Below are positions 1 through 64,000 of a stretch of 64,000 nt of DNA, piece by piece. The notes under the pieces are model-generated. The model saw nothing but the letters and a program-made list of their open reading frames with translations. It did not search any database and was not told the DNA's origin. A program made the position numbers and the translations under genes. Numbering within the stretch: position 1 is the first letter of the stretch; every line of letters begins with the position of its first letter. The stretch comes from Theobroma cacao. Taxonomy: Eukaryota > Streptophyta > Magnoliopsida > Malvales > Malvaceae. The DNA lies in the NCBI RefSeq assembly GCF_000208745.1, contig NC_030858.1:11799605-11863604 (forward strand), in the 5' to 3' direction.

Positions 1-617
1 AGGCTCAGGACAGTTTATAGATAGTCAAGTAGGACGAGAACTAAGCTCGGAACGGCATTATAGAAAGTAAGAGTTCCCAGTCTTACATCCTCTTGGTCAA
101 TTGAAGCCCACGTGTCATTGCAGATCAAAAATTATATTTTGGTTATCTGTATTTCTATTCATACAATTTTTACTTTTCTTTCATGTGCGAAAAATTATTT
201 ACGAATATTTCTATAAAATTTATTTTATGAGAAAATAGAATATTTTATTGATTATTTTTGAGTAGTACTAGTTGTCAACAATTTGGTTTCAAATGAACGT
301 TTTAGATACTTAATTGTTTTTAAATCATTAAATATATATTTTCTACTTACCTACTACATTTTTAGCAAGTTTTGAGATTTTTGACGAGAAATTACGAAAA
401 TACCCCTATGAGCCATAAAATAATATTCTATTGTTCTTATTTGAAAATGACTTATGATTTTTTTGAAATGCGAGATTTAATAACTGTTGCTCACCGGGGA
501 GATGCGAAAGTTGATGCTAAGCCTTGCGGGGTTTCAATCGGCATTCGAGGTGAAGAATGTCTATCGAGGCCTCGCGACGGTTGTCACGGGCCCGATGGGG
601 AGTTCCGGGTCGTGACA
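1..617 (+). mobile_element. 3' end of a large Ty3/gypsy-type LTR, cut by the window edge
   Basis: The stretch ends in CCGGGTCGTGACA at 617. Its last 110 or so bases are close to the reverse complement of 40584-40690, where a complete LTR of the same family starts TGTCACGACCCGG. That copy has a 5-bp target duplication, so the present stretch is read as the tail of a plus-oriented LTR of that family. The bases after 617 are gatag, which would be the duplication, but its partner lies outside the window. No coding sequence is seen. Whether this is a solo LTR or part of a full element cannot be told. Confidence 0.7.
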
Positions 618-845
618 GATAGATACTCAAATTAGGAAGTTTACTCAATGGTTTCAGTTTCTAATTAAAAAAAGTTTAATTAGGAAAAACTTACTAATTG
701 AGTTAACTCAAATATGATTTGAGGTAGCTAAAGGCCTTAATACAATTAATTCCTTTACTAAGTAATTTTGAAAAATTATTTTTTTATAATTACTAAATCT
801 TTTCAAACCTAAGCACCAAATGCTTTGAATTATGATCCTTAATGG

Positions 846-1445
846 TTGATGACTTTACAAAAAACAATTGGGTATATTTTCTTTAAAAAAAAGCCGATGT
901 GTTTGACAGATTCAAAAGGTTTAAAGTCTTGGTAGAGATTGAAGAAAACTGCAAAATAAAAGCCATTAGAACAAATAATGAGGGTGAGTTTAACTCAAAT
1001 GAATTTAAAAATTATTTAAGTACAAATGGCATCAAACATTTCACCACTATACCTTCCAACCCTCAACAAAATGGGATTTGTGAAAGGAAAAACAGAACCT
1101 TGATTGAGATGGCTAGATGTCTTATTTAAGAAAAAGAAATGTCTAAAACTTTTTAGGCATAAGCCATAAATGTTACGGCTCAATCATTTAATATTCTGCC
1201 AAAACATTAAACATGAAGAGCCCATTTGAAGCATGGCATGAACCAAACCTTCAATCTCTCATATGCGTGTATTTGGATGTCCTTACTATGCAAAAATCTT
1301 GATAAAAAGTGCACAAAGCTTGGTGTAAAATCTAAGGTAGCTGTCCATTTGGGTTTTAATAAGGCCTTTAAAGGTTGTCGACTTTATAATGTGCACAAAA
1401 GCAAGGTATTTCTGTCTAGAGACGTAAAGTTTGGAGTAGACATGT
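846..1445 (+). pseudogene. Ty1/copia integrase remnant
   Basis: Reading from about 846 gives a Val-Asp-Asp-Phe-Thr start of the integrase core, then at 899-1129 the segment with IRTNNEGEF and NPQQNGICERKNRTLIEMAR. This is the second catalytic Asp region and the catalytic Glu region of copia integrases. The second Asp (normally DNG or DNE) reads N, a likely inactivating change. At 1226-1447 the C-terminal integrase segment follows, ending in KVFLSRDVKF. Stops near 1126, 1155 and 1445 and frame changes break it. Upstream gag and protease are not recognisable in 618-845. It belongs with the RT and RNase H remnants just downstream. Confidence 0.8.
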
Positions 1446-1740
1446 GATGGAACTAGAAGACTAACCAAGTTTAAGGTCTTTAAAGTACAAACAATGATGA
1501 AGTCGAGAATGCCAAAGAGATTGATAAAAAAGATGATGATGATTATGTTGTAAGAGGGATGAAAAGCTTGCAAGAAATTTATGAAAAGTGCAACGTGTCC
1601 CTTGTTGAACCCATTGCCTACCTTGATGTAGCAAAAAACAAAGCTTTGTAAAAGCAATGCTTGCCAAAATGGACACAATCAAGAAAAATGGCACATGGGT
1701 ATTAGTTGACAGACTAGAAAATAAGAGAACCATTGGTGTC

Positions 1741-2415
1741 AAATAGATATATCAAACCAACCTAAAAGCAGATGGTTCAATGAATAAGCTCAAGGCTAAA
1801 CTTGTAGCCAAAGGCTATTCACAAGTGCATAGGACAAATTCCACTAAGACTTTCGCACCAGTAACTCATCATGATATGATTTGATTATTATGTTCTTTGG
1901 CTGCAAAAGAAAAATGGTTTATATGGCATTTGGACTTAAAGTCTACTTTTCTTAATGGCTTGATCGAGGAAGAAGTTTATATTGAGCAATTAGAGGGGTT
2001 TGTAGACCAAGGAAATGAAGACAAAGTTTGTAAACTCATTAAAGCCTTGTATGGCTTAAAACAAGCTCGAAAAGCCTGGTATGAAAGAATTGATGGCTAC
2101 TTACTCAAGAAAAGATTCAAACACAACTTTAATGAACCAACTTTGTATGTCAAGAACTCACATGACCTAGTAAGTCTAATAATTGCCCTTTATGTTGATG
2201 ATATTTTGGTGACAGGACTTAATAGTTTTGAGTTGAAAAATTTCAAGACCCAAATGAAACAAGAATTTTATATGATTGATCCAGAAAAAATGCATTACTT
2301 CCTAAGTCTTAAAATTGTACAAAAAACTGAATATATTTGCGTTCACCAAAGCAAATATGCTCAGGAACTTTTCAAAAGGTTTCATATGGAATCTTGTAAC
2401 CCTTATGGCTTTTGA
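1741..2415 (+). pseudogene. Ty1/copia reverse transcriptase remnant
   Basis: From about 1760 the frame gives the conserved copia block with KAKLVAKGYSQ and TFAPV, then a stop near 1881. The long segment at 1897-2415 has LDLKSTFLNG (first catalytic Asp), LIKALYGLKQARKAWYE, and ALYVDDILVTG, the YVDD active site. The core residues of the polymerase are therefore visible, but stops before and after show the gene is dead. The 1446-1740 stretch between integrase and RT corresponds to the poorly conserved linker of copia polyproteins and holds several stops. Confidence 0.85.
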
Positions 2416-3070
2416 AAATAAATTATGAAGATAAGATAATGCTTTAGTTGCAAACTTATCTCAATATAGAATTTTGATGGGTCGTTTGCTATATTTAACA
2501 GCATCTAAACCTAGCATAATGAATGCAACAAGTGTTCAATCAATATACATGCAAAAACCTTTAGAAACTCATATGATAGCAGCAAAATGAGTCCTACGAT
2601 ACATCAAAAGAATTGTAAAATATGGACTTAAGTATATCAATCATGAAAGTGGAGAACTTATGGGATTTTGTGATAGTGATTGGGCTAATTGTCTAGATGA
2701 TGCCAAAAACACCACAGGTTTTTGTTTTACACTTGGAAGTGTTATATTTGCGTGGAAAGAAATAGTGGCTCAATATTTTACTGAAGTCAAATATGTAGTT
2801 CTTGCCTTGGTTGCTAACCATGCATTTTGGTTAAGAAAAATTTTAAATGACTTGAGTTTTAAATAGGTTTGTGGGACAACAATTTGGTATAAAATGAACA
2901 AGTTAGATATCATGCAATAAGAGATGCTATAAAGAATGAAACAATCAGTGTAAAATATTGCAACACAAATGAACAAGTTGCAGATATCTTCACCAATAGG
3001 AAAAGATAAATTTCTTACTTTTAGATCAAAGTTGGGTTTTTGCAAGACTAAACTTAAAGATGTGTGTTAG
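2416..3070 (+). pseudogene. Ty1/copia RNase H remnant and polyprotein C-terminus
   Basis: At 2660-2866 the frame gives GFCDSDWANCLDDAKNTTG, typical of copia RNase H with its catalytic Asp, then EVKYVVLALVANHAFWLRKIL, in which the usual EAEY Glu region is recognisable. About 2940-3060 gives VKYCNTNEQVADIFT and the usual C-terminal tail, with a stop at 3068-3070. Frames shift between the pieces. With the upstream integrase and RT this makes the copia order integrase-RT-RNase H. LTRs of this element were not identified. Confidence 0.8.
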
Positions 3071-3754
3071 AAAATGAGTTTTGTTTGTGCATGGAGATGT
3101 TTTTCATTGTTGTACAAAATCAGGTGTCCCTGGTTGCAAAGAGGAAGACAATCATGTGTAAGTGGGTCACATGATTCATTAAACCATGTAGTATCGTTTT
3201 TAGTGTTATATGAAATGTGACTTTTTAAAAGACTACGTTCATTATTTGTGTTTAGGTAAAAAATGATACTTTGTTTTTGCCATAATAGTAGTTATGGGGC
3301 CCATGTGGGGTCTCTTTTGGATCATCCCTTCCATTGTGGAGTCACCGTTTACAGCTTGGGATAGGTGTGTTTGGAGCGGTATCTCCAAAAATGATGGAAC
3401 ATCATTTGTGGTGCAAGAATATGGTCCATCTAGCTTGCTAAAAATGAATAAGTTTTTAATAATAAGAAATGGGTTGGTGATGAGATTATTTTTTTGATAA
3501 AATTGAGATCTTTATTTGGGTTAAAGCTAGTGAAGGTAACTTTCCAATGAATGAGTTTGGATAGTAGACAAAACCATGGGATAGTAATTATGAAAAGCAG
3601 TCAAAGGTGGGAAGGATTGGAACGAAGTGGATTCTTCCCTCTTATAATGTCCTTAAATTTAACATGAATGCAAGTATGACTCAATAAACTTGAAGGCCTA
3701 AAGCTAAATATTCAATGAGGCCTTTTTTATTGAAATTAAGAAAGAAATTTATTA
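3071..3754. other. No gene recognised
   Basis: This follows the copia remnant and may contain its 3' LTR, because it begins near a tgtgttag motif, but no second copy is in the window to prove it. A 67-codon open stretch at 3294-3497 has no recognisable features. Confidence 0.4.
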
Positions 3755-4030
3755 AAATTTTATTCTTTTAGGTTTTTTAGATGCAAAATCTCTAATTAAA
3801 CTTTAATAATCAAGTTCTTCTAATGTTTATTTTTCAATTAATAATATAATCAATCCATTTAATCTTTCTTGAGATATTGTTGATCTTATATAACATTTTA
3901 TTAATTTTAGTTTTGAAAAACTTATTTCTGTTGAAACAACACTTATTGAAATTGTTAACATTATTTTAAAAATAATATAAACATTTGAAAAAGAATCAAG
4001 TCTTCTTATATGATTAAGTATATGGAGTGG
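3755..4030 (-). pseudogene. hAT transposase C-terminal dimerisation domain fragment
   Basis: The minus strand gives NVYIIFKIMLTISIS, then a Ser-Thr-Glu-hydrophobic-Ser-Phe-Ser-Lys-Leu-Lys block and STISQERLNGL, which match the C-terminal dimerisation region of plant hAT transposases and their TTF-type zinc-finger relatives. A stop near 3827 is followed by a recognisable continuation with RDFASKKPKR down to about 3755. Only the last 90 or so residues of a protein usually several hundred residues long are present. No terminal inverted repeats were found, so the element itself is not delimited. Confidence 0.75.
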
Positions 4031-4046
4031 ATTGTTATCTTCCTTT

Positions 4047-4079
4047 TGTGTGTGTGTGTGTGCGTGTGCGTGTGTGTGT
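4047..4079. repeat. (TG)n microsatellite
   Basis: Alternating TG run with two CG interruptions, directly upstream (minus-strand sense) of the hAT fragment. Confidence 0.9.
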
Positions 4080-4132
4080 ATTAAAATTTTTAGCTCTGAA
4101 AACAAAAAAAGATAATTTATTGTATATATAGG

Positions 4133-4272
4133 AAAAAATAGTTATTGGAGATCATTAAATACATATTACTGTTAGTTGATCGAAAATAGGAGAAATAGAT
4201 GAGAAAAAAATAGTTGTTAGAGATTAAATACATATTACTATTAGTTGATTGAAAATAGGAGAAATAATTAAG
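4133..4272. repeat. Tandem duplication of about 70 bp
   Basis: Two adjacent copies, roughly 4133-4203 and 4204-4272, share the core attaaatacatattact and gaaaataggagaaata with a few substitutions. AT-rich, no coding content. Confidence 0.8.
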
Positions 4273-4599
4273 AATTAATAGCATTGTAGGAATTAGGAAG
4301 TGATAAAAAAACTTAGATTTATAAGACACATAATTAAGGAAATTAGAGAACACGTCATTTTATTTTAGTTTTTGATTTTTACATATTTTTAATAAGAAAT
4401 AGATAAATAGTTGATAATTAATTGGGATATAAAAGTGAGAAAAAATAAATATTTATTAGGCTTTAGGTAAATATTTTATTAATTATCTTAATTTTGCATA
4501 TTTTTAATATAATTAATTATATTATTATTGTAAAATTATGGGACCTCTCCAAATTTGAAACTTAAAACCCTTGCTTTGATGGCTTTATGCATTAACTAG

Positions 4600-4990
4600 C
4601 AATGCGTGATGCCTTGTTAGACGTAAATCAAGTCTAGCATGGTGTGGAGGAGTTTTGAGAGAACATAAGGGGGCAGTCCTAAGACTATTTGATGGATTGC
4701 TAAGCATAAATGATTCGAATATTATGGAATTGTTGGCAATTAAATTTGCATTGCAGCTATTTGTATCCACTCTTTATGTTGAGAGGAGGAAACAGGTCGT
4801 TGAATCCAAATTTTAGGTGCCGGTAACATGGGTCAACGATATTAATAAAAAGCAATAGGCTCGTTGGCAAGTTTTTGGAGATATTGATAGAATTTAGACT
4901 TGATCGATGTAGTGGAGGTGATGCATATTTATGGAGAGACAAACGTTTTGGTCGATTCATTATTTTAGGTACATGGTGATAGTTTGATGC
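4600..4990 (+). pseudogene. RNase H domain fragment of a plant LINE
   Basis: In the plus strand from about 4640 the frame reads WCGGVLREHKGAVL, then IMELLAIKFALQL. This is the DxxxGG-type start and the Glu helix of the RNase H domain found at the C-terminus of many plant L1-like reverse transcriptases. Further on, positions 4915-4960 resemble the end of the domain with its NxLADSLA-like motif. Several in-frame stops occur (for example near 4815, 4857 and 4897). No RT domain is seen upstream, so this is a truncated and decayed 3' piece. Confidence 0.6.
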
Positions 4991-5286
4991 TGAACTTTAT
5001 TTGGTTTTAGATCTTGTGGTGTCCTTGTAAAAGCATGTTTGTTGGGCATCAACTATAGTTTTGGCTATCTGCTTATAGTGCTCTTGTTGTTTATGGTGTT
5101 TTTTAGATGTAAGAGTTTGTTTGTTTATGTTGGTGGAGCCTCCTTCACCCTCCTAAAATTTTTAAAATTTTTTCCATACCATATAACATTTTTATGTATT
5201 CTTTTAGTGGCAACCTGAAAATAATTTTTTATTTAATAATTAATATAAAAAAAGAATAACAAAATGATCCCACATGCCTTATTCAA

Positions 5287-5406
5287 CTTTAAAGTTTTTT
5301 GGTATTGGGGCATTTGGCTCATTGGGTTGGTGTATGATCCTCTGCCTAAAGAGTAGGGTTTGAATTCCTCTTATCCTAATTATAAAAAAAAACTTAAAAG
5401 TTTTTT
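5287..5406 (+). mobile_element. Short tRNA-derived SINE with target duplications
   Basis: A 92-bp body (5301-5392) carries an A-box-like TGGCTCATTGG near 5315 and a B-box-like GGGTTTGAATTCC near 5357, ends in an A-rich tail (5382-5392), and is flanked by CTTTAAAGTTTTTT (5287-5300) and CTTAAAAGTTTTTT (5393-5406), 13 of 14 identical. Internal RNA polymerase III boxes, an A tail and flanking duplications are the signature of a SINE. It is shorter than most plant SINEs, so it may be an internally shortened copy. Confidence 0.65.
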
Positions 5407-5665
5407 TTTTGTTTTTTCTTTCAATTTGTACTATTATTTTTATTTATATTTGTTTTTTTAATTTCTATTATGTTTTTCACATATGTTCTAAGGTTCTATA
5501 GATTTTCTTTCTCAAATTTCTATAAATCATCAACCATATATTTTTTTTTCCTTTAGGTTATGTCATATGTGGATTTTATTTTCTACTTGTCTTGTTCTTC
5601 TTTTTTTGTTATGTGGATTTTATTTTTTATGATTTTAATCTTTAAAAAATTATATGTGGTTCTCA

Positions 5666-5786
5666 AATATAAGTTGTAATGTTACACTGTTATTTAAAAT
5701 TTCATCAATTTATCATTTTTTATTANAATATAAGTTGTAATGTTACACTGTTATTTAAAATTTCATCAATTTATCATTTTTTTATT
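5666..5786. repeat. 61-bp direct tandem duplication with an undetermined base at the joint
   Basis: The block starting aatataagttgtaatgtt at 5666 recurs at 5727, almost identical over its length, with an N at 5726 exactly at the junction. This may be a true duplication or an assembly joint. Confidence 0.85.
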
Positions 5787-7253
5787 AATCCTAATTATGT
5801 AAAAAAAATTAACTTGAGTATATTTTTTTTATATACTTTACATTTTATATTTAGTTGAAAGTAAATTATCTTGAATATAATTTTTAAACAATCTTGATTA
5901 TATAAGAGGAAATTATTAATCTTGTATATTGTATTTAACTATTTATATTTTATGTATTAGAGTTTTATATTTAGTATTATAAGTTTAAATAGAAATAAAA
6001 TAAGAATATGGGATGTTGACTATATTAATTTTTTTTGTTTGATTAAAGTATAAGTAAGTTGAAAACAATTGATAAATTCTTTAAAGGAAAAGATGTAAAT
6101 CGTCTAAATAATTCTCTTACACTTGAACCACTAAGCCTTAATGTTTTAATTTATAAATAAGAGCAAACTGAATCAAAACGTCTAAGACTCAATCTTAAAG
6201 AAATGGATGTTTTGAGTATATAATTAATAATTAATGAATTTGAATTCCAAAAATATAGTTTCAAAAGACTATTACAAGTCTTTCTCTTATTGATTTTTAT
6301 ATTATATAAAATTATTTTCTATTATCAATTTTTTAATTATTGATTAAATTTAACATATTAATTTTTAAATTTTTTAACTCTTATTCCTCTATCGTTGACT
6401 GGCTAGCTCTACCTCAAGGACAATCACTTGGTTTTGCTTTTATTTGTTTGCATGGTCACCTTCTATCATGGGTGAAGGGTCTTGGATAGGAGGACATTTT
6501 TTGTAAAGACCTATGCCCTGGCTTTGTCTTTGTGTGAGGGTTGGAAGCTACTTATTCCCAAGTTTTTTTTTTTGTTTTGAAAGGCACTTATTCCCAAGGT
6601 TGTTGCCTTGCACTTTTTCTTCCCATCTCTTGCATTTTTATCTGATCCTATCTTTGTTTTCTCCGGCCTTAGTGTTCATGTGATTTTGTTCAACACCCAA
6701 TGTCAATTGATTTGATGAAGGCATAACAACTTGATTCAGACATAGCAAGAAAACAGAGTTAACGTGATATAGAAACAACATGAAAAAAGAGTAATAGAAC
6801 TCATATAGTGCAAAGGTTATATGGAATTCTCACTTATTTTTTCTCATTAGCTTAACCCATGATCTTAAGGTTTTTGCTACAATGAAATTTCTTTTATTTT
6901 GGCAAATAGTTCTCCGTATTTGGAATTCAGTAAGTAATTCTTCAATGTAAAATATGTCTCTATCTATGGACACATACTTCATCCTATAAGGTTTAAGGCA
7001 ACTTATGTTGACATCAAGGTCCTTCTTTAATCCTAACTACTTACCCATTTGTTTCCAATGCCTTTCTTGATACATGAGAGTAAAAATTATCTTTGTTGTG
7101 CTTGCATATTCAAGCCTCTTAATAAAGGTTAGAATGCTTCTAAATTCTTTGACATTCATTTCATTGCCCAGCGTTTGACTTTGGATGATATGTACACATG
7201 GAAGGAATGGTGTATTTTCCTTTCAACTTATATGTTTTGACTTGGCTAGTAAG
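5787..7253. other. AT-rich intergenic stretch without recognised genes
   Basis: No open frame above about 60 codons with recognisable features. The 6370-6720 part is less AT-rich and may be old transposon or gene sequence, but I recognise nothing in it. Confidence 0.5.
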
Positions 7254-7609
7254 CTTCTTGTTGACACCTATTCTCTAAAAATCAACCAAAAATAAAAATA
7301 AATGATAACATAATATAATAAAAATTAAAAAAAAATTAAAAAAAAGAGAGAAAACAGAGAAGGGAAAGGATTGAGGGTACGCTTAGCCTCCCTTTCCAGT
7401 TAATCATTGCAGGGCATTTAATGCCCTTGGGAAGTAACTAGATTTGGAGAGGAATAGTCACATTCGGCTACCAAACCCCCTTTGTGCTAGAGCCTTGTGA
7501 AAGCATGCTTAGAAGAGCATCATTTCACCTTTCAATTGTTTAAAAATTTGGACAATCCTGTTCTCAAAAGGGGGTTCTTAAACAAACAACAAGGGGACTT
7601 AGGAAACAA

Positions 7610-7965
7610 ATAGCAAAAAAAAAAAATAACACAGATCCTATTTTCAAAATCGGATTCAAAAATAAGAAAAAATGAAGAAAAAAGATAGGGAAAAGAGAAG
7701 AAGACGCCGACCAAGGAAAGAGAGAAGGAAAGAAAGAAAGAAAAAAAGGAGAGAGGGAAGGAAAGAAAAAAACGAAGAAGAAAGAGAGGTAGAAAAGAAG
7801 AAAACGCTGGCTAAGAAAAGAGAGAAGGAAAAAAAAGAAAGAGAAAAAGGGAGGATGTCGGCCAAAAAATGAGGAAAAGAAAGAAAAGGAAAGAAGAGAG
7901 AGAAAAAAAAGGAAAGAAAAAAATGAAAAGAAAAAAAGGAGAAGTCAAAAGAGAACCAGGCCCAA
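7610..7965 (+). repeat. Purine-only tract inside the 5' LTR
   Basis: About 350 bases are almost entirely A and G on the plus strand, built from diverged AAAGAGAAGGAAAG-like units. The same tract occurs in the 3' LTR at about 25325-25735. The open frames it creates on both strands (Lys/Arg/Glu-rich or Ser/Phe-rich) are composition artefacts. Confidence 0.85.
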
Positions 7966-8369
7966 GCCCATGTCAAAGAAAAGGAAGAAAGGCCAAAGGA
8001 AGCTTTTTGCACCCTAGGCCTATGCAACCTAGTTCACTTTGAGCCTTGGGTCCACTAGATATGAATTTTCTTTAGTTTATTCTTGCTTATTTTATGTATT
8101 TGGGCTTCAGTTCACTGTTTACATATTTTCATGTTAGTTATCTAGTTTTGCTAGTTGTGGTAGTTAATATAGTTATTTGGTGTTGCTAGTTGTGTTAATT
8201 AGAAAATAATGTAGGAATAAAAATAATATATATATATATATATGGAAATATGCATAATATTATTAAATTAATGCATTCTTTTTTAAAAAAAAAAACAAGG
8301 GGGGAACATACATATAAAAGAAATATGATAAAATAAAATTAAAAAAAATAAAAATATATTATTTAGGTT

Positions 8370-9515
8370 ATACCGATGATACAATATTCGCTCGGGACTT
8401 AAGGAATCGAAATCTTTGGTTAGTTTTCTTAGGCAAGAGGTTTAGCTCAAGCTCCACCAATATGATGGGAGGGCTTTAGTTTTTAAATCTCAATAATTCA
8501 TATAATAATATTCTAAATCATTATTTACTTGTAGTAGAAATATAAATATTTATAATTAAAAAACAAAGAAAGAAAAATATAAAATGTTTATGCTTTTAAA
8601 AGCAAAAAAATCTAACAATATAAAACATGTCATTTAGGTCATACCAATGATGGGATGTCCATTTAGGACGTGAGAAGTTGCAATTTTGAATGAATTTCCT
8701 TAGGTTAGGAATTTTAATTAAGACCCCACCAGCACGATGGGAGGATCTTAATTTTGAATTTCAATGTTCCTAATTTTAAAGAAAATAAAAAATTATATAT
8801 ACTCAATTACCAATTAGTCAAAAATGAAAAAAAAAATAAAAAAAATAAGGAAGTAATGATAACAATAAATATGTTAACAATAATAATAACACAAAAAGGA
8901 ATGGATAAGATACATATATAAATAATAATTATGAAATAAAAAATAAATAAATTAAATAATAATAAAAATACTTGGTCTAAAAATATGATTTTGGAAAATT
9001 TCATATAGTGAAATGAATAAGTACTTACATAGCAAAACACATAATGAAAAAAAAATGGAATAATAAGTAAATATAAAACATTTATTCATGGTATATATGT
9101 TCACCTGGAGAAATAATGAAATGAAGAACAAATATTAGAATTATGAGAGCATCACGTGCCTTTGTTGCATTGTTAAATGTCATGGCATATAGACATATTC
9201 TATATACGAGTATAAGCCTTGATGATGGGACTTTTTAAGGAAGCTTGTGAAGATGAGTTTCTTCGAAAAACTCCCTAAGTGAAAAGATACCCCCGGATTC
9301 CACCAGTATGATGGGAAGGTTCGAAGAAATATCTTTAATGAAAAGCTTTTGCTCGTATTAAGATTTGCATTCAAGAAAATACTGTTTTTATTCGTAAACG
9401 ACTATCCCGATGATGGGATTTACCTAGTAAACTTACGAAAGTAAGTTTTTCAAGTACTTCCTTAGGTGAGAGAATACTCCCGAATCCTACCAGTATGATA
9501 GGCGAATTCGAAAAG
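8370..9515. repeat. Four diverged modules within the LTR
   Basis: Blocks at about 8370-8480, 8640-8750, 9210-9330 and 9400-9515 each begin with a CCGATGATGGGA-like motif and end about 100 bases later with a CCACCAGTATGATGGGA-like motif, with a CTTAGGTGAGAG-like stretch between. The same set occurs in the 3' LTR (about 26110-27245). This indicates ancient internal duplication of an LTR segment. Confidence 0.7.
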
Positions 9516-10751
9516 TGCGCTCAATAAAAAGTTTTCATTTGGCATTATCTCGATTTTATGCCATGCATTTCACAATTACATCACGCGCACGTTAAACTCG
9601 TAAAAATATAACAAAATAAAATATTCTTATAAAGTTAAATCAAATTAAGGAAACATAAGAAAAATTACTTGGTTAGGATAATATGATTAAATGGTACTGT
9701 TTGTGGAACGGGCGTCGTAGGGGTGCTAATCCTTCCCTGTGCGTAACCATACTCCCAAACCTAACTCTAAATAAAATACGCAGATCAGTTTGTTGTTCTT
9801 TAGATGGACCTAAAGTCAATTTAGAACTCCGTCATATAGAACAAATTTAATAGGTGGCCAATCACACCTAGGTAAAAAAAAAAAAGATTGGTGGCGACTC
9901 CCTATATCACCCCACATCTAGCAGTCAAGTTCCCAGACCCACACATTACGACTGCTTGGTGACTCCACTGGGGATGAAAGAGAGTCAAGCCATAATTAAT
10001 CGTAGGTTATCTTAAGCCCTACATAATTTAATGTTTCCTTTAAAATTGAATATTTGTTTTGTGCATTATGGTGTTATGCATTAATTGTTTTATAATCATT
10101 ATTTTATTACTTTTTTAAATGGTAGGGAATTTAGGATAAAGGGATGTGAGATTGTTTGTCAAAGGTTGGCATGTTCCTTCACAAACACGACACGTGTTGC
10201 ATTCATGCATAAGCCTTCTACCCGGGCTTTATCCTTTATTAGGAGGGAGTTTAGTAGCTACGTTTTTGTAAGGTGATAACCTTCGCATGGGCTAGTGAAC
10301 ACTGCCACTTAAATTGAACCTAGTCTGTTCGAATCCTATAATGGGTGAGGACATGGTGCCTTACTAGTCCAAGTGGACAATAGTGAAGAACAATTTGGGA
10401 ACCTTTAGCCTCGTTCAAAACCAAATTCAACATATAGAGTGCCGTAAGTACCTTTCCCCTAGGTAAAGCTTCACCCAAGCGTTAAAAAGTATGACCTTAA
10501 ATTAGGCACACATGAAGGAACTCCTTTTACATCCTTTGCTTTAAATTTCTCACCAAAAATAATAAAAATCGTGGAGTAGGTTACGTCCAACGGCGTGATG
10601 AATACCTATGACAATAGTTACTGTTTTTATTTCTAAAGCAAGTTAATGTAATTCACCGTACTGACTTGAACATTCTTTTTCTTTTTCTTTCATTTGTCAT
10701 GCACCCATTTGCATCATTGTATATAGGGAAATATTAGCTCTACAACAACTG

Positions 10752-11137
10752 TTGACTGAAGGAATCTTGATTACATCTATGGCATCGTCATCGGCTAGCT
10801 CATTCAATAAATACAAGAATGACTATGAGGTCGAACTACAAATGAGACAAGCTCAACAAGCTGAGGGGGACTGTTTGGCCAAGGGGCATATCCTGACACT
10901 CCCAGATAAGGTTCATCTTGATCTCAGAAAAAACCACCTTTCAGAAATGATAGTTATTTGGGAGCAACGGAGGCGTAATAGTCGAGACAGTTTCTGCACC
11001 AAGTAAGGGCACATCGCATGACTTTTCTATGTGCATGTAGATGACTAGCTACTTAGGGCAATCACTCAATTTTGGGATCCCTCTTACCGATGTTTCGTGT
11101 TCAATGAAGTCGATATGACACCAATAATAGAGGAGTA
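10752..11137 (+). pseudogene. Upstream ORF of the Tat element (DUF7745-like), 5' part
   Basis: The frame opens near 10752, reads through the 84-codon stretch and, after a stop at about 11004, continues with FWDPSYRCFVFNEVDM and PIIEEY. In plant Tat-type elements a protein of this kind (DUF7745, unknown function) precedes gag. The frame is cut at 11137 by a solo LTR and resumes at 13897. The 9954-10751 leader before it has no recognised coding content. Confidence 0.65.
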
Positions 11138-11863
11138 TATAGTACCCCGTATTATGATACGGTGGCTAATAAAGTTTACGAATACCAATTGAGGTTGATT
11201 ACTGAGTTGAAAGGGTAATTCAGAAGTGAACCTATGAAATCTCGATCTCCATAGACACATAACTAGAACTAGACGCAATAATGCGGATCAGGGGTAATTT
11301 CGTAATTTCTCTTGGTGAGCTCTTACGAGTGGGTTTTTTTGATGCTATTAAGATCTAAATAGGCCTAAGGAATGAATAAATGATGTTTATGATGGTAAAT
11401 AAATGAAGAAGATAAAAATAATGATAATTTTCATGATAGGGGTAAAATGGTCATTTTGCATCTCGTGTCGAAATTTTTAAGTTTCGTGAACCCGAGTACC
11501 TTTAGACTATTATGGACTTTGTTTCGATGTCAAAAGAGCAAAAAGGTTACAAAAAGGATGGGAGGAAGACAAAACCACCATGTTAAGGGCATTTTGGTAA
11601 TTTTGGTGGAAATTTGGATTAACTTGAAGCATAAATATTTGAGCTCCAACAACTTTTCCTTCTTCTTCTTCCTCCCCTTTCACGTTCCTTTTATCCTCTA
11701 TGGAAGCTTTCTTTGCAACTTCCATAACTTTCTCTCTCTAGCTCTAATTTTCATGCTTTTGTGCACTTTTTTCATAAAACCTTTGTGCTTTTTCACTCTC
11801 TCACCTTAAAACCCTTAAAAAAAAGTCTTACTTCCATCTTCCTCTCACTAGTTGGACATGTAA

Positions 11864-11906
11864 AGAGAGAGAGAGAGAGAGGGAGGAGAGAGAGAGAGAG
11901 AGAGTG
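11864..11906. repeat. (GA)n tract in the solo-LTR leader
   Basis: Nearly uninterrupted GA repeats, just downstream of the inferred transcription start of the solo LTR. Confidence 0.85.
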
Positions 11907-12432
11907 AGTGAGTTCTCTTGTTAGCTTGAAGAATTTTGAATGAGAATTCAACTACAAAGACCATCAAGGTGAGTGTAAGTTAAGGTTAAATTTCTTTAGT
12001 TGTTGATAATGGCTAACAATGGGGTTGTGAGTGTTTTATTGTTGAGGTTATTTATTCACTCTTAGGGTGACTAAAGTGGTGTAAATAACTACCCACTTAA
12101 TGGCAATTGGAAACTAGTTAGGAATAACTAGTAGAACTTGATTTAGGAAAGAGTTTTTGGAATTATATTAATGCCAATTTGGGTTGGTGGTGATATTGTG
12201 TGTGTATAGGTTCCAACAAGGCCTCACATGTCCATTTGGAGTATTAGTTGAGGCCAGAGTCAAGCAAAAGAATCAACAAGACCGGTGAGTGAACTTGCAT
12301 CAAAGTGTTTTTGGGAAATACATATGTGTTGGGATGAGGCATTTAAATGATTTTACTTAGTTTTCATTAAATTATGCATGGGAACAAGCTCTTGATAAAA
12401 TGTTTTGATGTTGTGAAAATGTGAAATGTGTN

Positions 12433-12479
<47 letters not shown>
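12433..12479. repeat. (TA)n microsatellite beside an undetermined base
   Basis: A run of about 22 TA units follows an N at 12432. The N suggests the length of the run was not resolved. Confidence 0.9.
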
Positions 12480-12483
<4 letters not shown>

Positions 12484-12519
12484 GCATTGATAGTTGATAT
12501 TGTGTGATAATTATAACCG

Positions 12520-12632
12520 TGCGTGTGCACAATGTAGGGGGATGTACAGGATGGCTCTGACTGTGCACGATGTGGGGGGATGCACACGATGACTCCGGCT
12601 ATGTGCATGATGTGGGGGGATGCACATGAGCT
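12520..12632. repeat. Three diverged copies of a 45-50 bp unit
   Basis: Units contain GTGCACGATGTGGGGGGATG-like sequence followed by CACGATGACTC-like sequence. They lie in the solo LTR and are clearly more GC-rich than the surroundings. Confidence 0.75.
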
Positions 12633-12850
12633 AGGTGAGATGATAATGGTATTGGTGTTTATTTATGTGTATAAGTATATATATGTTTGTGAAATAAAAG
12701 TTCATGAATATGGTATATGATTGTAATGCATGTGAAATTTGGCATGATGAATCTTGAAAATTTCCCATTTTCTTGCAAATTGATTTTTATTGCAACACCA
12801 AATGAATTTTTAGTGCAAAGGAGGTCCTTTTTACACTTAGGAGCCCCGTT

Positions 12851-13201
12851 TCTCGCTGTAGAGAGAAACATTCTATTTTTGTAGCCAACAACTCGCTGCA
12901 GTGAGAATAAATCTCGCTGTAGTGAGAAACTCTCAGGTTTTAATGCAGTACTTTTACTTCAATGAAGAATTTTTCTACCTTCCCATCCGAACTGGGAAAA
13001 GTGGTAAACATAAAAGTTTTAGTCCTGTCTCTTAGCTTTCTAATGGTATAAAAATCAAGTCAATTGGATATTTTTAGAGGGAGATATGATAGAAAAACTA
13101 AAATATATGCAAACTAACATTGTTTCTCGATGCAGCGAGAAACTTTTTGTTTTGGCCGCCTAAATCTCGCTGTAGCGAGAATGAAATTCACTACAGCGAG
13201 A
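12851..13201. repeat. Cluster of six hairpin motifs TCTCGCTGTAGCGAGA
   Basis: Near-palindromic motifs occur at 12851-12866, 12891-12906, 12912-12927, 13125-13140, 13165-13180 and 13187-13201. The best copy has 7-bp arms TCTCGCT and AGCGAGA around GT. Other copies differ at one or two positions. The motif is spread over unrelated spacer sequence rather than forming a simple tandem repeat. Confidence 0.85.
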
Positions 13202-13896
13202 AACTTGCTGCCATGCTTGCTACCTTGCTTGATTTTGACATATTTTTCACCCATTTAACTTCATGGATTGATCTTGGGTTTTTACATCACTATGAGATTA
13301 TTAATCAAAGTTTGAAATGAGGGGTTTTTAGTAAGAAACTAAATCAATTGCATTGTTTTTGAAACAAGTGCATCATGATTTCCAAATTCTTCCTATTGAT
13401 TGCTTGTTCCTTTCTTATGTTCACTCACTGAGTTTTATAGTCGCACTTTTAAACTTCATGTTTTCAGATTTGGAGCCAGTTGGGACCTAGATTGAGCGTT
13501 CACGTATGCTCGTCTTCTTGGTAGGTACTATGGCATCTTAGTAACTGTACCTTCACACACGGTCACTCCGCTGACGGTCAAGGGTTTGTTACCTGTGAAC
13601 GCATATATGTAATGTAATCCACTAGGATTCATATTATAAGTCAATTATGTATATTTGATTACCGATGCCATTATGAGTTGGCAAACAGATGACATTATTT
13701 TGACATAAAAAAAATTGTGAGTTTTGGGTCACTATAGAATATTACTGAAATATTTTTAGTTCAGAATTTCAATGTGGTTTTAGAAATGATGGTTGGGAAT
13801 GATGATCGGGTTTGCATAAAAAAGCTTGCTTGGGCTTAGTGGGCTATGCCCATTAGGCCCATGTTCTGGTCATGGCCCGGTATTTGGGTTCTGACA

Positions 13897-14780
13897 GAGT
13901 ACTCATCGTTGTTTCATATAGACCAAATGCAACTCGACAAGGTGTACTGGAGAGCTCAAAAGATCGGGTATAGAAGGAAACTGACCAAGTTGTTGAATAT
14001 CACCACTGAAGAGGTTGATCAAAACTTGAAGAAAAAAAAAGACAACAAGTGCCTTCCATGGATTTTCCTGAATAATTATATTAAGAAACACAAAGAAGAT
14101 GAACAAGGTCATCTGGCCTTTGCCTTGGCAATATATGGGTTGGTAATTTTTCCAAAAATTCTAGGGCACATTAAAGTTTCAATCATCGATTTCTTCGATC
14201 AAGTAATGAGGAACATCAACCCAGCTCCAACCATCATAATCGAGACATTAAGGTCACTGAATTATTTCTGTTGAAGGGCATTTCATCGGATGTGCCTAGC
14301 TTTTCACTATATGGATAAAGAGCCTCTTTGAGTGCAAGGTTGATAGATTTTGAAAGCTGTTCCTCTGATCAAGTTGTCATATCCGTGAATTCTGCGAAAG
14401 CGAATGACCAAACTGCAAGAAAAAAAAAAGAATGGATTGCTAGGCTTCGGAGGCTTATAAGTGTGGAGGTGATCTGGATGGCTCCCTAGATGCCTAGGCT
14501 GCAGGTGATGTACAAGTGCGGAGACAAACCATGGGTACCACTTATGGGACCTTGGGGAGTAATCAATTATGCCCCAATAATGGTACGGAGGAAATTCAGA
14601 TCCGAGCAATTTAGACCAATGACACATAGGAGCAACCAACTGGAGTTCACATACAGAGAGCCAAGAACCCTTAAGAAGATCCAAGATATTATTCAAGCGT
14701 GGAAGAAAACAAGTAAGGTGGATCAAGGAAGGTTCACTGATGAGGTCACCACTAGATACTTAGCTTGGCATGCCTAACGA
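13897..14780 (+). pseudogene. Upstream ORF of the Tat element (DUF7745-like), 3' part
   Basis: After the solo LTR the frame resumes and reads through VYWRAQKIGYRRKLTKLL, a Lys-rich segment, then HLAFALAIYGLVIFPK and PTIIIETLRSLNYFC, the most conserved part of the DUF7745-type domain of plant gypsy elements, with a stop at 14272. From about 14480 it continues as MYKCGDKPWVPLMGPWGVINYAP-like sequence (split here only for reading) and runs to a stop at 14775. Between the two parts, stops and a frame change occur. Function unknown; in this lineage it is a separate ORF ahead of gag. Confidence 0.7.
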
Positions 14781-15415
14781 GTAAAAGATGTTGTATGTCC
14801 TCCAAAAAGTGCATCCAAATTTCCTGTTGGTCTAGAACCTCAAGATATCCTCTTAGAGAGTGAGCTGGCTAGAAGGAAACTGGAGATGAAAATGATGAAT
14901 ATGAAGCGCAGATATGAAACTGAACTTGAAGAAGTAAAGAAAGAAGCCTCGAGGAAAGTCCAAAAGGCTTTTGATGAACGAAATGAGTGGAAAAGCAAGT
15001 TTGAAGTTCGAATGCGACATGTTCATCTTTTGTCACCAAGATCCAAGGAATGCAAACCACTAATAATAACAAGATACAGTTGTAAGAGCGAACCATACAA
15101 GAACTCAGAAGCGATTGCAACTTAATAGAAGCAGCCATGAAGGGTTATAAAGAGCAATATAAGGATAGTAGGTGGGAATACTTCTGAATGTGAGAAGTGG
15201 GAAACTTGTACGAATAAGACCTCCGAATGAAGTAGTTTGAGATGGAATGGATAATGATGCAAATAAGGGAGGTAGCGTTCAAAGCAAGGGAAATGCCAAA
15301 CAAGACCGAAGAGCTCAAGAGAAAGATTCTTTGAAATATGAGCTTAGTGAGCGCCTAATAGGCCACCTCAAGATAGTACGGGATCAGTATGATCGAGTCA
15401 GCCATTACTTTTGAA
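14781..15415 (+). pseudogene. Coiled-coil tail of the upstream ORF
   Basis: Frames in this stretch give charged heptad-like sequence, for example ELARRKLEMKMMNMKRRYE and EEVKKEASRKVQKAFDE at about 14860-14990. Coiled-coil tails follow the DUF7745-type domain in related ORFs. Stops occur at about 15123 and 15185 and there is no further recognisable domain. Confidence 0.5.
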
Positions 15416-15785
15416 ACCAATAATGTAAATGTTTAGAATGGTGATGTAATCGGATGCTTAACTTTTATGAATCAAGATTCCTCATGACAATCATTGTTGG
15501 ATGGCCAATATTTTTCATTCGCATCACATGTGCATAATTTGTTCCATAAAGGCCTATAAAAAGTACAATAGTTTAACTTTTTTCATGATAAATTCCTAAT
15601 TCTTTGAAAATAAATAATAAAAAAATAATAAAAAATTGAGAATCTTCCTTTTTTTTCATCACATTCATGAAATAGAAATGCATCTAATTCATGTTTATGG
15701 TTTAAAAAATAAAGATTCCAAGATAGCTCGACAACCTAAAATTGGTGACCAGCATGTTCATAATACTCGTCGATGAGTAAGGATC

Positions 15786-17180
15786 ATGGAAGAAAAGCAA
15801 AAGGATCGAATGGATAGAATGGAAAGAGCTCAAGAAGAAATGAGAGAACAGTTAGCAAAGGTGATGGAATTGAGGATGAGTTTAAGTAAAGGAAAAAGAG
15901 TGGTTGAAGAGTCAGCTCCATCAGAAAACCCATAAACACAAAACACCGACAACCCAAGAGATGATCCTCCTTATCCCCTAAGGTTCACTCCACCCCATGC
16001 CTAAACTTTTCAAAAGGTCCACCCACGAGTGACACCATTTGCTTATTACAATGTACCACCCCCAATAGGCCATCAACCAATTCATGGGCAATTTTGGTCA
16101 AATTTTGGAACAAATCTCGCTGAACCAATACATGTCCAAGATTTAAAAGATCCAAACGAGGAAGAAAAATTAAGAAAAAGCTCATCGCAAACAAGGAAAA
16201 ATTAAAAAATAGAGAAAAAGTATGATTTATTGAAAAAGAGCCTTAGTGTTATCGAAGGAGTTGATAGGTTCGGTACCATGGATGCAATCGAACTATGCTT
16301 AGTGCTTGATGTAGTAATCCCTACCAAGTTCAAGGTTTCAAAATTTGAAAAATATGATGGGACAAAGTGTCCAATGGCACATATTGCCATGTATTGTCGA
16401 AAGATGGCTGCATAGTCTCATGATGACAAGCTACTGATCCATTTCTTCTAAGATAGCTTGACTAGGTCAACTGCCCGGTGGTACGTATAGCTAGATCAGA
16501 ATCATGTTAAGACTTGGAAAGATCTAGCGAGAGCCTTCGTAGCACAATATAAGCATGTGGCTAAATTAGCTCTTAATCAGTTGTCATTACAAACCATGGA
16601 AAAGAAGCAAAGTGAGAGCTTCAAGGAGTATGCCCAAAGATGGAGGGACATAGCAGCGTAAGTTCAGCCACCTCTCACCGATAAGGAAATGAAGGTGTTG
16701 TTCATAAACACACTCTGAGCTCTATTCTATGAACGTCTGATTGGCAATGCCATGAAAAATTTTGCGAACTTGGTTTTATCCAGAGAAATAATAGAAGGAG
16801 CTATTAACGATGGGAAATTTGAAGGGCATGAAGTTGCCAGCTTGAAAAAAAAGAGTATGTCTAAAAGAAAAGAAGGGGATGTACAAGCAATCGCCCACAA
16901 CAAGTAATAAACCCGCAACTCAGCCCATATCACTCATACCCACCATACCAACCCTTTTATCCAAACATAGGCAACATAGCACAAAATTCATATGTTTATC
17001 AGCCCGCCTCGCAGCCAATGTTTCAAGCTAATGTTCTCCCACAAGCTCCAACACCAAGACCGGTAACTTCAACCAATAATTTTGGTAATGGTCAAAGGAG
17101 GCCTAGAGCCATTCAAGAGAAACCGAAGTTTGACCCCATCCCAGTCTTTTACACTGCGTTATTACCGTAATTCATAGAAA
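15786..17180 (+). pseudogene. Tat-lineage gag (capsid region)
   Basis: After a charged N-terminus (about 15786-15930), 16210-16410 reads KFEKYDGTKCPMAHIAMYC, and further frames give LTRSTARWY, TWKDLARAFVAQYKH, and SESFKEYAQRWRDIAA, all signatures of the plant gypsy gag domain (Retrotrans_gag). The segment ends with a Pro/Gln-rich linker near 17000-17100. In-frame stops stand near 16414, 16449, 16487, 16660, 16718 and 16905. The 15416-15785 spacer before it has no coding content that I recognise. Confidence 0.8.
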
Positions 17181-17202
17181 ATCGACTTATGCTCGGACCT
17201 CT

Positions 17203-17874
17203 TTGGAGCCATTTTGGCCTCTTTTTCCCAAACGGTATGACTTAAATGCGTATTGTGATTATCATTTTGGAATACAAGGACACTCCACGGAGAATTACAC
17301 TGCCTTGAAACATAAGGTACAGTCATTTAACAAGGCGGGGCTCCTAAATTTTGCTAAGAATAAAGCTTCGAATGTTGTTAAAAACCCTTTGCCTGATCAT
17401 TCAAGTTTAACAATAAGTGCTGTACATGATGGGATGACTTGTAAGGTGAAAGGAAATGTTGACGAGGTCCAAACACCAATGGATAAGGTGTTTAATGCTT
17501 TATTCAAAATCAATGTTGTTATTCTAGAATCAACAGATGCCGTACTAGGGCACAATCCTAGTCTATCTTGCAAGTTTCATATGGGGGCCACTGGACATTC
17601 CATCCAAGGTTGTAATGACTTCCGTCGTAAGCTGCAGAAATTAATGGATCTATTAGTAATCGAATTTTACGTCGAAAGTGAAGAGGATTTAGTTGGAGCT
17701 ATAAATGAAGATTCCTCAACTGAAAAGGTGTCAACTTCACTTGGTACAAGCAGACTTAGATCTCTCACCATTTTCTATGAAGGAAAAAAAGAGTTTGACG
17801 ACCAACAAGCCCCATGGTATCGTCGGAACCAGCATCACTATCCAAATTCCTATCCCATTCCCATACAAGAGTGA
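17203..17874 (+). pseudogene. Gag C-terminus with two CCHC-type knuckles
   Basis: This 223-codon open stretch starts at an internal Met because a stop precedes it; the true gag start is upstream. Near residue 16 it has CDYHFGIQGHSTENY, a nucleic-acid-binding knuckle in which the last Cys is Tyr (TGC to TAC would be a G-to-A change). Near residue 122 a second, intact knuckle CKFHMGATGHSIQGC is followed by a helix-like DFRRKLQKLMD. Two such knuckles before the protease are usual for these elements. Beyond the stop at 17872 the frame moves, with no clear domain before about 18290. Confidence 0.75.
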
Positions 17875-18289
17875 TAAGGTCGTCCCATGGGATTGCGAAT
17901 GTAATATTATTGGCACAACTTCCTCTGTTCCCCAAGCATTTTCTGAAGATTTGACTGGTGTAAGAGGCATAAATTGAAGTGGGCGATGCTATTCCTCTAA
18001 AGTGATGGAAAAGGCTGAAAAAAGAAAAGATAAATAAGGAGAAGAAGGTCCAAAGATGGCAAAAACATTTCCCAAAGATCAAATGAATGGACCCACAGTG
18101 GCTCGAGACGATGAGATCAAAAAAATTATCACAAAAACGAGGCAAACGAGTTCTTTAAATTCATCAAGCATAGTAAATACAGTGTAGTGGAATAATTGAC
18201 TAAGATGCCTGCACGTATTTCAATGTTATCCTTGCTTCTGAATTCATAGTCACATAGGAACGCATTGCTTAAAGTTCTATATCAGGCTT

Positions 18290-19367
18290 ATGTGGATTAT
18301 GATATATCTGTTGAAAAGCTAGATCATACTGTGGGGAATATCACAGTGGGGAACTTTATTGCTTTTAGCGATGAAAAAATTCCATCAAGCAGTCAAAGGA
18401 GTAACAAAACCCTCCACATAACCATCAAGTAGAAAGACCATGTTGTACCTAGAGTCTTGATTGATGATGGTTCAGTTTTAAATGTCATGCCTCGTTCCAC
18501 ATTGACTAGGTTGCCAGTTGATATGTCTTATATGAAGACTAGTTACATGATCGTAAGAGCATTCGATAGGACCAGACGGGAGGTGGTAGGCGATATCGAA
18601 ATACCAATAAAAATTGGCCCTTGCATCTTTGATGTCCAATTCCAAGTCATGGACATTGCCCCATCTTATAATTGCTTACTAGGGCGCCTATAGATCCATA
18701 TGGCAAGAGCTATATCGTCTTCCCTTCATCAAAAAGTCAAATTCATAACTGAGGGCCAATTAATAAGTGTATCTGTGAAGGAAGACATACTGACCATTCA
18801 ACCCTCAGCTGATCCCTATGTAGAGGCGACAGAAGAAGTCTCAAAGTGCTTTTTCAGGTCTTTCGAGTTTGTTAGTGCTACCTATGTGGGAGAGGGAGCA
18901 GTAATACCAACTTTGTGCTTATGAAGGGCAATTAACATGAAGATTAGGTAGACAGTAGGAAAAGGGTGTCGAGTTGGGTTTAGGCTAAGAAAGAATTTGC
19001 AAGGAATTAGAAAACCTTTGATTCTAGTAAAGAATGAAAAGAAGTTCAGTTTGGGGTATAAGCCTACTAGAGACGAAAGAAGAAAGTTGGCAAGGATAGC
19101 ACAGTTTGAGGGGAAAGAGGAAGAATTTGAGAAAAAGACAATCCCCTACTTGTATGAAACCTTCCGATCTATAGGATATATTCATCTTGAAGCACCCACG
19201 GAGGTTAGTGGGTCTCTTCAAGAGACGTTTGAGGAACTCTCAATTCACATGATTAAGGATGAAGATCCTAAAGAGGAGGTTCCTAAGGTGTATCCGATGT
19301 CACTAGGAAAAAAGCTGACCAATTGGACAATCCCCGAATTGCCAGTCATCTTTAAGTATAAAAAAAT
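18290..19367 (+). pseudogene. Aspartic protease region of the Tat element
   Basis: At 18457 the frame reads IDDGSVLNVMPRSTL, the retroviral-type aspartic protease active site (family usually Asp-Asn-Gly-Ser here, so Asp-Asp-Gly-Ser is a mild variant). Near 18660 it reads APSYNCLLGR and then, past a stop at 18691, MARAISSSLHQKVKF, the usual end of this domain. Downstream, 18997-19371 is an open linker of about 120 codons with a KFSLGYKPTRDERR-type segment that precedes the intron in such elements. Stops near 18691, 18922 and 18950 break it. Confidence 0.8.
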
Positions 19368-19588
19368 GTAATGAACAAATCCACCTAAATACCTATGCCT
19401 AAGGGCATTATGAGTAGTTTTTTGCTTAATATGGGCTTTCTGTTACTTTAATTGTTCAAATAAATAACAAGTATAATGTTTTCATCATCTCATATGTTAC
19501 CATCCTTTCTTGCAAATACCATTAACATATTTTTCTTTTAGCCAATAAATGATTGACTGTATATATATCCGATTTCGCTTGTTTGCAG
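19368..19588 (+). other. Putative intron between protease and RT
   Basis: A GTAATG donor-like site at 19368 ends the open linker, and TTTGCAG (acceptor) ends at 19588. The 221 bases between are AT-rich and full of stops, and RT-side coding resumes right after. Ogre-type Tat elements are known to have an intron at this place. The exact sites are my choice by eye. Confidence 0.55.
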
Positions 19589-19599
19589 GTCTCTAAATA

Positions 19600-20750
19600 A
19601 TGAACATGCAGAAAATTTAGAGAGCAATCATACTTTTGACTTTGAGAAAATTTTGAACATTGATGAATTGGAAAATGAAGAGGAGTTGGATGACTATGAC
19701 TTACCCTTTGATTTGTCAAGGCTGTTGGAACAAGAGGATAAAAAGATTTTACCCCATCAAGAAACAATGAAATTAATTAACTTGGGAAATGAAGAGGATA
19801 AAAAAGAAGTTAAAATCGGTACTTCACTGTCATTTGGTGAACAACAAAAGTTTGAAGAGCGATTCTGTGAATATGCTGATGTGTTCGCATGGTCATACTA
19901 GGACATGGCAAGTCTTAACACTAGCATTGTTGTTCATAAATTACCATTGAAACTGGAGCACAAATCGATTCAGCAGAAGCTGAGATGAATGAAGCTAGAC
20001 TTGTTGCTAAAAATTAAAGAGGAGGTGAAGAAACAGTTTGATGCTGGTTTTTGAAAGTGGTCAAGTATCCTGAGTGGGTGGCTAATATAGTCCCAGTTCC
20101 AAAAAAGGATGGAAATATTCGAATGTGTGTAGATTACAGGGATTTGAATAGAGCAAGTTTGAAGGAAAGCTTTCTTTTACCACATATTGACACCCTTGTA
20201 GACAACATAGTGAAACACTTTCTATTTTCATTCATGGATGGTTTCTTTGGATACAATCAGATTAAGATGGCATCTAAAGATATGGAAAAGACAACGTTCG
20301 TAACCATGCGAGGAACGTTCTGTTACAAAGTCATGCCATTCGGACTAAAAAATGCAGGTGCCATTTACTAAAGGGCCATGGTAACCTTGTTCCATGATAT
20401 GATGCATAGAGAAATAGAGGTATATGTGGATGATATGATTACAAAATCCAGTCAAGAAAAGGATTATACTACTAATCTCAAGAAGTTGTTTGAGAGATTA
20501 TGAAAGTTTTCAGCTTAAACTGAATCTTACAAAATGCACTTTTGGTGTTACATTTAGGAAATTGTTAGGTTTCATAGTAAGTAAAAAAAGGATTGAAGTA
20601 GACCTAGACAAAATACGAGCTATCCAAGAATTACCACCTCCTAAAACCTAAAAAGAAGTGAGAGGGTTTTTAGAGGGATTGAATTATATTGCTCGATTTA
20701 TATCCCAACTCACCTCCAAATGTGATCCGATTTTCAAGCTGCTCTAAAAG
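19600..20750 (+). pseudogene. Tat-lineage reverse transcriptase
   Basis: An acidic N-terminal segment (19653-19901) is followed by the RT core: WVANIVPVPKKDGNIRMCVD at about 20081, then YRDLNRAS, LFSFMDGFFGYNQIKM, and KTTFVTMRGTFCYKVMPFGL. The YVDDM active site lies at about 20419-20436. Stops near 19899, 19986, 20055, 20368 and 20500 make the gene dead, yet all polymerase motifs are recognisable. The thumb ends near 20740. Confidence 0.88.
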
Positions 20751-20759
20751 CATGACCCA

Positions 20760-21224
20760 GGAGAGTTTAATGAAGAATGTCAAGTAGCTTTTGATGAGAT
20801 CAAAAAATATCTCACGAATCCACCAGTGTTGGTACCACCAATAGTCGGGAGATCTCTTATCTTGTATTTGATAGTGAACGAGAACTCTATGGGATGTGGG
20901 TTGGGGCAACATGATGAAATAGGCAAGAAAGAACATACCATATACTATTTAAGCAAAAAGTTTACTGAGTATGAGTGCAAATACACTGCATTTGAAAAGA
21001 TGTGTTGTGCACTAGCATGGACTGCTTATAGGCTCCGACAATATATGTTGTATCATACAACATTGTTGGTGGCAAAATTGGATCCCATCAAATACAGTTT
21101 TGAAAAACCATCTTTGTCCGGGAGAATAACACGATGGCAAGTTCAATTGTCTGAGTACGATATTATATATGTGTCCCAAAAATCAATTAAAGGGAGCACT
21201 ATTATCGATTTCCTTGCAGATTGA
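20760..21224 (+). pseudogene. First RNase H domain (gypsy type)
   Basis: Open from 20826 with GCGLGQHDEIGKKEHTIYYL and SKKFTEYECKYTAFEKMCC, the standard RNase H that follows RT in gypsy elements. Ends with ITRWQVQLSEYDI and a tail IKGSTIIDFLAD, then a stop at 21222. In the Tat lineage this copy tends to be degenerate at its catalytic site and the next domain is thought to take over. Confidence 0.82.
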
Positions 21225-21227
21225 GCC

Positions 21228-21884
21228 ATGGATGATTATGAGCCTGTAAGTTTTGATTTTTCGGATGAAGATCTGACGTCCATCTTGCATATAGATGAAG
21301 AGTTCGATAAACTTAGCCCTTGGAAAATTTATTTTGATGGATCATCAAATACTTTGGAGCATGGAATTGGGGCAGTGTTGATCTCTCCAAATGGGAAGTA
21401 TTATCCAGCTACTGCACGATTGAATTTCAATTGCACCAGTAACACAGCAGAATACGAGGCATGTGTAATGGGGTTACAAGCAACAATCGACATGAAGATT
21501 GACATAATAGAAGTTTATGGAGATTCTGCTTTAGTGATATGTCAAATGTAAGGAGCATGGGAGACGAGAGATTTTAAAATGATCCCATACCAGAAGTTGG
21601 TTACAGAATTAAGCAAACAATTCAAGAAAATCAGTTTCAACCATTTGCCTCGAGAAGAGAACCAGATTACTGATGCTTTGGCCACCCTTGGAACAATGTT
21701 CAAAATAAATGAAGCGGTTGATGTATGCCCATTTAATTTCAGAATCCGTGAAGTCTTCGCGCACTACTTGAATGCTGAAGGAGAAATTGATGCTAAACCA
21801 TGGTATTATGATATTGTTCAATACATCACCGAGCATATCTTGAGAATGTTACAGAAAATGACAAACGGATTCTTAGAAGATTAG
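21228..21884 (+). pseudogene. Second, archaeal-type RNase H domain
   Basis: Follows the first RNase H after one stop codon. It reads IYFDGSSNTLEHGIGAVL (first catalytic Asp), NTAEYEACVMGL (Glu), VYGDSALVICQ (second Asp), and, past a stop at 21549, PREENQITDALATL (last Asp). The four catalytic positions are all present. A second RNase H of this archaeal-like type after the gypsy RNase H is a mark of Tat-lineage elements. Confidence 0.85.
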
Positions 21885-23040
21885 TGATGGGTTTCTTCCT
21901 CAGTGGAGAGGTACTTTACAAAGGAAGTCAAGACCAAGTACTCTTGAGATGTGTGGATGCTACTGAAGCTAACAAAATAATGGAAGAAGTCCGTGAAGGA
22001 ACTTGTGGAGCTCATGCTAATGGACATATATTGGCTAGACAAATTATGAGAAGTGGATATTATTGGTTGACACTAGAATTAAACTACATAAACTTTGAAA
22101 ATGCCACAAGTGTCAAATTTATGCATATAAAATCCATGCTCCACCAGCCCCATTGCATGTTTTCATAGCACCTTGACCGTTTTCAATGTGGGGAATGGAT
22201 GTGATTGGTCTCATTACTCCAAAGGCTTTTAATGGAAATTGATTCATATTGATGGCCATTGATTATTTCACAAAATGGGCAGAAACGGCTTCTTATGCCA
22301 ATGTAACGTAGAAAGTCATGTGCAAGTTCAGTAAAAAAGAAATATTATGTTGATATGGACTTCCAAAAAGAATAATCACCAACAATGCAAGTAATCTGCA
22401 TGGTGCAATGGTAAAGGAGGTTTGTGCTAAATTCAAGATTAGGCATCATAACTCGATAACGTACCATCAAAATATGAATGGAACGGTAGAGGTAGCCAAC
22501 AAAAATATCAAAAAGATCATTGAAAAGATGACTGAAGTTTATAAAGACTAGCATGGGAAACTTTCTTTTACCTTGCATGTATATCGAACTTCTATGTGTA
22601 CCTCTATAGGGGCAACCCCATATTCATTAGTATATGGAATGGAAGCAGTGCTGCCCATTGAAGTGGAAATCCCATCCTTGAGATTGTTAATGGAGACAGA
22701 ATTGTAAGACGCTGAGTAGATCCACTCTCGTTACGAACTGTTGAACCTTATTGAGGAAAAAAGGCTTGCAGCCTTTTGTCATGGCCAAATGTACCAATGA
22801 AGGATGATGAGAGCATACAAGAAAAAAGTTCATCCTAGGCATTTTCGAGAAGAGGAGTTGGTCCTTAAAAAGATACTCCCTAACCAAAATCATTCTCGTC
22901 GAAAATGGGCACCAAATTGGGAATGACCATACGTGGTGAAAAAGGCTTTTTGAGGAAGAGCCTTAATTTTGACCATCATGGATGGAAAAGACTTGCCTAA
23001 TCTGATAAATGCGGATGCGGTAAAAAAATATTATGCTTAA
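21885..23040 (+). pseudogene. Tat-lineage integrase
   Basis: The zinc-binding N-terminus reads HANGHILARQIMRSGYYW with the later Cys pair degenerate. The core shows WGMDVIGLI (first Asp) near 22190, IITNNASNL near 22370, where the second catalytic Asp is Asn (a G-to-A change), and NGTVEVANKNIKKI with the Glu. A C-terminal segment follows to about 23038, ending AVKKYYA before a stop. Stops near 22165, 22240, 22310, 22550 and 22920 and frame changes kill it. No chromodomain, as expected for Tat. Confidence 0.85.
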
Positions 23041-23999
23041 AAAAACATAACAAGAAAAAATAAAAAAAATAAAAAAAAATGGAATGGATTCGTGTTGAAA
23101 ATCTGAAAAGGACAACTCGAATCCAAAGGAGGTGGCTCATGTTGAAAACCTGCAAAGGGCGAATTGAGACCAAAAGGGGAAATTTGGGATGAAGATCTAA
23201 AGCTGTCGGCTCAGATGAAGTACAAACTAAAGTATGAAAAATGCACCGAAAGCGAAGTTCGTCGACCTTGCAAAACAAGGAGAAGTCATGGAATCCAGAA
23301 TCTTCGAATTTGCTCAGGACATCAATCAAGGACAATTTTTAGAATCAAAGGATCAGATTGTCTACTCTAAATGGTCTGAGTGTTCATTATTTGAATGATC
23401 TAATCATTGTTTTGTAAATTTCCCTTCCTTTTGAGTTTTTTGCACTTTTATATATATAAAATTCTCCTTCCTTTCTATATTTCAAGCCTTGCTTTCCACC
23501 ATTACGTAATTCAACATGATGATTGTCACGAAAATGAATGATGACTGGTAAGAAAATGACTAATTAAGCAAGAAATTACATTCGTTGTTTAATGAAAGAC
23601 TTAAAGATGAGGTAAAAAGAAAAAAGAGCCTCAACTTGAAAAAAGCGAAAAGAGAAAAGAGGCGATTAAGTGTCAAAAGAAGGCACGGCTAAGGAAAATT
23701 AAGAATGTCAGCTGATGAAGAAAGGCACAAACGAAGATGATTGAAAACTATAGTGGAAAAATTGGATGAAGCAAGAGAAGGGTCTAGGAATCTTAATGAA
23801 TCATAAACATGAAAGCATTCTATCATTTCATCATGCATACATGCCTAGCCATGCACATGATCATTTTCAAAATAAGAATCAAAATTAAATCATGTTCCAC
23901 GCTTCAAAAGTAGGAATTCACCCAACCTAAAGTGAGGTTGTAAAACTTTGTTGGAAGGATTTGAGACTTTCATTTTCATGTTAATCCAATTAAGTTGGC
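23041..23999 (+). other. 3' untranslated spacer of the Tat element
   Basis: A-rich non-coding sequence between integrase and the tandem repeats. No gene recognised; a 68-codon open stretch at 23164-23370 has no known features. Confidence 0.6.
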
Positions 24000-24895
24000 A
24001 TTAGAGAATTAAATCGAACCTATTGTGAGATAGGTCAAGCCCAGATTAAGTCTAGGATTTCAATTTTTAATCGAATCTGTTCTGATATTGGTCGAATCTA
24101 GATTAAGTCTAGGAATTTCAATTTTTAAATCAAACTTGTTTTGTATAGGTCGAGCCTAAATTAAGTTTAGGAATTTTAATTTTTTAAATCGAATCCGCTC
24201 TGATATAGGTTGAGCCTAGATTAAGTCTAGGAATTTCAATTTTAAATCAAACCTATTGAATTGAACTTATTCTGTATAGGTCGAACCTAGATTAAGTCTA
24301 AAAATTTCAATTTTTTAAATCAAACCTGTTTTGATATAGGTCAAGTCTAAATTAAGTATAGGAATTTCAATTTTAAATCGAACTTGTTGTGCGATAGTTT
24401 GAGCCTAGATTAAGTTTAAAAATTTTAATTTTTAAATCGAACCTATTCTGTATAGGTCGAGCCTAGATTAAGTCTAGGAATTTCAATTTTTTAAATCGAA
24501 CATGTTCTGATATAGGTCAAGCCTAGATTAAGTGTAGGAATTTCAATTTTAAATCAAACTTGTTGTGAGGTAGGTCAAGCCTAGATTAAGTCTAAGAATT
24601 TCAATTTTTCAAATCAAACATGTTCTGATATAGGTTGAGCCTAGATCAAGTCTAGGAATTTTAATTTTTAAATCGAATCTATTTTGAGATAGGTCGAGCC
24701 TAGATCAAGTCTAGAAATTTCATTGAACTTATTTTGAGATAGGTCGTGCCTAAATCAAGCTCAGAAATTTCATTTTTTCAAACCCAGGTCAAGCCTAGAA
24801 GCCTCTTTTTTTTAAAAAATCAAACCTATTTCAAGATAGGTCAAGCCTAAATCGAATTGCTTAAATCAAACTTGCCCCAAGATAAGTCAAATACG
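24000..24895. repeat. About 60-bp minisatellite in the element's 3' region
   Basis: About 14 diverged units, each with an AAATCGAACCTGTTCTGA-like part, GATATAGGTCGAGCC, TAGATTAAGTCTAGGAATTT and a run of T. Unit length varies around 55-60 because of T-run length. Such 3' tandem repeats are known from Tat-lineage elements. Confidence 0.9.
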
Positions 24896-24936
24896 GTGTC
24901 TACTTCTTTGCACTATTTTTGATTCTCAAGAATGTA

Positions 24937-24950
24937 CAAAGAGGGGTAAC
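24937..24950 (+). other. Polypurine tract before the 3' LTR
   Basis: Purine-rich CAAAGAGGGGTAAC directly precedes the 3' LTR start at 24951; this is where plus-strand synthesis is primed in LTR elements. Confidence 0.7.
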
Positions 24951-27676
24951 TATAGACACCTATTCTTTAAAAATCAATAAAAATAAAAATAAATAATAAT
25001 ATAATATAATTTTTTTTTAAAAAAATAAAATTAACATAAAAAAAGAGAAAAAATAGAGAAGAGAAAGGACAGAGCGTATGCTCAGCCTTCCTCTCTAATT
25101 AATCATTGCAGGGCATTATTTAATGCCCCTGGAAAGTAGCCAGATTTTGAGAGGAATGGTCACTTCCGGCTACCAACCCCCTATTTGTGCCAGAGCTTTA
25201 TGAAATCATGCTCAAAAGAGAATTATTTCACCTCTGGATTGTCCAAATTTTTGGACAATCCAGTTCTTAAAAAGCGGTTCTCAAACAAACAACAGGGGGA
25301 CGTTAGAAACAAACAACAACAGGAAAAAAAAAACAACACAGATCCTATTTTCAAAATCGGATTCAAAAAAAGAAAAAACAAAGAAGAAAGATAGGGAAAA
25401 GAGAAAAAGACGCTGGCCAAGGAAAGAGAGAAAGAAAGAAAAAAGAAAAACAAAGGAAGAGAGAAAAGGAAAGAAGGAAAGGAAGAAAAAGAGCGAGAGG
25501 GAAGGAAAGAAAAAATGAAGAAGAAAGAAAGGGATAAGAGAAGAAGACACCGACCAAGGAAAGAGATAAGGAAAGAAAAAAAGAAAGAAAAGAGAAAGAG
25601 AAGGAGGGAGGATTCCGGCTAAAAAATAGGAAGAGAAAGAGAAGGAAATAAAAGAGAGAGAATGAAGGAAAAAAAAAACAGAAAAAGAAAGAAAGGAGAA
25701 GTCAAAGGAGAACCAGGCCCAAGCCCGTGTCAAAGAAAAGGAAGAAAAACTCAAGGAAGCTTTTTTCACACTAAGCTTGTGCAGCCTAGTTCACTTTGAG
25801 CCTTGGGTCCCTTGGGTATGAATTTTCTTTAGTTTATTCTTGCTTATTTTGTGTATTTGAGCTTGAGTTCACTGTTTACATATTTTCATGCTAGTTATCT
25901 AGTTTCGCTAGTTGTGGTAGTTAATATAGTTATTTGATGTTGCTAGTTGTGTCAATTAGCAAATAATGTAGGAAAAATATATATATGTATATGGAAATAT
26001 GCATAATATTGTTAAATTAATGCATTCTTTTTTTTTTTTAAAGGGAGAACATACATATGAAAGATATATGATAAAGTAAAATTAAAAAAATAAAAATATA
26101 TTATTTAGGTTATACCAACGATACAATATTCGCCCGGGACTTGAGGAGTCGAAATCTTTGGTTAGTTTTCTTAGGTAAGAGGTTTAGCTAAAGCTCCACT
26201 AGTATGATAGGAGAGCTTTAGTTTTTGAATCTCAATAATTCTTATAATAGTATTCTAAATCATTATTGACTTGTAATAGAAATATAAATATTTATAATTA
26301 AAAAATGAAGAAAGAAAAATATAAAATGTTTATGCTTTTAAAAACAAAAAAATCTAATAATATAAAACATGTTATTTAGGTCATACTAATGATGGGATGT
26401 CCATTCAGGACGCATGAAGTCGCAATTTCGAATGAATTTTCTTTGATTAGGAATTTTAATTAAGACTCCACCAGCACCATGGGAAGGTCTTAATTTTGAA
26501 TTCCAATGTTTCTAATTTTAAATAAAATAAAAAAATTATCTATACTCAATTACCAATTAGTCAAAAATGAAAAAAAATGAAAATAAGGAAGTAATGATAA
26601 CAATAAATATGTTAACAATAATAATAACACAAAAAGGAATGGATAAGATACATATATAAATAATAATTATGACATAAAAAATAAATAAAATAAATAATGA
26701 TAAAAATAATTGGTCTAAAAATATGATTTTGGAAAATTTCATATAGTGAAATGAATAAGTACTTACATAGCAAAATACATAACGAAATAAAAATGGAACA
26801 ATAAGTAAATATAAAACATTTATTCATGGTATATATGCTTACATAGAGAAATAATGAAATGAGGAACAAATATTAGAATTATGAGAGTATCGCGTGCCTT
26901 TGTTGCATTGTTAAATGTCATGGCATATAGACATATTTTGTATACGAGTATAAGCCTCGATAATGGGACTTTTCGAGGAAGCTTGTGAAGGCGAGTTTCT
27001 TCGAAAAACTCCTTAGGTGAAAAGATACCGTCGGACCCATTAGTACAATGGTAAGGTTCGGAGAAATATATTTAATAAAATGCTTTTGCTTGTATTAGGA
27101 TTTGCATTTAGGAAAATACTATTTTTACTCGTAAACGATTATCCCGATGATCGGATTTATCTAGTAAACTTGCGAAGGCGAGTTTCTCAAGTATTTTCCT
27201 AGGTGAGAGAATGTTCCAGAATCCCACCAATATGATGGGCAAATTCGGAAAGTACACTCAATAAAAAGTTTTCGTTTGACATTATCTCGATTTTATGTCA
27301 TGCATTTCACAATTGCATCACGAGCATGTTAAGCTCGTAAAAATGAAATAAAATATTCTAATAAATAATAAATCAAATTAAGGAAACATAAGAAAAATTA
27401 CCGATTTAGGATAATATATGATTAAATAGTATCGTTCGTGGAACGGACGACATAGGGGTGCTAATCTTTCCCTGTGCGTAACCGTACTCTCTAACCCAAC
27501 TCTAATAAAATACGTAGACCAGTTTATTATTCTTTAGACAGACCTAAAGTTAATATAGAACTCCGTCAGATAGAACAAATTTAATAGGTAATCAATCACA
27601 CCTAGATAAAAAAAAAAGATTGATAGCGACTCGTTAAATTACCTCACGTCTAGCGGTCGGTCTGCACGTTACTACA
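24951..27676 (+). repeat. 3' LTR of the Tat-like element
   Basis: Starts TATAGACACC (TG mutated to TA) and ends ACTACA, followed by the target duplication CTTCT at 27677-27681. It parallels the 5' LTR throughout, including the purine tract and the four modules. Confidence 0.88.
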
Positions 27677-28415
27677 CTTCTTAGTAGGCTGGTTGCAAAT
27701 GGGTCAAACACAATATGTCAAATAAACATCAACTACTTGTTCCCAGGAAGCTTAGGTGTTTTAGGGGCAGTTTGGAAACGTAAGACTAGGACAACGTGGT
27801 ATATGGGAGCTCTCTTAGACACCTCCATAAGTTACCCATGTGACTTCAGAATCAGATTTCAGTAGTCTTTTTGTAGAACTTCTCAAGGCATAGCTTAGAT
27901 GAAGGATGCTGCTGTCTCTTGTACTCTAGCTGTTTTGCAAGAAATCAATATAGATGGGTGCACATTTGCATCTCCTGGAATGTTTCTCTGATTTGGTTGG
28001 TCTGATCTTTCATATTCCATCTCTTTTTGTTTTATAATTTTATTCTTTGGCCAAGCTTGTTGGTTGTTCAAGAATGTTACTTTTACATGGAAAAGCTTCT
28101 AATTTTTTCCCTTTGCTGTTCAGACCACTCATAATGAGGTAAGTGCAGAAGATGCCATATGTGGTTGTTAAAACAATATCTCATCTCTTAATCTTTATTT
28201 GATCACCCTTTCCCATCATTATATGGCTCATCAACATTATGACATCTTAAGACTATCCCTCATCTTTATGTTATATTTTTTTCTGGTATATAATTTATCA
28301 CTAATGTAGTGACTTATTTTAGCAAGGTGAACTTACCTGACATGGGATGTGGTTGTTGCAGGGGGTTCCCAAAATTGATAGTAAATATTAATATTATCTC
28401 TGTGAGGGGAAAAGG
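27677..28415. other. Unrecognised sequence 3' of the Tat element
   Basis: Less AT-rich than the flanks. A 30-codon open stretch begins with ATG at about 27900. Nothing recognisable. An acceptor-like TTGTTGCAG ends near 28360. Confidence 0.35.
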
Positions 28416-28613
28416 ATGTTTGCTGGCAACAGTGAAACATCAGTTGAGCATGATGGTTCTTCCTTGTCTCATATTTTAACTTGTCCTTTACCTCCTCCAG
28501 CTACACCGGAGCAGTTGGCAAAGAAACTGTTGAATGAAGAACAGACAAACACTACAGAAAGTATTATGGACCTCAATATAGTGATCATCTACAAAAATCA
28601 GTCGCTCAGATAG
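28416..28613 (+). other. Unrecognised open stretch, possible old exon
   Basis: 65 codons with ordinary coding-like composition, including CPLPPPATPEQLAKKLLNEE. An acceptor-like TTGCAG lies about 55 bases upstream. It may be a broken exon of a host gene or captured fragment. I do not recognise the family and do not assign a function. Confidence 0.35.
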
Positions 28614-30126
28614 TGCCCAAGTTCACATGTTCAAGATGCGTCAGCTCAAATCCTTGGAACTGCTGTTCACGTGGACAAATATGATGACAGTGGATCCTCA
28701 AGGAATATGAAAACTGCTCAAAAGCATTTGCTTGAATTCCACGTCCTCTGATAATCTGATACAACAGAAGATGCAACTTTGGATTAAATGGCTCAAGCAT
28801 ATCTTGGAGTTGGGAACGCCATTATCGGGTACTGTGAATCTTATTGGAAATTTGTAGGATATCATGCATTATCTACACTAAAATGAGTGCTTTTCAGAAA
28901 TGTTAGTCTCAATGATCAGTTACTGTTGATTATACAGAGGCTAGATCAAATGAAGATGGTTTAAAACTTGACCTTATGCACTTGAAAAGTACCACAATTA
29001 TATCAGTAAACTTGAGTCCAGTTTGTCTGATGTGTTCCCAAGACAGGCTGTATTCATGAGATTATATGCTTGAGTCGGGTGATACATGTTAAAGTGGAGA
29101 GTAGTTAGAAACATGAATTCCATTTTGCAGTGAAGTACGAAGATGAATTTTAGCTAGTATAAAGGTGCTTTGCTGCACATGGATATAATCACACCCTGGG
29201 GACTGTCTTGCCTATGCAATCCAAGTGGTGTTTTTTGTCATGCAGAGTAAGTGGATTCCTATTTTGCTTTGATGTAATATTCTTAAATTAAATTCTATAT
29301 TTGAAAGGGTTAACCATACGAGTATCATGCCATGTTTCCAATAGTTAGTATTTATCTGGTATCATGTCTGTTGCGGTGTGGCCTGACAAAGTTCTCATGA
29401 TCTGATCCAAACGAGGAAAAAGGAAAGGAAAGAGTTTTAGCACTTCTATATACGTTTACATTATTCTTGCAGAGATTGGTGGAGGAAGTAGAATTCATTT
29501 TTGAGGGACTTCATTTTGACGACATGAATCTTGTACCACAGACCTCAACTTGTAGGGTCAATTGTCTCCAAAGCTCGATTTGGTCCTATGGTTTTGTTTT
29601 GCTTTAATGCTCTGCATCCTTTTGTGATCTGTTGGTTGACTGAATTGAAAAGGGCGGGTTTCCATTTTGGGTCTCCAGCAAATAAGCAAAAAGGACATCA
29701 ATAGGTCCATTTTTAATACCACAAACTTAGAATCCCATACTAATGTGGGGTCTCATTTCCTCAAAACAGTAATTGCTTCGTAGATTTTACTGAATAATAG
29801 TAATAGCTTTTATGCAATGGGAGGTCAGGAGATCTTTCATGCATTTTTTATTTTCTTTCTTGCAAAGTTTGAAGTTTTAGCTGACATACTTTCTCAGCTT
29901 TCTTTTTATGAAATAATATTGTTTGCATCTGCGTAAGCAGCCAAAGAATGACTGGATCTCGTCGGAGTTGTCCTGTAGCCTGTAGTAATTGTTTTCAGCT
30001 GGTCTGCTGCCATGTTGAGGGCTTTCAGCTTCCAGAGGTCAACATTTTAATCGAATTGCCTGTTATTTTGATTTTACAAAGAAAGAAAGGAAAGGAAATA
30101 AAATAAAAGTAATTGTGCTAATTAAT
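28614..30126. other. No gene recognised
   Basis: Mixed sequence with short open stretches only; one acceptor-like TATTCTTGCAG ends near 29472 and is followed by about 35 open codons. Could be UTR or introns of a decayed gene. Confidence 0.35.
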
Positions 30127-30129
30127 TAT

Positions 30130-30377
30130 TGGGGTTCAAACCAAGTTTCAAACTTCAGAATCCCTGATCAGTGCTGATGAAGAATTTTATCCTGAGGAAC
30201 CCATGCCAGAACCACAACAATCTCAATTCATGGCAAGTAATTCAGGAGTAAAGGTTGAAGAAATGGATGTAGATGAAGAGGAAGCAGGACCTTTTCGTGC
30301 TCAAAGACAATCAGCTGCACCCACAATATCAAAATGGGCAGAACGATTCCAAGAATTTCATGCAAGTATAGTATAGT
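30130..30377 (+). other. Unrecognised acidic open stretch without a start codon
   Basis: About 80 codons open in the plus strand, rich in Glu, Asp and Gln, with VEEMDVDEEEAGPF and SAAPTISKWAERFQEFH, ending at a stop near 30375. No ATG begins it, so it would be an internal exon if real. No family recognised. Confidence 0.35.
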
Positions 30378-31516
30378 AGACAAATTCATTACAAGAAGTT
30401 CCAAGTTAAATAGTAAAAGAGAAAAAAAAAAGGGGGGGGTGGCCAAGAGGCGAGGACCTGATAGCTGTTAGCACGTAGTCTAACGCACCCAGCCCGGCCT
30501 GCAACTCCTCTTGAGGGGACGAGATTAACCACGTGGGAGCAGACACTCGTAGGGCGTTGGTGTTTCAATTTTTTGACCACACGGGGAAAACACCAGAGAA
30601 AGACCCCCAACGGTTATTTAGACCCCTAACCCCAGGACGGTTTAGGGTTTGAGAATACCGAGACTACTCCCAACCCCCACACCCCCGTCAGCTAGGCGAG
30701 CCTTTCCAATTTCTCCTTAAAAGCAACTGAAACTTACCATCTCCTTGTCGATATGGGACAAGTTCTACTTTTCAAACATTTAACGTATTTTTACCCTTTT
30801 ACTTCAATATGACTTCTTAGATTATTTCTCAACATATTGATGGGGTTCCTCTTCCTGGTTGTTTGCAGGGGGGTTCATCAATGAGTGAAAAAGAAACAGG
30901 AAAAAGCATAAAGAAGCCATGTAAATGTAATGACCTTCTGAATGGCAAAGGGCCGGGTAAGCAATCTGTCACATTAGTTTTGTGTTTAGTGCGTTTCAAA
31001 ACTTTGTTAACCCCCTCAAAGGAATTTGGCATGTCTAGCAAGTTCATGGATACGCTAGTGTTTAGCAGTAAACATGACATTGACAGATGCCTTAAAAGAA
31101 CAAAACTTTTGGCATACTTGTCCAATTATAATCCTCAAATGGCATTCCCTTGTACCCCAAGGCTTAATTCTTTTTGTAAACGAATATCTTATGTTTGTCT
31201 TTTCTCATGGAGGTATAGACCTTTTTTATGAGATTGTTGGGCTACCAAAATAGAGTTGTGAGCAAAGAAAAGCTCAAAAAATATGAAAAGGGTGAATATG
31301 ATTTGATTTGCAATGGGGTGCAACGTACATGGTTCCATAGTCAGTCTTTGTAAGTATTGACTATTGAACATTCCCACATCCTTGAGATATGGATTCGGAA
31401 TGGAGGTCCAAGGCTTTAAAATCCCAATCAGGATTTGTCTCGCAGGAAGAATGAGGCTTGTCATAGTGATAATGAAGCCCTCAAGGCTTTTGGGTAGGAA
31501 GTGATTGCCTTAAGCA
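30378..31516. other. Unrecognised, with a GC-rich block at 30430-30690
   Basis: The 30430-30690 block starts with a G run and is clearly more GC-rich than its surroundings. At 30863-31231 a 122-codon open stretch starts just after an acceptor-like TTTGCAG; it has KKPCKC near its start but no further recognisable features. No function assigned. Confidence 0.35.
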
Positions 31517-31959
31517 AATAAAATAGGAGAATTTTTTTTTAGTTTTTAAAAATAACGTATTTTTGTAAATAAGCTTTTAAATAATTTTAATTGGTTTAGT
31601 CACAAGAATAAATTTTGGGACAAAAATGTCCTTAATGAGCCATCTTCGTTGACGTACACTCTCAAATAGGCGAAAAATGAAAAAATAAATATGCAAAGAA
31701 TTTACGAACATCTAATTTTGTGCAAAACATTCATTTTTTTTGGCAAAGCTTGTGAAAAGCAAAATAATGTTGCATGAGATGGTTTTTCAGAGATTTGGGA
31801 CATGGCATTCAAATGATAGGAGAAAAGTGATATTAAACCGAACGAGGAACTAGTTGTGATGAATTGAAAGCTTGGAGAATGATATGAAACCAGAAATCCC
31901 TAATACGGTGGTGAATAGAAAGAAGAAATATGTGAATCCAAAGCACGAAATAGTCGTGC

Positions 31960-32310
31960 TACAACAGGCCATATGTGAGACGGCTGTGGCAGGACAGGGT
32001 TTAGAGTTTGTGAAACGGCATGATGGGCATGTGTGACACGACATGGTGGGAATGTGTGACACAACTGTGACATGGTAGGGTTTAGGGTTTGTGACACGAC
32101 ATGGTTGGAATGTGTGACACGGCAGGGTTTAGAGTTTGTGACATGCCATGAAGGGAATTTGTGACATGCCAGCATTCAGAGTTGGTGACACGCCATTGAG
32201 AGAATCTATGACACGGTAGGGTTCAAAGTTTGTCAAACTCCATGGAGATCCGTGACACGGTAGGGTTTAGAGTGTGTGACACGACATGGCAATTTATGGG
32301 TGACATGACA
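31960..32310. repeat. GTGACACG-type motif array near the left end
   Basis: Repeated GTGACACGACATGG-like and TAGGGTTTAGAGTTTGTGACA-like units, diverged, spaced by about 30-60 bases. The same GTGTCAC core (reverse complement) recurs in the middle minisatellite and near the right end. Confidence 0.75.
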
Positions 32311-32759
32311 TGGTTTAAAAAAGGAAAAAAAAGGGGGCAAATAACGAGGAAACCGATTGGACTTCAACTGAATGAATTCAATAAATGAATATTTATAGAG
32401 GAAATGGTGAGGCCATTTCATTTTAATTAAATATTTTTTAGAAATTGCAAACGTCTGTGTGAAGAGGTTCATTCCTCATTCCTCATTCCCAAAGATACTA
32501 GAGTGTTCGACTTTCTTCTTTGCAAGCTTGACGACACCACAGCAATAATGTCGGTTATTAGTGAAGAGGTCAATCAGTCTGAAAATAAAACTTTTAAAAC
32601 TTTCTTCTATTCCTTGATTTTTTGCTGGGTGTGTGTGATATGTTCGTGTTTTTCAATCTTTTTCAATTGTTATGTTTAAACTGTTTTCTTCCTGGTTTTA
32701 TGGTCGTACCAAAGTTTTTGAACTACAACAGATATGGCGTGTAGTGGGTAAATTGCTTT

Positions 32760-33020
32760 TGGGGTTTTTAGCGTGACACGACATTGGTTATTTTAGGACA
32801 GTTCGTGTAATGAGTCAGTAATTACACTGATTGGCATGTCACACGTCATGAGTATTTTAGGCCAGTTCATGTAAGGACACATTAATTATAGTGATTGGCG
32901 TGTCAGCGTTAGCGTGTTACAACATTGACTTGATACTCATGGCGTGTTACAACATTTTACGTTACATGCATGGCGTATTACCACATTTTACGTTATATGC
33001 ATGGTGTGTTACCACATTAT
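32760..33020. repeat. Left copy of an internal inverted repeat of the MULE
   Basis: GTGACACGACATTG..., TTACACTGATT..., GTATTTTAGGCCAGTTC and repeated ACGTTATATGCATGG units match, in reverse complement, 44160-44470. Within it the unit GTGTTACAACATTTTACGTTA-like repeats three times at about 35-bp spacing. Confidence 0.8.
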
Positions 33021-33058
33021 GGGTTAACTCACTTGTGCATGTGTACCATGTTTTACAG

Positions 33059-36000
33059 ATGCAGTCCAGACAATATGAGGATCTTGACAGTTTGCTTATT
33101 GTGCAGAGGGAGAAGTGGGCGTTCAATGTCACTATTAACACCCACTGTAAGTGGTCACAACTGCATTACATCAACAAGACTCTTCAAAGGAAAGGGGAAT
33201 ATGATGCAATGAAGCGTACGTGTTTCGGAATGCTGCTGAACGGATATCCACAAGGCTATTTCTCCACTAGTCTCTTGTATAACATCATGATTCGTCGAAT
33301 CAATGTGGCAGATTCAATGGAGCATGAGTTATGGTTTGCCATTGGCAAAAGCAAGGCACGCATATCAAAGCAGGAGTTCTGCCTTATCACTGGACTGAAG
33401 TTTGGTCGAATACCCAATGTGTTCACACGACCATACGAGGTTGTTGCAGACAGAATTCATGCTCGATACTAGAATGAGCAACAGAGTGTTAACTTGCAAG
33501 CCTTGCTTGATACGTTCCGCGGAGGTAACTTTCAGCGATCGAGAGACGCGACCAAAATGGCACTCATCTTGATCGCGAATAACATTTTATTTAGTCAAGA
33601 CTATCGTAGACGGGTGACGCCTTGGCTCTTATCGTTGGTGGAGGACATCGACGCTTGGAATGTCTTCCCATGAGGTCACTATGTTGGGAGGCTGAACTTG
33701 GACTACCTTTTGAAGGGGTTCGAAGTGCCTTCTTCGAAAGTGCAGAAGGATCGTTTATGGTACAACATTTACGGATTTGCATGGGTGATACAGGTACTAT
33801 CACGTAACATTTTTCATTTTCCTTTTGACATAATAATTTATGGTTGCAATCGTTTATCATTTACGATCTGATAATGGTTACATTTGACTTGCAGTTCTCG
33901 GCAATAGAGGAAATTCTAGTCTTGCAAAAGATAGTTGCCCCTTCTGCTCTGAAGGACGTCTACCCACGCATGTGCAGATGGCAATGCAACCAGAAGCCAA
34001 AAAACTTCTACAAGGCAGTTAAGATGTTGGAGTTATCTCAACGGTGAGTGAACAGCTACTAATTTCTACTGTGAATTTGTATAATAATTTTTCCTAAAAT
34101 TTAATCACAATCCTTATTTTGCAGTTGTGGGTAGTGGAGACCTTGGAGCCTACCTCGGATGAGGCCAGTGGGGATTATTTCGTGGACTTTGATGTCTCGT
34201 TATCTTAGGGCCACCAATACGTGCTAATATGGCACATGGAGGATCGGGTGGACTGGGTTTTAGGTGCGAGAGAAAAAAGGAGAAACTTGAAGCACAAAAG
34301 AGCCACTGGTTCCATGAAGCAAAGGCACACCACCGTTGTTGTCGTCGATGAGCTATTAGTCCTCGAGTTAATAGAGGAAGGCGACGACCATGGCAATGGC
34401 AGTGAAGAGCTGGTAAGGATGGTTCTAAAGGTTTGTGTTCAACAATTCCATATGTGATTATCGAATAACATATCTGTGTTTGCAGTTGGACCATGCGACG
34501 ACAGCTCCATAACCACCGATAGGTCATCCTTAGACTCACAGTGCTAACGAGGAGCCAATAAGGACGGTCATAACGGTTTGTGTTCAACAATTCCATATAT
34601 GATTATCGAATAACATATCTATGTTTGCAGTTAGACCATATGACGACAGCTTCTCAACCACTGAAAGGTCCTCCTTAGACTCATAGTGCTAACGACCCAT
34701 TGATAAGATCAATTATAACAATTTGTGTTCAACATTTCCACATATGTTTATCGAGTAACACATTAATTTTTGTTATTGCAGTTGAGGGAGGCGAGCACAG
34801 CTCCTCAACCACTAATCGGTCTTGCTCAATCGTAAAGTGGTAACGAGCCACCGATAAGGATATTAAAGTTTTAACAGGTAATGTTTAACAATTTCATATA
34901 TGATTATTGAATAACACAGTAATATATGTTATTGCAGTTGACCTATTCGACAAGAGTCAATGACGGAGTAGTAACGAAGTGTCAGCTGCGACAGATCATA
35001 CATCGGTATAAAAAATACCTGTCAGAGTTGAAGGCTTCAATTCAATGGTTGACTCTGGTGATGCAAATGTTTGAGGACGGTGTCATTGCTTAGATTCTAG
35101 ACGGCCTGAAATCACAAGTACATTATTCTATCTTCGTTCATATATTGGTCGTTTACGTTTAGTATATGTAGTTCTAGTTTTTGTTCTCGGTTTATAGTTT
35201 GTGGTATTATATGAGCTAACAGATTTTCCCATTTGTCTTGTTCTGTAGGGCGTTCCTTCATCTCATGGTGCTAGTGAGGACCACGATGATGCTGATGATA
35301 GGCCACATGATGAACCTAGTGTGCACATTCATGATGATGTTGCTGGTGCTGACAAAGACCCTGTTCCTAAGGCCGATCCTGTTATCGATGCATCTACAGA
35401 AGGGGAGAGGGACCTTCACTCAGTCGTGGCTGAAGGAAAGCATCTTCCCCAGGCTGATGCATTAGTGGAGGCAACAGCAAGAGAGGACCATCTTCCTCAG
35501 AACACTCCTAAAGCCAGTGGTTCACGGTTGTCGTCACCAGAGTCATCTGATGTCCATCATCGTGCAGCACAAATTTCAAACCCAATTGAGTGGGCATGGG
35601 TGAAAATGACGAGCAAATACAAGGCAAGCCTATACGTCGACGCCTCAGTGAGTCGTTGAGAGGTAAAGAGCACAACGGTTGAAGCGTACGAAGCTTTCAA
35701 AAAAGACTAGTGCATGAGGTAAGCTCATAAATAACATTGCAAATATTGTTTTTAATGAAATATTAATCCACCAAGGCTTTTGAAATTCATTTTGTTACAT
35801 ATATAGACGTAACGTCGGGATCTCAGGGGATCAAAAGGCTGACTTTTTCACAATATTAGAGGATCCCAAAGAAGAAATGACTAGTGAACATATAGACGCA
35901 TGCCTTAGCGTACTTTGTAAGTGAATGACATGGTCGAAGTCGAAGTTGTACACTACCCGTGCATGCGTGGTTGACACGATATTCTTCGTAAGTTTATTTG

Positions 36001-36553
36001 AAAATTTTTTAATTATGAAAATACTAAATTTTTTGTTGCATTAAGTGTAAGTTAATGTATACATGCTTCACAGGACACCATCCATATGCTACACACTTCA
36101 TTTCCAACTGAAGATGCCTGGTCAACTATGGAAATTTTAGATGAGTTGCGGGTGTAAATGGAGGGTGAGAAGCCGACATATGGTAAAAAATGGGAAGATG
36201 TTGATTTCATCCTCGTGCCTTGCAATGTGGGTGGGCATTGGGTGGTAGCAAAGATCGACTTGGTGAGGTGGACGATCAAGGTGGTGGACTCCGCAAGAAC
36301 TTCGGATGCTAAGGATAACAGAGTGCGAGCAGCTCAGATGACACCCCTTATGACAATTATGCCAATCATCTACCACCAAGCCGGTTATTTCAACAAAACA
36401 CACCGGAAGACGGGAGATTTGACGCCAATACGATTGAAAATTCATTTGCCAAAAGCTAAAATGCATTGGCAAAATGATAGTGTCAGCTACGGTATATTCA
36501 TGATAGGGTACATTGACGATATTTTGCAATCGAAATCGATCAGAGTGAAGTAG
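33059..36553 (+). pseudogene. DUF1985 plus Ulp1-like C48 protease gene of the MULE, degenerate
   Basis: An acceptor-like TTTTACAG precedes ATG at 33059, chosen as start because upstream codons lie in the repeat. The first part has ELWFAIGKSKARISKQEF and CLITGLKFGRIPN, typical of DUF1985. Exon-like blocks with GT-AG borders follow: 33895-34043, 34125-34430, the tandem units 34486-34877, 34938-35117, and from 35249 an acidic linker. The last block (36074-36553) is a C48 (Ulp1/SENP-type) peptidase: CNVGGHWVVAKIDL with the catalytic His, VVDSART with the Asp, and DSVSYGIFMIGYIDD, where the nucleophile Cys is Tyr (36488-36490). Family members remove SUMO-type modifiers; this copy could not do so. 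Stops near 33470, 33671, 34206 and 36156 also break it. Confidence 0.82.
34431..34937 (+). repeat. Tandem exon-intron units within the Ulp1-like gene
   Basis: Four intron copies (34431-34485, 34576-34630, 34721-34781, 34878-34937; 55-61 bases) alternate with three exon copies (34486-34575, 34631-34720, 34782-34877; 90, 90 and 96 bases). Introns share GTTTGTGTTCAACAATTCCA and end TTGCAG; the third has lost its GT. Exons share a CGACGACAGCTCCTCAACC-like core. Exon lengths are multiples of three. Confidence 0.85.
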
Positions 36554-36739
36554 AATATGATTGTAAATATGCATTGCCAAAACGCTCTAGAAATTTTTTT
36601 CAATAGTTGTGAAAGTGAACCTTGAACATATCAGCCCTTGTTTGTACATTTTTTGTATATATAATTAATTTTATTAATTTTAATATTCGTACATTTTATA
36701 CATTACTTTTTCTTTCTCAATTCAAACACAGTGCCTTTA

Positions 36740-37310
36740 AATTAATATTGCAACCACGTGACGTGTCAAACAATTGAGGCATGGTGTGTCACCCTTGAAA
36801 ACTGGAACCAGTCAGCATGTCACTCCAAGTATCTGGTTCCACTCAATGTGTCACCATAATTGAGGTGTGCCGTGTCACCCCATAATACAGCAAGAAGTCA
36901 GTGTGTCACCATAGAAATCTGCATGCACTCAGCGTGTCATGCCAACTATCTACTTCCACTCAGCGTGTCACCACAAGATGGGGCATGCCGTGTCACCCCA
37001 TAATATTACAAGTGGTTAGCGTGTCACCACAGAAATCTGCATGTACTCAGCATGTCACACCAACTATCTGCTTCTACTCAGTGTGTCACTATAAGATAGG
37101 GCGTGCCGTGTCACCCCACAATACTGCAAGAAGTCAACGTGTCACCACAGAAATCTGCATGCACTCACCGTGTCACGCCAACTATTTGCTTCCACTCAGC
37201 GTGTCAGCATAAGATGGGATGTGCCGTGTCACCCCACAATACTGCAAGAAGTTAGCATGTCACCACAGAAATCTACATGCACTCAGCGTGTCAGCTTAAC
37301 ATAAAAATTT
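36740..37310. repeat. 118-bp minisatellite between the two MULE genes
   Basis: Regular copies begin near 36897, 37015, 37133 and 37252, each with CACCACAGAAATCTGCATGC, then CAACTATCTGCTTCCACTC and GGGCGTGCCGTGTCACCCC-like parts. Each unit contains three GTGTCAC-like motifs. A more diverged start extends back to about 36740. Confidence 0.88.
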
Positions 37311-38186
37311 TCGTCCTTATATTTCAATTTTATTTTTAAAATGTTTTAATTTAATAAAAATTAATTATGATGATTCATAGATGAAATTTGATTGAATGAT
37401 CCATAAATTTTTTAAATTTGTTTAGTCAAGTCATGTGTTTTAATATTAAATTTCATATCATATGTTTTTAATTAGTCCAAAATTTTCTCTTTCTAGACTT
37501 GCATCCTTTGAAGAAAACTCCTTAGTACAATATTATTATTATTATTTTGTTAAGTGATTGGCTTAAAGTTTTATATAGAGGTATTAATAAGATAAAATAA
37601 ATGTTGCAATTAAAAAATTACAAACACAAATTGAATATGAGGATTTAGAAAGCTACTAAAGTTAGATGAATTAATTTTATATCTTTTAAAAGATTTGATT
37701 GTAAGAACATAAAAAGTTAAATCAAATGAAATAGAAAGAAATTAAATTAAATCATTAATTGTTTAATACAAGTCATAATAAAATGTGAGAAAGGGGGTAA
37801 CAGTATAGAGACTTCGCAAGTCTATTCAATGTTCAAAACTACAAACAAAATGAAATGAATAATCAAATAATATATTTACAAAATTAATAAAAAAAATAAA
37901 GACTCATCTACAAGAGGAAACTAACAAACACAAAATCCAAATATGAATGAATGTAAGATACTGCAAGAGCATATTATGACAAAGGTATTGCACATGGGTT
38001 ACGCATTTAGTTAGGTCGACAAGCTGTCTTAATCCACAAGACACCCTACGTTTTCAGACATTATCCTTCGTATTAGATAGTTGTTGCGTGTGTGATTGGT
38101 TTGTCTGTAACTTGAACATGCTTTCTATTGGCGCACTCGTGGAAGGGCCGATTGACTTGGAGATGGTGTCGGATTTGTGGATGAAA
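37311..38186. other. AT-rich spacer between minisatellite and transposase
   Basis: No gene recognised. It separates the 3' ends of the two convergent MULE genes. Confidence 0.5.
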
Positions 38187-38238
38187 CTATAAATAGGGAT
38201 GGGCAATTCTGTCTGTTATGCTCGTACCTTTTGCATTG

Positions 38239-40583
38239 CTAACATCTCCGTGCTCGACTGCCTTCACCGGTCGATGGAATCCTTCTCCTTCTAGGTCTTC
38301 CCGCTTGGCCTCTCCAAGGTGGTGGCAAGACGACAATTTGTTTCACATAAGGGGGGATGTCCCACTCACTAGGATGCCCTATCGGGTGAATGGACCTTGC
38401 ATAACCCTCCACCAAAACGGTTGTCTTATAGTAGTCAGCGCAGAATTCAATGGCTTTACGTTTGCATTTATTGAAAAATACAATGAACTTAATGTTCAAT
38501 AACAATGTATATACTATGTCAATTAGGGTTCAAATAAGAAATAAAGATATTCTGACCTTATTGCTACAATGGCATGGTTGCATGGTAGTAAATTTATTTG
38601 GAGCTTACAACATGAACATGTCTTCGTGGACAAGTTTACAAATCCGTCCATCTTCCCGTTTTTAACTTTGAACTCCACTCGATTGATAGGTTTAACCACA
38701 AAGAGATGTGTATCATTTAATCGTTTGCTCAACTGTCGGGCAACCCAAGGGTTGAGGGGCGTGGTCACCTTGACGGCTTCCTGGTACCGGTCATGGTACC
38801 AACGCTGGAACATGTCTTTGATGAACTTAATCAAAATAGTGATTGGCATTTGTCTTGCATGCTTCAAGCATGAGTTAACACATTTTGCAATGTTGGATGT
38901 CATCATTTGGTATCGCCTTGCCGGTGAACAGGCACGTGCCCATCTCTCAGGGCCTATTCTCATAAGGTCAGCGTCGGCTTCCATGTGAATTTGCTTGAGC
39001 TAGTTCATATGTCTAATCGAAAACCTTATAGCAATCTCGAGCAAGGGTGAAAATCATAGAAACGTCGTCGCGCTTGAACTTGTTTTTAAATTTTTTCTTC
39101 AAGTGGTACTCATATAAACCGTGGTGCGCTTCTAGGTATGCATTTTGGATTGTTTTCTTAATGTTGAGATGCTAATCAGAAATGAACATAGTGTTTTCAG
39201 GACAACTAACCACATCACCCAGCTTGCTAAGAAACCACGTCCACGAGTTTTCGTCCTCAACATGGCCAATGCCAAACACAACTGGATATACACACTCGTT
39301 CACATCTTTGCATACAACGACAAACAGAACACCCTTGAACCTACCTTTCAGATGTGTCGCACCAATTACAACCGTAAGACGCATTACATCCCTAAACCCC
39401 CGAATACAAGCCCCATATGCTTAAAAATAATATTTGAATCTTTCTGCCTCATCAGTAGCCACTGTATTGACTGTACCGGGATTTTTTTGTTCCAACATAT
39501 AAAAATATGAGGGTAATAGTTGAAATGACTCCTCTGAGGGACTGAAAACAAGCCTCTCTGCATACTCTTTCGCTTTTTAGGCATTACCATATAAGCATTC
39601 CAATCCCCACTGAACCCTCATCTGACCAATTATGTCCTTAGGTCTCAATGCTACTCCATTAGCCTGAAGCTTGTGTGACATAAGTTCACCAATTATCTTC
39701 ACACTCGTAGTTGCAAATCGACCTTGTGTGACATAAGCTCGTGTGTACTTTATGGAACGTCCGAACTTGCCAATATTCTCCTCATTCAGGGAACTTCGTT
39801 GCACACACACTGAACTTGCATGCCTTGTCCTTGCAACCAACCTCATAACGAGCTTTACATGACCTTTTTACTCTTATCCCAAACTGCTCTTTTAGAGCCA
39901 ACATGTTTAAAGCACGTTTCAACTTGACCTTCGAGGAAAATATTCTTCCTTTGTATAAGCGATTATCGGTACATGTCGACTCCTCAATTGTAATTGTTTG
40001 GAAGGAGAACCTTTCTGCACTTGGAATACCCACGTACGAGATATCCTTACATTTCTCCTTTCCTGATAATTGTTATGGAACAATGTACCAAGGGAACAAA
40101 TCCCGTTCTCATCAGCGATGGGGTTATTGTATATGTGGTCATCACACTGAACATCTCCTATATCAACACCTCCAGCAGGTTCCGTTTCACGTTCAACATT
40201 ATTACAAATTGGAATGTCACTATCATAAAGTCAGTCCTCGTTTGAACTCTCATCATGCCATTCATTAGGCCTATCATCCGAATTGTCATCAAATCTATCT
40301 TCATTGGTAGGGAACAAATCCTCATTTCCCTCATCAGATGCAGTATTATCCTCGAGCGTCGCAATGTCACCCTCCAACGTAGTAGTGTTGTCCTCAAGTG
40401 TCTCATTCTCATTTGAAAATGCCATTACACCCTGTACAGTTTCACCCGATTGTTGCATTTGTTGGACACATATAACTAATTGGTTCGATGCACATCTTGA
40501 TCAGAATTGTGCAGCCAACTGTTCTGTGAATGTCGTGTGTCTATCGAGCTGCACAAACTCTTGTGAATTTCGTCAATTGCCAT
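38239..40583 (-). pseudogene. MULE transposase, main part (catalytic and SWIM domains)
   Basis: On the minus strand, an acidic stretch (40458-40231) precedes SKVKLKRALNMLALKEQFGI and a Cys-rich KARYEVGCKDKACKFSV (the zinc-binding N-domain, about 39950-39800). Near 39380 the catalytic core reads VVIGATHLKGRFKGVL, where the first catalytic Asp is Gly, then VCKDVNECVYPVVFGIG, DENSWTWFLSKL, and MFISD with the second Asp before a stop. At 38984-38523 follow IGPERWARACSPARRY, and a SWIM finger CSCCKLQINLLPCNH. Near the end a C-terminal zinc-knuckle has lost its second residue to TAG (38239-38241). The mudrA-type transposase cuts and pastes the element; this copy is dead. It starts further up at 44142. 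Confidence 0.88.
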
Positions 40584-43500
40584 TGTCACGACCCGGAACC
40601 TCCCTCAGGCCAATGACAATCGCTGCGACGTCCCGATTGACACTCATTATCCGGAATGCCAACCGGAACCCCGCAAGGCTTACATATCAGTTTTTTTTTT
40701 TCTTTTCCTGTGAGCAATCATTGTTAAATATCGAGTTTTTAGAGAATATACACTATTTTAGATCAAAAACAATCAAAATAAAATTTTCGCCACACAGGGG
40801 TATTTTGGTCATTTTTTTCTCAAAAATTTCGAAACTGGCTAAAACGTAATATACAAGTACAAAATACATAATTCATATTCAAAATGAGTTTAAAAGTCTA
40901 AAATCTTCATTTTAAACGAAATTACAGTTATTTGAATATAATAACAAAATAAAAGAAATATTAAGGGAAATATTCTATTTTCTTATAAAACAATATTTAT
41001 AGAGTTATACGTAAATAATTTTTATAGCGTAAAAGCTAAATAAATTTATACATACAGAAATACAGTAAGCCAAAATATTTAATTTAATTTATAATAACAA
41101 GAGGGCCCCCGAATAAACAAAAGTAAAGAGGACTGTGAACCTACGGTTTGGAAAATGCAGATCCAATGGTAGTCCTCGATGAGATCAGCTATATATAGTC
41201 TATACTGAACCTGAAATGGGTGGAAAGGAGTTGGGTGAGATTTTGCAATCCCAATGAGTAAACAGACATTATCATAAATATCTAAAAGCGAGTAAAATGG
41301 AGGCAAGTTTAAACAACAAATTTCAACCCATTTCATAATGTTTTCAACTTATTTCTTAAACCATAAAATATTTGTAATTTACCAAACAATTGTTAAGGCT
41401 TATGTCTTTTATTAAAACAATGCTCAAGCCAAAACTAATCCTCGGGGATACCTTGACCGAGGCATCTAACCGAGTCCGCCACCGGTGTTAAAATATTCAC
41501 ACGTGAAACACATTTTTATTTTTAAAAACCAGCCGTTCCTTGGCGTTGGCCGAGTTACACATTTACGTGGGGGTTCGACGTGAAGTGAGCTCTAATACTA
41601 CCCCAAGAGTTACCCTCATCGCCTCTACAACCGAAGTAACTATATAACTGGGTTTACCGTGCCCCTCTAATAGGCAGTCCACGGAAACCCGTCACTGCAG
41701 TGACTAACCCACCAATTTTAATAAAATTTCGACAGTATAACGTGGCTTTTATTTATTTATCCAGCCTGCATAGTAAAAACAACTTACATAAATTTCCCAA
41801 TGCACTCACAAAATATAGCCACATATACTCATTTCTCATAAGCCATTCCTAGGAAAATATATATTTTTCAAGTCAATTTGCAGCCTCCAATTACTCAATT
41901 TCATAATCAATACAATATATTTTTATTTGTCACATTTATTCCTAAAACATCAAAAATCCCGTTTTAATCTCGTTTTCATTTCATAAAATACATAAAGGGC
42001 ATTTAAAAATAAACTCTAGATAATTTACAATAATAATAAGTTTACTCACCGTTTGTACAAACTAAAAGCTTTCTAAGCGCCCCGATCACTACTCGTCGGG
42101 TACGACTTCTTTGCCTTTTCCGGAAGGCTCTCCTCCTAGACACATTACAAAAATTTACACAATTCATCACATTGATGCTAAATCACTATATAATTAACTT
42201 AAATCCTATACTAATGCATGGTATGAAATGCAATAGCCTAAAACGGCTTAAACGCGGTATTAACCTATTTTTGGCACTTTGCCCGATAAATTGCTAACGC
42301 GCTCCATTTTAGCTCTAAATCATCCCATTCTCTCTCCAACATTTCTAACCATTAAATATCAGCCAATAACCTTCTAAAAACAACAAAATCAGCTCACTCC
42401 CTTCCTTGGAAAATTCGGCCAAAAATGGGACATTAACTCGGTTAATTTTCTACTTTGTTTTTCTATCACGTTTAATCGTTTTTCATCATTTTCTCTTCAT
42501 TTTCCTTAGAATAAAATCAATTCATCATCATTGTACAGCATTGAGCATCCAGCCAAGAGTGGGTATTGTGAAAATTTAATGATTTCTTGCCCAATTTAAT
42601 TTCTAAACACATTTAACTAACTAAAACTATCAATTTAACTAAAAATCAAAACCTAAAAATTTCAATTTCTCTCCCCTAGAATTTCGTCCAGCCCTTGATA
42701 TCACTTTTTGATCTCTCTCCTCAAGCATGCTAAATGGAAATAAAGGCATAGGAAAGGTAGAAATCAAGCTAAAATCGAAAAATCTTACCGTTAGACGCGT
42801 AAACGGTCGAAAACCGCGAATTTCCCTTTGAATTTTCTTGTTTCTCTTTGGTTTTTCTTTTTTTCTTCCTTTCCTCTCTATTTCCTCTCTTGTTCTTCCT
42901 TATGGCCGGCCAGCACTCAAAATTTGGGTTTAAATGGGCTGACTTTTCATTAAAATAATATTATTTCATTAAAAAATGCCACATGTCACTTTCCCATTGG
43001 CCCATTTTTAAAATTTCATCCATTTGTTTCCAAATTTTCACCATACACTTGTCTCATATATTCATAGCTTAGATAAAATTCTCAGACTCATCCAAAGTCT
43101 CGGTGGAGTAATTTTTGAAATTTACACTTTTGCCCCCGTAAAAGTCAAAAATTACATTTTTGCCCCAAAAATTGAAAAATTGCCCATAGACATATTTTTC
43201 ATCCCTTATACTCATACCATTCTCCAATTTGTCAAATTTGATCTAAATTCTCTCAAAATCTCAAATTTTGTCCGTGGGTGGCAAAATTACGATTTTGCCC
43301 CTACACTCCAAAAATCACCAGAATTAAACTTTTTCACTTCCTATCATTAAATTATACTCCAAATAGTTAATCTTGGTCAAAAATTTCACTCCATGATCAA
43401 ATTATTATCTTAGGTGGCAAAATGACGATTTTGCCCTTGAATATCAAAATTTCTAATTTTACCCCAAATGAACCCTCGAACTCCGAACAATCATTTTTAG

Positions 43501-43692
43501 TCATTCCTGGACTATAAAGTATTAAATTTCATCCTACAATTCCTATTTGAACTAGTTCGAGGTTAAATCAATTTAAGTGTACCGTTAGGTACAATATCGG
43601 GTTTCGTCTATTCTTAGGTGCTTTTCTAGCGTAATAACATGCTACTCAATGCATGTATGTCATGACATGTATTTATAGGGTCGGATTTTACA
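40584..43692 (-). mobile_element. Nested solo LTR, 3.1 kb, inside the MULE transposase
   Basis: Begins TGTCACGACCCGG and ends TTTTACA on the plus strand; GCCAT stands on both sides (40579-40583 and 43693-43697), a target duplication. It lies in the minus orientation: read that way it starts TGTAAAATCC and ends CCGGGTCGTGACA, like the LTR tail at 1-617. No domains inside, so a solo LTR. In the minus sense a leader with purine-rich sequence near 42900-42840 ends at a donor-like ACG|GTAAGA (42788), as in the other solo LTR at 11138-13896. Confidence 0.9.
43280..43435. repeat. Inverted-repeat motifs GGCAAAAT-N4-ATTTTGCC
   Basis: Two perfect copies at 43280-43299 and 43416-43435 with loops TACG and GACG, plus partial copies near 43125-43170 and 43440-43460. 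Related half-sites occur in the solo LTR at 11442-11459 and 11588-11600. They lie in what would be U3, upstream of the inferred promoter. Confidence 0.8.
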
Positions 43693-44142
43693 GCCATTGT
43701 TATGGGTTACGAACCAAATGCTGTGGTATATGTGAAACATTGTATATTTCATTTTGATTGAGTTGATTACCATGTTGTTCAGCTTCTTCATGTGACAAAA
43801 TATTTGTTTGGCATCCCTTAATGCTGACATACACAACCGAAACATTCCTCTGTTCTAGCAGAATTAATGCAACATCTTCATTGTCCTTGATAATTGGCTA
43901 TGATAGCTCTCCGGGTATACTAATTAATGCATGTAACTCAATCTTGCGTCAATTTCTGAGTTTACCCAAACACCATCTTCAAACAGTTTCATCAATCTCA
44001 CAAACGATAAATCACTCATAACCCCCCGCATTCGTGACTCACCACTCTTGTAAATACCATCCACCCACTGACCACCATGTCTTATCACAAGTCGCACAAT
44101 TGAAACCCCATTGAAATTTTGAAAACAATAATAATTTGTCAA
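43693..44142 (-). pseudogene. MULE transposase, N-terminal part
   Basis: Starts at the ATG at 44142 and reads VSIVRLVIRHGGQWV and LSFVRLMKLFEDGVW, the usual N-terminal domain of plant mudrA-type proteins. After a stop at 43924 a recognisable continuation runs through DNEDVALILLEQRNV to the solo LTR at 43692. The remainder lies at 38239-40583. Confidence 0.78.
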
Positions 44143-44159
44143 TCATTTAAGACATTACA

Positions 44160-44470
44160 TGGCATGCCATGTTCTAGAATTTGTCAGTCATGTTGTAACA
44201 CGCCATGCATATAACGTAAAATGTTGTAACACGCCATGCATATAACGTTAAATGTTGTAACACATCATGCAGATAACGTTAAATGTTGTAACATGCCATG
44301 CATATAATGTAAAATATTGCAACACGCCAATGATTATAATTACTGTGTCCTTACACGAATTGGCCTAAAATACCCATGACATGTGACACGTAAATCAGTG
44401 TAATTATTGACTCGTTACACAAACTGGTCTAAAATAAACAATGTCGTGACACGCTAAAATAACGCTAACA
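44160..44470. repeat. Right copy of the internal inverted repeat of the MULE
   Basis: Reverse complement of 32760-33020. The unit GTTGTAACACGCCATGCATA recurs four times at about 35-bp spacing, followed by CCTAAAATACCCATGACATG and TAAAATAAACAATGTCGTG-like parts that match the left copy in inverted order. Confidence 0.8.
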
Positions 44471-44659
44471 CATGTTATAAATGCATGGCGTGTAACAAAC
44501 TCTGGGCAATGTTTCTAATCCATGTTCTAATTTACACCAAATATTTTAGAAATTTAAGTGTTCTAGCAATAAACCCAATAACATACCTTAATGTCATCTC
44601 TGCTATAGGGTCTGTTAATCTACGATAATATGGCCAGATGCCGAGAGATAGACCATAGC

Positions 44660-44795
44660 CCGATGACGATGGTGCTCAACAGAGAGTTGATAGAGCTCAT
44701 ACAGTTCAGAGAGATGAGAGAGTTGATGACGATGGTGCTCAACAGAGAGTTGATAGAGTTGAGACAGTTCAGAGAGTTGAGAGAGAAAGATGAGC
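44660..44795. repeat. 66-bp tandem duplication near the right MULE end
   Basis: Two copies, each with GATGACGATGGTGCTCAACA and GAGAGTTGATAGAG, adjacent. No equivalent seen on the left side. Confidence 0.8.
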
Positions 44796-45001
44796 GAGCT
44801 CAAACAACTGAGCATTTATTTATTTCTATTTTCTCTCTAGCGGGAGGAAGATATCGAGATCCTAATTTGAAACGATATTTTTTAAGACATTTTAATCTAC
44901 TCATGTTTTTTTTTATTAGAAATAGATAACTTTATATGGATGATTATTTGTAAAATCACCTTATCAAAAAAAATTTTTTTTATAATTTTCTCAATAAAAT
45001 A

Positions 45002-47429
45002 TTAACAAAGCTTGCGAGTAGAAAAGTACTATTTGGCTGTGTTAATTGTTAAAGTTGTTAGAGATTCATAATAATTTTTTAATAGTACAAATAGGGTGGT
45101 CCACATATTTGTTTTTGGTAATGATTATCCACCAAACATTTAACAAGAGACACCCATGGGGCACGCTAATACAACGACTAGGGGGCAGCCGAAAGAAGCA
45201 CCAGCCAAGTTTCCCTCTGGACACCTTTTTGGCATGAAAATTAATGATTGGATGCAATTTGTTTAACTAATCCCTCTTCACAAATCACAATCACATTGCA
45301 GCCAGCTGTTAATTTCACATCTTATCTCTCTTTTCCACCCACTCCAATTTGAATGCCAATGAACCTTCCAACTCTGCCTCTTTGTTGGTAATCCATCAAA
45401 TCCACAGGATACAGAACTCCCTCTGCCAACCGACTACAACATTTCCCTGGAAAAAGCCATGGCTGACAAGTGACAACGACTCCTTGTTGTTTTACTGTGT
45501 ATGCATAATTTTATTGCTTACTTTATTATGTTCCACAGCTGGCGACATAATTTACTGGCGCCCTTATCGCATTGGGTTGAATGAAGAGGATAAGATACTG
45601 AAAGCAGCAGTAGACTTTGGACTGTTATCATTAGTTTCGTAAAGCCTCCAACTTAGCTAGCTTCCAATCCCAAATGCTATATTATGCTCGGTGAGGACTG
45701 ACATGCCACCTAACCGCTTTTCGACCACCGTCGCCAAATCCTATTTACGTTGGAGTGTGGCGTCTGTCATCGTGTTAAGCTCCAAGTTAAGAGTCACTTC
45801 ATCTTAGTGGGGAGTACAAATGTCCACTACTTCCTTTAACCAGATGATGTTACACAACATGTTATCTCACAAAAATTAAAAGAAAAGATATTTCTTTTGA
45901 CAAATTAGTAATGTTTATGTATAGATACTCAAATTTTGTATCTATAGACAAATTGTTTACTTTTTATATTGGTGGTATTGGATTATATATAATCGGATGT
46001 GATCGTTTTTCAACTCATAAATCTCATCCTATTTACTCTAACTGTACGCACGTAACTAATAGTTTAATGCCCATAAGCCATTTTCATTTTTCAAAAGAAA
46101 ATCACATAATTTGAATCTTTGTTTAAATAAATTAATTTAAACATTATCAACGTACAAAATAAGTTAAAAAGTTATGACAAATTTCATACATTTATCATCA
46201 TTTTTTTCTTTCAATTGAATATCTACATTTGACTTATTATAGAGATTAAGAAAAATATTTTATGCTAATTTTTTTTTAAAAAATGTGAAGAAATTACTTA
46301 AATGATCATCAAAGTTTTCATACACCGTTAAAAAGTACAAATCAACTTCAAAAATAGTGTAAGTTCCATGCAGCATTAATTGGATCGAGTCTATGTAGAG
46401 CTTTCATAAGTGTGATTATGTCCACGTCATTTAACAGCAGTCACATGTTTAACGTGGAAGCTTTTGATTTGCATGAGGCCAACCAATGGCGGATATAGTG
46501 TTTGTAGTATTACTCACACACTCACGGGTAAAATCTCAAAAAGTGTTGAAGCTAGCTCGTCCGTGCACCATAAGACAAACTCGATACCTAAATCCTTCTA
46601 ATAATCAAACAATGGTATCCTCCTATTTTTGAACTGAGGAACCATGTTATGCTTTCTTTGGAAAGAAGGGAAATAATCAAACTTTACACCATTTTCGTTA
46701 TATCATCAAATCCACTTAAGAGACAGTATACAATGCAAAGTTTTTGTCTCATTTGACCCATTCACTTTTAATAAATTACTATCTTAATGTTTGTGATGGA
46801 ATGCACATACATGTTGAACATGATGAAGTGTAGGCCAAAGAATTCTGAAATTGCAATCCAGTTGATGACATCTAATAATTTTACAAGAAAACAAGATAGT
46901 TATTTTCATTAATATTTGTTTAATTTGTTTGACGCGATGATATCAGTGGTTGGGCTTTGGTGTAGACGTTGGGCCCCAAAAGTTTCTGACCTGACCCTGT
47001 CAACTAAAATGACAATGACCGACTAACCCCATTGGCCCAGTCGAACTTGTGGTCGTGGGAACACCCCTCCATATTCGGCAAAATAAGCCTCGGATGGTGG
47101 ATGTGCGCCTTTTTGAGTTCCGTGGCTTGTTCTGCTCCCCAACCGCGTATGCTTTCGGGTGCGTTTATCTCTCTGCTTTGACATTCATCACACGCTCACA
47201 GGCGCCACCGAACCCATTAGCATCAGACCATGTAAATGACTTGCGTGGAATGGAGCAGCCATCAGATTTGGACCATTTCTTTCTTCCAATTTTATGCCCT
47301 TGTCCAGCTGTTTACAACTTTGCTTTGCACAGTGCACTCTGTACACCAAGTCCTGAACGGAAGAGCTAGTGGGAAATTTCCAAACAGTCTCTTACCTTTC
47401 TTTTGTCCTTTTCACCACTCTTTCCCCTC
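45002..47429. other. Intergenic region upstream of the XTH gene
   Basis: AT-rich, no transposon domain recognised. Open stretches at 45349-45642 and 47049-47369 have no recognisable features; the second overlaps the promoter. The last kilobase is the likely promoter of the XTH gene. Confidence 0.55.
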
Positions 47430-47436
47430 TATATAA
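47430..47436 (+). promoter_or_regulatory. TATA box of the XTH gene
   Basis: TATATAA at 47430-47436 stands 83 bases before the ATG, which leaves room for a start site near 47460 and a 5' UTR of about 55-60 bases. Confidence 0.7.
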
Positions 47437-47518
47437 CCATCTAACACTTGCCACTTCAACATTCAAATTACTCGGATAAAAGTTCAAAATCAAATTAAAA
47501 AAAAAAAATCCTAGAAAT

Positions 47519-48564
47519 ATGAGGAGTTCATTTGGTTTGCTAGTGGCTATGTTGGTTAGCTTTGTATTAGTTGCTTCTGCTGCCAACTTTTACCAGGACT
47601 TTGATCTTACTTGGGGAGATGCTCGAGGTAAGATACTGAACAACGGCCAGCTTCTCACTCTCACCCTGGACAAATTCTCTGGCTCAGGTTTCCAATCCAA
47701 GAATGAGTATCTTTTTGGGAAGATTGATATGCAGCTGAAGCTTGTTCCAGGCAACTCTGCTGGGACTGTTACTGCATACTATGTCAGTTAATTTTATGAT
47801 CAAACTTATGCTTAACTTCATTTATAGCATTTAGAATAACTCTGTATTCTGTGCTGATGGAATTTATGTTTTATTGTATGGGGCAGCTACGTTCACAAGA
47901 GTCGACATGGGATGAAATCGACTTTGAATTCTTGGGGAACCTTAGCGGTGAGCCTTACATAGTTCACACAAATGTATTTAGCCAGGGCAAAGGTGACAGA
48001 GAGCAACAGTTTTACCTTTGGTTCGACCCCACTAAAGATTTCCATACCTACTCTGTTCTTTGGAACCCTCAACGCATTATGTAAGTTTTTAAAGCTCTTA
48101 ATTATGATTATTTCCTAATAATTTTGTATTACAAAGTTTATTGATTACTATTTTCTTTTAAAAAAATTTGCAGCTTCTCTGTTGATGGCATTCCAATTAG
48201 AGAGTTCAAGAACTTGGAATCCATTGGCGTTCCATTCCCAAAGAAGCAGCCCATGAAGATATACTCTAGTCTCTGGAACGCCGATGACTGGGCTACTCGA
48301 GGTGGCCTTGTCAAGACAGACTGGAGCAAAGCTCCTTTCACTGCTTCATACAGAAATTTCAAGGCTGATGCTTGTGTTTGGTCTCAAGGAAAATCTTCTT
48401 GTTCTTCGAGCTCAGGTTCTAGATACGCTTGGCTGTCACAAGAACTTGATACAGCAAGCCAACAACGGCTGAAATGGGTGCAGGAAAAATACATGATTTA
48501 CAACTACTGCAAGGACACCAAGCGATTTTCTCAGAGCCTCCCTAAAGAATGCACTGCTCATTAA
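47519..48564 (+). CDS. XTH: Xyloglucan endotransglucosylase/hydrolase, three exons
   Basis: Exons 47519-47782, 47887-48080 and 48174-48564 join in frame to 849 bases (282 residues), with GT-AG introns of 104 and 93 bases. Residues 1-22 or so ([12 protein letters not shown]...) are a secretion signal. The GH16 domain has the catalytic [10 protein letters not shown] in exon 2, followed at once by an N-glycosylation site (NLS) usual for the family. The C-terminal XET domain has [10 protein letters not shown] and [15 protein letters not shown] and ends with Pro-Lys-Glu-Cys. The enzyme cuts and rejoins xyloglucan chains in the cell wall, loosening or strengthening it during growth. Length and motifs fit the large group (I/II) of mainly transferase enzymes, near the Arabidopsis XTH22-XTH25 set, but the exact orthologue is not determined. 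No frameshift or stop: the one apparently functional gene here. Confidence 0.96.
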
Positions 48565-48681
48565 TGCACAAAGGCAGATATTGTTCAAATTAAGCCTTAG
48601 ATGCAAGTATAAATTCACCAATGTTTCCTTTCCCCACTCCGACTATAGTTGTTGTTTCATTCTATGTTTTTTTTTTTATTT

Positions 48682-48687
48682 AATAAA
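48682..48687 (+). terminator. Polyadenylation signal of the XTH gene
   Basis: AATAAA 118 bases after the stop codon, in a T-rich 3' UTR. Confidence 0.6.
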
Positions 48688-48699
48688 ACCTGTATAAAT

Positions 48700-50254
48700 T
48701 CCAAATATTATATGGTCTACTCTGTTTTTTACTATGGAAATGGATACTTCATCCTTATCCTGGAGTTGAATATAGTACTTCAACTTCAATCAATGGGCTC
48801 AAGGGACAATCTGGAAAGGACAAAAATTATGTACTTGGTAAGTGGAAAGTGGAGGAAAGATATTTGAAGGCGACCTCAGCTTTGACCTCGTGCATGCGCA
48901 CGTGTTGTTTTAGTAGTCAACAATCTGCCCTGGCCCATAGTAAGGAAAAACAAAATGAGGTTGGTTGGTAGAAGAAATACGTAGCTTCTTTCGTGCCTAA
49001 AAAGCATTAACCAATACCATTGCTTATTTGCTTCAAAGCGAATCAGAGGCCATATAACATTACAAATTTACAAGGGGCCACTGATTTTGGCCAAACCCAT
49101 CCTGGAGGCAGTTGTCATTTTATGTAAATGTATAGATTGAGTAAGGCTATATACATGACAGTTTGATCAATATGCAACATAATTAAGTGGAAAGAAGGTC
49201 GAGACGGAGAAATTGCAGAGCATGGTTGTTGGTCATACAAAAAATTTTAGCTGCTTTTAGATCATTGAGAGGGTGTACCCCTTAACCAAAGCAAATTAAA
49301 TTTTTTTATTATATTTATCTATACTATCTTATTGGTAATAGACCTTAACTTTAGCCTTAGAAAATAAAATACTGCTATGATATTTTAGCAAGAGAATCAG
49401 TTGCTGGCTAATTAACAACAAGTTTTAGGCCTTATGGTTGAAGTGAGAACAAAGGGCCAGGAGGCCTTATAACTCCACCCTTACTTTTTATCATACTAGC
49501 ATTTTACCCTCATGTTGCATTGGAAACATAGTATTATTTTTTAAACATGAACAGAGACACTCTTTGAAAGTATAATTTCAAAAGGATACTGAAAGCATTT
49601 TAGCAATAATTGCTGGATTCATGAAAGAGTGAGAGGATTCCTTTTAAAACTAATGGATTCATCAAGGATTCTGAAAAGATAGACTAAAATTGATAAAATC
49701 CCTCCAAAAACCAATGGATACATGCATAACCCCCTTCATATTTCTTTCAAGCCTAAGCCCAAAGCTTAAAACTCTCTCCAAATTCACTTCAACCAACAGC
49801 TCAAAACCTTGAACAAAACCCAGTCAACCCAATCGACGTGGCAAACACTGGAAGCCAAAATGTGGCTCAACATATGATATTAAAATATATATAAAAAGTA
49901 TGCAAAGACGTGGTCACTCTTTAACCTGACATGTAGCAAAATGAGCACATTAGGATGCATGCTCACATTAATGTTATCTATATACCAAAATACAGAAAAA
50001 GAAAAGGGTTAACAGGCTACACATTTAATGTATTTCCTCTTTTTTTCTTAAGAAAGATGTTACACCCAAAATTAATAAATTAACTATAACACAAATATGT
50101 CATTTACCATGTAGAAAATCATGGTTATTTCAAATATAAAATTTAGTAAATTATGACATATAAATATATAAATATCAAGATAAAATTAATTATACTTTTA
50201 TCATTGTATACTCTAAACATTTGCATTACTTAAAAGAGTAAAAAGAGCTCTTGG
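48700..50254. other. Intergenic region downstream of the XTH gene
   Basis: AT-rich and without recognised coding or transposon sequence. If the chromovirus next door once had a full 3' LTR, its missing part would have lain in 49890-50254, but that stretch does not resemble the LTR at 59722-60146. Confidence 0.5.
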
Positions 50255-50314
50255 ATTATATGGATTGCACATGTGTCACATTGCTAAGGGGGTTTTGACT
50301 AAGCAAGTGTGACA
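50255..50314 (-). repeat. Truncated 3' LTR of the chromovirus
   Basis: Matches the last 60 bases (plus-strand sense) of 59722-60146, including TTGCACATGTGT and GGGGGTTTTGACTAAG. Upstream of 50255 the similarity stops. Confidence 0.75.
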
Positions 50315-50332
50315 TTCTCCCCTATCTAATTT
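50315..50332 (-). other. Polypurine tract of the chromovirus
   Basis: Minus strand reads AAATTAGATAGGGGAGAA directly before the LTR start TGTCACACTT. Confidence 0.7.
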
Positions 50333-50389
50333 TGTAGCGTCCTCAACATGCAAGGCATCAATCCAGTTCTGGAATTGCCGTAAGTCTTT

Positions 50390-51440
50390 TGCAAACTCCT
50401 AACTAGCTTCACTCTCGAGTAGTTTCTTCCACTTCACAAGGTATTGGTGCTGAGGCATGCGGTGCTGTCGTTTGAGTACCCTATCAACCAACACTTTTTT
50501 CACTTCTTTCTCATGTGCTACCTTGACGCTTAATGGAGCCCTATGGCTCACCCCTTGGCTAGGGTCTTCATCATCCCCATAGTAAGGCTTTAGCATATTA
50601 ATGTGGAATACTGGATGCAACTTAGGCTTAGGTGACGTGTCAAATTTGTAAGCCACCTTGCCTATCTTCTTAACCACCTAATACGACTTATTATACCTTC
50701 GAACTAGGCCATTGTGTGGGCCCTTGTTCTTCAAGACCAAATGGAGTTTCACCATCACCATGTTCGTACACTGAAATGAGCTTATTGTTTAGTTTGATCT
50801 ACCTACTTCTTTGTCTTCTTGGTAGTTTTGTGGAAATGAGCACGGGCCAACTCATGCTGTTTTTCCCAAGTTATGGCAGTCTTGTAGGTAGTTGGAGCTG
50901 GATCGGTATAACCCATTGCAATGGTGTTGGGCATGTGAGGCTGCTACCCAATCATTATCTCAAATGAACTTCAGCCAGTAGACTTACTATGCTACAAGTT
51001 ATGAAACAACTGGGCCATGTCAAGCCACTTTGACTAGTCTATTTGTGCCCCGCACAAAATGCCTCAAATAAAGCTCTAGTAGCACATTCATCCCCTCAAT
51101 CTGCCTATTGAATTGCAGGTGGTTGTTGGTGGAGAAACACAACTCTGTCCCCAACAATTTAACCAACTCTATCCAAAACTTCTTTGTGAACAAACCATCC
51201 CTATTACTGATGATGGTTTGAGGCACACCCTAATACTTCACTACATGTTTCAGAAACAGTCGAACGGCTTCTTCAGCTGGACATTCAACAATAGCAACTA
51301 TGAACATGGCATAATTACAAAACTTGTCCATAATTGCCATGATACTACCAAACCTGCCAACTTTAGGCAAACCCATTATGAAATCCATGCTAACGCTATC
51401 CTATGGCTTATCCAGCACTAGCAACGGGTTGAATAGTCCC
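50390..51440 (-). pseudogene. Chromovirus integrase and chromodomain
   Basis: On the minus strand, 51226-51020 reads PQTIISNRDGLFTKKFW (second catalytic Asp region, here SNRD for SDRD) and, after a stretch, QIEGMNVLLELYLRHF, the catalytic-Glu helix. At 50677-50399 the segment HPVFHINMLKPYYGD is followed by VLVDRVLKRQHRMPQHQYLV and KWKKL, the core of a chromodomain that would bind histone marks and target insertion. Stops and frame changes are frequent. The zinc-binding start (about 51600) is barely recognisable. Confidence 0.8.
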
Positions 51441-52330
51441 CTAGGTCTCTACTGTTTAACCTTGTCTTGTTGATACACTAGTAGGTTTGGATGTACCCCT
51501 CAACATTTTCAGCCATCCTAGGTCAGAAGTACTTGGCACTTAGTAGTGCTAAGATCCAGTTCACCCTAAGGTGCCTTACTTAGCGGTTGTCAAGGTAATT
51601 TTTCATCAGTAATTTTCGCAGTCCCTCATGTTGTCACATATAAAGCCTGTTGCCCTTGACATATACTAGGTCGTCATTCACCCAGTATCGTCTAGTCTTA
51701 CTCACCTTGGCATGATATAGCATTGACTGTGCCGTAGGGTCGTGTACCATACCTTCACATATATGTTGTAATAGCTCCGTGCACACTTTACTGATTACGG
51801 CCAATGTCGTCTTACGACTCAATGCATTTGTTACTAGATTAGCTTTGCTTGGCTTGTACTTCAACACATAGTCAAACTCCACCAAGAAATCTAGCCACCT
51901 AGCTCGCTTCAAGCTAAGTTTCTTTTGGCTCTAAAAGTAAGACATGGCCATATTAATCTTCCGTACCATAAACTGAGCTCCCAGTAAGTAATACCGCCAA
52001 GCTCGTAGGCAATAGACCAAGGTTGACATCACTTTTTCTTGAATAGCATACCTTTGTTCCGTCTCATTGAGCTTCCAACTCTCATAAGTAATCGGATGGT
52101 TGGTTTGCATTAGTGCCCTACTTATAGCAAAGTTACTCGAAATTGTATGCACCTCATAAGACTACATGTGATCTGGTAGTGCCAGCACAGGTTGCTCACA
52201 CATTGCTTAGTTTAATCGATCAAACGCTTGTTGGCACATTGAGTTTTATGTCCACACCCTTCCTTTCTTCAACATGTCTATGAGTGGTGCGAAAATGGCT
52301 AAGTACCCCTCAATGAACCATCTGTAATAG
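51441..52330 (-). pseudogene. Chromovirus RNase H
   Basis: At 52152-51931 the minus strand reads HPITYESWKLNETEQRYAIQ, and at 51912-51634 RARWLDFLVEFDYVLKYKPS followed by NALSRK, the usual RNase H and its end in gypsy elements. A stop separates the two parts. Confidence 0.8.
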
Positions 52331-53110
52331 TTAGCCAACCTTAGGAAAGATCTTATCTCTTTTACCTTGGTGGGTAGCCCCCAATCTTGGATAACACTCG
52401 CCTTAACAATTCCATTCGAATCTTACCATCTTTCACAATGTGCTCTAGGAATGGTACCTCATACAACCCAACGCAGCATTTCTCTTTTTTGCACATATAA
52501 CTCATGTTTTCTAAGGGCATCAAACACTAGCCTTGAATGCTCAACATGCTTATGAAGTGAGTGACTATAAACAACAATATCATCAAGGCACACTACAACA
52601 AACTTGTTAAGGAACAGTTATAGTACCTTATTCATGAATGTGCAGAAGGTTGCTAGGGCATTGGTCAATTTGAACGGCATCACCAAGAATTCATACGAGC
52701 CATATCTAGTTACACAAGCTGTCTTGGAAATGTCCCCTTTTATTACCTTAACTTGGTAGTACACAAACCTTAAGTCTAGCTTTGAAAACCATCTAGCATC
52801 CCTCAACTGATCAAATAAGTCTGTTATGAGCAGAATCAGATACTTGTTTTTTATGGTGAGCTTGTTTAAAGCCTCATAATCAATGCATAGCCTAAAAGAA
52901 CCATCATGCTTCTTTTGAAAAGAAAAAAAACTAAAGCACTAAATAGAGACTTAGATGGCCTCATAAAAGTAGCATTAATAAGCTCCTTAAGTTGTTTCCT
53001 CAACTCTTTCAACTAAAAAGGCACCATTTGATAGGGTGCCCTTACAAGTAGTTAGGCCCCTAGCACTAGCTCAATACGGTGATCCACTTCTTAGGTGGAT
53101 GGCAAGTGAC
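52331..53110 (-). pseudogene. Chromovirus reverse transcriptase
   Basis: From about 53100 down: FMRPSKSPFSALV-like start, then [14 protein letters not shown], and at 52806-52618 [36 protein letters not shown] and FCTFMNKVL. The active site reads VVVCLDDIVVYS near 52590. Polymerase motifs are all there; frame breaks near 52800-52950 and below 52560 make it a pseudogene. Confidence 0.85.
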
Positions 53111-53590
53111 TTGGTAGCTTGATAAACATCACCTAGTTGTATTCCTCTAGCAACTAAAGTACTTTCGTTGAAGCTTCAACTTGGGCACCTGAGGTTTTTT
53201 CCAATGTCAACAAAGTAGTAAAGGTTTCCTCACCGTTGTGCACACCCTTGGCTAGTTGCATGGTTGAAGGCATGTTGGCCCCATGTGCACTCCTACATTT
53301 GACTGGTACCACAAAAGGCTTTTTTGGCTCTAAGATGAATGCAGTCAACATGCAGGATTAACACAACCTAGATGCAATCTAGAAAGCCAATACCCATTAC
53401 AACATCATAGTCATTCATTGGAATGATCTTAATGTTTTTTGCCCCATGCCACTTGCTTAATTGCACATCAACACCATTGATGTACACACTCTTGGAGTTG
53501 ATTGTCTTGATCCAGGCTCCTTACACATCAGCCTTGATACCCAACTTCTTTGTAGCTTGCTCAAACACAAAACAAATATAAGGCATCCAT
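53111..53590 (-). pseudogene. Chromovirus protease, C-terminal part and linker
   Basis: Just below the inserted copia element the minus strand reads FEQATKKLGIKAD, NSKSVYINGVDVQL, and MNDYDVVMGIGFLD, the typical C-terminal part of a gypsy protease. The 53351-53154 open stretch is the linker to RT. The N-terminal part with the active site lies beyond the insertion at 58358-58560. Confidence 0.75.
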
Positions 53591-54613
53591 TGTTGGTTCC
53601 AAATTATATGTGCTAGAGAGGAACTAATTTAAAAAGCAACGAAAATAAAAACAGAGTAGACAATGCACATAAATTTAGAGTGGTTTGGTCCAAGACCTAC
53701 ATCCACTGTCTTGATTATCCAACCAAGGATTTTCAAAACAATCCACTAAGAACCAGTGAAATTCACAAGCTTTCACCAAGCTTTACAATGGCTTTTACCA
53801 AGCTCAGCCAAAACCTTTTACAATAGTTTTTCACGGGCTCAACTAAAACCCACACCTAACTTTCAAGACTAAGTTAGAACCTATGGTCATCCAAGCAATC
53901 CTAGCTTGATTAATCACTTAGAGTGACTCTCTCACTCTAAGAATACAAAGAGAAAAGTAAAAAGAGTGTACCTATGATCACAAGATTGATCTAAGTGGTA
54001 CAAATGAAGTGTAGATCACTATTACAAAAGATGAGAATTGAATGTAGTAAATGAGCAGCAAGTATTTCTTGATTTTTCAGCTCTTTTTATGTTCTTGGAA
54101 GCCTTCAATGCACTTCTATCCATTGGAGCCCTATTTTATACTTGGAGAAATAACTTTGATGGCAGTTTGCCAGTTTTCTAGCTATTGGAAATAGTTGGGA
54201 GTTGATTCTAGCCGTTAATCTGTCTTTTAATGCTGAATTCAAACTTGCAGGCAGAATGCTCTTAGTCGACTAACCGATATCTTAGTTGACTAAGTCATCT
54301 CTATTTTCTATTCCTAGTTTTTGGCAGTTATGGCAGTGTGCACTTAGTCGACTAAGTTGATTCTGTTTCTGAAAATTCTTTAGCCCGCCAACCTTTGATT
54401 TAAATCTTAGCTTACTAACTCTTCATTAGTCAACTAAAGGGCTTCTATCTTGTTAATCAATTGTGACTTTCTTATTTCTATGCTCTTTGATATGTACACT
54501 TTAATGATTGATTGTTTATTTGCATACAATTTTATCTTACACACTCAAGTAGAAATATTAGACACAAATGAATGGGAATGTTTTATTATCATAAAAAACT
54601 AATGGAGCCAATA
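53591..54613 (-). repeat. 3' LTR of the gag-only copia element
   Basis: Starts TGTTGGTTCC, matches 57312-58379 along its length, ends AGCCAATA (the usual ACA has changed). It contains four TTAGTCGACTAA-type palindromes (54262, 54282, 54344, 54426). It lacks about 40 bases present near the start of the other LTR. Confidence 0.88.
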
Positions 54614-54627
54614 ATCTCTCCCTTTTT
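54614..54627 (-). other. Polypurine tract of the gag-only element
   Basis: Minus strand reads AAAAAGGGAGAGAT immediately before the 3' LTR. Confidence 0.75.
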
Positions 54628-55690
54628 GACGATGATAAAACAATCCTTGATTAATAGCACAATGTCCTTTTATTCTTTTTTTTTTTAATTTTGCAGAAGC
54701 TAGGGATTGCTCCTCCTAAATTGTGCTCCCCCTTAGTGTGTGCATATTTTGCTTATTTACTCCAACAAACTTTATTCATGTCATATAAAAAATGACATTA
54801 TATATTTAGAGTATATATATATGCAGAGGTATGAAGTGATTTCCAGCAAGTGAATGTTGATAGATTATCATAAAAATTTTAGAAGTGTCTGTCAATAATG
54901 TATTGTTTCCAAATTGTCTTTGCCATTAATTATTCATCAGATGTAGTATAGTTTGCATCCATATATATCCAAAAACATTTTCCATTCATGAAATCATGAC
55001 AAAAATCAATCATCAGCATAAATTTTAAATATCAGTATAGCACTGAATTTAACAGCAGTCAGTTAAAATACCATAGACATTAATATAACATCAGATATTC
55101 AATTTTCAGCAACTAAATAACATTCACATGTTAGCATCCATTTTTACACAAAAACATAACCAACAAAGTTAAAATAAAGTGTTCAACTGTCAACTGGGCA
55201 AAAATAATAGGAAAACAAAAGTAACAACTGATGTTCCTAAACTGTCCCTAGTTCATTTCTGCTTCTTTTCTTTCCTAAATTCCTAGTACCTCCACCCTAA
55301 AATTTTTTTTAATTAATTAATTTTTTGATTCCTTCTCCCCCTAAGGTTCTGCCATACTTCTCCCCCTTTTTGTCATCATCAACTCCTAATAATCTTCTGA
55401 AGAGGATGAGGGAGAAGATTCATCATCAATGTAGTATTTGACATTGAAAGGTTGAGGAGAGGGTTGAGGTGGTGATTTTTCAGAGGATTGTTTAGGGGAT
55501 GAAACCTCAAGAGGGTTGTTGAAGAGAGAAGATTGGTACTGGCTTGGCCTTCTCAGCCAATCTGGATGATTTCCTCCTTTTGATGATCTTCATTTTAGTT
55601 GCAGTTGTTTTCTTGCCCATGCCTCATGGTTTGGACTTTATCTGTGGGTCCTTGATTGTTAGTTGCAATATAGGATCCTTTTGGAACCCA
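54628..55690 (-). other. Non-coding 3' part of the gag-only element
   Basis: Where a full copia element would have its pol gene, only AT-rich sequence without recognised domains is found. Confidence 0.65.
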
Positions 55691-55699
55691 TATTTTTCT

Positions 55700-57253
55700 T
55701 ACTTCTTACGTGTTCCTTTTCTTAAAACAATCATTTGATAAATGTCCAATTTTATCACAAATATAGCATCTAGATAATGCATTAGCAGAATTTTTCTTGT
55801 AGTAGACATTTCCTTTTGAAGTTTCATTTTTCAAACTTTTAAGAACAGTATTTTCATCAAGTGTTTTTTTGCAAAGCTTCAGATTTATTGTCCAACTCTA
55901 ATTTTAATACTTCAAAATTTGTTTTTGAGTGTTCTAACTCAACTTGCAGAAAATTCCTTTGCTCAAAAATAGAACTGAACTCTTCTCTCATCATTTCCAA
56001 GTCATTTTCAAGAGATGCAGTCTTTTTTCTAAAGCCTTGTATATTGGAAAGAGTTTTTCAAATTCATCATAAAGGCACTCATACTCATCTTGTAAATCAT
56101 CAGTAGAAATATCACAAAGGGAAGAGGATACCTCTATTTCATCATCTTGTGCCATCAAACACAAGTTTGCGCTTTCTTCAACTTTTTCATCCTCAGTTTC
56201 AGTGCTTGATGTGTCACTGTCTGACCATGCTGCTGCCACCATTGCCTTCTTGGATTTCTTGTTTTTCTTTGGAGTTTCATTTTTCAGCAATGGACATTCA
56301 GACTTAAAGTGTCCAGGTTTCTTACATTCGAAGCAAGTCAGCTCCTCCTTTTTATTAGATTCATTTTTGTTTCTTGTTTTCCATGATGGACCTTGATCTT
56401 TTCTAAAACCTCTTCTAGCTAGTCTCCGGTTTCTTCTACCCATAAGCTTCCTAAATTTTCTTGCAACCAGTGCCAACTCTTCATCATCATCATAGGATAG
56501 CTTTTCCAGCTCTTCTTCAAGAATGCTGGCTTTTAGTGCAATGCTCTTTTTCTTTTCTTTTGCTTCCCTCCAATCTTCTTCTTCTTCTTCTTCTTCCTTG
56601 AGTTTCAACTCATGAGTAAAAAGAGAACCACAAATCTCATTTAGAGTAATAACATTTAGGTCCTTGGCTTCTCGAATTACAATTACTTTAGGCTTTCAAT
56701 TTTTTGGTAGACTTTTAAGAAGTCTTTTAACAATCTCATGCTTGGGTATTGGTTTGCCTAGATGACTAAGTTTGTTTGTGATATTTGTAAATCTATCTAA
56801 CATGCTGGTGATATCTTCACCAAGCTCCATCTTAAACATTTCATAATTATGAGTCAAGAGGGCTATCTTGGACTCATTGACTTGATAAGTCCCTTCATGG
56901 ATAATTCTAAGTTTATCCCACACTTGTCTAGTTGTTGTACAACTTGATACTTTGTTGAATTTGGTAGGAGTCAAGGCACAATGCAAAGTATTGATGGCCT
57001 TAAAATTTATTTAAACTTTCTTAGTTTCAGCCTCGATCCATTCATACTTTGGTTTAGGCATCATCTCATTTGTTACTACATTTAAGGTTGAGGGAATAAA
57101 GGGTCCATCAGTTATGACGTCCCACATTTCATAATCAATTGCTCTAATGTAAATTGGCATCCTAGTGCTCCAATAAGGATAGTTAGAGCCATCAAACAGA
57201 GGTGGTCTGTTTGTTGATTGTCCCTCAACGACTATGGATTTTTGGAGAGCCAT
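55700..57253 (-). pseudogene. Copia gag (UBN2-type) with two zinc knuckles
   Basis: ATG at 57253. One frame runs to 55991 with only two stops (57011-57013, 56696-56698): FDGSNYPYWSTRMPIYI (gag N-terminus), TTRQVWDKLRIIHEGT, YEMFKMELGEDITSML and LSHLGKPIPKHEIVKRLLKS, the UBN2-type capsid, then a Glu-rich stretch, a Lys/Arg-rich region and CFECKKPGHFKSEC, a CCHC knuckle. Past frameshifts in A runs near 56025 and 55862 it continues to a second knuckle CYICDKIGHLSNDC at about 55760. Gag packages the RNA. It is much less decayed than the chromovirus around it, which fits a younger insertion. Confidence 0.88.
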
Positions 57254-57297
57254 TTGGATCCTCCTAAAGGGTGTTAGACTTTAAGAACAGGGAACTA

Positions 57298-57309
57298 GCT
57301 CTAATACCA
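57298..57309 (-). other. Primer binding site of the gag-only element
   Basis: Minus strand reads TGGTATTAGAGC, one change from TGGTATCAGAGC, the site complementary to initiator Met tRNA used by plant copia elements. It lies two bases inside the 5' LTR. Confidence 0.88.
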
Positions 57310-57311
57310 CT

Positions 57312-58379
57312 TGTTGGTCACAAATTATGTGTGCTAGAGGGGGGTGAATAGCACAATTCAGCTCTTGACAAGATGAGGAACTAATTTAAAAAGTAATGAA
57401 AATAAAAACAGAGTAGACAATGCGTATAAATTTAGAGTGGTTCGATCCTAGACCTACATCACTACCTTGATTATCCAACCAAGGATTTTCAAAACAATCC
57501 ACTAAAAACCGGTGAAATTCACAAGCTTTACAATGGCTTTTACCAAGCTCAACTAAAACCTTTTACAATAGTTCTTCACGGGCTTAACTAAAACCCACAC
57601 CTAACTTTTCAAGACTAAGTTGGAACCTATGGTCATTCAAGTAATCCTAGCTTGAATTAATCACTTAGAGTGACTCTCTCACTCTAAGAATACAAAGAGA
57701 AAAGTAAAAAAAATGTGCCTATGATCATAAGGTTGATCTAAGTGATACAAATGAAGTGCAGATCACTATTACAAAATATGGGAGTTGAGTGCAGTAAATG
57801 AGCAACAAGTATTTCTTGATTTTTTAGCTCTTTTTATGTTATTGGAAGCCTTCAATGCACTTCTAGCTGTTGGAGCCTCTTTTATACTTAGAGAAATAAC
57901 TCTGTTGGCAGTTTGATAATTTTCTAGCCATTTGAAACAGTTGGGAGTTGATTATAGCTGTTAATCTATCTTTTAGTGCAGAATTCAAACTTGCAGGTAG
58001 AATGCTCTTAATAGACTAACCGATATCTTAGTTGACTAACTCGTCTCTGTCTTCTGTTCCCAGTTTTTGGCAGTTCTAGCAGTGTGCACTTAGTCGACTA
58101 ACTCATTCCTTGGTCGACTAAGTTGATTCTGTTTCTCAACATTCTTCAGCCCGTCAACCTTTGATTTAAATCTTAGCTGACTAACTCTTCATTAGTCGAC
58201 TAAAGGGCTTCTGTCTTGTTAATCAATTGTGACTTCCTTATTTCTATGCTTTTTGATATGTACACTTTAATGATTGATTGTTTATTTGCATACAATTTTG
58301 TCCTGCACATTCAAGTAGAAATATTAGACACAAATGATTGGGAATGTTTTATTATCATCAAAAACTAATATAGCCAACA
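57312..58379 (-). repeat. 5' LTR of the gag-only copia element
   Basis: Starts TGTTGGTCAC and ends AGCCAACA on the plus strand. Five to six TTAGTCGACTAA-type palindromes lie at 58010-58203. Confidence 0.88.
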
Positions 58380-59521
58380 CCTATGTCCACCAAGGCCTCA
58401 ATTTGCTGGCCAACTACCACCATATTTGTAAACATAAGTCCTTTGGCTCGGTCGCTAACTTTCTTAATTGCCCCCAACAACATAGAACCCAACTTAGCAG
58501 TGTTATCCTTTGATGGCACCTTATCTAAAGCAATTGCCACCAACTTGGTCTTCTTGAGGCAATCTTTGACAAAGTACAGGCCATCACATAAGAAACAACT
58601 CTTAAGCGTTCTATCCTTGTTCTGGGTTCCCTTGCCTTTCCACTTGGACTGAAGCTTGCCATATACACTAGTTTTGTCTTTATCTTTGGGCTATTTACCC
58701 TTATCTACCCAACCTTGACCTTTTTCGTTAGGCTTGGAAGACATGGAATTATCCTTGTCCGATCGAAAGTAGTCCACCAAACTCTTCGTTACTGCCATGG
58801 CTCAAGTGAGGTCTTGCACACCCCTATTCTGTAACTTTTGCTTAGCCTATGGCTTCAAATCATCGATGAAGGTGAATAGGGCTTCATTCTCCCCGAGGTC
58901 CCCTATTAGCAATGCCAAGTCACTAAATTCTTTGACATACTCCGTATATCCTCATGTTGTTTTAACCTACATAGCTTACCCTATGCCTTATCCTCAACAT
59001 ACTCTAGGTATAACTACTAGTGTAAGTCGCATTGGAAATCAACCCATGTGCGGATCGGCTCTCCCTTGAGCCTCTTATAACATCACTTCCTCCATTAAAG
59101 TAGTGTCGTATCACCAAGAGACATGGATGTCGCAGTGATCTGTTGGTCATCTATAATGATTCTCGTGGCCTTGAAGTATTGCTTTAGCTCTCAAAAGAAG
59201 TTGACAATCTCTTTAGCATCCTTCTTGCCGTGGAACTCCTTTGGCTTAGGTACCTCATTTCTCATCTCAAGTTGTGCGGTAATCATGCCACAAACTCTAG
59301 CCTTTGTTGTGTGCATCTCATCTAATTCATGCCTAAGGATTTCCATCACATTTTCAAGGTGAGAGTTTTTCTTTGTCACCATCTTGAGAGTCTCCCTCAC
59401 CCTTAAGCCCTTCATCCCTATAATTAAGCTTGTCCATGTGTTCCTCATGCACATCAAGTTTGTCTCGCATCTCCCTGATCGCCAATTCGCATTTGGACAT
59501 CATAGCATCGAAAGTAGACAT
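58358..59521 (-). pseudogene. Chromovirus gag, zinc knuckle and protease start
   Basis: ATG at 59521 starts STFDAMMSKCELAIREMRDK, followed by a coiled-coil-like stretch and VPKPKEFHGKKDAKEIVNFF at about 59250, a hallmark of chromovirus gag. Near 58580 the knuckle reads CFLCDGLYFVKDC, where the zinc-binding His is Tyr. Then GLMFTNMVVVGQQIEALVDI begins the protease; its Asp is present and the next residues (normally Thr-Gly) read Ile-Gly, before the copia insertion at 58379. The last few codons of the open stretch lie in the copia LTR. Several stops lie in 58600-59190. Confidence 0.82.
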
Positions 59522-59707
59522 AGGGTTCCCTGAGTTGGTTCAGTTTCTTTTAGTTGCATGAGTCTTTTTTCCCTCAGCAACTAGTTCGAACTAAGCTGAA
59601 GCACTAATCATCTCATAACTCATCTTTCTACTCGAAGCTTGCAAACCGACCTGTCTTGCACCTGATCACAAATTGAACCCATTGGCTCGTAACTAATTGC
59701 AACTAAA

Positions 59708-59719
59708 GCTTTTATACCA
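59708..59719 (-). other. Primer binding site of the chromovirus
   Basis: Minus strand reads TGGTATAAAAGC, two changes from the initiator Met tRNA site, two bases inside the 5' LTR. Confidence 0.7.
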
Positions 59720-59721
59720 AT

Positions 59722-60146
59722 TGTCATGTGGTGGTTCTCTAGAACACTCCTCATGCGGCCTTTGACTCACCCTTAACCTTATCATCGAGCCTAAGTCAGC
59801 CAAAAATACATACTAGCCACACTCGCACACAAGCACAAGACTTATGACTCACAAGCACTTAAGCATAAGATTGAAGTTAGGGAGCAAAGCTTTAGATTTC
59901 ATTCACTAGAATTTCTTATGTGCAAGTATACAAATGAAGGGGGATATATATAGGAAGCTCCCTCATGTATTACAAGACAAAAATGGGAGGGAAAGTTCCC
60001 TCCAAGGTTTCCCTTTTAGAAGTTTCCCTCCAAAGAATTCCTTTCAAATACAAGACACACTCATGCATGCATTGGTATGCCGTAGAATCATATGCATTGC
60101 ACATGTGTTATGCTACTAAGGGGGTTTTGACTAAGTAAGTGTGACA
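59722..60146 (-). repeat. 5' LTR of the chromovirus, 425 bp
   Basis: On the plus strand it starts TGTCATGTGG and ends GTGTGACA. Its last 60 or so bases recur at 50255-50314. A TATA-like tatatata run near 59945 would serve the opposite orientation only. Confidence 0.8.
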
Positions 60147-60451
60147 TTCTTTTTCTCCATCCATTATCTAACTAAATTATGAAGGAGTATGTAATCGGTT
60201 AAATTTTATTTTATTTATAGGTGCAAGAAGGGTAGGTGAATTAATCCATACAAAATGTGAACTTGTAAGCTTCCAAAAGGGTAAATGTCATATTAACAAA
60301 GACAAACACCTTTCATTAACTAATTTGATTTCGTCAAATTTAGGCCAATTTATTTATCTTACAATTGATAACATATTAACTCACATATAAAAGTCCATAT
60401 AAGATAATTTATATTTTATTGAAAAACTCAAAAATTTCAAAAATATATTAG
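60147..60451. other. AT-rich spacer, no gene recognised
   Basis: Sequence between the chromovirus and the LINE tail, where a full solo flank would lie. Nothing recognised. Confidence 0.5.
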
Positions 60452-60939
60452 CTTTTTTTTTGTTTTTGTTCAGTAGGATCAGTGTTTGGGTTTTTGCATA
60501 ACAGAGTTTCTAGTCTTCTTTTGTATACTCTAAAAATAGGATTTTAGGCAAATAGGTTTCACATTGAAACTTATAGGAAAAAAATTTATCACTTGCCCTA
60601 AATGGGGTTATTTACCCCTATTTCATGAATGGAAATACTTAATTTCACAAAAAAAGTAATGAATTAGCAAGAAAGTGTTTTAATTCTTCAAAAGACAACA
60701 ACAAGGAATAAGGTTGTTACTTAAAGAACTCATCCTATAGTGAACTAAGATATATGGAGTATTCAAAAGCTTACTCTCTACACCAAACATACCTAATTGG
60801 TCATTTTGTTTTGGGAAAATGAAATGATTTTATTATCGAACCATACGTGGGAAAGCAGTCCCAACTACAGCATTCAGTAATAAAGTCTTAACTTTCTTAA
60901 GAGGCTTAAAATAGGATACAAAAAATTCAAGAATGGAAA

Positions 60940-61800
60940 GACCTTCAGTGGCCAAAATCTACAACTTTTTTACGCTCCCTGTATACATGGACGATACTGA
61001 CTTCCCATTGTCTATGGAGCAAGCCCTGAATTGTTTTAATAATATCTAAGTTAATGCAGGAATGGAGCATTGTAACAGATAGAGCTTGAACCACTAACAA
61101 GCTATTTGTCTAAAGTTCAATTTTCATGAAGCCACTGTCTAGTTGAGTCTAAGCATACTGAAGTCCATGAAAAACCTCTTACAATTTCGCTCTATAGGCA
61201 AAACTAAATCGCAATCTCCAGGAATAACCACCTTTCCACTATTTAGTTGAGTTTTGCAAGACACATTCAGCAACAGCTTGCCTCGAAGATGGTTTGAAAG
61301 CCCCATCAACATCTAACGAAATCTAATTTGCTTTAGGTGCTTTCCAAGAAATTAGGACCTCTCGTCGAGCCGTTAATTGTTGGGCATTACAATCAAACTC
61401 AGCTGAACAAGATAAACGAATAGTGGAAGCTGTACTATAAATAAGAGAAAGTCTGCTTCCAATAGCAATTTCAGAATGATCAAACACAAAGGCATTTCTC
61501 TAATGTCAAAGCAGCTAACAAGTTATTGTAAATATCGTAGCCCTACATGCTCCATTAATTTCCTTCTAGGGATTGGCTATTTGAGACATCATCCATTCCT
61601 TTAAGTCTAGATTAAAAAATGAGGGAATTTTACCTACAGGTAGTAACTTTAACCAAGTGGTATGAGCTTTGGGAAAGTCACAGATAACTTGGATAAGTGA
61701 CTCTATTTCCAGGTCACATTGTGGGCACAATGTATCATGGGTGAGATGTCTTCTAATCTTCTACTGGTTAGTAAGTAGCTGACCATACAGACATTGATGT
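60940..61800 (-). pseudogene. LINE zinc-binding segment and RNase H
   Basis: Around 61740 the minus strand reads a CPRCDLEIES-type zinc segment (zf-RVT). From about 61340 it reads SLDVDGAFKPSSRQAVAECV, the start of the RNase H domain with its catalytic Asp (family usually N-x-D-G-A). Stops occur throughout. The equivalent domain of another LINE lies at 4600-4990. Confidence 0.65.
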
Positions 61801-64000
61801 ATAAATGTTCTAACTCTTTCATGTGTATCAAGGCTCTAGATTAACTTGCACTTGCCCGATCTAGAGGATAGAACCGAAGAATGATTTGATTTCAAATAAT
61901 CATATGTCGAGGCAGTAGAAAATTTTCTTGAAGAAGATAACCTGCAATAAGGGAGATCAAGTAAGGAACCAGCTTGAGATGCCAAATACTTTGAGAGTAA
62001 AGACAATTATTCAGAAAGAAGAATGAAAGATAAACTCTGATAGTTCCATTCACCATCAGGCATGACAAATGAGCATACTAGGCTATGATCAACAAATTCA
62101 AAACCTTTTACAAATACGGCTTCCACCAAAAGATAGTTCCTTACCCAATTGTCCGTCCAAAAACGAACTGAGGTTCCATCTCCTATATCTCAACAAACCA
62201 AATGACGAAAAGTTTCCCACAATTAGGATATTGAAGAGCAAAGATGAGAGGGGCCTGAACTTAATATTTTATCAAGGCAAATATGTCTCCCATGACTATA
62301 CTTTGCTTTCACTAGACAAACCCATAATGTCGTTGGTCTAGAAATGATCTGCCAACAAAGTTTTAAAAGGAACGACTTATTCGTAGTTGATAAACATCTA
62401 ACTCCCAATCCACTTTTCGCTTTTGGTTTGCATACATCATTCCATTTCATGATGTGAATTTTCCTTGCTTCATTAGTACCTCCCCATAGAAACTGTAGAC
62501 AACTTACTTCGGTTCTCTTACAAACTGTCATAGGAATGAGCATAGTCTGCATCTCAAAATAGGGGATTGATGATAAGATAGATTTCAGCAATGTTAGTCT
62601 TCCTATAAAGGATAAAACCGAAGCTTTCCAAGAACTAAGCTTACTGCGTATTTTGTCCTCTAGATATTTTAAACTTTGGCACTTATTTCGACCATTCAAT
62701 AAAAGAGTTCCCAAATATTTACCCAAATTGGTTGTATGAGTAAACCCTAGTATATCTTCTAGATTTCGAATCGCTTTTTGGTTAACATTCTTAGAGCAAT
62801 GAAATGATGACTTTTCATAATTCACCTTCTCACCTGAACAGCTACAGAAATCCTTTAGGACTCCCTTGATAACTTCCATTTGGGATAATGATGACCCAGC
62901 AAATAATAACAAGTCGTCTGTAAAAAAAAGGTGGCTTAATTGGGGGCCCTGTCTGCTAAGTCGAATAGGTTTCCATGAACCATTGCTTACTGCTTTTTTG
63001 ATTCCATGAGACAATCTTTTCTTGCATAACACAAATAAATAAGGAGATAGTGGATCTCTTTGTCGAACACCTCACAATGGAACAAAGCTATTTGTTTTAG
63101 TTCCATTCCACAAGATCTGAGAATTGCCACAGCTTCAGCTTTCAAACCAAGCTATTTATCAGACATTCTGGTATCTTTGCATCCACTAATGTATCATAGA
63201 TAAATTCCTAGCATAACTTGTCATATGCTTTTTCAAGGTCAATCTTCAGCATCATCCAACCTACATTTCCTTGTTTTTAATGAAAGGAGTGCATGACTTC
63301 TTGTGATACAATGATGTTATCAACGATATGTCTACCCAATATAAAGCTTGCTTGAGTCTTTTCAATCAACTGACTCAAAAACAGCTTCAATCAGTTTGTA
63401 ATCACTTTCATAAGCACTTTAAAAACCACTGGTAACAAACTTATTGGGCGGTAATGAGAAAACAGTTTCGATGACTGAATTTTGGGAATTAAACAAATGA
63501 TGGCCTTACAAATTTCACTGATTTTTGCACCAGAGAAAACGTCCTAAACATAATTGATAACACCTCCACCCATCAAATTCCATTACGATTGGAAGAAAAT
63601 AGTTGGGAAACCATCATTACTAGGAGCCTAAAGGGGTTATATATTTCAAAAAAAAAAAAAAGCCTACTTGACTTCTAAATCATCAATCAACTTTGACATG
63701 AATTCCACACCCTCATGATTCAACATTGAAAACTAATCCCTAATGGGATATATAGGAAGCATGTTGCTCTCAGCAGTGTAAAGCTTCTAAAAAAATTCTA
63801 TTGCTTAAATTTGCAACACAGTCTGATCCTCACACCATTGACCATCCATAGAATGAAGGCAGAGGATTTTTTATTTGCATTCTCTCCTCGTCATCTTAAT
63901 GTGAAAATAACGTGTGTTACTGTCTCCCCATTTAATCCATTTAACTCTAAATTTCTGATGTTAGAATATTTCCTCTTGATGGAGAATAGTCTTATATTCC
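61801..64000 (-). pseudogene. LINE reverse transcriptase
   Basis: From 64000 down: VKWIKWGDSNTRYFH (the linker typical of plant LINEs), RPISLLPVVFKVLMKVI, an Ala-Ser-Phe-hydrophobic-x-Gly-Arg block, and MLKIDLEKAYDKL (first catalytic Asp). At 63032-62223 a 269-codon open stretch has LSHLFFTDDLLLFAG, the active site with FTDD where FADD is usual, then VNYEKSSFHCSKNV, LGKYLGTLL, LSSWKASVLSFIGRLTLLKS and FLWGG. Stops near 63125, 63210, 63600 and elsewhere make it a pseudogene. Only the 62223-63032 part is long and open, so decay is uneven. Confidence 0.88.

Follow-up and report, generated by a model that had tools for sequence, protein, structure and literature searches.

The interval 31526-44992 of the Theobroma cacao window (the whole stretch of 64,000 nucleotides that was analysed) was a single copy of a multicopy Mutator-like element, with an exact 9-bp duplication on either side, two convergent genes, and four noncoding arrays in which the word CGTGTYAC ran in a fixed orientation (Table 1). 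The reading favoured here, with a probability of roughly two in three, is that this is a defunct Mutator element of VANDAL/KAONASHI-like, Ulp1-carrying type, whose DUF1985-C48 gene would encode a putative VANC-type factor for the CGTGTYAC arrays. Neither the word common to the arrays nor the link to anti-silencing had been named in the initial annotation of this DNA.

Table 1. Positions of the features of the element in the window.
Feature	Position	Strand	Remarks
Whole element	31526..44992		13,467 bp with nested LTR, 10,358 bp without; ends common to 10 other complete copies
Left target-site duplication	31517..31525		AATAAAATA
Right target-site duplication	44993..45001		AATAAAATA
Left degenerate terminal inverted repeat	31526..31575	+	end alignment
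Right degenerate terminal inverted repeat	44943..44992	-	end alignment
Outer left array, 47-bp unit	31971..32313	-	CGTGTYAC on minus
Left arm of internal inverted repeat and 31-bp array	32766..33026	+	ends about 30 bp before first DUF1985-gene homology
VANC-like gene, DUF1985 and Ulp1 (C48)	33056..36622	+	tblastn of cacao proteins P0005 and P0007; broken by stops
VANC-like gene homology blocks	33056-33799, 33901-34044, 34122-34409, 35261-35707, 35805-35993, 36074-36622	+	
DUF1985 domain	33311..33685 (C9:11832915-11833289)	+	62.6 bits, read through 2 stops
C48 catalytic part	36158..36550	+	His and Asp retained, Tyr at the Cys position
Central array, 118-bp unit	36786..37299	+	CGTGTYAC on plus; between the 3' ends of both genes
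MULE transposase gene	38526..44142	-	frameshifted, split by LTR, Gly at the first catalytic Asp position
Transposase parts	N-terminus 44142-43930, DBD 40072-39785, MULE 39420-39175, SWIM 38999-38526	-	
Nested solo LTR	40584..43692		3,109 bp, TG...CA; 5-bp GCCAT duplications at 40579-40583 and 43693-43697
Right arm of internal inverted repeat and 31-bp array	44190..44459	-	about 50 bp before transposase N-terminal homology

The initial annotation had described a 9-bp duplication on both sides, weak terminal inverted repeats and a length of about 10.35 kb once a nested LTR was discounted, and all three held (13,467 - 3,109 = 10,358 bp). The match of AATAAAATA was by itself weak evidence for the ends (this 9-mer was found 11 times on the plus strand and 5 times on the minus strand of the AT-rich 64-kb window); the ends were accepted as real because other copies stop at identical places. 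Ten other complete copies shared both ends, and the flanking 9-mers agreed at 8 or 9 positions in 10 of the 11 complete copies, window copy included (3 of 110 mismatched control pairings agreed at 8, and none at 9); complete copy M had no target-site duplication. The check for copies ending elsewhere thus returned the same two ends, and a chance 9-bp match was rejected, since the sister copies had shared ends and duplications of their own. At least 41 left-end and at least 40 right-end places were located in the cacao genome; among the matches listed, 19 of 41 left ends could be paired with a same-strand right end no more than 30 kb away (control, 1), and 7 of these 19 pairs spanned 10.45-10.72 kb. 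A diverged paralogous locus (C10:13602827-13603117, 86%) lacked the element and had the target once, with small indels beside the junction that make this empty site not base-exact. Together the copies show that the family is genuinely mobile, with constant ends and duplications of 9 bp.

The terminal inverted repeats were degenerate (about 50 bp), and the end sequences of the sister copies gave an alignment score of 32, which none of 1000 Markov samples of the right end attained (mean score 10); the window copy's own ends scored 32.5, a value given without a separate control. The 9-bp duplications of 10 of the 11 complete copies lie within the 8-11 bp range of MULEs, and the ends belong to the non-TIR/short degenerate class (PMC6446971). 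Hairpins at both element ends were not above shuffles, an Rfam search of 31000-45500 gave 0 matches, and no family passed its cut-off for six ORFs of the flanks or for two pieces of the transposase. The claimed nested LTR was borne out by its TG...CA termini and GCCAT flanks, and its insertion point was uninterrupted in all 10 sister copies in which both sides were readable, so that it was rejected as a native part of the element. Four coding parts differed between copies by 11.5-14.1% and two noncoding parts by 6.9% and 9.9%, values on which a recent spread of the family was rejected.

Both genes proposed in the initial annotation, a DUF1985/C48 gene and a convergent MULE transposase, were recovered. 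In a single open frame DUF1985 scored 25.8 bits, below the cut-off of 35.1, whereas the whole domain read through two stops scored 62.6 bits, giving the gene the DUF1985 domain expected of a VANC; the C48 domain matched at 36158-36553 (E 7e-13). On the minus strand, and therefore convergent with the DUF1985-C48 gene, DBD_Tnp_Mut, MULE and SWIM were each above the Pfam cut-off, in separate broken frames, as parts of a MULE transposase. The same gene pair seems to be repeated in the consecutive cacao locus tags TCM_005763/TCM_005764 and TCM_043606/TCM_043607, which presumably mark neighbouring genes. The window copy is dead and can supply neither protein, because the transposase is frameshifted, is split by the LTR and carries Gly where the first catalytic Asp should stand, and the protease has Tyr in place of its catalytic Cys; activity of this copy was rejected on these broken genes and substituted positions. 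None of the 12 sister copies examined had a long intact frame, and therefore no active protein was seen among them. Neither the C48 piece nor a 15-protein profile matched anything in the PDB by sequence, and an AlphaFold2 model of cacao P0007 (15-row alignment) was discarded (mean pLDDT 42.6).

The His, Asp and Cys positions of the C48 alignment, which we take to be the catalytic residues of the protease, were retained in 12 of 13, 13 of 13 and 10 of 12 rows respectively, and since most copies keep them the ancestral protein was probably an active protease. This retention would also suit an unlikely alternative in which the Ulp1 protease was the working part, cutting SUMO or a related modifier off silencing factors, with the arrays secondary. 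Arabidopsis VANCs are described with DUF1985 and DUF287 in the available excerpts of PMC5735166, a paper in which "ulp1" occurs 0 times, so that anti-silencing seems independent of the protease, and the excerpts of PMC6117577 consider such proteases improbable SUMO cutters.

The element contained 21 CGTGTYAC sites, and the remaining 53.6 kb of the window, in which the LTR was counted, contained none. Across the 11 complete copies 300 sites were counted in 137,845 bp, against 4 in 77,155 bp of flanks; each copy had 17-47 sites, and Markov simulation of 3 of the 11 copies (100 runs each) gave 0.42-0.49 per copy (maximum 5). Only 1 of the 300 sites was inside the transposase gene, and 295 of the 299 array-block sites followed one orientation per block: outer left 96 minus and 1 plus, left arm 61 plus and 1 minus, central 93 plus and 1 minus, right arm 45 minus and 1 plus. 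CGTGTCAC was the commonest 8-mer in 7 copies, with 129 occurrences (control, 2); ranked by enrichment in these copies it was preceded by ACACGCCA (110/0), ATGGCGTG (88/0) and ACGCCATG (80/0), all three being 8-mers of a longer word that overlaps it. CATGG preceded the motif in two of the three array types (outer-left and inverted-repeat), and spacings of 23-24 and 31 bp recurred between arrays. Because of this longer word, the shared CATGG and the recurring spacings, the arrays may be partly of common origin rather than independent gains of the motif.

The recurring spacings, the CATGG of two array types and the site number varying by copy are also what would be seen if the arrays were neutral minisatellites, spread by slippage from one ancestral unit, with the 8-mer a mark of descent and not of function. 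This is very improbable, as the flanks of the central array outside the 8-mer are unlike those of the other arrays but the 8-mer is retained (7 of the 11 complete copies used), and as each block keeps one orientation. Subterminal transposase sites occur in other DNA transposons, and with this precedent, and with three arrays out of four in the window copy no farther than about 1.5 kb from an end, the arrays might instead be transposase binding sites for excision, the DUF1985 protein having perhaps another role. That explanation is rather improbable too: the central array, which carries 94 of the 300 sites, is in the middle of the element, where the two genes have their 3' ends on either side of it, and mirror symmetry is lacking, the outer left and right arrays both being on minus. 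Recognition of the array word by a VANC-type protein is, by analogy, the probable reading.

The internal inverted repeat claimed earlier was found as a 138-bp core at 88% identity (32766-32903 and 44322-44459), adjoined by the 31-bp arrays and present in both arms of all 11 complete copies; it places one CGTGTYAC module just upstream of each gene. Identity was 87.2% between left arms, 87.7% between right arms, and 87.1% between left and right arms within one copy (87.2% between different copies). As the two arms are no less alike than the copies are, they were nearly identical at the time of the family's spread.

Ulp1-carrying VANCs of eudicots are reportedly the subject of Sasaki 2022 (EMBO J), the KAONASHI (KI) MULEs of Arabidopsis that of Hoen 2006, and the ULP-carrying MULEs of melon and rice that of van Leeuwen 2007. 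In what follows PMC2528002, PMC13317346, PMC6117577, PMC5735166 and PMC10398659 are cited from excerpts. KAONASHI is defined by a C48 gene reversed relative to mudrA (PMC2528002), and in the cacao element the C48 gene is on plus and the transposase on minus; the Arabidopsis KAONASHI MULEs likewise have the Ulp1/C48 gene opposite to mudrA, non-TIR or degenerate ends and many copies (PMC13317346, PMC2528002, PMC6117577). The KAONASHI-type assignment of the initial annotation fits PMC2528002 and PMC13317346, and this putative label is supported by gene content and opposite orientation, the cacao element being likened by arrangement to elements whose host is Arabidopsis.

VANC proteins carry DUF1985 and bind noncoding motifs that are arranged in tandem and share one orientation (PMC5735166), and the short cacao motif likewise lies in same-orientation, noncoding tandem arrays. 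VANDAL21 and VANDAL6 share with the cacao element a DUF1985 protein and short-motif noncoding arrays of one orientation, varying in size by copy; unlike in these, the cacao protein is fused to C48, the motif is CGTGTYAC and not YAGTATTAY or AGTTGTCC/AGTTGTAC, and the module is repeated inverted upstream of both genes (PMC5735166, PMC10398659). The similarity of CGTGTYAC to the Arabidopsis VANC motifs (6 of 8 positions) was not significant, 8.9% of random 8-mers reaching this value. Ulp1-carrying eudicot VANCs likewise combine a VANC gene with Ulp1 in a non-TIR MULE with a noncoding motif (PMC13317346). MULEs of melon, rice and grapevine also carry a ULP domain, with varying orientation and terminal repeats; motif arrays are not mentioned in the excerpts available (grapevine: PMC2528002).

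By analogy with these systems, a live DUF1985-C48 protein would act as a VANC-type anti-silencing factor, binding its own family's CGTGTYAC arrays and stripping DNA methylation there, which would open both genes; with inverted copies of one module directly upstream of each, a single factor could switch on both. The degenerate terminal repeats would then be the substrate of the transposase, and AT-rich 9-bp targets would be where copies inserted. More tentatively, and as a possibility rather than an expectation, cacao may have an anti-silencing specificity of its own, in which a DUF1985-Ulp1 factor reads CGTGTYAC and releases both genes through the inverted module, kept near-identical until the spread by gene conversion or a very recent duplication.

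Related cacao proteins are mostly annotated as uncharacterized proteins, and the ends, duplications and length give cacao annotators a handle for finding members of the family. Should the motif prove to be the target, binding tests would have a definite 8-bp probe, and the two motif sets in the excerpts of PMC5735166 would be joined by a further named specificity, that of an Ulp1-joined VANC from a tree crop. The inverted promoter-proximal module would be a simple anatomical reason for one factor releasing both genes.

The element, a dead Ulp1-carrying Mutator-like copy in the Theobroma cacao window G000:C9:11799605-11863604, was compared with other members of its family (copies lettered A to M). 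A search with its left 684 bp (best 40 of 298 candidates scored) gave at least 108 matches, of which 41 long ones were used as left ends and the remaining 67, shorter and inside the array part of the query, were left out; the right 702 bp (best 40 of 421 candidates scored) were found at no fewer than 40 places. The family is probably larger than the places listed. A same-strand right end lay within 30 kb of 19 of the 41 listed left ends (control: one pairing), at spacings of 3.7 to 21.0 kb (7 at 10.45-10.72 kb), with two left ends on contig C10 sharing one right end. The window copy and 12 of the 40 other places formed the sample of 13 copies; both ends were present in 11, while G and J extend past the sequence examined. 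At copy K (G000:C10:7663818-7665126, minus strand), two adjacent left ends are separated by about 75 bp, an arrangement read as a nested or tandem insertion. At G000:C2:12415040-12418776, left and right ends a mere 3.7 kb apart look like an internally deleted, non-autonomous derivative.

Features of the element in the window
Feature	Position	Strand	Remarks
Target-site duplication	both sides of 31526-44992		AATAAAATA
Outer left tandem array	31971-32313
Left-arm tandem array	about 32912-33026
DUF1985-C48 gene	33056 to 36622	+	blocks aligned to cacao proteins P0005, P0007
Central tandem array	36786-37299
Transposase gene	about 44142 to 38526	-
Nested LTR	40584-43692		GCCAT both sides; TG...CA ends
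Right-arm tandem array	44190-44329

The initial annotation had described both ends of the element as readable, and they proved common to the 11 complete copies, with consensus about GGGAAATTTTTTTTTAGCCC (left) and CACAATTTCCTC (right) in most copies. Flanking 9-mers matched at 8 or 9 bases in 10 of them: at all nine in seven and at eight in three. Copy M lacks the duplication; in copy A, one of the three with eight, an exact 9-mer was present four bases out of register. Among 110 mismatched flank pairings, 3 reached 8/9 and none 9/9. A 300-bp query joining the two element flanks matched C10:13602827-13603117 (86%, two pieces) and otherwise the flanks themselves. The 13-mer AAGCAAATAAAAT, in the window the flank plus duplication, is single at this C10 locus, where the right flank picks up again after about 36 extra bases and indels also occur on the left side; it is an empty site at a related locus that has diverged, and is not orthologous.

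The nested LTR, initially discounted from the element, was indeed separate: alignment ran straight across its place in 10/10 sister copies with both sides sequenced. In copy C (L013), two stretches of a nested element resemble 1.1 kb of the solo LTR in the window, at about 68%. Elsewhere in the window, long open frames (17134-17874, 55991-56695, 62223-63071) resemble, by their motifs, parts of further retroelements (gag and reverse transcriptase).

The proposed convergence of a DUF1985/C48 gene and a MULE transposase was confirmed. P0005 and P0007, two predicted cacao proteins, each combine DUF1985 and C48 within one protein (both domains over cut-off), and a search with the DUF1985 region yielded 15 proteins, every one from cacao. 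Among the C48 residues that we take to be catalytic, His was kept in 12/13 rows, Asp in 13/13 and Cys in 10/12, the last being Tyr in the window copy and copy H; the presumed first catalytic Asp of the MULE domain was kept in 11/12 rows and is Gly in the window copy. No frame spanned either whole gene in any of the 13 copies, and open frames within or close to the coding parts reached about 170-210 codons at most, longer ones in N runs or nested elements being set aside. Two further cacao proteins, P0025 and P0031, are predicted to be transposases and carry two or three of the domains; relatives occurred in Herrania umbratica (one, at 77%), Acer and Dipteronia (30-51%), and Malus, Salvia, Diospyros, Hibiscus and Lithocarpus (30-43%). 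The same two genes apparently occur together again under two pairs of consecutive locus tags, TCM_005763/005764 and TCM_043606/043607. In P0007 (TCM_042921), residues 326-364 are a translation of the 31-bp array, which in this relative seems, on sequence, to lie inside the gene, perhaps as an intron. In P0012 (TCM_038703), another predicted cacao protein, a DUF1985 domain is joined to the end of an RNA-dependent RNA polymerase domain, which may be a fusion, an insertion or an annotation artefact. Between blocks of the DUF1985-C48 gene, 145-bp repeats (34404-34941) lack CGTGTYAC.

This 8-mer was found 21 times in the element, and not in the nested LTR or the remaining 50.5 kb of the window; with one mismatch to CGTGTCAC allowed, the element held 50 sites and the rest of the window 10. 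The 11 complete copies held 300 exact sites per 137,845 bp and their flanks 4 per 77,155 bp, 3 of these 4 belonging to copy K, with its second left end alongside; Markov simulation of three copies gave 0.42-0.49 per copy. Strand was nearly uniform within each array: outer left 96 minus/1 plus, left arm 61 plus/1 minus, central 93 plus/1 minus and right arm 45 minus/1 plus, with 1 site in the transposase gene. Three 8-mers were common to all four window arrays: CGTGTCAC (6, 1, 8 and 2), GCGTGTCA (1, 1, 5 and 1) and CGTGACAC (1 each). In 7 copies, CGTGTCAC was the commonest of all 8-mers (129 vs. 2 in the control); ranked by enrichment, three 8-mers overlapping its 5' side came ahead of it: ACACGCCA (110/0), ATGGCGTG (88/0) and ACGCCATG (80/0). 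Since motif flanks were unlike between blocks, save for a preceding CATGG common to the outer-left and arm arrays, the 8-mer is what all arrays have in common; the outer-left and arm arrays may share a longer word or an origin. Close to the right end, a 63-bp tandem duplication (44662-44785) lacks CGTGTYAC.

The internal inverted repeat also held, a 138-bp part of its arms being found on both sides in 11/11 copies. Mean identities were 87.2% (left-left), 87.7% (right-right), 87.1% (left-right within a copy) and 87.2% (left-right between copies); therefore, the arms were nearly identical when the copies dispersed, through either duplication shortly before dispersal or continued homogenisation. 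Each arm stops just short of a gene: the gap is about 30 bp from the left arm to where homology to the DUF1985 gene starts, and about 50 bp from the right arm to the N-terminal homology of the transposase.

Mean pairwise difference was 14.1% for DUF1985 (13 copies), 13.3% for C48, 13.4% for MULE and 11.5% for the SWIM exon (12 copies each), and 6.9% (11 copies) and 9.9% (13 copies) for two noncoding parts. Transition/transversion ratios of 3.85-5.10 in coding parts, and of 3.93 in the left noncoding part, are what methylated cytosines would produce; in the AT-rich spacer the ratio was 1.45. Transposase codon positions had diverged about equally; the DUF1985-C48 gene showed a slight third-position excess (0.157-0.171 vs. 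0.114-0.137). Measured against the commonest base in each column, distances ranged from 0.024 to 0.117 across every part and copy; no group of near-identical copies stood out, and the family was read as stemming from one old burst. Plant substitution rates are 0.7-1.3e-8 per site and year, and the spacer distance (2.4-4.4% in 10/11 copies; K 7.3%) would place this burst at roughly 2-6 million years.

According to PMC5735166 and PMC10398659, the short motifs bound by Arabidopsis VANC proteins (anti-silencing proteins that contain DUF1985) stand in tandem and in one orientation, in introns and in intergenic and terminal noncoding sequence, and the proteins cause their own family to lose methylation; a review (PMC13317346) states that Ulp1-carrying VANCs act likewise on theirs. 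The likeness of CGTGTYAC to Arabidopsis VANC motifs was not significant. Among the paper titles listed, mostly from outside subscription journals, none concerned this cacao family. Past mobility, gene content and motif arrays were established for the cacao element, which, judged by sequence, bears the marks of a VANC-type system: by analogy, its DUF1985-C48 protein would bind the CGTGTYAC arrays, demethylation would follow, and both genes would be released together. Genome-wide, 431 DUF1985 candidates were found in the cacao assembly (the best 150 scored, all over the family cut-off); these are related subfamilies whose own motifs are open to comparison.
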